From a virus: a DNA stretch of 30,369 nucleotides. The position numbers and the translations under genes are program-made. Shown here piece after piece: positions 1 through 30,369 of this stretch. The notes under the pieces are model-generated. The model was not told the origin of the DNA. It did not search any database and was given only the letters and a program-made list of their open reading frames with translations. The stretch spans positions 1 to 30,369 of the IMG/VR virus record IMGVR_UViG_3300023278_000373; one strand, written 5' to 3'. Every line of letters begins with the position of its first letter. Positions within the stretch are counted from its first letter, which is position 1.

Positions 1-290
1 AAAGTTAAACCTGTCGAAGTATCAATAACATCTAATACTTTAAAGTCTCGGTCTGCTCCTAGTAATGAATAAGACATAACACCACTACTTGTAGAGATAG
101 CAGACGTAACACGTAATACTTGCCAATCCCAGTAGTGTTCTACTTCATACTTAGCATCATTAACAAAGTCACCTACCATCTTATGATAGTCAGTAGGGCC
201 GTTAGATGAAGAAAGATTACCAGACCAGTCAGTTATTTGATCTTCACGTAACCGCCTAAGCACTTCGTTTATAATATCTCTATATATCAT
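1..290 (-). CDS. Head-tail adaptor protein, 3' end outside the window
   Basis: The ATG is at 288-290, preceded by AAGGAG 11 nt upstream, and the frame stays open to the left edge, giving 96 residues of an incomplete protein. The start reads MIYRDIINEVLRRLREDQ, followed by a segment with DFVNDAKYEVEHYWDWQVLR. This pattern (short helix, REDQ, then NDAK-EVE-WDW) is the one I associate with the short adaptor proteins that sit under the portal in podoviruses such as the SU10 type; that assignment is recognition from memory, not a search. It would dock on the portal ring and connect the head to the tail tube. It is the most downstream visible gene of the late minus-strand block, and the tail-tube genes expected next are not in the window. 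Confidence 0.7.
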   Translation of the reverse strand, partial: MIYRDIINEVLRRLREDQITDWSGNLSSSNGPTDYHKMVGDFVNDAKYEVEHYWDWQVLRVTSAISTSSGVMSYSLLGADRDFKVLDVIDTSTGLT

Positions 291-334
291 ATTAAATAAA
301 ACTCCTTACTATATTGTATCGGCATAATAGTTTC

Positions 335-559
335 CTATAATGTTGCTAGTTTAAGAACACCCATAAGACCTACTTGGTCTGCAAATACAACACCACCAGC
401 CCCTACAGCAATCCATTTGATCTGCCTTAGTAGTTCAATGATAGAGCAGAGGGTTACTTTAAGTTCAACAGAGGTTTGCTTGAGGCTTGTTATTTCATTA
501 TCGTGACTGTCGGCTCGCCACTCTAGTTTAGTCACACGTTCATTGTGTTCATTCATCAT
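335..559 (-). CDS. Small coiled-coil membrane protein, XhlA-like
   Basis: This is a 74-residue protein. Residues 5-45 form an amphipathic coiled coil (RVTKLEWRADSHDNEITSLK and onward), and residues about 48-66 form one hydrophobic segment (WIAVGAGGVVFADQVG). Coiled coil plus one C-terminal membrane helix is the layout of XhlA-type hemolysin/holin-associated proteins, so a role in lysis beside the holin at 4,647-5,081 is possible; this is an inference from layout only. Its ATG overlaps the stop of the upstream 176-residue gene (ATGA, 556-559), and AGGA lies just before it, so translational coupling is likely. A second ATG directly follows the first. Confidence 0.6.
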   Translation of the reverse strand: MMNEHNERVTKLEWRADSHDNEITSLKQTSVELKVTLCSIIELLRQIKWIAVGAGGVVFADQVGLMGVLKLATL

Positions 560-1086
560 ACATCCTTAACCGCTTCAGGTGTAGCATCAAAAACAGCCTG
601 TGCTGCTTCACGTTCTGCTACATCTGTGGTGATTAGTGGGTTGACTATAGTCTCAACCGTAGCCACACCTTCAATGTCGTCACTATAGGTAGTCACTTCA
701 ACGGTAGGTTCAACTGGTTCAATGGCTGTCTGAGTAATAACCGAAGCCATTACATTGTCCATCTCCATAGTCTCTTCGTTGAACACTTGCTCACTTGTGG
801 CTTGCATTTCTGTTAACTCAGCTTGACCATCGGCAACAATGTATTGGGCTAGTCGAGCTGTGGCTTGCTTGTAGGCAACTAACTGCTCATTGAACGTGTT
901 GTCACGGCGGTTAACTGTGGTATCAGTAGCGACTTGCTCCATGTACGCATTTAACTCACCATCACCTAAACGAATAGAACGCTCTCGTTTCCACTCAGGC
1001 CAATCACACTCAATCAAGGCTTGAGTACGTTTTTGTAGTTGAGCATCCGTAAAGGGCGCATCACCTTTTTCTATAAATTGTGTCAT
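556..1086 (-). CDS. Hypothetical acidic protein downstream of the tail fibre
   Basis: This 176-residue acidic protein has no function I can assign firmly. Its first 85 residues contain ALIECDWPEWKRERSIR and a helical FNEQLVAYKQATARLAQYIV segment, reminiscent of tail-fibre assembly chaperones in which a conserved DW motif precedes a helix; the remainder is Thr/Val/Glu-rich and looks poorly structured. Position supports a link to the fibre: it follows the fibre gene and a small partner. The start shares one base with the preceding stop (TAATG at 1,084-1,088 on the minus strand), with GGAG 9 nt upstream. A fibre chaperone or a minor virion protein are both possible. Confidence 0.55.
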   Translation of the reverse strand: MTQFIEKGDAPFTDAQLQKRTQALIECDWPEWKRERSIRLGDGELNAYMEQVATDTTVNRRDNTFNEQLVAYKQATARLAQYIVADGQAELTEMQATSEQVFNEETMEMDNVMASVITQTAIEPVEPTVEVTTYSDDIEGVATVETIVNPLITTDVAEREAAQAVFDATPEAVKDV

Positions 1087-1379
1087 TACGCTATTACTCC
1101 AATAACACCAACATCGTTTAGGTTAGTAGGGGCCACGTTGAAAGTTACAACATAAGCACCATCCACTTGGCTAGCCACATACTCATCACTTGCACCCTCT
1201 TTTTGTAAGGCTCCTGCATTAAATACATGGTTAGGTTTCCAGCCAAGAGGTAGGGTAAAAGCAACCACTGTGCCGTCACCTACGAACCAGAACTGCTGCT
1301 CACTATAACCACCTTGGTTTCTCAAGCTAGCTAGTTCTTCCCTCAAATTAATCGAGGGTTTACTTATATTTACTGTCAT
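1086..1379 (-). CDS. Small virion-type protein with a tail-fibre-like beta domain
   Basis: This is a 97-residue protein. After an N-terminal helix (INLREELASLRNQGG) it has FVGDGTVVAFTLPLGWKP and VTFNVAPTNLNDVGVIGVIA, a beta-rich arrangement (GDG-T-FTLP-GW then a VTF-AP strand) that recurs in small domains of phage tail fibres and receptor-binding proteins. It lies 4 nt after the fibre stop codon with GAGG 9 nt before its ATG, so it is probably cotranslated with the fibre and may be a fibre cap or head decoration. The function is inferred from layout only. Confidence 0.6.
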   Translation of the reverse strand: MTVNISKPSINLREELASLRNQGGYSEQQFWFVGDGTVVAFTLPLGWKPNHVFNAGALQKEGASDEYVASQVDGAYVVTFNVAPTNLNDVGVIGVIA

Positions 1380-1383
1380 TTGA

Positions 1384-4300
1384 TTAATCCTCGACTACTA
1401 AATTATTGGAAGTTGAGATGGCTGCACCCACTGCGGTTGTGGTGTTATCCACTCGACGTAGCCCACTAAACACTGAGCGACCTGAGCTTGTGCCTACGTG
1501 CAGCAAATTAGATTCTGAGTCGTGAGCCAGTGCTGTGACAGCATCAGATGTGCCGTAGAGTGTTGCCTGTGCGCCATCTTGGAACAAAGGCTTCTCTGCC
1601 TCGTAGATGTCTTTGATCTGCTGGGCTGATGGGGCTGTGGCTGAGATTCGCCATAAGGCCATTGAGCCGTCAGCTAGATACCATGTGTTCTGGGCTGATC
1701 TTCCTGCCGACAGTACAGCGCCAGAGCTAGTTATATTGGTAGTCGAAGCAACTGAGTACACTTGTTCGCCATCGGCATGTAAGGTGAACACACCTGATTT
1801 CCGAGAGGCAACTACAAATATCCAAGAGCCGCTAGGCATAGTGAATGATGAAATTTTCCAACCACCAATGTATGCCGCCAAAGCACCGTTAAGCTTTATT
1901 ATGTTAAACCATGTAGCAGTCGTTGAACCGTCATACCTATCAAGCATGGTTTCATAAGTTATACTTCCCATTTTAACCCAACCCATATAACTAAAGTCAC
2001 CCGTACCAAAGTCAAGGTCACTGTTATAAGGCTGCTCAAGATAGTTAGTAGCAGAGAACCCACTGTACGCCACCAAATCCGCACCCGTTGCCACTGGATT
2101 CTTTGTAATCGTGCCGTGAACTTGTAGGCCGTTAGCGTTGACTGAGCGGTCTGCGTCGGCTAGGCGTACTGAGATGTTGTCTACCACCTGTGTACCATCT
2201 GCAACTCCTCTGACATTGACGTAAACAGTAGTTCCAGTAGGGGTAAACTGATAAGTGTTCACACCCGTTGCTAAAACTTCCGCTAAGTAGGTTGTACCGA
2301 CATCAGTGTAACCTACACCTACATACGCAGAACCAGACACCTCAGTTATTTGAAGTACATAAGTAGCCCCCACCACTACTGTAAGAGCCTGTGTGATAAA
2401 TCCTCTATTATTTATATCTGTACGAATTAACTCTAACTGCCCCGAAGTAACAGATGCGGAACCCGTCCCTACTGATATATCCGTCCAACCCGTCAAGTCC
2501 GTATCAAACGTACCATTAGTCACCAGCTCACTACCAACCACATCAGTATCATCCGTGTCGCTGAGTGCGGCTAGCTTAATGTCGCCTACCATGTAGCCTG
2601 TGTTGTAGTCGGAGGTGATGTAGGCTACTGAGCCTTCTGATGGGGTCGTTGTGTTTTCGTCTAGAAGTGTTAGTCCTGCTGTTACGCCAACAGCTCTTTC
2701 TGTAGTTGCGTTAATATCATCTTGCCCACCAATTAAAACTAAATCTTCGGCTACAGAAGAAGCTCCCCTAGCATCATACATTGCATCTGCGTTTTGCGTT
2801 GAGCCTGTTTTTGTATTAATTGTAATTACATTATCCGCAGTGGGTAGGCTGTTAAACACATACACCCATGAGTTAATTCCCAAAGAATATCCATTAACAA
2901 AAGATAATCTTCCACTCTCGTTTAAAGTTATACTGTGGCAGACATTAAAAGAAGAATTACTATTAACTATATCAACAACACTCCCATCATCCTTAATCAC
3001 GGAAATTCCCCCGTCAGAAGCAATTGCAATCGTGGGAATCGGTAGGCCAGTTGCGGAGTCTATGGGGGCATTGGGTAGGACAGTCATAGCTACGTCGTTG
3101 GCGTCAGCGTTCACAATAGCGAATTCTTGCTCGTTGCCTATATAGCCCTTTCCATTGTTTCTTTTTGATATATTACCTTGGTATATTGCACCTGTGTAGC
3201 TACTTCCTATAGTTCTGTAGTACCTAGAAATCTCTGTTAGAAAATTAAGTTTTATAGCTCCGCCATTGGCAGTACCGCCTACAGCTAGAACCATATACCC
3301 ATTGTTCATAGTTACTGCTTTTACAGTTCCTGACGAACCATCAGCGACTAGGTTAGCTACAGTAAAATCAACTTGAACAAGGTTAAACACCATCCACATA
3401 GGCATAGCAGGGTCATCACCATCGTAGATAGTAACCTTAAGATTCTCAGCAACAATCACTGCTACCGCAGGGAACTCTTTACGTGAACCCCTTGTGCTAG
3501 TGTTGAGTGTCTCGTTGTACCAGCTAGTGCCTTGTGTGCGCTTTCTCCATGCGCCACCGTCTGAGTCTTTTGAAGTGTCGTATACAAATACGTCTACTGC
3601 TGTGACTGCTTTGGTGGCTGCAATGGCTGCGACATTAATGTCATTTGCTGAACTGGCTGCTGCTAGCTTTGATGCTAAAGCCTCTGAAGCTGATGTTGAT
3701 GCTGAAGAAGCACTAGCTGTAGCACTTACTTGACTAGCTGCTGCTGCTGTTTGAGATACAAGAGCTGCTGCTTTTGATAACTCCGCAGCAGTCTCTGATG
3801 ACTCTGCAGCAGTCTTTGATAACTCCGCAGCAGTCTCTGCAGTCTCTGCTGCTGTAGCACTTACTGCTGATGCGGATGCGTTAGCTGCTGAGGCTGTTTG
3901 AGAGGCTAGGGCTTCAGCTGCCTTAGTTGTTGCCGTAGACGCTTGAGTCGTAGCTGTAGACGCTGATGTAGCGGCTGCTGTGGCTGAGTTGCTTGCATTA
4001 ACTTCGCTTCCTGAAGAAGCATTCTGACTTGAAAGGGCGTTAGCTGCTGATGATGCTGATGCTGTTGCTGATGCTGCTGCATTGGTCTCACTCGTTCCTG
4101 CGTTAGTTTCTGATGTAGCACTACTAGTAGCACTAGCGGCTGAGTTAGCAGCTGTAGTAACGGCTTCTGAAGCTTTAGTAGCTGATATACCTGCTTGTGT
4201 AGTAGCTACAGAAGCGTTAGATGCACTTGAGGAAGCTGACGCAGATGAAGCAGAAGCACTATTAGCTGATGATGTAGCTGAGTTAGCTGAATTAGTTGCT

Positions 4301-4626
4301 GACGTTCCAGCATTAGATGCTTTAGTAGTCGCTAAGGTAGCTGATGATGTAGCTGAGTTAGCTGAAGCTAATGAAGAAGAAGCACTAGCGGATGCAGCAG
4401 TTGATGCAGTTGCTGAGGCAGAAGCACTAGCGGCTGAGTTAGCTTCATTTACAGAAGCTGATGCTGCGCTAGACACTACAGTATTATATTTATCTATATA
4501 ATCTTGAGTAGAAGATCCTGCCTCTCCCTGTGGGCCTTGAGCACCTCGTGTAGTTGCTGTGTAGTCATCGTCATCAATGCCTAATGGATTTGTTGATGAT
4601 GAGTTTAATCCTCTATCTAATCCCAT
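1384..4626 (-). CDS. Tail fibre with Ala/Ser/Thr stalk and lectin-like tip
   Basis: This is a 1,080-residue receptor-binding fibre. Residues 1-27 are a virion-attachment stub. Residues 28-37 are three collagen-like Gly-X-Y triplets (GAQGPQGEAG). Residues about 50-345 are almost entirely Ala, Ser and Thr with scattered Asn, Glu and Lys in short quasi-repeats, like the stalk of lambda side tail fibre (Stf). Residues 350-690 begin DVFVYDTSKDSDGGAW and carry repeated beta segments (PTIAIASDGGISVI and similar) that could form a propeller-like body. Residues about 697-822 (ELVTNGTFDTDLTGW to ISVRL) resemble a carbohydrate-binding jelly roll of the CBM4/9 type. Residues about 860-1010 resemble a LamG/concanavalin-like lectin domain. 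The start has AGGG upstream. Domain names are by eye. Confidence 0.9.
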   Translation of the reverse strand: MGLDRGLNSSSTNPLGIDDDDYTATTRGAQGPQGEAGSSTQDYIDKYNTVVSSAASASVNEANSAASASASATASTAASASASSSLASANSATSSATLATTKASNAGTSATNSANSATSSANSASASSASASSSASNASVATTQAGISATKASEAVTTAANSAASATSSATSETNAGTSETNAAASATASASSAANALSSQNASSGSEVNASNSATAAATSASTATTQASTATTKAAEALASQTASAANASASAVSATAAETAETAAELSKTAAESSETAAELSKAAALVSQTAAAASQVSATASASSASTSASEALASKLAAASSANDINVAAIAATKAVTAVDVFVYDTSKDSDGGAWRKRTQGTSWYNETLNTSTRGSRKEFPAVAVIVAENLKVTIYDGDDPAMPMWMVFNLVQVDFTVANLVADGSSGTVKAVTMNNGYMVLAVGGTANGGAIKLNFLTEISRYYRTIGSSYTGAIYQGNISKRNNGKGYIGNEQEFAIVNADANDVAMTVLPNAPIDSATGLPIPTIAIASDGGISVIKDDGSVVDIVNSNSSFNVCHSITLNESGRLSFVNGYSLGINSWVYVFNSLPTADNVITINTKTGSTQNADAMYDARGASSVAEDLVLIGGQDDINATTERAVGVTAGLTLLDENTTTPSEGSVAYITSDYNTGYMVGDIKLAALSDTDDTDVVGSELVTNGTFDTDLTGWTDISVGTGSASVTSGQLELIRTDINNRGFITQALTVVVGATYVLQITEVSGSAYVGVGYTDVGTTYLAEVLATGVNTYQFTPTGTTVYVNVRGVADGTQVVDNISVRLADADRSVNANGLQVHGTITKNPVATGADLVAYSGFSATNYLEQPYNSDLDFGTGDFSYMGWVKMGSITYETMLDRYDGSTTATWFNIIKLNGALAAYIGGWKISSFTMPSGSWIFVVASRKSGVFTLHADGEQVYSVASTTNITSSGAVLSAGRSAQNTWYLADGSMALWRISATAPSAQQIKDIYEAEKPLFQDGAQATLYGTSDAVTALAHDSESNLLHVGTSSGRSVFSGLRRVDNTTTAVGAAISTSNNLVVED
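3590..4480 (-). repeat. Degenerate repeat encoding the fibre Ala/Ser/Thr stalk
   Basis: About 890 bp of low-complexity coding DNA is dominated, on the plus strand, by agc, tga, gct and agt words such as GTAGCACTAGCGGCTGAGTT. The units are imperfect and vary in length while the frame is kept, consistent with growth by slippage or unequal recombination under selection for reading frame. The composition also opens long antisense frames that look like Ala/Glu-rich proteins but are by-products. Confidence 0.8.
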
Positions 4627-4646
4627 GAGTGTTATACCCTTTTAAT

Positions 4647-5081
4647 TTATTTACGTGAAACAATGGACTGTCCGAAGTACATACCTACGACAGCCATAAT
4701 TGAGTGTGGTAGCCACTCTGGTGTAACAACACCTTCTAAAGTGACCCATTTAGTTGCTACGTCTGTAAAGTCTAAAAATAATAATTTAAACCCTGTAGTG
4801 ACCTCCACAGGAACTACAGTATCATGTCCCAAAATGGGAGCTATGAGTATGAACATAGCCATCCCCATAAAAGATATAACTAGAAAACGTCTAATCCATT
4901 GAGCGTTAGGTGTATCATAGGCCCTAGCAGCTCCTAAACTGTCCTGAGAGGCCGAGAATTGACTCATGAGAGCTTTCTGCTGGTCAGCCTTATCAGACTG
5001 TGCCTGTGACCACATCTTCATTACAGCGCCTCCTACGACGCTTAGAAGCATAGTGATGGCTTCGATAGGTAATCCAAACAT
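4647..5081 (-). CDS. Holin, three membrane segments
   Basis: This 144-residue membrane protein has hydrophobic segments at about 4-21 (LPIEAITMLLSVVGGAV), 65-85 (FLVISFMGMAMFILIAPILG) and 127-140 (SIMAVVGMYFGQSI). A Gln/Lys/Ser-rich soluble stretch lies after the first, and PNAQWIRRF precedes the second. This order, with an arginine pair before TM2 and an APIL motif, is that of the GTA-type three-TM holin family. It would form lesions in the inner membrane at lysis and release a murein hydrolase. It sits beside the fibre gene. GGAGG (5,090-5,094) is 8 nt upstream of the ATG and lies inside the end of the preceding gene, so the two are coupled. No classical endolysin gene is visible in the window. 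Confidence 0.72.
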   Translation of the reverse strand: MFGLPIEAITMLLSVVGGAVMKMWSQAQSDKADQQKALMSQFSASQDSLGAARAYDTPNAQWIRRFLVISFMGMAMFILIAPILGHDTVVPVEVTTGFKLLFLDFTDVATKWVTLEGVVTPEWLPHSIMAVVGMYFGQSIVSRK

Positions 5082-5085
5082 AGAC

Positions 5086-5334
5086 CTAGCCTCCTGTATG
5101 GCTCTTTTCCTTCTTTAACTCTTGTTTCATTTGTTTTGCTCTGTTTCTTTCCCAAGTCATGTATGTACCAGCAAAGGCTGGGTCACTTGGATCTAAGGAG
5201 ACTTTAACAGGGACGATAATCATATGCGCATCCTCTCTACAGACCTTACACACTTTAGCTTTTTTACGATCACTCATAGGACATAGGTGATCAGTAGTAT
5301 GACCGTCATTGCAAGTATAAGAGTAGATGGGCAT
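5086..5334 (-). CDS. Small zinc-ribbon protein, FmdB-like
   Basis: This is an 82-residue protein. It starts MPIYSYTCNDGH, the typical opening of the FmdB/regulatory-protein zinc-ribbon family (MPxYxYxC). Cys8, Cys18, Cys29 and Cys32 (CKVC) plus nearby His residues could bind one zinc. The first knuckle lacks the usual CxxC spacing, so the site is atypical. The C-terminus is Lys/Glu-rich and helical. Such proteins are frequent in phage structural operons; their job is unknown. AGGA is 6 nt before the ATG. It lies just after the terminator that follows the capsid gene, so it is expressed by read-through or from its own promoter. Confidence 0.7.
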   Translation of the reverse strand: MPIYSYTCNDGHTTDHLCPMSDRKKAKVCKVCREDAHMIIVPVKVSLDPSDPAFAGTYMTWERNRAKQMKQELKKEKSHTGG

Positions 5335-5357
5335 ATAATTTCCTAATGATAATTAGT

Positions 5358-5385
5358 AAAAAGAAGCCCCTACCGTAGTAGGAGC
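5358..5385 (-). terminator. Intrinsic terminator after the major capsid gene
   Basis: Read on the minus strand, an 8-bp stem GCTCCTAC/GTAGGGGC (one G-U pair) encloses a 4-nt loop and is followed by TTCTTTTT. It lies 63 nt past the capsid stop codon. This position would give capsid mRNA in excess over the holin and fibre genes downstream. Confidence 0.8.
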
Positions 5386-5447
5386 CTCTAGGTATCAACT
5401 ACTTAACTAAGTTAAGCTTATGAAAGATTAGTGCGCCTCGCACTAGA

Positions 5448-6308
5448 CTAAGCTGTTGGAACAATGAAGCTGATGCCAGCATTGTCACGCAACTCTTTAA
5501 CACCATAGATAGTATCAGCAGTGAACAAGTCACCTAAATACTGCTGCTGGTATTGAGTCTGTGAACGAACACCCTGTTGCTCTGCAAGAACCAAAGCATC
5601 CTTATGCAACATAACACCTACACGATCAGAACCAACGGTAGGACAAGCGTTAGATACAAACACCTCTACACCGTATACGTTACCCATCATGCCAGTCTTG
5701 ATAGCTTCACCACTACCAACGAAAGCTTGCTCAGTGAAACGTGAAATTCCCAACATGTCGCTCTTAGCTACAGGAGGAAGCACCAATGAACGACCTGTCA
5801 TAGGAACGTCAGCATTGTCTAGCTCAAGCATAAACTTACGAATACCAGCATCAGTAATGTCAGCAGTAGTAGCACCACCGTCACCACCTAGTTGAACGCC
5901 ACCATTTAGGCCAGAAACTAGAGCGAAAAGATCAGCGTCTACCTGTGCAGCTAAGGCATAGCCAGCGTCATCAGTGTAGAAACGACGTAAAGAAGAAAGT
6001 GCTTGCTTCTCTACAATATCTTCAATCATAGTTGAATATTCATAATGCTTGTCGATAGTAACGATTACTTCACTGTTAGAAGGTGAGTTAAGAGTTACTT
6101 GAGTTGAAGCAGCTTTAGCGTTCGCAGATCCGCGAGAAGGTGAAGGAATGTGAATTGAATCACCTTTCTTACCAGCGTGGTTCATACGAGTTACTAGGTT
6201 AGCTAGTACAAGATTACTCTTATAGCCAGCAATTACTTCGTCAGACCACAATTCTGGGATGAAAGTAGCTGATGTTGCTTTTGTTACGTGATTAGTACCT
6301 AATGCCAT
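5448..6308 (-). CDS. Major capsid protein
   Basis: This 286-residue protein should be the HK97-fold shell subunit. Evidence is the order portal, scaffold, this gene, together with typical features. An N-terminal region has FIPELWSDEVIAGYKSNLVL; an extended arm and beta segment have HIPSPSRGSANAKAA; a spine helix is followed by LVLPPVAKSDML; and the end carries VEVFVSNACP and MLHKDALVLAEQQ, motifs common to podovirus capsid proteins. It is on the short side for the family (T7 gp10A is 345 residues). GGAG lies 11 nt upstream of the ATG, in an AT-rich leader of 30 bp after the scaffold gene. An efficient terminator follows, consistent with high expression. Confidence 0.9.
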   Translation of the reverse strand: MALGTNHVTKATSATFIPELWSDEVIAGYKSNLVLANLVTRMNHAGKKGDSIHIPSPSRGSANAKAASTQVTLNSPSNSEVIVTIDKHYEYSTMIEDIVEKQALSSLRRFYTDDAGYALAAQVDADLFALVSGLNGGVQLGGDGGATTADITDAGIRKFMLELDNADVPMTGRSLVLPPVAKSDMLGISRFTEQAFVGSGEAIKTGMMGNVYGVEVFVSNACPTVGSDRVGVMLHKDALVLAEQQGVRSQTQYQQQYLGDLFTADTIYGVKELRDNAGISFIVPTA

Positions 6309-6339
6309 GTGAATTAACTCCAGTTAATTATAAATTATA

Positions 6340-7128
6340 TTATTTAACGCGACCATCTGCATATGCTTGGTAAATCTCCTTACCAAGAGATTCATATCGT
6401 ACAGGGTCACTTATTTTCAAACGAACGAGGTCAGACCTACGGTAAATCTGCTTACCTCCAATAGAATCCCCAGAAGACCTACTCTCCGTCTTGCCTGCTT
6501 TAAGTGCATTTGTCTTAGACTCATTCTGTGCATTCTTAACTTCTTGGGTCTTGGAGATCATAGAACGATCTTTCCAATTACTAAGTAGTTCGTCTGCAGC
6601 TTCAAAGTCATAAGCATTAGCATCTTGAAACAAACGCTGTCGGATCTTACTCTGAGAAATCCATTCCTGAAACTCAGGTGACTGTACTGTAGTCTGAGCA
6701 TCTGGATGTTTTGAAGCAATAGCTTTTATAGCCTCGTCTTGACGGCTCTTTGTGTTATTTGCTTCAGCTTCCTTTATCTTTGGATGATTATCAATTTCTC
6801 TTCGGATTGCCGCTTGTGGGTCTTCATAGAAATCAATATCCTCTTCCATAGAGGTAGGATTGGTCTGTTGATTGGCCTGTGTTTGAGATCTCAGAAAGTC
6901 ATCTGAAAGTTTACGTAGTTCACCGATCTCTTGCCCCTTGCGACCTAACTCTTTTTCGAGTTCTGCATAGGAGTTAGCAACTTCTTCGATGCTCTTGCCT
7001 TGAAACTTACTAGGCATTTCATATGACTGTTCCTGTTCAACCTCACCTGTGCCCTCTTCTTCAAAGGAGGTAATGTCGTCAGCTACTTCTAAATCCTCAA
7101 TAGGATCAACTACAATGTTGTTTACCAT
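6340..7128 (-). CDS. Capsid assembly scaffolding protein
   Basis: This 262-residue, very acidic, charged and helical protein sits directly upstream of the capsid gene. The N-terminal 35 residues are Glu/Asp-rich and look disordered; a central coiled coil (SIEEVANSYAELEKELGRKG and onward) follows, then a Gln/Asn-rich linker and a C-terminal basic tail ending RYESLGKEIYQAYADGRVK, which would contact the shell. Acidic disordered front, helical middle and small basic C-terminal capsid-binding end are the pattern of podovirus scaffolds. It would guide procapsid assembly and leave before maturation. GGAG is about 10 nt before the start. Confidence 0.85.
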   Translation of the reverse strand: MVNNIVVDPIEDLEVADDITSFEEEGTGEVEQEQSYEMPSKFQGKSIEEVANSYAELEKELGRKGQEIGELRKLSDDFLRSQTQANQQTNPTSMEEDIDFYEDPQAAIRREIDNHPKIKEAEANNTKSRQDEAIKAIASKHPDAQTTVQSPEFQEWISQSKIRQRLFQDANAYDFEAADELLSNWKDRSMISKTQEVKNAQNESKTNALKAGKTESRSSGDSIGGKQIYRRSDLVRLKISDPVRYESLGKEIYQAYADGRVK

Positions 7129-7184
7129 AGTGTTACTTCTCCGTCTATATAATAGATTGTGGAGTTAATTTTATGACACAGGCT

Positions 7185-7418
7185 CTATAGTGTAATAGAG
7201 TTGTCCGTATCGATGAGTTTTGTCTGTTCCTCTAATGTGATCAGCATATTAAGGATAGACAGTTGCCCTTGTACTTCATAAAGGGACTTTTCATCTTTAA
7301 TAGTAGATACGTTATTTAAAGATTCAGCCATAAGGGTTAATTCTTCAATTAAGTCCCTCCAACCGTCTACTTCAAACAAACGATATCTACCATCAAAAAA
7401 TTCTTTATCTTCTTTCAT
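7185..7418 (-). CDS. Small conserved protein between portal and scaffold
   Basis: This is a 77-residue protein with the segment FEVDGWRDLIEELTLMAESL and a later LYEVQGQLSILNMLITLEEQ. This W-x3-I-E-L helix followed by G-Q-L-x-L-x-x-L-x-x-L resembles short helical proteins found between portal and scaffold genes of many podoviruses; their role is not known to me. Its start overlaps the portal stop by one base, so translation is probably coupled. A role in procapsid assembly is a guess from position. Confidence 0.6.
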   Translation of the reverse strand: MKEDKEFFDGRYRLFEVDGWRDLIEELTLMAESLNNVSTIKDEKSLYEVQGQLSILNMLITLEEQTKLIDTDNSITL

Positions 7419-9382
7419 TACTCGCTAAGTGCCTTTCTTGCGTTAGCTATGTTTAATAGAGTCTCTGACTCAAGATGCTTCATTTCAGGGACTGTACGTA
7501 CAATCTTAGACTCTAAAGTAGTGACTTCCATCTGCTTCTTCTGCAGATCCATCGCTTTACTTTGTATTTCTAGTATACGTTCTTGTGCGTCAGTGTCGTT
7601 AGGCATCTTAAGTGCAGCATCAGCTTGCTTACTGTATGCAGAGGCTAGTGCATCTTGTGTCTTAGCACTGACTAGTTTAGTGTCTGCTTGTTTAGCTTCC
7701 ATTTCCATCTGCATGTGCTTTTGCTGCATCTCTTGCTCTTGTTGAGCGTTAGGATTAGGCTCCATCATTTTCTTAACAGCTGCCATCATCTCTTCACGGT
7801 TATTTAAGCTAGAGTTCTCGAAGATAGACAACAATAATAGGTTAAACGCCTGTGACTCAGGAGGAATCATAGACATTAGCTGTGTAGTTTGTGTGCTCTC
7901 TAGCTCTTTAGCCATAATACCCATAGTAGAGTAAGGAACAAACTGATAATCCAGCACAGGATAACGCTCTGTATCAAACTGCATCTTACGATAAGCTGCT
8001 TTCTGAATGAAAGGTATCATAAATGTTGTTTGGAAGTTACCTAGAGTACGCTTCTGACGCTTAATAGATGCTGCTTGCATCATAGACATACCAGAAGCAG
8101 TGCCATTACGGGCATTTCCTGCCATACTGGTCGCTGAGTCCATAGCGCCAGTAGCCATCTGAATCATACGCTCTAATTCAGCAGATTCTTGGAAAGTATG
8201 CTGTTGTAACTGACCAAAGTTAAATGGCTGGATAATAGAACGTGGATCACCATTAGTTAAGATGGTTTTACCAGCTCTAATGTCTAGTTTAGTACCACGA
8301 GGGATACGTGTAGCGTCCATAGCCATCATTGGATGTGTAGTAAGTGCTAGAGCATCGATACGACCACGTAATTCAGCATCTAATGCTTTCTGTGGGTTAT
8401 ATCCTTTCTCACATACACCGCGTCCCCAGAACTTATTAGGTACTAGATCATGCTGATAAGCGATAAAAGGACGATCCTTCATTAAATAAGGATTTTCTTC
8501 TGCTCGTAATACTACATTGTCATTCGCTAGCGTAACTACTGCCTCTACTAGCTCGTCTTTGTCGTAGTCAAACTCTACACCTAAGTCAGCGCCCTTAGAT
8601 AAGTAACGCTTAGGGACTAAACCCCAGTATTCAGTGATCTTAACACTGTCATCTTCAGAGGCAACGTGATCTTCTGGATCAAATCCAAAGTCATGTATAC
8701 CATTACTACTCGCTCCTAATGGAACGTCTCGATAAGTCCCTGCTTCAATGCCCTTGACAACGTGGTAACGGGGTTTAGTAACCTCCTGCGCTACTCCTAA
8801 CGCTGAATCAATAGACAAGGCAGCAGGATCAATTATGAATTCCTTCGGGGATACTGCTTCCAAAGGAACTGCCATTCTCAATACTTCAACTACTCTACGT
8901 TCAGTTGTACCATCTAAGGTACCTTCTACTTGTGTTTCTACTATGACACGCTCAGTTTTCTCTTCTAAGCATACTTTAGCGATACCAGTACCGTAGATAG
9001 CACCATTCAAGAAAACCTCACAGATGGCAGATTTAGCCCCATCACGCTCAAGATCTTCTTGTAGTACCTTTCGTAGATAAGCAACATCTTCAGGATTCTC
9101 ATCTAAGATGTCATCACGAATATCGAACCACTTATCACGACCGAAGGTGGCTTCTTCTAATTCAGCGACAGTAGACTCAACAGCCTGCTGTAGTGCTGGG
9201 TTTATTAGACGTGAAGACTCAGAATCACGTAGTTTATCAGACTCTGCCCAAATACCACGCCATAGACGATAATACTCATCCCACTTCTTCTGGTAGTTCT
9301 GGTCACGATGGTTCTTCCAAGTTTCTAATCGTTCAGACAACCAAGAGGCTAGTCCTTTAAACTGGTCTTCTTCGTTCATCAT
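7418..9382 (-). CDS. Portal (head-tail connector) protein
   Basis: This 654-residue protein would form the dodecameric ring at the capsid vertex through which DNA is packaged and ejected. The N-terminus (LASWLSERLETWKNHRDQNY, then YYRLWRGIW) and the following VESTVAELEEATFGRDKWFD are typical of podovirus portals, as is the central ITEYWGLVPKRYL and FWGRGVCEKGYNPQK. The last roughly 120 residues form a Gln/Met/Lys-rich coiled coil (QQEQEMQQKHMQMEMEAKQ and onward), comparable to the barrel helix of P22-type portals. It lies 2 nt after the terminase gene with AGGA upstream, in the canonical terminase-portal-scaffold-capsid order. There are two consecutive ATG codons at the start. Confidence 0.93.
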   Translation of the reverse strand: MMNEEDQFKGLASWLSERLETWKNHRDQNYQKKWDEYYRLWRGIWAESDKLRDSESSRLINPALQQAVESTVAELEEATFGRDKWFDIRDDILDENPEDVAYLRKVLQEDLERDGAKSAICEVFLNGAIYGTGIAKVCLEEKTERVIVETQVEGTLDGTTERRVVEVLRMAVPLEAVSPKEFIIDPAALSIDSALGVAQEVTKPRYHVVKGIEAGTYRDVPLGASSNGIHDFGFDPEDHVASEDDSVKITEYWGLVPKRYLSKGADLGVEFDYDKDELVEAVVTLANDNVVLRAEENPYLMKDRPFIAYQHDLVPNKFWGRGVCEKGYNPQKALDAELRGRIDALALTTHPMMAMDATRIPRGTKLDIRAGKTILTNGDPRSIIQPFNFGQLQQHTFQESAELERMIQMATGAMDSATSMAGNARNGTASGMSMMQAASIKRQKRTLGNFQTTFMIPFIQKAAYRKMQFDTERYPVLDYQFVPYSTMGIMAKELESTQTTQLMSMIPPESQAFNLLLLSIFENSSLNNREEMMAAVKKMMEPNPNAQQEQEMQQKHMQMEMEAKQADTKLVSAKTQDALASAYSKQADAALKMPNDTDAQERILEIQSKAMDLQKKQMEVTTLESKIVRTVPEMKHLESETLLNIANARKALSE

Positions 9383-9384
9383 AT

Positions 9385-10632
9385 TTAATATCCTGCCTCA
9401 ATGTCCATTGGTTCCCACTCTTCTACATCGATAGAGTTGGTAAAGTCAGCTACTGATACTTGGTCTATGTACGCTAAAGCATCTAGTAGGTCATCGTGTA
9501 CTTGTGGGCTAGGGAAAGACATCATTTGATCTTCAAAATGCTTCCAGTCCCTATCCTCATTAAACTTAATCTTATTGTGTTCCATACGACCTTGAAGAGA
9601 CCATGTAATACGATCAGTCTTCTTCTTACCACCGTGGGTTACATCAGTGATAACTACCCATCTTCCATTGATACGCATCAGGTCTTCTAAATAAGGCATG
9701 ATAGCGTTCTTTAGTGCGCCTGCTTCAACACCTACTGTAGATGCTTCGTTATCTATAGAAGAGTTAAGGATGTTCTCCGCTGTATTCTTGATATTCCACC
9801 TACCGTGTAGGATGTCCTTTACCCACCATTCATCACCACAGATCTTAACGATTGCAATGGCTGTTTCATCTAGCTTAGATCCTTTAGATCCACGATCCTT
9901 AGAGGATTGCTCAAAACCAGCAGGGTCAACTGCGATAACGTAGTGACCATAGTCAGGTTCTTTAGATGTTTGAAACCATTCATCCTTAAAGATACCACCA
10001 GAGAAGGATTCAAAAGAAGCCTCGAACTCCTGACGGAATGCTTGTGAAGACATACTACGTCTAGCTATTTCTATCTCTTTAGGGTCTATCAGTGGGTTAT
10101 CGGTAGAGTTAAAGCTAAACGCTTCCCACTCAGGGTCTTCTTGTGCTGCTATAAATGTATCGTAGAAATGGTTACGTCCTTCAGGTGTTCCGATAAACAG
10201 AGCTTCACCTTTCACGTCAGCTAAGGTAGGTCGAATGATCTGCTCGAAGACCGAAGGCTTCATAAACGCATATTCATCCATCACTACATAGGCCAGACCT
10301 ACACCTCGTAGTGTATCTGGTCTATCACTACCTTTAAGATAGATCTTCCTATCATTAATCAAGGTAATCGTAGCTGTGTTCTCGTGGGTAGACTTTATCA
10401 CATCTCTGCCCAAGTCCTTCAGCAATCCCCATAGAATGTCTTTCGCTTGCTGAAAGGTAGGGGCTATATAGAATATATCCTTGCTTTCTGATTCTAGACC
10501 TTTGATGAGTAAAGTCCATGCTGCAAGGTAACTCTTTCCGAAACGTCTACCACACGCTGCCACTTTAAAACGAGCTTTAGAATTGAAGATCTCCATCTGT
10601 GCAGGTGTTAGACTAACCTGTATATCACTCAT
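9385..10632 (-). CDS. terL: Terminase large subunit (packaging ATPase and nuclease)
   Basis: This 415-residue motor cuts concatemeric DNA and pumps it into the procapsid through the portal. Walker A is CGRRFGKS at residues 27-34; Walker B is YVVMDE at 115-120; a coupling motif IGTPEG follows. The RNase H-like nuclease half has an acidic residue in VIAVDPAG (Asp236), a second in GVEAG, and HDD at 379-381 near the C-terminus. These cover both domains with no gaps, so the enzyme looks intact. It overlaps the small terminase gene by 8 nt and is followed 2 nt later by the portal gene. The packaging type (pac, cos or direct terminal repeats) cannot be read from these motifs alone. Confidence 0.95.
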   Translation of the reverse strand: MSDIQVSLTPAQMEIFNSKARFKVAACGRRFGKSYLAAWTLLIKGLESESKDIFYIAPTFQQAKDILWGLLKDLGRDVIKSTHENTATITLINDRKIYLKGSDRPDTLRGVGLAYVVMDEYAFMKPSVFEQIIRPTLADVKGEALFIGTPEGRNHFYDTFIAAQEDPEWEAFSFNSTDNPLIDPKEIEIARRSMSSQAFRQEFEASFESFSGGIFKDEWFQTSKEPDYGHYVIAVDPAGFEQSSKDRGSKGSKLDETAIAIVKICGDEWWVKDILHGRWNIKNTAENILNSSIDNEASTVGVEAGALKNAIMPYLEDLMRINGRWVVITDVTHGGKKKTDRITWSLQGRMEHNKIKFNEDRDWKHFEDQMMSFPSPQVHDDLLDALAYIDQVSVADFTNSIDVEEWEPMDIEAGY

Positions 10633-11095
10633 CTTCTTCTTCTTCTTCTAATACAGACAATGCTATTGCATCGAATGCTTTACTGCTTTCTTTCTTAGAT
10701 TTCTTAGTAGCTTCTTGTAAACTATGCTCAATGACCTGACCACCTACGTGCTCTATGGCCTCTTGAGCTTTGTTACCCAATTGGGCTACAGTGATGTTGA
10801 TAGACTGACCACCTTCATGTTTAACTTCAACATCTCTCTTAGGTGGTAAGATACGATCTAGACACATCTTAAGACATGTAGTATCTCCCTCCATAGCCAT
10901 CTCTAATACTTTGTTGACTATCTCAGGGCCTCTCTCAGACATCAGTTCTCTAGAGAGTTGTGTATATTTACCTACACTTCCTTTAGGCCTACCTGATGGA
11001 TTTAAAGGAGGCATCCCTTTGTATAATAACGGGCTACCCTTATGTTTAATCTTAGGCTTACCAGTACGTGGACTTAGTTCTTCTTTGTTGCTCAT
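10625..11095 (-). CDS. Probable terminase small subunit
   Basis: This 156-residue protein starts at the ATG at 11,093-11,095 (MSNKEELSPRTGKPKIK). The motif NPSGRPKGSVGKYTQLSREL near residue 35 is the N-terminal hallmark of small terminase-like proteins of the DUF5681 kind, and a short helical oligomerisation region with CLKMCLDRILPPKRD follows. The C-terminus is Lys-rich and then strongly acidic (SVLEEEEEDE). It would recognise the packaging site and recruit the large subunit, whose gene it overlaps by 8 nt. The frame is open to a TTG at 11,144-11,146 and an ATG at 11,138-11,140, which would add up to 17 hydrophobic-aromatic residues (MYLESPHLW); no strong Shine-Dalgarno sequence supports any of the three, so the start is uncertain. 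Confidence 0.75.
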   Translation of the reverse strand: MSNKEELSPRTGKPKIKHKGSPLLYKGMPPLNPSGRPKGSVGKYTQLSRELMSERGPEIVNKVLEMAMEGDTTCLKMCLDRILPPKRDVEVKHEGGQSINITVAQLGNKAQEAIEHVGGQVIEHSLQEATKKSKKESSKAFDAIALSVLEEEEEDE

Positions 11096-11182
11096 TAAGA
11101 TATAGACTCTTGACCACAGATGTGGGGATTCTAGATACATAACCAATTAGGTACTGGTAATGATAATAATAGGATTGTGAAC

Positions 11183-11221
11183 TGTATAGACATACAGACA
11201 TCTATAAAGAGATATAGACAT
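11183..11221 (-). promoter_or_regulatory. Pair of ATGTCTAT elements facing the terminase operon
   Basis: On the minus strand the octamer ATGTCTAT occurs twice (11,214-11,221 and 11,186-11,193; 28 bp apart), with a third partial copy ATGTCT-GT between them. The copies point toward the terminase gene that starts at 11,095. Each is followed by a -10-like extension (TATATC, TATACA). The same octamer pair occurs upstream of SSB at 16,736-16,776. It could be an activator or repressor site or part of an extended -10 promoter. Confidence 0.5.
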
Positions 11222-11280
11222 CCAATGAGGTAGTTCCGATTTAGTGCTCATCACTTTAGTGATTCAGCTCGACCCGTATG

Positions 11281-11370
11281 ATTTACTTAAGTAGTCTTTA
11301 GAGTAATGCTTATTATTATTTTTATATATCTTTAAGTATTAATTCTAAAGAGTACCTAAGCGTCTTAAGT
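11281..11370 (-). promoter_or_regulatory. Two tandem copies of an element shared with the SSB promoter region
   Basis: Read on the minus strand, the copy at 11,325-11,370 contains AGAATTAATACTTAAA (11,331-11,346), identical to 16,657-16,672 on the plus strand. It also shares an upstream CTTAAG and CTCTWWAG. A shorter copy at 11,281-11,314 keeps CTCTAAAGA and TACTTAAG but lacks the middle six bases. Both copies face the terminase operon. Confidence 0.6.
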
Positions 11371-11375
11371 CACTT

Positions 11376-11404
11376 ATACTAACATATTTAGAGTCAAAAG
11401 TCAA
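11376..11404 (-). promoter_or_regulatory. Candidate sigma70 promoter toward the terminase operon
   Basis: On the minus strand TTGACT (11,404-11,399) is separated by 17 bp from TAGTAT (11,381-11,376). A second TTGACT (11,397-11,392) follows immediately but has no -10 at the right distance. The transcript would start just before the shared CTTAAG element. This is a match to consensus only. Confidence 0.35.
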
Positions 11405-12042
11405 CCTATATTATGTCTTCTATTGTAATATAGTCTATTTGGTCTACAAAGTCTACTTCTGTCCTATTAAATATACATTGATTGTCTGAATATTAGGTCT
11501 GCCCCGTTACTCCCCGTTACCCCTAATTGTACCCTCCTCCCCTATTTTCCTTCTCATGTGTCTATGAGCCTATATGCTTATTACTCTGTATCTCACAGGG
11601 GGCCCCCCATGGCACATGAGCATTCATCTGTCAACTTCAGCGACTAATCCGCCATAATGTGACTAGATCACACCTAATAGTCACGGGTTGACACGGGTGT
11701 GCTAAGTGTGCCTAACAGGCCGTGTGTATTGTGTGGCATAGGTGACTTGGGTGTGTCAAGTATGACTTGTGAGTATTAAGTTTCCAAAAGAATTGACATA
11801 AGAGAGAACGTGAGCGTGGTATTTAGTACACTTCTAGCCATGTCGTAATGAGGTAAGTATTGCGCATTTAGAACAGTAGCTTATTGTGTATACATGAATA
11901 CCCTTGAGAGCTCGTGTAAGCTCCCGTGTGGGCTTTGTGCCTATGTCTTATACATTGCATAGGGTAGACACCGAACGTAGCTTAGACGGCAAATGTCTCA
12001 TATAGATAACTTAATGTCGTATCTAGATATGTCTAGTTGTAG

Positions 12043-12090
12043 TGTCTATGTTATTCGCGCAGGCGCGTTTCTTTATAGACAATATATAAT
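12043..12090 (+). promoter_or_regulatory. Nested inverted repeat beside a perfect -10 box
   Basis: TGTCTAT (12,043-12,049) pairs with ATAGACA (12,075-12,081). Inside lies CGCGC-AG-GCGCG (12,056-12,067), followed by TTTCTTT. TATAAT follows at 12,085-12,090 with no -35 box at 16-18 bp, where the GC-rich repeat sits. This could be an early promoter controlled by a protein that binds the repeat. It lies 138 bp upstream of the first early gene. Confidence 0.4.
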
Positions 12091-12227
12091 TAGGGTATGT
12101 CGTGTTTAAGTATGTTTAGGTCGTGTATAGGTCTAGCATTAATTTATTATTGTTTATACTTAACCCAACAACAACGCAGAAGGGCCATATGGGCTAAATG
12201 CGAATCATTATCATTAAGGAATAAAAC

Positions 12228-12431
12228 ATGAGCAAAGCAACTTACACACTTAAGGCAACTAACCCACACGGTCGCACAATGGCTCTTACTTTCACTGACA
12301 TTAACTTAATGCTGGATAGTGAGTTGGCTGCTATCAAGATGGGCTTCACAACTCATTCATACGAATCAACCAAGATCATTAAAACAGAAGCCGAAGCCAT
12401 GAGCCAGTTGGCTTGGTTTATGGACGTATAA
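12228..12431 (+). CDS. First early gene, hypothetical small protein
   Basis: This 67-residue protein begins MSKATYTLKATNPHGRTMAL and ends with the helix AEAMSQLAWFMDV. A short antiparallel beta start followed by a helix is likely; I do not recognise a family. The start has AAGGA 8 nt upstream. As the first gene after the divergent region it should be among the earliest expressed and a candidate for host takeover, by position only. A GGGGC hairpin follows 10 nt after the stop. Confidence 0.65.
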   Translation: MSKATYTLKATNPHGRTMALTFTDINLMLDSELAAIKMGFTTHSYESTKIIKTEAEAMSQLAWFMDV

Positions 12432-12441
12432 ACAAACAAAC

Positions 12442-12455
12442 GGGGCTACGGCCCC
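12442..12455 (+). promoter_or_regulatory. Intercistronic GGGGC-TACG-GCCCC hairpin, copy 1
   Basis: A perfect 5-bp GC stem with a UACG (UNCG-class) tetraloop starts 10 nt after the previous stop. It is followed directly by AAGGAG, the ribosome site of the next gene. There is no U-run on the plus strand, so it is not an intrinsic terminator. It is the first of four copies with the same stem. Confidence 0.8.
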
Positions 12456-12467
12456 AAGGAGCATCAC

Positions 12468-12692
12468 ATGAATAATCAAGACACTAAGCCACAATTTGCA
12501 AGCCGTGTAGTAGCAAAGAAAGACTTGCAAGGAATACTGAAAGCCATGCGTAAGCATCCCTCTATGTCTGTAGAGAAAATCAGCGGGGGCTATAAAGTAA
12601 CAGATAACGAAGGTAGATTAGCATTAAAGGCCATGACGGGTAACTATGCCTATCTAGTGCAATTCAATAAAAGTTGGTTTAGCCACGTATAA
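12468..12692 (+). CDS. Hypothetical small basic early protein
   Basis: This 74-residue, moderately basic protein has an N-terminal helix (KKDLQGILKAMRKHPSMSV) and then beta-like ISGGYKVTDNEGRLALKAM and YAYLVQFNKSWF. No family is recognised. The ribosome site AAGGAG abuts hairpin copy 1, with ATG 6 nt later. A role as a nucleic-acid or host-protein binder would fit its charge but is speculative. Confidence 0.65.
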   Translation: MNNQDTKPQFASRVVAKKDLQGILKAMRKHPSMSVEKISGGYKVTDNEGRLALKAMTGNYAYLVQFNKSWFSHV

Positions 12693-12703
12693 CAACACAA
12701 TAA

Positions 12704-12717
12704 GGGGCTTCGGCCCC
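12704..12717 (+). promoter_or_regulatory. Intercistronic GGGGC-TTCG-GCCCC hairpin, copy 2
   Basis: The stem is identical to copy 1, with the canonical C(UUCG)G loop, beginning 11 nt after the stop. The GGAG ribosome site begins 3 nt after the stem. The leader TAACAACACAATA before the stem is also found before copy 4. Confidence 0.8.
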
Positions 12718-12731
12718 AATGGAGCAATACA

Positions 12732-12965
12732 ATGATAGACTATAATTTAACACCTAATGAAATGGCTAAGCTTGAAACATATAATAAAATCGTTAATTGC
12801 GCCTTTGGCGATGGCATTAAAGATACATACCCTAATATGACGGATAAGGAAGCTTATGCCACGGATGTAGCGGCAGATAAGATTTACTCTAGACTATATA
12901 AATTATTAGGTATAGCCAAGATACATAAGAAAATGGACATAGCGAAACAGGTAAATAATTCATGA
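12732..12965 (+). CDS. Hypothetical small helical early protein
   Basis: This 77-residue, mostly helical protein has LTPNEMAKLETYNKIVNCAF, then KEAYATDVAADKIYSRLYKLL and a Lys-rich end. No family is recognised. Translation starts 7 nt after GGAG. Its stop overlaps the ATG of the next small gene (ATGA, 12,962-12,965). Confidence 0.6.
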   Translation: MIDYNLTPNEMAKLETYNKIVNCAFGDGIKDTYPNMTDKEAYATDVAADKIYSRLYKLLGIAKIHKKMDIAKQVNNS

Positions 12966-13141
12966 ATACATACGGCGTTACCTCAACAAATAACGGGTAT
13001 ATTGACACGTCCACAACCGAGACAGGCGCGAAAAATTACGCCACTAGGCACGGTTATAACGAGGTTTATATACGATATAATAGCGGCTATCATATTGAGA
13101 TAGTAGCGACTAAACATAACGGAAAATGGAAGGCGGCTTGA
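12962..13141 (+). CDS. Hypothetical small protein, 59 residues
   Basis: The ATG overlaps the preceding stop codon (ATGA), and the frame runs 59 codons to a TGA one base before the next ATG. The N-terminal half is Thr/Asn/Gly-rich. The C-terminal half (GYNEVYIRYNSGYHIEIVA, then TKHNGKWK) looks like a three-stranded sheet with alternating aromatics. The exact fit between neighbours and the overlap argue that it is real. No family is assigned. Confidence 0.6.
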   Translation: MNTYGVTSTNNGYIDTSTTETGAKNYATRHGYNEVYIRYNSGYHIEIVATKHNGKWKAA

Positions 13142-13142
13142 T

Positions 13143-13412
13143 ATGGAACTATATTTACAAACTAATAGTGTCGATAGTAACGGTGACAAGTGCGCGCTTC
13201 TAAGCCAACAGCTTGAGCATAAACTTGCCCCCATGTATCACCACTTACACGGGCTTAGCTACACGGCAACGGGTTACGGCTCACGCCTACCCACTCAATA
13301 CATGGTAAAGGTGGTAAATAGATGGCGTCGTGTCTATTGCGTGTGTTTTTCTAATGTAGGTACGTTATACATCGGCAACCTATCTGATAACCAAATAATA
13401 AAGGATTATTAA
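13143..13412 (+). CDS. Hypothetical early protein
   Basis: This 89-residue protein has an N-terminal segment with CALLSQQLEHKLAPMYHHLH and then GLSYTATGYGSRLPTQYMV and VNRWRRVYCVCFSNVGTLYI, suggesting one helix followed by a beta sheet with a Trp-Arg-Arg turn. It starts one base after the previous stop, with AAGGCGG in the end of that gene. GC is higher than in its neighbours, hinting at a different recent history. Function unknown. Confidence 0.6.
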   Translation: MELYLQTNSVDSNGDKCALLSQQLEHKLAPMYHHLHGLSYTATGYGSRLPTQYMVKVVNRWRRVYCVCFSNVGTLYIGNLSDNQIIKDY

Positions 13413-13413
13413 A

Positions 13414-13569
13414 ATGGAATTAACTAATAGCAACGACTGGCAGACCCAAGCGCGTGGAACCAATGACAGCGAGTACCAGATTTATCTGGCTTGCGCTGGC
13501 GACAGTGAAGGAAACGATACCTTTACAGGTCAACCTCTAAAAACCTATGATGAATGGTTAGAAAGCTAA
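13414..13569 (+). CDS. Hypothetical acidic small protein, 51 residues
   Basis: The ATG lies one base after the previous stop codon, with AGGA 8 nt upstream. The 51-residue product is acidic and rich in Asn, Asp, Gln and Thr, with YQIYLACAGDSEGNDTFTG and a C-terminal YDEWLES. No family is recognised. The spacing and ribosome site support it; its short length keeps confidence moderate. Confidence 0.5.
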   Translation: MELTNSNDWQTQARGTNDSEYQIYLACAGDSEGNDTFTGQPLKTYDEWLES

Positions 13570-13594
13570 CTGGAATAACAAAACGGAACAACAC

Positions 13595-13756
13595 ATGAAA
13601 ACTGAAGACTTAAAAGCATTAATTTTAAACAATAAAGCATTAATTGAGCATCGTTACATGGACGCTCTTTTAAACCCAGACACTCAACCAAAGGCTATGG
13701 AGATACTAATTGAAGAATTATCCAAAGCAACCCTAGCAGCTAAAACATTCCAATAA
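13595..13756 (+). CDS. Hypothetical small helical protein, 53 residues
   Basis: The frame runs from an ATG preceded by CGGA to a TAA 9 nt before hairpin copy 3. The product is all-helical in appearance: LKALILNNKALIEHRYMDAL, a short turn with NPDTQPK, then MEILIEELSKATLAAKTF. A helical hairpin is the likely fold. No family or function is recognised. Confidence 0.5.
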   Translation: MKTEDLKALILNNKALIEHRYMDALLNPDTQPKAMEILIEELSKATLAAKTFQ

Positions 13757-13765
13757 AAACTAGCA

Positions 13766-13779
13766 GGGGCTTAGGCCCC
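13766..13779 (+). promoter_or_regulatory. Intercistronic GGGGC-TTAG-GCCCC hairpin, copy 3
   Basis: It has the invariant 5-bp stem with a UUAG loop, starting 9 nt after the stop. It is followed at once by AAGGA, the ribosome site of the next gene. The arrangement is the same as copy 1. Confidence 0.8.
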
Positions 13780-13791
13780 AAGGAACATACT

Positions 13792-13983
13792 ATGAAGCCT
13801 TCTACACTAAAGCACGTAGAAATATGTGGCATTGAATGGGCTGATTATCCAGACTTTGTTGACGCGTACATTGTGTACGCTGAAGACTCTGAAGGTAACG
13901 CCTTAACTGAAGATCAGCTAAACAAGGTAGCAGAAGATCATCCAGACTTTGTACAAGAGATGGCACAAGAACAAATCCTTTAA
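13792..13983 (+). CDS. Small acidic early protein
   Basis: This 63-residue, strongly acidic protein contains VEICGIEWADYPDFVDAYIV followed by AEDSEGNALTEDQLNKVAED. The I-x-W-x-D-Y-P-D-F-x-D-A-Y-I signature followed by G-x-x-L-T-x-D-x-L is one I associate with short proteins of unknown role found in many phages. Acidity and size would suit a protein that mimics DNA or binds a host enzyme, but nothing in the sequence proves it. AAGGA lies 7 nt before the ATG, immediately after hairpin copy 3. Confidence 0.65.
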   Translation: MKPSTLKHVEICGIEWADYPDFVDAYIVYAEDSEGNALTEDQLNKVAEDHPDFVQEMAQEQIL

Positions 13984-13993
13984 CAACACAATA

Positions 13994-14007
13994 GGGGCTT
14001 AGGCCCC
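13994..14007 (+). promoter_or_regulatory. Intercistronic GGGGC-TTAG-GCCCC hairpin, copy 4
   Basis: It starts 10 nt after the stop and is preceded by TAACAACACAATA, as is copy 2. Unlike the other copies, 19 nt of A-rich leader separates the stem from the next ribosome site (CGGAG, 14,028-14,032). Confidence 0.8.
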
Positions 14008-14041
14008 AACATAAACAACAACACAAACGGAGTATATACAA

Positions 14042-14344
14042 ATGATCTACGCAAAAGAAATCACAAACGGTCAAGAATTAGCTAACGAGTTTAAAGACTA
14101 TGGACGGGGCGATCAGTTCAGTCCTGAGGCTTTTGAGGCTTTGTTTCAATTACTAGATGAATGCTACGATGATGCAGGTAGCTATAAGCTTGATGTTATA
14201 GGGCTGTGTTGTGACTTCATGGAATACGATTCAATGGAAGAGCTACAGGGCAACTATGACCACATTGGAAGCTTAGAAGAGCTGCACGACAATACACTAG
14301 CACTTGAGCTGCCTAGCGGTGGCTTACTAGTACAACAGTTTTAA
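14042..14344 (+). CDS. Acidic early protein of a widespread phage family
   Basis: This is a 100-residue, very acidic protein. Residues 20-62 (GRGDQFSPEAFEALFQLLDE, then YKLDVIGLCCDFMEYD) carry the pattern QFS-x-E-A-x-x-A-L-F-x-x-L-(D/E)-E followed by L-D-V-I-x-L-C-C-(D/E)-(F/Y)-x-E-Y. I recognise this as a family of short proteins found across phages, prophages and plasmids; I know no proven function. The C-terminus (DNTLALELPSGGLLVQQF) also fits that family. The charge makes antirestriction by DNA mimicry thinkable. It is not recognisably Ocr or ArdA. CGGAG is 9 nt before the start. Confidence 0.7.
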   Translation: MIYAKEITNGQELANEFKDYGRGDQFSPEAFEALFQLLDECYDDAGSYKLDVIGLCCDFMEYDSMEELQGNYDHIGSLEELHDNTLALELPSGGLLVQQF

Positions 14345-14364
14345 ATTAATTGGAGAATATATAA

Positions 14365-14832
14365 ATGACTTATGAAAAAAGAAAATGTAACCATTGTAAA
14401 GAAGATTTAGAGATAGGTGTTAACTGGTCTAGCTCCATGTCTAAACGATATGATTATAAATGCTTAAAATGTAGGAGTATATTAGATAGGCCTTACGAGT
14501 TAGGTAGAAAAAGACTTGCAAGGCCTGATAATGAAAGAAAAAGACAATACAAAAAAGATAACCCACATAAAGTATTAGCGAATAATGCAAAGCGCAGAGC
14601 TTATAAGTTAAATCAAACCCCTGCCTACTATGATCATGAAGCAGCACTTGTAATATATAAACAAGCTGCTAATTTAAATAAGATACACGGCAAAAGAGCA
14701 TTTCATGTTGACCATATAATACCATTAAAAGGAAAAAAGGTTTCTGGTTTGCACGTTCACACAAACTTACAAATACTATCAGCCAAGGATAATATATCTA
14801 AAGGCAATAAATTAATAGAGGAATTACTATGA
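14365..14832 (+). CDS. HNH endonuclease with N-terminal zinc ribbon
   Basis: This is a 155-residue protein. CNHC (Cys8, Cys11) and CLKC (Cys33, Cys36) form a zinc ribbon. The HNH core is FHVDHIIPLKGKKVSGLHV with His114, Asp116 and His117, followed by NLQILSAKDNISKGNK containing the metal-site Asn and His positions. The middle is Lys/Arg-rich and would bind DNA. It is probably a free-standing homing-type nicking or cutting enzyme, not a packaging nuclease, because it lies among early genes. Its first residues (MTYEKR) echo those of the next gene (MSYEKR), which it overlaps by 4 nt. GGAG is 9 nt upstream of the start. Confidence 0.88.
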   Translation: MTYEKRKCNHCKEDLEIGVNWSSSMSKRYDYKCLKCRSILDRPYELGRKRLARPDNERKRQYKKDNPHKVLANNAKRRAYKLNQTPAYYDHEAALVIYKQAANLNKIHGKRAFHVDHIIPLKGKKVSGLHVHTNLQILSAKDNISKGNKLIEELL

Positions 14833-15059
14833 GCTATGAAAAGAGAACAGTGCGCCATTTGGCAGCACTAAACGACCGAAGTACACCACAATACAAGAGA
14901 TCATTCGCCGCTGAATGCCTTGGGGCCCTGTACATGAGCTATAGACTAGACTGTAGGCAGATGAAAGACTTGTTTATGAGTGATCATGGGCTGTCAGATA
15001 GCTCTGCAGAGGCTATCATAGAATTCGGTAAACGATCACAGAAACTGGGAGGTATGTAG
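14829..15059 (+). CDS. Hypothetical helical early protein
   Basis: This is a 76-residue protein. After MSYEKRTVRHLAAL come SFAAECLGALYMSYRLDCRQ and DLFMSDHGLSDSSAEAIIEF, likely two or three helices. No family is assigned. It overlaps the HNH gene by ATGA, with GAGG about 9 nt upstream. Its first 24 bases are very like the first 24 of the HNH gene, suggesting that the endonuclease inserted in front of it while rebuilding a start. The encoded function is unknown. Confidence 0.6.
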   Translation: MSYEKRTVRHLAALNDRSTPQYKRSFAAECLGALYMSYRLDCRQMKDLFMSDHGLSDSSAEAIIEFGKRSQKLGGM

Positions 15060-15060
15060 T

Positions 15061-15264
15061 ATGAAAATTGAAGCATACGAACAATTAAGCGGCGCCCTAG
15101 TAGTTGATATCTATGGGACTGTGTCTATAAAAATACAATCTAATGACGGGGCAGGGCAATGGTACGAATTAGAGCCCATGTCTAATAACTTGATTTGGCT
15201 ATCAGATGATATAGACAAAGCAGCTTTAGACGTGGCACTAGTAGAATTTAAAGGGGGTGTATAA
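15061..15264 (+). CDS. Hypothetical small beta-rich protein
   Basis: This is a 67-residue acidic protein with alternating hydrophobic strands (GALVVDIYGTVSIKIQ, then GQWYELEPMSNNLIWL) and a C-terminal helix with DKAALDVALVEF. It has GGAGG 8 nt before the ATG, inside the end of the previous gene, and its stop is one base before the GTG of the next. Not recognised. Confidence 0.6.
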   Translation: MKIEAYEQLSGALVVDIYGTVSIKIQSNDGAGQWYELEPMSNNLIWLSDDIDKAALDVALVEFKGGV

Positions 15265-15265
15265 A

Positions 15266-15433
15266 GTGCATAACTTAATAGAATATACTATAGGTAGAGT
15301 GGTACAACTTCAATACGGCTTGCAACCTTATGGCATTATTGCTAGTGTTAACCAAGACAATGGTCAATGCTTAATCAAAACGGCAAAGGGCCCAAGAGTC
15401 TATAAATTTACAAGCTTAAAGGTGATTGTATGA
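15266..15433 (+). CDS. Hypothetical small protein with GTG start, SH3-like
   Basis: A GTG (15,266-15,268) follows the ribosome site AAAGGGGG about 9 nt upstream, and the frame runs 55 codons to a TGA that overlaps the next ATG. The product is beta-rich and basic: YTIGRVVQLQYGLQPYGIIA, then VNQDNGQCLIKTAKGPRVYK. G-R-V-V-x-L plus G-I-I-A-x-V resembles a small SH3-like barrel as found in nucleic-acid or adaptor proteins. No ATG would serve this frame. Confidence 0.5.
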   Translation: MHNLIEYTIGRVVQLQYGLQPYGIIASVNQDNGQCLIKTAKGPRVYKFTSLKVIV

Positions 15434-15597
15434 TAATCAATAAAAGTAAGATGGTAGAAGTTGACGCTGTTTATTTAGCAGCTATTGAGCGAGATAGCTT
15501 TTTCCTACAGTGTTTAGACGCCTGTGGCGCTCCATACACGGACGTTTGGGAGGAAGCGATGCAAGTGTTTGACAGTGAGGTAGAGAATAATGACTAA
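15430..15597 (+). CDS. Hypothetical small acidic protein
   Basis: The ATG overlaps the previous stop (ATGATAA context, 15,430-15,433) with AAAGGTG upstream. The 55-residue acidic product has MVEVDAVYLAAIERDSFFLQ and a helix with VWEEAMQVFDSEVE. It carries two cysteines (CLDAC) that might pair or bind metal. Function unknown. It overlaps the next start by 8 nt. Confidence 0.5.
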   Translation: MIINKSKMVEVDAVYLAAIERDSFFLQCLDACGAPYTDVWEEAMQVFDSEVENND

Positions 15598-15736
15598 ATC
15601 TAATAAGGCCCTAACGAAAAAAGAGGCAAGCCGCTATAATGTAATAAAGAACGTTAGCGAGACGCTAAAGGCACGTAAACAAATAAAATTAAGGCGAAAG
15701 CTAGAAGACATTAGAGAGAGGTGGGACTATGCGTAA
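15590..15736 (+). CDS. Hypothetical very basic small protein
   Basis: The ATG lies inside the end of the previous gene, with GAGG about 9 nt upstream. The 48-residue product has about 16 Lys/Arg and looks like one long helix (EASRYNVIKNVSETLKARKQ, then IKLRRKLEDIRERWDY). High positive charge suggests contact with nucleic acid or with an acidic partner. It overlaps the next gene by 8 nt. Confidence 0.5.
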   Translation: MTKSNKALTKKEASRYNVIKNVSETLKARKQIKLRRKLEDIRERWDYA

Positions 15737-15839
15737 ATGGTTTAATAAAACGGATTGGGAATGGGTACTATTAATTGTCACAGGCGCTATATTATGGTTC
15801 GCTTTAATTGGCGGTGTCTTATTGGGGTATGCGATATGA
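15729..15839 (+). CDS. 36-residue single-pass membrane peptide
   Basis: A very short frame starts at the ATG at 15,729, preceded by GAGAGGTGGG. Residues 1-11 are charged and aromatic (MRKWFNKTDWE), and residues 12-35 are one continuous hydrophobic helix (WVLLIVTGAILWFALIGGVL). The start is inside the previous gene and the stop overlaps the next ATG, so it is embedded in a chain of coupled genes, which supports it being real. It should insert in the host inner membrane with the N-terminus in the cytoplasm by the positive-inside rule. A superinfection-exclusion or membrane-modulating role is possible, inferred only from its form. Confidence 0.55.
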   Translation: MRKWFNKTDWEWVLLIVTGAILWFALIGGVLLGYAI

Positions 15840-16027
15840 TTAGTATATTAAAGTCTAAATCGTACAGAGCTCTAATAAAGCCGCGTGGGGCTGATTCGTT
15901 CCACTGGTATATAAGTGGTATACTAGACGGTAAACAGCACTCACAGAGCGATATAGAAGCTTTAAACAAGTATCAAAGGCTAGGGTATAAGATCAGAGCT
16001 AAAATAGAACAACAAAAGGGGTATTAA
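15836..16027 (+). CDS. Hypothetical small basic protein
   Basis: This 63-residue protein starts at an ATG that overlaps the preceding stop (ATGA); the frame is open further upstream but those starts lie within the membrane-peptide gene. The product, with MISILKSKSYRALIKPRGAD, then FHWYISGILDGKQHSQSDIE and KIRAKIEQQKGY, is basic and probably a small alpha/beta domain. No family is recognised. Confidence 0.55.
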   Translation: MISILKSKSYRALIKPRGADSFHWYISGILDGKQHSQSDIEALNKYQRLGYKIRAKIEQQKGY

Positions 16028-16029
16028 TT

Positions 16030-16380
16030 ATGATTGAATTTAACTTAAATAATGAGAATGGGGACATTGCTATTAAAACACGTAATGGAATGATCATTAT
16101 AGATGAATCAGACAGAGACGAGCTATTAGACAGGTTAAGGTACTCAAGGGATCAAGAGAGGTCTGTAGAGACTAATTCAGAGACTTACCAGACTAGGGCG
16201 GCATTACAGTCTAAACTAGCCTTACATGAGCTTATGCAAGATCAAGAGTATTGGCGAAAGAAGTGGGTAGCTACTAACTCTAAGCATATGAATGAATATA
16301 TAAATTATCATACGGCAGACCAAGCTAGAAATGCAGCACTTAGGTCTGGCTTAGAATTAGATGATTTACTATTATTTTAA
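16030..16380 (+). CDS. Hypothetical acidic/helical early protein
   Basis: This is a 116-residue protein. The first 30 residues are beta-like (IEFNLNNENGDIAIKTRNGM), and the rest is helical and charged (DRDELLDRLRYSRDQERSVE, then ALQSKLALHELMQDQEYWRK, with a C-terminal ELDDLLLF). AAGGGG is about 9 nt before the ATG. I recognise no domain. The coil suggests a dimer or a host-protein binder. Confidence 0.6.
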   Translation: MIEFNLNNENGDIAIKTRNGMIIIDESDRDELLDRLRYSRDQERSVETNSETYQTRAALQSKLALHELMQDQEYWRKKWVATNSKHMNEYINYHTADQARNAALRSGLELDDLLLF

Positions 16381-16398
16381 AGTTATGAGGTGGTTATA

Positions 16399-16608
16399 AT
16401 GAAATGTAAATCATGTGATGTACTACTACTAGATGATGATGATATAGAATTATGTCGTAAATGTATTAAACAAGGAGACAAACTATCAGGAGCAAATGCA
16501 GAGGACGAAGACGTGTATTATGAGTCTGATACAGACACCTCATTAGATGATTGTCTAGAAATAAGTCTTTATACAGACATAAATGAATCAGACCGTTTAC
16601 TATCATAG
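16399..16608 (+). CDS. Small acidic zinc-ribbon protein
   Basis: This is a 69-residue protein from the ATG at 16,399 (GAGGTGG lies about 5 nt upstream; a GTG 9 nt before the ATG overlaps that ribosome site and is less likely). CKSC (Cys3, Cys6) and CRKC (Cys19, Cys22) bracket VLLLDDDDIEL, making one rubredoxin-like zinc knuckle pair. The remainder is extremely acidic (AEDEDVYYESDTDTSLDD). Small acidic zinc ribbons from phages can contact transcription machinery, so a role as an RNA polymerase-binding regulator is possible; this is inference. It is the last gene before the second regulatory gap. Confidence 0.6.
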   Translation: MKCKSCDVLLLDDDDIELCRKCIKQGDKLSGANAEDEDVYYESDTDTSLDDCLEISLYTDINESDRLLS

Positions 16609-16630
16609 TGAAACATGCTAAACTAAAAAC

Positions 16631-16677
16631 AGTTCTTAAGCACTTAAGCACTCTAAAGAATTAATACTTAAATATAT
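16631..16677 (+). promoter_or_regulatory. Shared CTTAAG/AATTAATACTTAAA element upstream of SSB
   Basis: Two CTTAAG sites (16,635-16,640 and 16,643-16,648) are followed by CACTCTAAAG and AGAATTAATACTTAAA (16,657-16,672). The last 16 bases are identical to the minus strand of 11,331-11,346 in the other control region. A third CTTAAG lies at 16,705-16,710. The element faces the SSB operon. Confidence 0.6.
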
Positions 16678-16726
16678 TTTAAAGTTTAAAACAAAAGAGT
16701 TTCACTTAAGAGCCCATAGAACTATA

Positions 16727-16779
16727 GATAGAGTGATGTCTATCAAAACAATAGACTATACATAAGGTATGTCTATAAA
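16727..16779 (+). promoter_or_regulatory. Pair of ATGTCTAT elements and possible promoter for the SSB operon
   Basis: ATGTCTAT occurs at 16,736-16,743 and 16,769-16,776, 33 bp apart; the last copy ends 30 bp before the SSB start. The first is half of GATAG-n8-CTATC (16,727-16,744). ATAGAC at 16,751-16,756 faces the second copy across 14 bp. TAGACT (16,752-16,757), 16 bp spacer, TATAAA (16,774-16,779) could act as a weak -35/-10 pair. The same octamer pair occurs before the terminase gene. Confidence 0.5.
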
Positions 16780-16806
16780 CTTAATCAGAAAAGAGAGTAA
16801 AGAATT

Positions 16807-17205
16807 ATGTTTTCAGCAACAGAAGGTTATGTAGCATTCAGTAACATACTAACAGAAGATCAGTACCAAGGTCAGGACGTTGGTTATAACGTCACTCTAT
16901 GTATGGAGCAAGACGAGGCTACTAAATTAGCAGACTCAGAAGTAGTCGTAAAGAGCTATAAAGGTGTAGCTCAACGTAAGTTTAAGTCTGGATATAATAT
17001 TGGTGTCTTAACAGAAGACGGTCAAGAGATGCAGTTAAGCGAAGAGCTACCACGAGGTGCTAAAATACGCGTACAGTGGAAGCATGGGCCTAAGCATCCT
17101 CAGCATGGTGTGTCCACATACGTCAACAGGATCAAAGTATTGGACATGGGCAATGGAGATATTCCGTTAGCCTTTGAAGAGTCCGAAGAAAACAAAGACT
17201 TCTAA
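16807..17205 (+). CDS. Single-stranded DNA-binding protein, T7 gp2.5-like
   Basis: This 132-residue protein begins FSATEGYVAFSNILTEDQYQ followed by GYNVTL, which matches the beginning of T7 gp2.5-type SSBs. Strands of a compact OB fold follow, with RGAKIRVQWKHGPKHPQHGV. The C-terminus is acidic and ends in Phe (EESEENKDF), the tail that docks on polymerase and helicase in T7. It is much shorter than T7 gp2.5 (232 residues), so loops or insertions are missing. It should coat ssDNA at the fork and coordinate replication. It opens the replication operon, directly after the shared regulatory cassette. The gene context (primase-helicase, polymerase) supports the call. Confidence 0.82.
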   Translation: MFSATEGYVAFSNILTEDQYQGQDVGYNVTLCMEQDEATKLADSEVVVKSYKGVAQRKFKSGYNIGVLTEDGQEMQLSEELPRGAKIRVQWKHGPKHPQHGVSTYVNRIKVLDMGNGDIPLAFEESEENKDF

Positions 17206-17237
17206 ATCCCTTTAGAACATCCTTAGCATGATGTAAA

Positions 17238-17271
17238 ACTGCTATTTTTATCCTCTAAAGAAAATAACAGT
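17238..17271. promoter_or_regulatory. Imperfect inverted repeat upstream of the SANT-like gene
   Basis: ACTGCTATTTT (17,238-17,248) and AAAATAACAGT (17,261-17,271) pair over 11 positions with one mismatch around a 12-nt loop that holds CCTCTAAAG. There is no trailing U-run, so it is not a normal terminator. CTCTAAAGA also occurs in the shared regulatory element. It could be a processing hairpin or a protein-binding site. Confidence 0.4.
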
Positions 17272-17305
17272 CCAAATCTTAGTTAAATACTAAGGAGAAT
17301 AACGA

Positions 17306-17587
17306 ATGAGTCTTATATTCAAACCAAAAATATCTGATAAGTACAAAGCAGATCCTTTAGAAAGGTTAACAAGAAGCAGGAAAAAAAGAATACCATGGAA
17401 TAAAGCTGATATAGAAAAGCTAGTAGCATTAAGGGCTATGCATGTACCTTACAAAGAGTGCGAGAAGCTCCTTAATAGGACTGAGGGATCTTGTGCTGTT
17501 AAGTTACATTTTACAGGCGCTCTTGCTGAAATAGAAGCTATCAGAAAGAAACTAATTAATGACATAGTAGGGAAAGATAATGACTGA
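17306..17587 (+). CDS. SANT/Myb-like DNA-binding protein
   Basis: This 93-residue basic protein contains, at about residues 28-70, PWNKADIEKLVALRAMHVPY, KECEKLLNRTEGSCAVKL: a Trp, three-helix spacing and an R-T-E-G-S turn typical of SANT/Myb or GcrA-like helix-turn-helix domains. The flanks are Lys/Arg-rich. It would bind DNA in a sequence-specific manner. It is produced from the second operon, between SSB and primase, so it could be the regulator of the shared ATGTCTAT/CTTAAG cassettes or of late genes; that link is inferred from position. AAGGAG lies 9 nt before the ATG. Confidence 0.65.
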   Translation: MSLIFKPKISDKYKADPLERLTRSRKKRIPWNKADIEKLVALRAMHVPYKECEKLLNRTEGSCAVKLHFTGALAEIEAIRKKLINDIVGKDND

Positions 17588-17765
17588 GCTACAGAAAAAA
17601 GTATTTGCAAAGAAGTCTTTAAAAGAAAAAATAGCTGAATCTAAAAAGCGTCTTAAATTAGAGACTGAGATAGCTAACTACCAAGAAGGCATCAGTAGAG
17701 GTAGTTTTGTTTCCTATAATCAATCTAAAATAAATGAGTTAACTGAAGAGCTGAGGGCCTTATAA
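17580..17765 (+). CDS. Small coiled-coil protein
   Basis: This 61-residue, Lys/Glu-rich helical protein has VFAKKSLKEKIAESKKRLKL and a C-terminal QSKINELTEELRAL. It overlaps the SANT-like gene by 8 nt and the next gene by one base (TAATG), so all three are probably translated together. No family is recognised. A partner for its DNA-binding neighbour is conceivable but not shown. Confidence 0.55.
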   Translation: MTELQKKVFAKKSLKEKIAESKKRLKLETEIANYQEGISRGSFVSYNQSKINELTEELRAL

Positions 17766-17998
17766 TGCTAATAGAACTACCAGATGAAGCTGTAGATAAT
17801 ATTGTAGTCCATGAATTAAAGAACTACTATACAATCCTTGATGATGCCGTTGCAGACGAAGGGTGGTATGGGTCTATAAAAGAGAGAGATCAAGACAGGG
17901 TAACATTAGTAGCTATAATCAACATTCTAAAGCATTACATAACAACAGAGGAGCACGACCAATGGCTACAAACTATAAAGCAGGTAACTCAGAAGTAG
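17765..17998 (+). CDS. Hypothetical acidic helical protein
   Basis: This 77-residue acidic protein has VDNIVVHELKNYYTILDDAV, then WYGSIKERDQDRVTLVAIIN and HYITTEEHDQWLQ, suggesting a helical bundle. It is of a type often found just before the primase-helicase in T7-like phages, with unknown function. The end overlaps the primase-helicase start by 37 nt, an unusually long overlap. GAGGG lies about 9 nt before the ATG. Confidence 0.55.
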   Translation: MLIELPDEAVDNIVVHELKNYYTILDDAVADEGWYGSIKERDQDRVTLVAIINILKHYITTEEHDQWLQTIKQVTQK

Positions 17999-19623
17999 AG
18001 AGCAGAGGCCCATGTTCACAATGTGGTTCTAAAGATAATTTAGTTAAGTATAAAGATGGGCACTCCACTTGTTATTCCATAGGGTGTGGTCACTTTATTA
18101 AAGGGGATGGATCAGTGAGCAATACACCAGCACAGTCTGTACCAAGTAAGCCAATAAACCCTGCTGATCTAACTAAGGGCACTAGAGGCGCTATACCAGA
18201 ACGTAGGCTATCACAGGACATCTTAGATAAGTTCGGTGTTACGGTTGAGTATGATGCTAATGGTAAGATATCTAAGCACCATTACCCGTACTATGATTCA
18301 GACGGTAAGTTAGTCGCTTTAAAGACACGGGTAGTAGAAGGTAAGAAGTTCTTTTGTAGTGGTGACTTAGGTCAAGCAGGTCTATTCGGACAGAATGTAT
18401 TCGATGGGCGTGGTGGGCGTTATATAACTATCACAGAAGGTGAAATAGATGCCTTAGCAGTAAGCTCTATGTTCCACGGTAAATGGCCTGTAGTGAGCTT
18501 AAAGAACGGCTCAGGCAGTGCAGTCAAAGGTGTTAAAGAAGCACTGGAGTTCCTAGAGACCTTCGACAGTATTATACTATGTATGGATCAAGATAATGCA
18601 GGGCAAGAAGCAGTAAAGAATATAGTAGATCTATTCTCACCTAACAAAGTCAAAGTGATGAGGATGCCTCTTAAAGACGCTTCTGAAATGCTTATGAAAG
18701 GTAAGGTCAAAGAGTTCACTGAATGTTGGTGGGCCGCTAAAGCACATCGCCCAGCAGGCATAGTGTCATTGTCTGATAACTCTCTTTGGGATAAGTTCTT
18801 AAAGCGTGGTACAGAAGATGTAATACCTCTACCTAAGTCATTTGGTGGTTTAAATAAGATGATGAATGGTGGTATTGCTGCAGGAGAGATAACTGTACTA
18901 GGGGCCTTAACGTCTATCGGTAAGAGTACGGCAGTATATAACCTTACCTACGATATGTTAATGGAGTCTGATAGGACAATAGGCTGTGTGTTTCTAGAGG
19001 CTCAACCAGAAGAGATATTAGAGAAGCTAGTCTCTCTACATGAGGGCGTTAACATCTCTAATGTACCAGCAGAAGCCCGTGACTATGCTAAGATTCATAA
19101 GGGTTATCTTGAAATCATTGAATCAGATAGACTACATATTCTAGATCATCATGGCTCATTAAGTGCTGATGCTTTGTTCTCTATGATGAGATACTTAGTT
19201 AAAGGGATGGACTGTGATGTGCTTATTATAGATCCTCTACAGGCCGCTGTAATATCTAATGAGAATGGTATCATCGATGAGTTTATGGATAAGTGTTTGA
19301 AGCTAGGTGCAGAAACAGGTGTTAGTATTATCATTGTAAGTCACATGCGTAAACCTGCAGCTAAGGATGTACATGATGTGAATGAATACGACATGAAAGG
19401 CTCAGGTTCTATCAATCAGATTGCATTCAATACTATTCTACTTAGCCGTGACAAGTTAGCAGAAGATGAGTATGCAAGGAACTGTACTAAGATACAGCTA
19501 GTTAAGTGTAGACGTACAGGCAATACAGGCACAGGCGGTTGGTTATACTATAATCCAGCTACAAGTAAGATGGAGGCTGGGCAAGCTCCAAAGATACAGG
19601 AGACTGCTAACTATGACTTCTAA
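17962..19623 (+). CDS. Primase-helicase, T7 gp4-like
   Basis: This 553-residue enzyme starts at the ATG at 17,962 (GAGGAG 8 nt upstream; an upstream extension of 33 codons lacks a good site). The zinc-binding domain has Cys18, Cys21, Cys37 and Cys42. The TOPRIM primase core has TEGEIDAL (Glu159, Asp163) and MDQDNAG (Asp209, Asp211). The RecA-like helicase has Walker A GALTSIGKS (314-322), Walker B DVLIID (419-424), then IIIVSHMRKP and KGSGSINQIAFNTILLSRD. All domains are in T7 gp4 order, so it should make primers and unwind DNA as a hexamer. It shares 37 nt with the preceding gene and 11 nt with the polymerase gene. Confidence 0.95.
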   Translation: MATNYKAGNSEVESRGPCSQCGSKDNLVKYKDGHSTCYSIGCGHFIKGDGSVSNTPAQSVPSKPINPADLTKGTRGAIPERRLSQDILDKFGVTVEYDANGKISKHHYPYYDSDGKLVALKTRVVEGKKFFCSGDLGQAGLFGQNVFDGRGGRYITITEGEIDALAVSSMFHGKWPVVSLKNGSGSAVKGVKEALEFLETFDSIILCMDQDNAGQEAVKNIVDLFSPNKVKVMRMPLKDASEMLMKGKVKEFTECWWAAKAHRPAGIVSLSDNSLWDKFLKRGTEDVIPLPKSFGGLNKMMNGGIAAGEITVLGALTSIGKSTAVYNLTYDMLMESDRTIGCVFLEAQPEEILEKLVSLHEGVNISNVPAEARDYAKIHKGYLEIIESDRLHILDHHGSLSADALFSMMRYLVKGMDCDVLIIDPLQAAVISNENGIIDEFMDKCLKLGAETGVSIIIVSHMRKPAAKDVHDVNEYDMKGSGSINQIAFNTILLSRDKLAEDEYARNCTKIQLVKCRRTGNTGTGGWLYYNPATSKMEAGQAPKIQETANYDF

Positions 19624-21346
19624 AAAGATAGTGTTAGACATTGAAGCTAATGGTTTTGAACCTGATAAGATATGGTGTATTGTGTCATTAGACATAGACA
19701 CTAAAGAATCTATTAGCTACGTCAATAACCTAGACCAACTAAAGAAAGACTTAACTTCTGTGTCTGAGATCATAGGTCATAACATACTAGGATACGACAT
19801 CCCTGTATTAGAGCGTCTATTAGGAATTGACTTCAGTGGTATTAAGCTTACTGATACTCTAGTTTTATCTAGGTTGGCTGATCCAGCACGACAAGGAGGT
19901 CATTCTTTAGGGTCTTGGGGCGAGAGACTGGGATACCCTAAAGGGGAATACACTGACTTTAGCTACTATACCAATGAGATGCTTGATTACTGTATACAGG
20001 ATACTGAAGTAAACTTGTTTACATATCGTCAGCTTATGCTTGAAATTGATGGGTTCTCACAACAGTCTATTGATCTAGAGATGGATGTACATAAGATCAT
20101 CTGTCAGCAGACACGTAGTGGTTGGTTACTGGATGAACAGAAAGCCTTTATGTTATTAGCTGAACTCAAAGAGAGCATGTTAAATGCAGAAGCTAAAGTA
20201 CATGAACGGTTTGTACCATTGCCAGTATGGGTAGAGAAGAACTACCCTAAGAACCCTATTAAGAAGGATGGCACTGAAGCTGCTATAATGGTTAGACACA
20301 GGGAACAGGGCTTTCACTATAATCTAGAGGGTAGTTACGGTGTCTTTGAATACCCTATCTTTAACTTAGGTAGTCGTCAGCAGATTGGTAGGTATTTAAT
20401 CCACTTTGGATGGACTCCCAATGAGTTCACAGAGACAGGTTTACCTAAGATAGACGAGAAAGTTCTAGAAGGTGTAGACGTACCAGAAGCAGTTATGATT
20501 AAAGAGTTCTTATTACTACAGAAGCGTGTAGGTATGGTACTAAGCTGGATTGAGTCAGTAGCAGATGATGGTAGAGTACATGGCTACGTTAACTCCATAG
20601 GCGCTCAGACAGGACGTATGAGCCATAGTAGCCCTAACGTAGCACAGGTACCTGCATCATATAGCCCTTATGGCAAAGAGTGTCGTGAATGCTGGATAGT
20701 ACCTAAAGGATATAAGCTAGTTGGTTGTGATGCTTCTGGCCTAGAATTGAGAATGTTAGCTCATTACCTCAAAGATAAGGACTACACTCATCAGATCTTA
20801 GACGGTGATATACATACATATAATATGAACATGGCTGGCTTATCTAACAGAGATCAAGCAAAGACTTTCATATACGGGTTTTTGTATGGAGCTGGTGACG
20901 CTAAGATAGGAGATATTGTAGGCGGTACAGCAAAACACGGTAAAAAGATTAAGGCTACCTTCTTTAAGAGCATACCTAAGCTAGAGAAACTGATCACACA
21001 GATCAAACATGCTTCAAGCCGTGGTTATCTTAAAGGGTTAGATGGACGTAAGGTTAAAGTTAAATCTGAGCACTCAGCTCCTAATTATCTTTTACAGTCT
21101 GCTGGTGCAATTGTTATGAAAAAGGCTCTTGTGTTATTATATACAAGTGCTAGTAAAGAAAACCTTGACTTTACCTTTGTAGGCAACATACACGATGAAT
21201 ATCAGACTCAAGTTCTAGAGAAGCACTCAGAACGGTTTGGTGTCTTGGCTGTTGAAGCTATAGTTAATGCTGGCTTAGCTTTAAATATGAACTGTCCTTT
21301 GGATGGTGAATCTAAAATAGGGAACAACTGGTATGAGTGTCACTAA
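19613..21346 (+). CDS. Family A DNA polymerase with 3'-5' exonuclease
   Basis: This 577-residue replicase resembles T7 gp5 (704 residues) but is shorter. Exo I is LDIEANG (Asp9, Glu11), Exo II is IGHNILGYD (Asp62), and Exo III is LDYCIQDTEVN. Polymerase motif A is GCDASGLELRMLAHYL (Asp373); motif B is RDQAKTFIYGFLYGAG (Arg413, Lys417, Tyr421); motif C is IHDEY (His527, Asp528, Glu529). The exonuclease acids are all present, so proofreading should work. The residue aligned with E. coli Pol I 762 is Tyr, as in T7. It overlaps the primase-helicase stop by 11 nt and the next HNH gene by 14 nt. I see no thioredoxin gene in the window. Confidence 0.96.
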   Translation: MTSKKIVLDIEANGFEPDKIWCIVSLDIDTKESISYVNNLDQLKKDLTSVSEIIGHNILGYDIPVLERLLGIDFSGIKLTDTLVLSRLADPARQGGHSLGSWGERLGYPKGEYTDFSYYTNEMLDYCIQDTEVNLFTYRQLMLEIDGFSQQSIDLEMDVHKIICQQTRSGWLLDEQKAFMLLAELKESMLNAEAKVHERFVPLPVWVEKNYPKNPIKKDGTEAAIMVRHREQGFHYNLEGSYGVFEYPIFNLGSRQQIGRYLIHFGWTPNEFTETGLPKIDEKVLEGVDVPEAVMIKEFLLLQKRVGMVLSWIESVADDGRVHGYVNSIGAQTGRMSHSSPNVAQVPASYSPYGKECRECWIVPKGYKLVGCDASGLELRMLAHYLKDKDYTHQILDGDIHTYNMNMAGLSNRDQAKTFIYGFLYGAGDAKIGDIVGGTAKHGKKIKATFFKSIPKLEKLITQIKHASSRGYLKGLDGRKVKVKSEHSAPNYLLQSAGAIVMKKALVLLYTSASKENLDFTFVGNIHDEYQTQVLEKHSERFGVLAVEAIVNAGLALNMNCPLDGESKIGNNWYECH

Positions 21347-21716
21347 GAAATGTAATAAATGTTATGTGATTAAAGAGATAGATAAGTTCTATAAGAGCCC
21401 CGTTAATCTTGATGGAAGATTTACTACCTGTATTTCATGTAAGACTGTTGCTAGGAGGCATAGGTGGTTTGAACTCTTTAAATATAAAGGATCTAAGTGT
21501 GAGCATTGTGGTATTAGTGATCTACACCATCCTGAGATATATGAATTTCATCATATAGATCCTTCTTTAAAAAAAGCAACAGTAGCAAGTATGATTAGTG
21601 GGGCAAGCGATAAGACTTTATATGCTGAAGTAGATAAGTGTATTTTAGTTTGTGCTAATTGTCACAACATAGAACATAAACGAATAAAAGATAAAGGACT
21701 AGAACAAAATGACTAA
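21333..21716 (+). CDS. HNH endonuclease between polymerase and exonuclease
   Basis: This is a 127-residue protein. Two zinc knuckles are at the front (CNKC, then CISC), with a third at CEHC. The HNH core is EFHHIDP (residues 71-77), followed after a gap by CILVCANCHNIEH, which supplies the Asn and last His. Such genes next to replication genes in phages are usually homing endonucleases. It begins inside the polymerase gene (14-nt overlap) and ends inside the next (8-nt overlap), so it has merged into the operon without breaking its neighbours. It is unlike the other HNH protein at 14,365-14,832 in core sequence. Confidence 0.85.
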   Translation: MSVTKKCNKCYVIKEIDKFYKSPVNLDGRFTTCISCKTVARRHRWFELFKYKGSKCEHCGISDLHHPEIYEFHHIDPSLKKATVASMISGASDKTLYAEVDKCILVCANCHNIEHKRIKDKGLEQND

Positions 21717-22551
21717 GACATTAGATACGTTAATAGAAGATGTATATGCAGTATTAAAGACAAGTAAAGCAGATCCAGATGTAGACGTAGATAAGATCTT
21801 TGATCTATTTGGAAATAACGTAAAGGAGGCTGTATTTAAGTCATTGTTTGAAGAGCGAGGAGACACCACACGCTTGCGTATGTCGTCCGTAGGCAAACCT
21901 GATAGACAGGTATGGCTTAACTCTAAGAACTACCCTAAAGAGGAGCTAGAGCCCTCTACGTTGATTAAGTTTCTATATGGACATGTAATAGAAGAACTAG
22001 TGCTACTGTTAGTACGCTTAGGAGGCCATGAGGTAGCTAATGAGCAAGGCAAGGTAGAGATCAATGGGGTTAAAGGCTCTATGGATTGTACTATTGACGG
22101 TAAGCTCATAGATGTTAAGTCAGCTTCTAGTTTTGCCTTTAAGAAGTTTAAAGATAATACAGTAGAGTTCGATGATCCCTTTGGTTATGTAGCACAGTTG
22201 AAAGGCTATGGCGCTGGACTAGGTGTTAAGGAGGGAGGCTGGCTAGCTATGGACAAAGGTAATGGACATTTAGCTTTAGCAATGATAGACTTAACACAAG
22301 GCGAGAGTATTGAAGACAGGATCACTCACTTGAAGGATATTACTTCTAAAGATGAAATGCCTGAGCAATGTAGCTATCCCGTAGCAGATGGTAAAAGTGG
22401 GAACATGAAGTTATCTACACAATGCTCTTATTGCCCTTACAAGCATACATGTTATCCTGAGTTAAGAACTTTCTTATATAGTACAGGCCCTAAGTTCCTT
22501 ACGGAAGTATGGAATGTCCCTCGCGTAATTGAAATAACAGAGAATAAGTAA
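21709..22551 (+). CDS. PD-(D/E)XK exonuclease with four C-terminal cysteines
   Basis: This is a 280-residue protein. The nuclease core has a helix GHVIEELVLLLVRLGGHEVA, then GSMDCTIDGKLIDVK with Asp126, Asp135 and Lys137, and QLKGYGAGLG, the arrangement of RecB/Cas4-like PD-(D/E)XK nucleases. Cys221, Cys239, Cys242 and Cys248 (EQCSYP, then QCSYCPYKHTC) near the end could hold zinc or an iron-sulfur cluster, a feature of Cas4/AddB-type nucleases; which metal is unknown. It occupies the slot of T7 gene 6 exonuclease, between polymerase and endonuclease I, and probably degrades host DNA and helps recombination. AAGGA is 9 nt before the ATG. Confidence 0.85.
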   Translation: MTKTLDTLIEDVYAVLKTSKADPDVDVDKIFDLFGNNVKEAVFKSLFEERGDTTRLRMSSVGKPDRQVWLNSKNYPKEELEPSTLIKFLYGHVIEELVLLLVRLGGHEVANEQGKVEINGVKGSMDCTIDGKLIDVKSASSFAFKKFKDNTVEFDDPFGYVAQLKGYGAGLGVKEGGWLAMDKGNGHLALAMIDLTQGESIEDRITHLKDITSKDEMPEQCSYPVADGKSGNMKLSTQCSYCPYKHTCYPELRTFLYSTGPKFLTEVWNVPRVIEITENK

Positions 22552-22552
22552 A

Positions 22553-22741
22553 ATGAAAGTATCCTACAAAATAGTAAAGACTCCTCGTTCAGAACGATTT
22601 GAGCAACATATCAATGAACTTCTAAATGAGGGATGGAATCTACACGGCAATCCTTTTATAGATGGAACAGGCCAAATGGTTCAAGCTCTATTGAAGGAAG
22701 AGAAAGATGCCAAGCAAGCAACTGCCAAAGTATCGAAGTAA
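22553..22741 (+). CDS. DUF1737-like small protein
   Basis: This is a 62-residue protein. The sequence MKVSYKIVKTPRSERFEQHI, NELLNEGWNLHG, then GQMVQALLK matches the pattern Y-K-I-V followed by F-E-x-x-I-N-E-L-L-N-E-G-W-x-L-H-G and a final strand with Q-A-L, that of DUF1737/SHOCT-adjacent small domains. Function unknown. It starts one base after the exonuclease stop. Its end is overlapped by 35 nt by the endonuclease I gene, which draws its ribosome site from within it. Confidence 0.65.
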   Translation: MKVSYKIVKTPRSERFEQHINELLNEGWNLHGNPFIDGTGQMVQALLKEEKDAKQATAKVSK

Positions 22742-23087
22742 ACTAGAAGCTAAGATAGCTGAGGGTCTGAAAGATTGGGGGTATGAGTCTGAAAAGATGA
22801 AGTACACCATACATAGAACATACAATCCTGACTTCATCAAAGGTAAAGTCTTCGTTGAAGTTAAGGGGTTCTTTAGATCAGGAGACACTCAGAAATATAA
22901 AGCTATACACGAGCAGATGCTCAAAGAAGGTAAAGTGTTTGCCTTTGTATGGTCTAGCCCACATCAGAAGATACGTAGAGGAGCTAAGCTCACCAATGCA
23001 GGATGGTGTGAGAAGCAAGGTATCAAATGGTTCGCTAAAGACGATATGAGTAGCTTGAATGACTGGAGTGAGACGATCAATGGCTAA
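22707..23087 (+). CDS. Endonuclease I (Holliday-junction resolvase), T7 gp3-like
   Basis: This is a 126-residue protein. The catalytic set of the T7 endonuclease I fold is in order: Glu14 in YRSKLEAKIAEGL, Asp42 in YNPDF, then Glu51 and Lys53 in VFVEVKG. These match Glu20, Asp55, Glu65 and Lys67 of T7 gp3. The C-terminal GAKLTNAGWCEKQGIKWF also matches that family. It resolves branched DNA before packaging and breaks host DNA. The start is inside the DUF1737-like gene (35-nt overlap), with GGAAGAG just upstream. Confidence 0.92.
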   Translation: MPSKQLPKYRSKLEAKIAEGLKDWGYESEKMKYTIHRTYNPDFIKGKVFVEVKGFFRSGDTQKYKAIHEQMLKEGKVFAFVWSSPHQKIRRGAKLTNAGWCEKQGIKWFAKDDMSSLNDWSETING

Positions 23088-23238
23088 GACAGTAGAAGAG
23101 CTAATAGAAGACATCATCAGAGACTATGATATAGACCTGTTAGTTGAAATATTATGTATCTCTGCTGACGAGCTGCTTGAGCGTTTTGATGATAAATTAA
23201 TGATTGCTATAGAGAGAGGGGACTTTGAAGATGGGTAG
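23080..23238 (+). CDS. Small acidic helical protein
   Basis: The ATG lies inside the end of the endonuclease gene, with GGAGTGAG upstream, and the frame runs 52 codons. The product is acidic and all-helical: TVEELIEDIIRDYDIDLLVE, ILCISADELLERFDD and a final helix. It overlaps the next gene's ATG by 8 nt. I know no function; similar short acidic proteins occur next to DUF3310 genes in other phages. Confidence 0.5.
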   Translation: MAKTVEELIEDIIRDYDIDLLVEILCISADELLERFDDKLMIAIERGDFEDG

Positions 23239-23452
23239 TGCGTTAGAAAGGCAAGTAGGAGGTGATCACTATATTAACTCAACTATCCAGCCTATTGAGT
23301 ACATACACGCCAATGGTCTTGGATTTATCGAAGGATGTATAGTAAAGTATATATCTAGATGGCGAGATAAAAACGGCATTGAGGACTTAGAGAAGATTAA
23401 ACAATATGTTGATCTACTCATAGAACTAGAAGATAAACGTGGTAATCAATAG
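23231..23452 (+). CDS. DUF3310 protein
   Basis: This is a 73-residue protein from the ATG at 23,231 (an upstream TTG would add two residues). It has QVGGDHY near the N-terminus, then QPIEYIHANGLGFIEGCIVK, YISRWRDKNGIEDLEKIKQY, the complete DUF3310 signature (G-G-D-H-Y, P-x-x-x-I, Y-x-x-R-x-x-x-K-(N/G)-G, D-L-x-K). The family is common in phages and has been annotated as a possible nucleotide kinase, without proof I know of. It overlaps the previous gene by 8 nt and is the last gene of the plus-strand block. Confidence 0.88.
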   Translation: MGSALERQVGGDHYINSTIQPIEYIHANGLGFIEGCIVKYISRWRDKNGIEDLEKIKQYVDLLIELEDKRGNQ

Positions 23453-23458
23453 GTAAAC

Positions 23459-23492
23459 AAAAGGCCCCAAAGAGTGATCTAAGGGGCCTTTT
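23459..23492. terminator. Bidirectional intrinsic terminator
   Basis: AAAAGGCCCC (23,459-23,468) and GGGGCCTTTT (23,483-23,492) form a perfect 10-bp stem with a 14-nt loop. The plus strand ends in TTTTAGTTTTT, and the minus strand reads the complement TTTT on the other side. It lies between the convergent replication and virion blocks, stopping both transcripts. Confidence 0.93.
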
Positions 23493-23504
23493 AGTTTTTA
23501 GGGT

Positions 23505-24206
23505 TTACTTATTAGCGTCTTTAAAATGAGATACAGTGCCCTTTCCTTTGACAGTGTTATAGTGCTTCTTCCAGTAAGCTGCTCTTTCTGACTGAGTAGT
23601 TGGAATAGGATCATCTACGTTAAGTAGTTTTAAACGTGCCGCAATGACACTATTTAAAGGATCAGTCATATCCTCCCAAGTCATAGAAGGCCAATCTTTA
23701 CCAAACTCTTTTTTGATTTTATCATAATGTTTCTTAAGCTTAGGATGAGACTTAACATCTTGAGTATCCTCAAACCCTATCTCATCTACCTGCATCATCC
23801 CTCCAAAATAACCTTCTCTGTAGGTATCAGGATGTTCTCCTGTTAGAGACTCTGCCTGAGCTATTTCACTTAAGATACCATTAGAAGGAAATACATCCTC
23901 TACTTTATCAATGATTGAAGAATTACTATCGACTTCTACTACAGGTTCTATCTCCTCAGCACTTAAATTAGCCACTGTCATATCAGCAGTAGTATCGTCA
24001 AAGATACCAGCTTCTAGTTGCACAGGAGTATTAAGGGCCCTAGACTCTTCTATAGCTTTCACCATATTAGCATTCTCAGGAGTACCAGCAGCAGTCTTAA
24101 TTGCGTCTGAGGCTTGAGCAGCTACTTTAACTGAGTCTATCGCTTCCCAGATATTAGATAGTTCTTGTTTACCTTTTTCGTACATCACCATCATGTCTTC
24201 AAACAT
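23505..24206 (-). CDS. Virion lytic transglycosylase-like protein
   Basis: This is a 233-residue protein. Residues 1-105 are Glu/Ala-rich and probably an internal-virion anchor. From residue 109 a lysozyme-like domain is suggested: SEIAQAES (candidate catalytic Glu119), GYFGGMMQVDEIGF (GxMQV motif, 135-140), DPLNSVIAARLKLLN (186-196) and YWKKHYNTVKGKGT (211-224), which follow the order of soluble lytic transglycosylase motifs. It would open peptidoglycan during DNA entry or help lysis. It shares one base with the upstream 892-residue gene. It is the last gene before the terminator. Assignment is by motif order, and the surroundings of the Glu are not perfect. Confidence 0.7.
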   Translation of the reverse strand: MFEDMMVMYEKGKQELSNIWEAIDSVKVAAQASDAIKTAAGTPENANMVKAIEESRALNTPVQLEAGIFDDTTADMTVANLSAEEIEPVVEVDSNSSIIDKVEDVFPSNGILSEIAQAESLTGEHPDTYREGYFGGMMQVDEIGFEDTQDVKSHPKLKKHYDKIKKEFGKDWPSMTWEDMTDPLNSVIAARLKLLNVDDPIPTTQSERAAYWKKHYNTVKGKGTVSHFKDANK

Positions 24207-26884
24207 TATAAATTATCCCCTCTTCGCGCCCGTTTTTCATCTTCTTTAACAGCCTCAACTCCCATATAAGCGCCTCTAGAGATAGTTTTATTCATAGAGT
24301 CTGTGAATTGAGTTAATGCCGCTGGTTTATTAATGTTTAGCTTAAAGTGTTCTGCATTATCTTTAATTTCTTTTAAAACACCACGTTGAGAAAATAGATT
24401 AATCAAAAGCTGTTCCTCATTAGCATCTACCCTAGCAGAGTTCATCTTATTCATTACAACAAAGACTTTTTGAAATCCTGACATAATACGATCACGTAGT
24501 ATACTGCTTATTTGAGTAAGAGGGACTCCTGTTTTTCTTTTTAAGATGTCTTGTAGTTTGTTCTGCTTAGAAGCTATCTTAATCTTATCTAAGCTTAAGT
24601 TCTCAAACAGGTCTTTCATTTCAGTTAATGATTTAAGATCTTCGTACATGCCTTTACCAAACACATCATCAAAAGCTCTTTCATTATTCTTAATGTAAGT
24701 CATAGCACCTTCGCCAGATCTTAAAGCTACAGAAGCCATTTCTCCTCGTAGGCCTGTCATTACAATATCCTGACTGTCCTTGCTTAGGCCCTTGATAAAC
24801 TCTAAATGCTTACCTGTCTTACTAGGGCTAGATAAGACATCTAAAACAACCCCGTCTAAGCCTCGTTCATTTAATCGACCATATAGCTCACGAGTATGTC
24901 CTCTAGATCCTTCAACATACTTAGTAGATTGCTCTACACGAGATTCATCTAGATTCCTAATAGCAGTTCCCATGTCTCCTAGTTCTGAGCGCATACCTGC
25001 CAAATCAATTATTTCTCGATTTAGAGGACTGTTAACGTACTTGTCTAAAGCTACGTAATCTACTTCTCCTGTTTTATCATTGTATACAGACTTACTTGCG
25101 TCTGAGTATACAGCAGCCCGTATGACTGGCTTACCCATGTCGCCTATAGAGTCTAAGAACTGTCTTGCTTGCTGGGGTCTAGTTAGCACAGGAGCTATTT
25201 GTTCATCAAACTTTTTAGAGTTCATGTCTTTAAGACCGTCTCTATTTAAAGGAAAACCTACTAATTGCCAATACTCCAGATCTAGGCCTTTATATTGAGC
25301 ACCGAAGTCTCCCATGTTGTTTATCTGAGCAGATAGTTCATTCTTCATATTCTGCAGTCGAACTCTAGAGTCACCTTGTATGCTGCTATTACGTAAACCT
25401 TTATTGACTTCTTTCTTAAAAGAATCTAGCTCACGTAGAGACACTTCTGGAGACTCTTTTAAAACCTTACCATCAGGCCCTTTTAAAGGTTTACCATTAG
25501 CATCTCTTACAACAACAGGTTTCCATTTTGTAATGACTTCACCATAGGTACGAGGCATTACCCCAAACAACTCTTTAGCTTCTTGTGTAGCAAATCTATA
25601 TAAAGCTGCAGTGTTATCTGAACTAAAGGATACCCCATTATCTTCTGCTTGCTTAAATAGAGTTTTATATTTAGGAGCCATTAAAGTAGAAACAGCTTTT
25701 TGTTTTCTTTCTATTAAAGCATTGTATACCCTACCTAAGCGTTGAGGAGTGCTTACTCGTTTAGATGAAAGAGGGGCAGAAGCAGATTGTATAGCTTTAT
25801 CTACATTCTTTATTACTTTACGGGCGCTTTCAGATGCTTTATCTAGTTCTTTTGATATGCTCTTTTCAGCTTTATATCCTTCATCAGGGTAAAGACTTTC
25901 TTTTCTTGCTTGTATTACTTCTCTAGCACTCTTAAGCTGTGTCTTTATAGTGCCATGAAACTCTGGATTAGTTTTTAATATGTGATCAAGACTGTCCCTA
26001 AAAACAGGATTATCTGTCATAGCTACCCAAGGGCCTAAATCGATATCAGGAAAGTCAGACAAGACAGCCTCTACTTCATTTATCTTAGTAGCAGTCGTAG
26101 GGTCTGAACGTAAAGCAGATTCTATGAAGTTAGAAACTTGGCTAGTTGCTATAAACATCTCTCCTTCAGCTATACCTTTTCCTATTTCTCCTACTGCTTT
26201 TTCAGGCCCTTCTGTTAATTTAGGTTTGAGATCATATCCTGCCTTTACAGCAGCCGTGCCTGCTTTAGCAAGACCTGTAATAGAAGCGGCAGGAGCGACT
26301 CCTCCAAAAGCACCCCCTACTGTACGTGCTGTTGTATCTATAGCACCTCCTTCTTCTGCTCCCAAGGCAACAACTGCTTGAGAAGCTGCTTCACCTCCTA
26401 TTGTACCAGTGGCAGTCCCCACAGCGGATTCAAGAGCAGCAGTGGTCATTTTAGTTACCGTATTAAAACCAGCCCCACCTATGTAAGAAGTAGGGTCTCC
26501 TCCTGCCCTTACTACGTTAGCCACTACCTGCTCTAGAACCGTCTTAGGTTGTATGTTCTTAACATCTAAACCCATAGTCTCAGCAGCTACTGCTCTATCA
26601 CTAGCAAGTCTAGCCTTTTCTTCAGGGCTCCCTATAATAGCCATGTCAGGAGCACGTCCTTGGAACATGTTTAATATAGAATTAGGAATTACAGCTAAGG
26701 TATTATCTACTAAAGTTTGTTTAGCAGTGTCCTCTACTAGATCCCACATACTATTAGATTCAACAGCTTTAGGAGCTAAAGGCACAGTTTCATCGAATAC
26801 TAACTCTTGTAGCTCCTCTTCTTGGTTTTGAGGAGTTTCATCGAACACTAATTCTTGTAGCTCTTCTTTATTATTTAAGCTCAT
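24206..26884 (-). CDS. Large internal virion (ejection) protein
   Basis: This is an 892-residue protein. The N-terminus has two copies of ELQELVFDET (residues 8-17 and 24-33), 16 residues apart. Residues 130-210 are Gly/Ala-rich and mildly hydrophobic (GGAGFNTVTKMTTAALESAV, then GGAFGGVAPAASITGLAKAG), of a type that could insert in membranes; the rest is long charged helix. Gly/Ala-rich hydrophobic patch plus long helices and no enzyme motifs is how ejected core proteins of podoviruses look. It is flanked by two other presumed ejection proteins (376 and 724+ residues). The gene overlaps its upstream neighbour by 14 nt. Function by context only. Confidence 0.7.
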   Translation of the reverse strand: MSLNNKEELQELVFDETPQNQEEELQELVFDETVPLAPKAVESNSMWDLVEDTAKQTLVDNTLAVIPNSILNMFQGRAPDMAIIGSPEEKARLASDRAVAAETMGLDVKNIQPKTVLEQVVANVVRAGGDPTSYIGGAGFNTVTKMTTAALESAVGTATGTIGGEAASQAVVALGAEEGGAIDTTARTVGGAFGGVAPAASITGLAKAGTAAVKAGYDLKPKLTEGPEKAVGEIGKGIAEGEMFIATSQVSNFIESALRSDPTTATKINEVEAVLSDFPDIDLGPWVAMTDNPVFRDSLDHILKTNPEFHGTIKTQLKSAREVIQARKESLYPDEGYKAEKSISKELDKASESARKVIKNVDKAIQSASAPLSSKRVSTPQRLGRVYNALIERKQKAVSTLMAPKYKTLFKQAEDNGVSFSSDNTAALYRFATQEAKELFGVMPRTYGEVITKWKPVVVRDANGKPLKGPDGKVLKESPEVSLRELDSFKKEVNKGLRNSSIQGDSRVRLQNMKNELSAQINNMGDFGAQYKGLDLEYWQLVGFPLNRDGLKDMNSKKFDEQIAPVLTRPQQARQFLDSIGDMGKPVIRAAVYSDASKSVYNDKTGEVDYVALDKYVNSPLNREIIDLAGMRSELGDMGTAIRNLDESRVEQSTKYVEGSRGHTRELYGRLNERGLDGVVLDVLSSPSKTGKHLEFIKGLSKDSQDIVMTGLRGEMASVALRSGEGAMTYIKNNERAFDDVFGKGMYEDLKSLTEMKDLFENLSLDKIKIASKQNKLQDILKRKTGVPLTQISSILRDRIMSGFQKVFVVMNKMNSARVDANEEQLLINLFSQRGVLKEIKDNAEHFKLNINKPAALTQFTDSMNKTISRGAYMGVEAVKEDEKRARRGDNL
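26786..26868 (-). repeat. Tandem 48-bp duplication in the 892-residue gene
   Basis: Two 35-bp segments (26,786-26,820 and 26,834-26,868) match at 32 of 35 positions, offset 48 bp. They encode the twice-repeated ELQELVFDET motif. The differences are synonymous in these codons, which suggests selection on the peptide. Confidence 0.8.
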
Positions 26885-28001
26885 AAGCTACTCCGTTGTA
26901 TACTTGAACGTATGTACCATCAGGTAGTTTGTGCTTTCCATTATTTTTACCAGTGGCTTTTCCTACTGCTTGTGTAGTAGGGATATTAGGATCTACTATC
27001 TCCATCCTCTCACTTAATGTAGCAGTGTACTGCTCTTTAATGTTTGCTATAGTTTCTTCATCTACATAAGGAGAGTATAGATTAGTCTTTTGTTCTACAG
27101 TTTGATTTATCGTATTTGTCATCCCTTCTTCCATCAAAAGAAGTAGATCATTATATTCTTCTAAAGTGCCTGCTGTAGGAACTCCTGTAAACCCATTACT
27201 GATCCAATTAGATACTCCATCTGACCAACTTCTATTCTGAACAAGACGGTCTATCTCACTAGCTGCTCTTGTGTCTGAGTTATACGCTTCAGATACTGTC
27301 CTCTCTAAAAGAGTAGCTGCTTTAGAGTTAGCATCAGGGCCAGTAAGCTTACGCATTAAAGCTAATCCAGTATTAACCTTCATTAAATTAGCATTAGCAT
27401 TTTTAAAGTTAGGATCATTAGAGATGAAACCTGAAACTAAGTTAACTTGCTCAATAGCGCTGGGGGCATTCTCCACTTTCTTAACTTTATTAGACTCCTC
27501 TACCATAGCTTTCCTATGTTCAGGAGTGTTTGGTTTGTAGCCTGTCATGTTAGTAACCACCACAGACAAAGGAGATTGCTTATCTTCAACTTGAGTGGTA
27601 TAAGTAGAACCTGTATCCACAGCGTTTTTATCGACCCATTCTTGTACTTTATTGCCCTCTTTATCAGTGTATTCCACTAACTCCATATCACGCCTAGTAG
27701 CCTGTGAACTAGCCAAAGCCCTCCCCTTATCTATCATAGACAATCCAGCTTGAGGATCAAAGGCCATGATCTGCTGTCCTGCCTGCGCATAAGTCTCTGG
27801 TTTAGACCAATCAGCGTTCTTAAAGTCATTCTTGAAGTTAGTCATGCCAATAGCTTTAGGGCTTATAGCCTCACCAAAAGCACCTAAAGCCTTATGTGCC
27901 GCTTGTCCTTTCTGCTTCTCAGCATTGAGCATATCAGTATATGAGCCTGCTACTATATTCAATATGTTTGATTGTGGGCCTGAGCCAAATAATCCTGCCA
28001 T
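26871..28001 (-). CDS. Internal virion protein
   Basis: This is a 376-residue soluble, helical protein. It begins MAGLFGSGPQSNILNIVAGS and has a helical central region (QVNLVSGFISNDPNFKNANA, NLMKVNTGLALMRKL), ending KHKLPDGTYVQVYNGVAYELK, a small beta hairpin that resembles a phage-protein C-terminal strand. No catalytic motif is evident. It sits between two other presumed ejection proteins, and the ATG is preceded by GGAGTATTACC. I recognise no named family. Ejection-core component is the best fit by position and composition. Confidence 0.65.
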   Translation of the reverse strand: MAGLFGSGPQSNILNIVAGSYTDMLNAEKQKGQAAHKALGAFGEAISPKAIGMTNFKNDFKNADWSKPETYAQAGQQIMAFDPQAGLSMIDKGRALASSQATRRDMELVEYTDKEGNKVQEWVDKNAVDTGSTYTTQVEDKQSPLSVVVTNMTGYKPNTPEHRKAMVEESNKVKKVENAPSAIEQVNLVSGFISNDPNFKNANANLMKVNTGLALMRKLTGPDANSKAATLLERTVSEAYNSDTRAASEIDRLVQNRSWSDGVSNWISNGFTGVPTAGTLEEYNDLLLLMEEGMTNTINQTVEQKTNLYSPYVDEETIANIKEQYTATLSERMEIVDPNIPTTQAVGKATGKNNGKHKLPDGTYVQVYNGVAYELK

Positions 28002-28034
28002 GTGGTAATACTCCGTATGTGTATATTGTTAAGT

Positions 28035-30369
28035 CTAGCTAGTTAACCAGTCCCAAGCACCTGCTACTATGTTCTGACCAGCGTCAGTCCCTAAAGCAGC
28101 AGTGCCTAGATTCCACCAGTTTTGAGTATTATTAGCATCACTTTGAGCAGCAATACCTTGTTGGGCTAGAGCTTCTTGGAATGCAGGCTCTTGAGCAAAG
28201 CCATAGATCTCTTGCATCATAGGCACAGCAGCCATTGCTTGCTGTTGTGGTAAGAACTGTTGATTAGCTACTTGAGAAGTAAGACCAAACATACCAGCTT
28301 GATTACGTAACATACGATCTTGCATGTCTGCACCATACTGAGTAGCCTGTACACTTTCTTGGAAACGCTGGTTCTCTTGCTCTGAAGCTAACTGAGCTAA
28401 AGCTTGTGTACCAGCAGTAGAACCTAGTTTACCAGACTGAACTAAACGACTCAATGCCGACTGCTCCTGTCCCTGTCTTAGAGGCTCTCTAATGGCGTTT
28501 ACACCACGCAGGTACTCTGAGGCAGCATCTTGAGGATCGAAGCTCTGATAGGCCTCCTGAGATCCCTGAAGCTGTCCTAGTAGCCCCTGTTGGAACTGTT
28601 CGTACTCAGGCGCTGTAGTTGTGTCCATTTGACCTGTTAAAGGATTAAAACGTGTACTTCCATAGATACTATCAATAGCCATACCACGAGGAGCACGAGC
28701 TTGAGACAACTGCTCTACTGGAGTTCCTGTATAACCTCCATCAAAGTATTGACCATTATTACCAGAGACAGTAGCACCACGACCAGCATAAGCTATTTCT
28801 TCATCCGTAGGAGGAGTTTGAGTGTATCCTGTATTACTACCCCCTGAACCAGTACCTGCTTGATTACTAGAGACACTTCCATCTCTCGTCATAAACGTCC
28901 TCTGTCCTTGAGTCATGTTATCCCAGTTTTCTTGGGAAATGTTAGAAGGACGTGTAACAGGAGTAGAGTTTAAGTTATTAGCAGCCATGTAGGGCGCTCT
29001 AGCAGCATTAACTCGATCTTTCTCAGACATGTTAGCCCAGTTAGGATCTGTTGCTTCTAGACGCTGATACTCTCTCATACTAGCTTCATTCATGCCGTAG
29101 TAAGCTTGATTTAAGAATTTATCAGCAGGGTTAAAGTTATTGTAAGCATCTAATGCTTGTCCTAAAGGATTGTCTGTGCCTATAGCTTTACCTGCTAAAC
29201 CGCTTAGACCACCACCAAACATATTACCATACTTAGTAGCAATATTATCTGGTGTCACAGTAGGGTAGAATGCCCCTGTGTTTGTAGGAACGGCTTTAGT
29301 AGGTGCATTAGCGTATGTATTATTCTCCTGTGGGTTAGAGTAATTAGCTCTATTAAGAGCAGTTTGATTAGCAGCATAGTTAGCTTTTTGAATAGCAGCC
29401 TGAATAGCAGCTGATTGGTCAACAACAGAAGTTACGTTATTGTTATTATTACTAGGTGGAGGGTTTGGACGTTGAACAGTCTTTTGTGTCCATTTGCCAT
29501 TGCCAGCGCCTGAACTTTCACTTGAGCCTACTCCCATATAAGAAGCCATATTAGTATCCTGTTGTTGTACTGCTTTTTGTTTCTTTTGTGCTGTTACCGC
29601 TGCTTGATCTTTAGCTTTCTTAGCATTTTGTCCTGCGGTTACTTTAGCTTGAAAATCTCTTTTAGCTTTAGCTAGTTTAACTGCCTGAGCTTCTTTAGCT
29701 GCTTTATCTACTTGAGCTTTTTGATAAGCTGCCTTATCATCTGCTATCTTCTTAGCTCTAGCTTTAGCTTCTTGAGCTACCTTAGCTGCTTGAGCTTCTT
29801 TAGCTGCTTGAGCTGCCTTAGCTACCTTAGCTGCTTGAGCTTCTTTAGCTGCCTTAGCTTTCTCTGCAGCTGCTATTTTAGCCTGAGCTTCTCTTTTAGC
29901 TTTTGCTGCCTTGACCGCATCTGCTTGCTTTTTAGCTGCTAAATTCCTAGCTGCTTGAGCTTTTTCAGCATCTGCCCTTTCCCTATCAAATTTAGCTTTC
30001 TCTGCAGCCGCTATCTTAGCCTGAGCTTCTCTCTTAGCTTTTGCTTGGGCTACTGCTTGAGCTTGGGCTTTAGCTGCCTTAGCTGCTTGAGCTTCTTTAG
30101 CTGCCTTAGCTGCCTTAGCTGCCTTAGCTGCTTGAGCTTTTTGATAAGCTGCCTTATCATCCGCTATCTTCTTAGCTCTAGCTTTAGCTTCTGCAGCATC
30201 TCTAGCCATATCTGCTGCTCTTAATGCTGCAACTCTAGCTTTATCCTCAGCAGCTACTCTGGCTGCAAGTTCTTTTTCACGTATGGCTTTTGCAGCGTCA
30301 GCTTTTACTTTAGCTTGATAAGCTGCCTTATCATCCGCTATCTTCTTAGCTCTAGCTTTAGCTTCTGCA
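28035..30369 (-). CDS. Ejection-type virion protein with TolA-like coil, 5' end outside the window
   Basis: The frame is open to the right edge, so the true start lies beyond it; an internal ATG at 30,209 is unlikely to be the start because the same repeat continues above it. From the edge to about 29,550 (roughly 270 residues) the protein is almost all Ala, Lys, Glu, Gln, Asp and Arg, with repeats such as AKARAKKIADDKAAYQ, resembling domain II of TolA. A Gln/Asn/Ser linker with NNNNN follows, then a 500-residue C-terminal region with LSGLAGKAIGTDNPLGQALD and a helical end (SALSRLVQSGKLGSTAG, then ASEQENQRFQESVQATQYGA) like podovirus DNA-transfer proteins. It probably forms a long rod in the virion or across the periplasm; this is inferred. 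Confidence 0.75.
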   Translation of the reverse strand, partial: AEAKARAKKIADDKAAYQAKVKADAAKAIREKELAARVAAEDKARVAALRAADMARDAAEAKARAKKIADDKAAYQKAQAAKAAKAAKAAKEAQAAKAAKAQAQAVAQAKAKREAQAKIAAAEKAKFDRERADAEKAQAARNLAAKKQADAVKAAKAKREAQAKIAAAEKAKAAKEAQAAKVAKAAQAAKEAQAAKVAQEAKARAKKIADDKAAYQKAQVDKAAKEAQAVKLAKAKRDFQAKVTAGQNAKKAKDQAAVTAQKKQKAVQQQDTNMASYMGVGSSESSGAGNGKWTQKTVQRPNPPPSNNNNNVTSVVDQSAAIQAAIQKANYAANQTALNRANYSNPQENNTYANAPTKAVPTNTGAFYPTVTPDNIATKYGNMFGGGLSGLAGKAIGTDNPLGQALDAYNNFNPADKFLNQAYYGMNEASMREYQRLEATDPNWANMSEKDRVNAARAPYMAANNLNSTPVTRPSNISQENWDNMTQGQRTFMTRDGSVSSNQAGTGSGGSNTGYTQTPPTDEEIAYAGRGATVSGNNGQYFDGGYTGTPVEQLSQARAPRGMAIDSIYGSTRFNPLTGQMDTTTAPEYEQFQQGLLGQLQGSQEAYQSFDPQDAASEYLRGVNAIREPLRQGQEQSALSRLVQSGKLGSTAGTQALAQLASEQENQRFQESVQATQYGADMQDRMLRNQAGMFGLTSQVANQQFLPQQQAMAAVPMMQEIYGFAQEPAFQEALAQQGIAAQSDANNTQNWWNLGTAALGTDAGQNIVAGAWDWLTS
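29711..30369 (-). repeat. In-frame DNA repeats in the TolA-like coil
   Basis: Segments 29,711-29,772 and 30,131-30,192 (62 bp) differ at one base, and 30,315-30,369 is identical to 30,141-30,195 over 55 bp. Offsets are 420 and 174 bp, both multiples of three. A second unit (around 29,870 and 29,995) also recurs. The repeat continues past the window edge. Homologous recombination between copies would change rod length without shifting the frame. Confidence 0.88.

Follow-up and report, generated by a model that had tools for sequence, protein, structure and literature searches.

Repeated units of hairpin and ribosome site as probable gene-exchange joints in the early region of a marine podovirus

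What is the role of four hairpins with one and the same stem between the small early genes of a phage, a class of genes that turn over quickly and of which many likely act in host takeover or anti-defence? The window, that is, the whole virus record of 30,369 nt analysed here, encodes a portal protein, a terminase, a T7-like DNA polymerase, a primase/helicase, and an endonuclease VII, together with a Cas4-domain exonuclease and a Gp2.5-like single-strand-binding protein, the latter a weak match. The nearest relative of its polymerase is that of Pelagibacter phage HTVC115P, at 50% identity. The structural genes run leftward, ending at 11146, and small rightward genes are found from 12228 on. 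All four hairpins are contained in a hypervariable early block (12160-14110, plus strand) that is absent or replaced in the related record L007, whose sequence agrees with that of the window at 96% on both sides of the block, over 4469-12159 and 14813-22702.

The initial annotation had described four GGGGC-N4-GCCCC hairpins located 9-11 nt after stop codons, and an exact search for this pattern (GGGGCNNNNGCCCC) in the whole window finds precisely those four, all on the coding strand and between co-directional genes. The mean count in 100 dinucleotide shuffles of the window is 0. Hairpin 1 (GGGGC-UACG-GCCCC, 12442-12455, plus strand like the other three) stands 10 nt past the TAA stop of gene A (12228-12431) and is followed by the linker, SD and start of gene B, AAGGAGCATCACATG (12456-12470, plus strand). 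Hairpin 2 (GGGGC-UUCG-GCCCC, 12704-12717), 11 nt past the TAA stop of gene B (12468-12692), leads into the same elements of gene C, AATGGAGCAATACAATG (12718-12734, plus strand), and hairpin 3 (GGGGC-UUAG-GCCCC, 13766-13779), 9 nt past the TAA stop of gene G (13595-13756), into those of gene H, AAGGAACATACTATG (13780-13794, plus strand). These three directly adjoin the ribosome site, as had been claimed for three of the four, and hairpin 4 (GGGGC-UUAG-GCCCC, 13994-14007), 10 nt past the TAA stop of gene H, lies 21 nt upstream of the SD (GGAG) of gene I (14042-14344). The genes 3' of the four hairpins start within 12-34 nt. When folded in context, the base pairs of all four hairpins have a predicted probability of 0.95-1.0. 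Rfam gives no match in the window at the gathering score, a 14-nt hairpin being too short for most of its models. Judging from its sequence, the hairpin is the front (5') part of a repeated unit of hairpin, SD and ATG, which had been missed at first.

The behavior of this unit can be followed at gene H (13792-13983, plus strand), which encodes a protein of 63 aa with a weak match to PHROG 28889 and which, with hairpins 3 and 4 as its borders, forms an exchangeable cassette. Its orthologues in IMG/VR (n = 14, identity 70-89%) keep the hairpin directly before SD and ATG in 14 of 14 cases. The genes 5' of these orthologue units fall into seven groups (L633/L636; L634/L635/L638/L644; L637; L639; L640/L641; L642/L643/L646; L645), where the upstream gene of L636 was mis-framed in the grouping and its upstream DNA matches that of L633 at 0.96. 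All seven are unlike gene G of the window, which brings the groups to eight. In pairs from different groups, the identity of the upstream DNA is about 0.55-0.63, which is the background level, against 0.74-0.97 for the unit and 0.78-1.0 for the start of gene H. Local alignments in seven comparisons with swapped upstream genes place the start of homology at -7 to -14 from the hairpin, the position of the upstream stop codon. In L642 and L644, the 1,872 nt from -8/-7 on agree at 99.8%, the genes immediately upstream are unrelated, and the upstream gene of L642 resembles one found about 620 nt further up in L644. Within the flanks compared, the window and L633 have in common only -14 to +215 relative to hairpin 3, that is, the hairpin-SD-gene H cassette. 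What is exchanged is the gene upstream, whereas the unit remains with the gene downstream, so that exchange boundaries coincide with the hairpins. The hairpin is not essential to gene H, since it is absent in more distant relatives of the gene (46%). A separate observation concerns L633 and L636, which are 93% identical over 3 kb: the hairpin loop and SD linker before gene H agree at 0.83 only, compared with 0.96 upstream and 0.93 in gene H, and the unit looks as if it had been converted from another copy.

Other genes carry the same header without being related. Ten GGGGC-headed genes (from the window, L025, L026, L639, L640, and L643) have no mutual similarity, and the string of stem, SD and ATG at the gene B junction also heads three unrelated genes, found in L639, L640, and L643. 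The sequence GCCCCAAGGAGCATCACATG is identical before four GGGGC-headed genes, with the loops TACG, TTCG, GAAA, and GAAA. Comparison of L025 with the near-identical L026 and L027 reveals the gain or loss of one small gene precisely at a unit, the extra gene being flanked by direct repeats GGAGTATAGGACAATGA. A sister clade (L009, L010, L013, L014, L017, L018, L033) has a hairpin with the stem GGGCC[C/T] and a 4-nt A/T loop, likewise located between stop and SD in the position of the GGGGC units. Here the upstream gene is common and the downstream genes are unrelated, which indicates the same kind of exchange, and L009 and L033 have only the unit in common. Between clades, the stem sequence differs and the architecture is kept. 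The initial annotation had made its proposal depend on conservation of the stem in relatives, and the stem is indeed kept at their stop/SD junctions. The comparison of all these records shows a unit that heads genes of no mutual relation, remains attached to the gene behind it, and lies where gene swaps and one gain or loss have their breakpoints.

Two further features of these junctions were noticed. At one homologous junction of the sister clade, the loop reads ATTT or its reverse complement AAAT (L010, L014, and L018 versus L013 and L017), which suggests an inversion of the hairpin. The hairpin-less ribosome-site leader of gene G (window 13571-13597, AATAACAAAACGGA[AG]CAACACATG) is found also before an unrelated gene in L633, with L636 listed too; because such a ribosome site recurs before unrelated genes, exchange may not depend on the hairpin as such.

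RNA tetraloops of exceptional stability come in two classes, UNCG-like and GNRA. The loops of 20 units (TTCG in 10, TACG in three, TTAG in three, TTTG in two, and GAAA in two) are all UNNG or GNRA on the sense strand, and the four of the window are all YNMG on the coding strand. In 18 aligned UNNG units, which come from related, non-independent sequences and have no probability attached, the ten stem positions show three substitutions in total, one of them a G.U pair (L637), and loop positions 1 (U) and 4 (G) are invariant while positions 2 and 3 vary. The earlier picture of a fixed stem with a variable loop consequently holds for the stem, but not for free variation of the loop, as relatives have only UNNG or GNRA. 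In the sister stem, the closing pair is C-G or T-A. The near-fixed stem and the UNNG or GNRA loops of the sense strand argue for selection on the RNA, and the loop, G.U, and paired C-G/T-A features would be expected of a selected coding-strand RNA hairpin, not of a DNA joint alone. Common descent, instead of selection, could account for part of the sequence similarity between units. In three contexts (L637, L639, L026_v) the hairpin is improbable in silico, with competing structures, and in L640 its probability is 0.52.

These units are probably modular translation-initiation units, in which the hairpins would protect RNA or delimit its segments and the repetition of the units would provide joints for gene exchange. 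Each unit would consist of an A-rich spacer, a 5-bp GC hairpin with an exceptionally stable tetraloop, the SD, and the AUG, in this order, and would head an exchangeable small gene within the early region that is hypervariable in this group of phages. On a polycistronic early mRNA, the hairpin would fold in the gap between the terminating and the initiating ribosome. Once folded, it would most likely block or slow nucleases, protecting the cistron on either side, which is also the role ascribed to the hairpin at the 5' end of T4 gene 32 mRNA, and it would delimit segments of the mRNA without terminating transcription. At the DNA level, recombination between units, proposed because they are repeated and similar, would exchange genes with intact expression signals, plausibly aided by the Gp2.5-like annealing protein and the exonuclease of the phage. 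A bolder version, put forward tentatively and with some doubt, sees in the unit a natural standardised gene header: a repeated part that would make an incoming small gene expressible whatever its upstream neighbor, and whose repetition would drive a precise exchange of single genes with no need of promoters, terminators, or a dedicated recombinase.

Several other explanations were weighed against this one. The units might be DNA-level recombination joints only, with the hairpin hitchhiking in a repeated boundary sequence and having no role in RNA. The breaks of gene swaps do fall at units, hairpin-less ribosome sites are also common to unrelated genes, and the AAAT/ATTT loops of the sister clade look like hairpin-mediated inversion at the DNA level. 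However, identity suffices for a joint, and a hairpin with a special loop is not required; the restriction of 20 of 20 loops to UNNG or GNRA on the sense strand, a loop that varies on a stem that does not, the G.U pair, and the paired C-G/T-A difference all speak against a purely DNA-level role, which appears rather unlikely. RNA processing, where an endonuclease (RNase E or III) would cut near the hairpin and the hairpin would cap the new 3' or 5' end, is decidedly unlikely. The usual substrates of RNase III are far longer than a 5-bp stem. In favor of processing, each hairpin appears to be flanked by A-rich single-stranded spacers, as RNase E would need, and a primer-extension end has been found at an intergenic TTCG-loop stem of phage 7-11, due to either processing or reverse-transcriptase stalling (PMC8948821). 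The suggestion of the initial annotation that the hairpin shapes coupling found no support. A hairpin that insulates or exposes the ribosome site, or that tunes translational coupling via mRNA structure, would be suitably located, in the space expected to be left free between a terminating ribosome and an initiating one, and the window genes with a hairpin have a slightly high predicted accessibility (p = 0.058). Yet, when the hairpin pairs are penalised in silico, the accessibility of the ribosome site stays the same over 19 junctions (mean 0.53 vs 0.51, p = 0.23), and this explanation is considered highly unlikely.

Termination of transcription fares no better on either strand. A terminator scan flags all four hairpins, on the minus strand only, because the hairpin spacer read in reverse is T-rich. 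Minus-strand intrinsic terminators directed against antisense transcripts from the leftward right-arm genes would agree with these flags, but the T-tracts are interrupted by G and A (TTTGTTTGTT, TATTGTGTTG, TGCTAGTTTT, TTATTGTGTT), their T-richness follows from the A-rich ribosome-site leaders, the stable loop types are on the plus strand, and it is hard to see what use four terminators linked to ribosome sites within 1.6 kb would have. The antisense-terminator reading fits poorly and is very improbable. On the plus strand, GC hairpins with a UUCG loop are often terminators, and a run of at least 4 T is present in at least 18 of at least 72 short-linker matches among those listed from IMG/VR. 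At the hairpins of the window, however, the 8 nt that follow contain 0, 1, 0, and 1 T (hairpins 1-4), so that a U-tract is missing at all four, and the next genes start close by. With no T-run and no plus-strand call from the scan, the initial view that these are not normal terminators stands. Chance palindromes are at odds with the zero expected from shuffles, and the likelihood of plus-strand terminators or chance palindromes is close to negligible.

The preferred reading, exchangeable initiation units with a protective hairpin, has parallels in other phages. PeSL cassettes (promoter-early stem-loops), reportedly described in T4-type phages by Arbiol et al. 2010 and Comeau et al. 2014, are said to be small stem-loops repeated between the small accessory early genes of a hyperplastic region, where recombination between cassettes shuffles, inserts, and deletes genes. 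The units share with them the hyperplastic region and the gene shuffling at cassettes. Contrary to the units, which have a ribosome site instead, the PeSL cassette has a strong sigma70-like early promoter; its stem-loop is an effective terminator, whereas the sequence here predicts none; and it belongs to T4-type myoviruses, not to a podovirus with a T7-like polymerase. The units therefore shuffle like PeSLs but are not filed as such, because the promoter and terminator features fail.

Intercistronic C(UUCG)G hairpins of T4 and other phages are credited to Tuerk et al. 1988 in a passage of PMC8948821, which also states that a 5' CUUCGG hairpin stabilises T4 gene 32 mRNA. The resemblance to T4 pointed out in the initial annotation has support: the T4 genome itself has three GGGGCUUCGGCCCC hairpins, both kinds are intergenic and on the coding strand, and their tetraloops appear to be of the same class. 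A loose search of T4 yields 21 C(UUCG)G hairpins, the three with the GGGGCUUCGGCCCC core included; some are then followed by an SD and others by T-runs, and GGAG follows at least two of those three. By the C(UUCG)G pattern, the window has one UUCG loop, one UACG, and two UUAG, and its relatives mostly UUCG and some GAAA. The units thus differ from the T4 hairpins in loops that also include UUAG, UUUG, UACG, and GAAA on a nearly invariant stem of 5 bp, and in being tied to a downstream start codon and to gene-swap breakpoints.

In cluster K mycobacteriophages, the SAS, a 13-bp GGGATAGGAGCCC repeat over the ribosome site, is found at a subset of small non-structural genes, and about half have just upstream the inverted repeat of the ESAS, of 17 bp, imperfect, and with spacers of 4-13 nt; SAS/ESAS are conserved with the downstream gene family (PMC3203893). 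They resemble the units in the repeated ribosome-site sequence, the upstream inverted repeat, and the conservation with the downstream gene. Neither GGGATAGGAGCCC nor the 17-bp imperfect inverted repeat is found in the four junctions, there is no sequence relation, and the phages differ. Short conserved boundary sequences have also been proposed for lambdoid mosaicism, with homology serving modular exchange, as discussed in a passage of PMC3029335. Short common sequences at gene borders are the likeness, but the borders here combine an RNA hairpin with a ribosome site and are repeated within one genome. The best reading of the units is a promoterless, terminator-less variant of the T4-type intercistronic hairpins and PeSL cassettes.

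A census of IMG/VR, whose figures are indicative because it used samples only and genes called by a simple script, gives for exact GGGGCTTCGGCCCC, among the matches listed, at least 119 intergenic sense against at least 2 antisense cases, at a median distance of 8 nt from the stop. Among the listed matches with a start within 25 nt, at least 37 of at least 72 have no T-run above 2. A control with a GAAA loop gives, again among the matches listed, at least 56 sense against at least 3 antisense cases and a median of 9 nt after the stop. Since the control behaves similarly, sense placement after stops seems general for stable tetraloops; a placement rule specific to UUCG was discarded. With the loop left free and GGAG required, at least 40 of at least 83 loops among the matches listed are YNMG. 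Because of the IMG/VR and T4 counts, the hairpin architecture is regarded as widespread and of a known kind. Among cultured relatives, HTVC115P, the closest by its polymerase, has no comparable intergenic hairpin in its first 25 kb, and none of 50,697 phage records matches gene H. A search for relatives of gene B in IMG/VR found none.

To our knowledge, most mosaic junctions have no recognisable boundary sequence. The joint proposed here is visible, repeated, and short, and joins an RNA element to a ribosome site. The units offer tangible material for experiments on how genes remain expressible when they are exchanged one by one, and hairpin headers can serve to locate early accessory genes in phages from metagenomes. 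They would also carry the PeSL idea beyond T4-type myoviruses, to a group of marine podoviruses whose version has neither promoter nor terminator.

No promoter-like match lies inside the four junctions, and the 23 matches in the region are at chance level (22.5). In relatives, an early-promoter-like repeat, TTGACG-N18-TATAATAGTTGCAAGTTAAG, precedes various early genes (L638:408, L640:805, L641:4423, L643:643, L644:5021 and 5682), with shorter forms in L633, L636, L645, and L007. These promoter repeats are located at early junctions other than the hairpin junctions. The left breakpoint of the replaced block relative to L007 (about 12159) is at a promoter-like TTTATAC, after which L007 continues with ACAATAGTTGCAAGTTAAG and the window with TTAACCC. 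A shortened homologue of gene E (13143-13412, PHROG 3436) occurs in L007 at about 7945-8019 and stands there after the homologue of gene I, whereas gene E of the window stands before gene I; this displacement is consistent with shuffling. At the other end of the window, three large adjoining proteins of 892, 376, and 724 aa are encoded on the minus strand (24206-26884, 26871-28001, and 28035-30209); they have no PHROG match or significant Pfam match and are probably virion proteins of the right arm.
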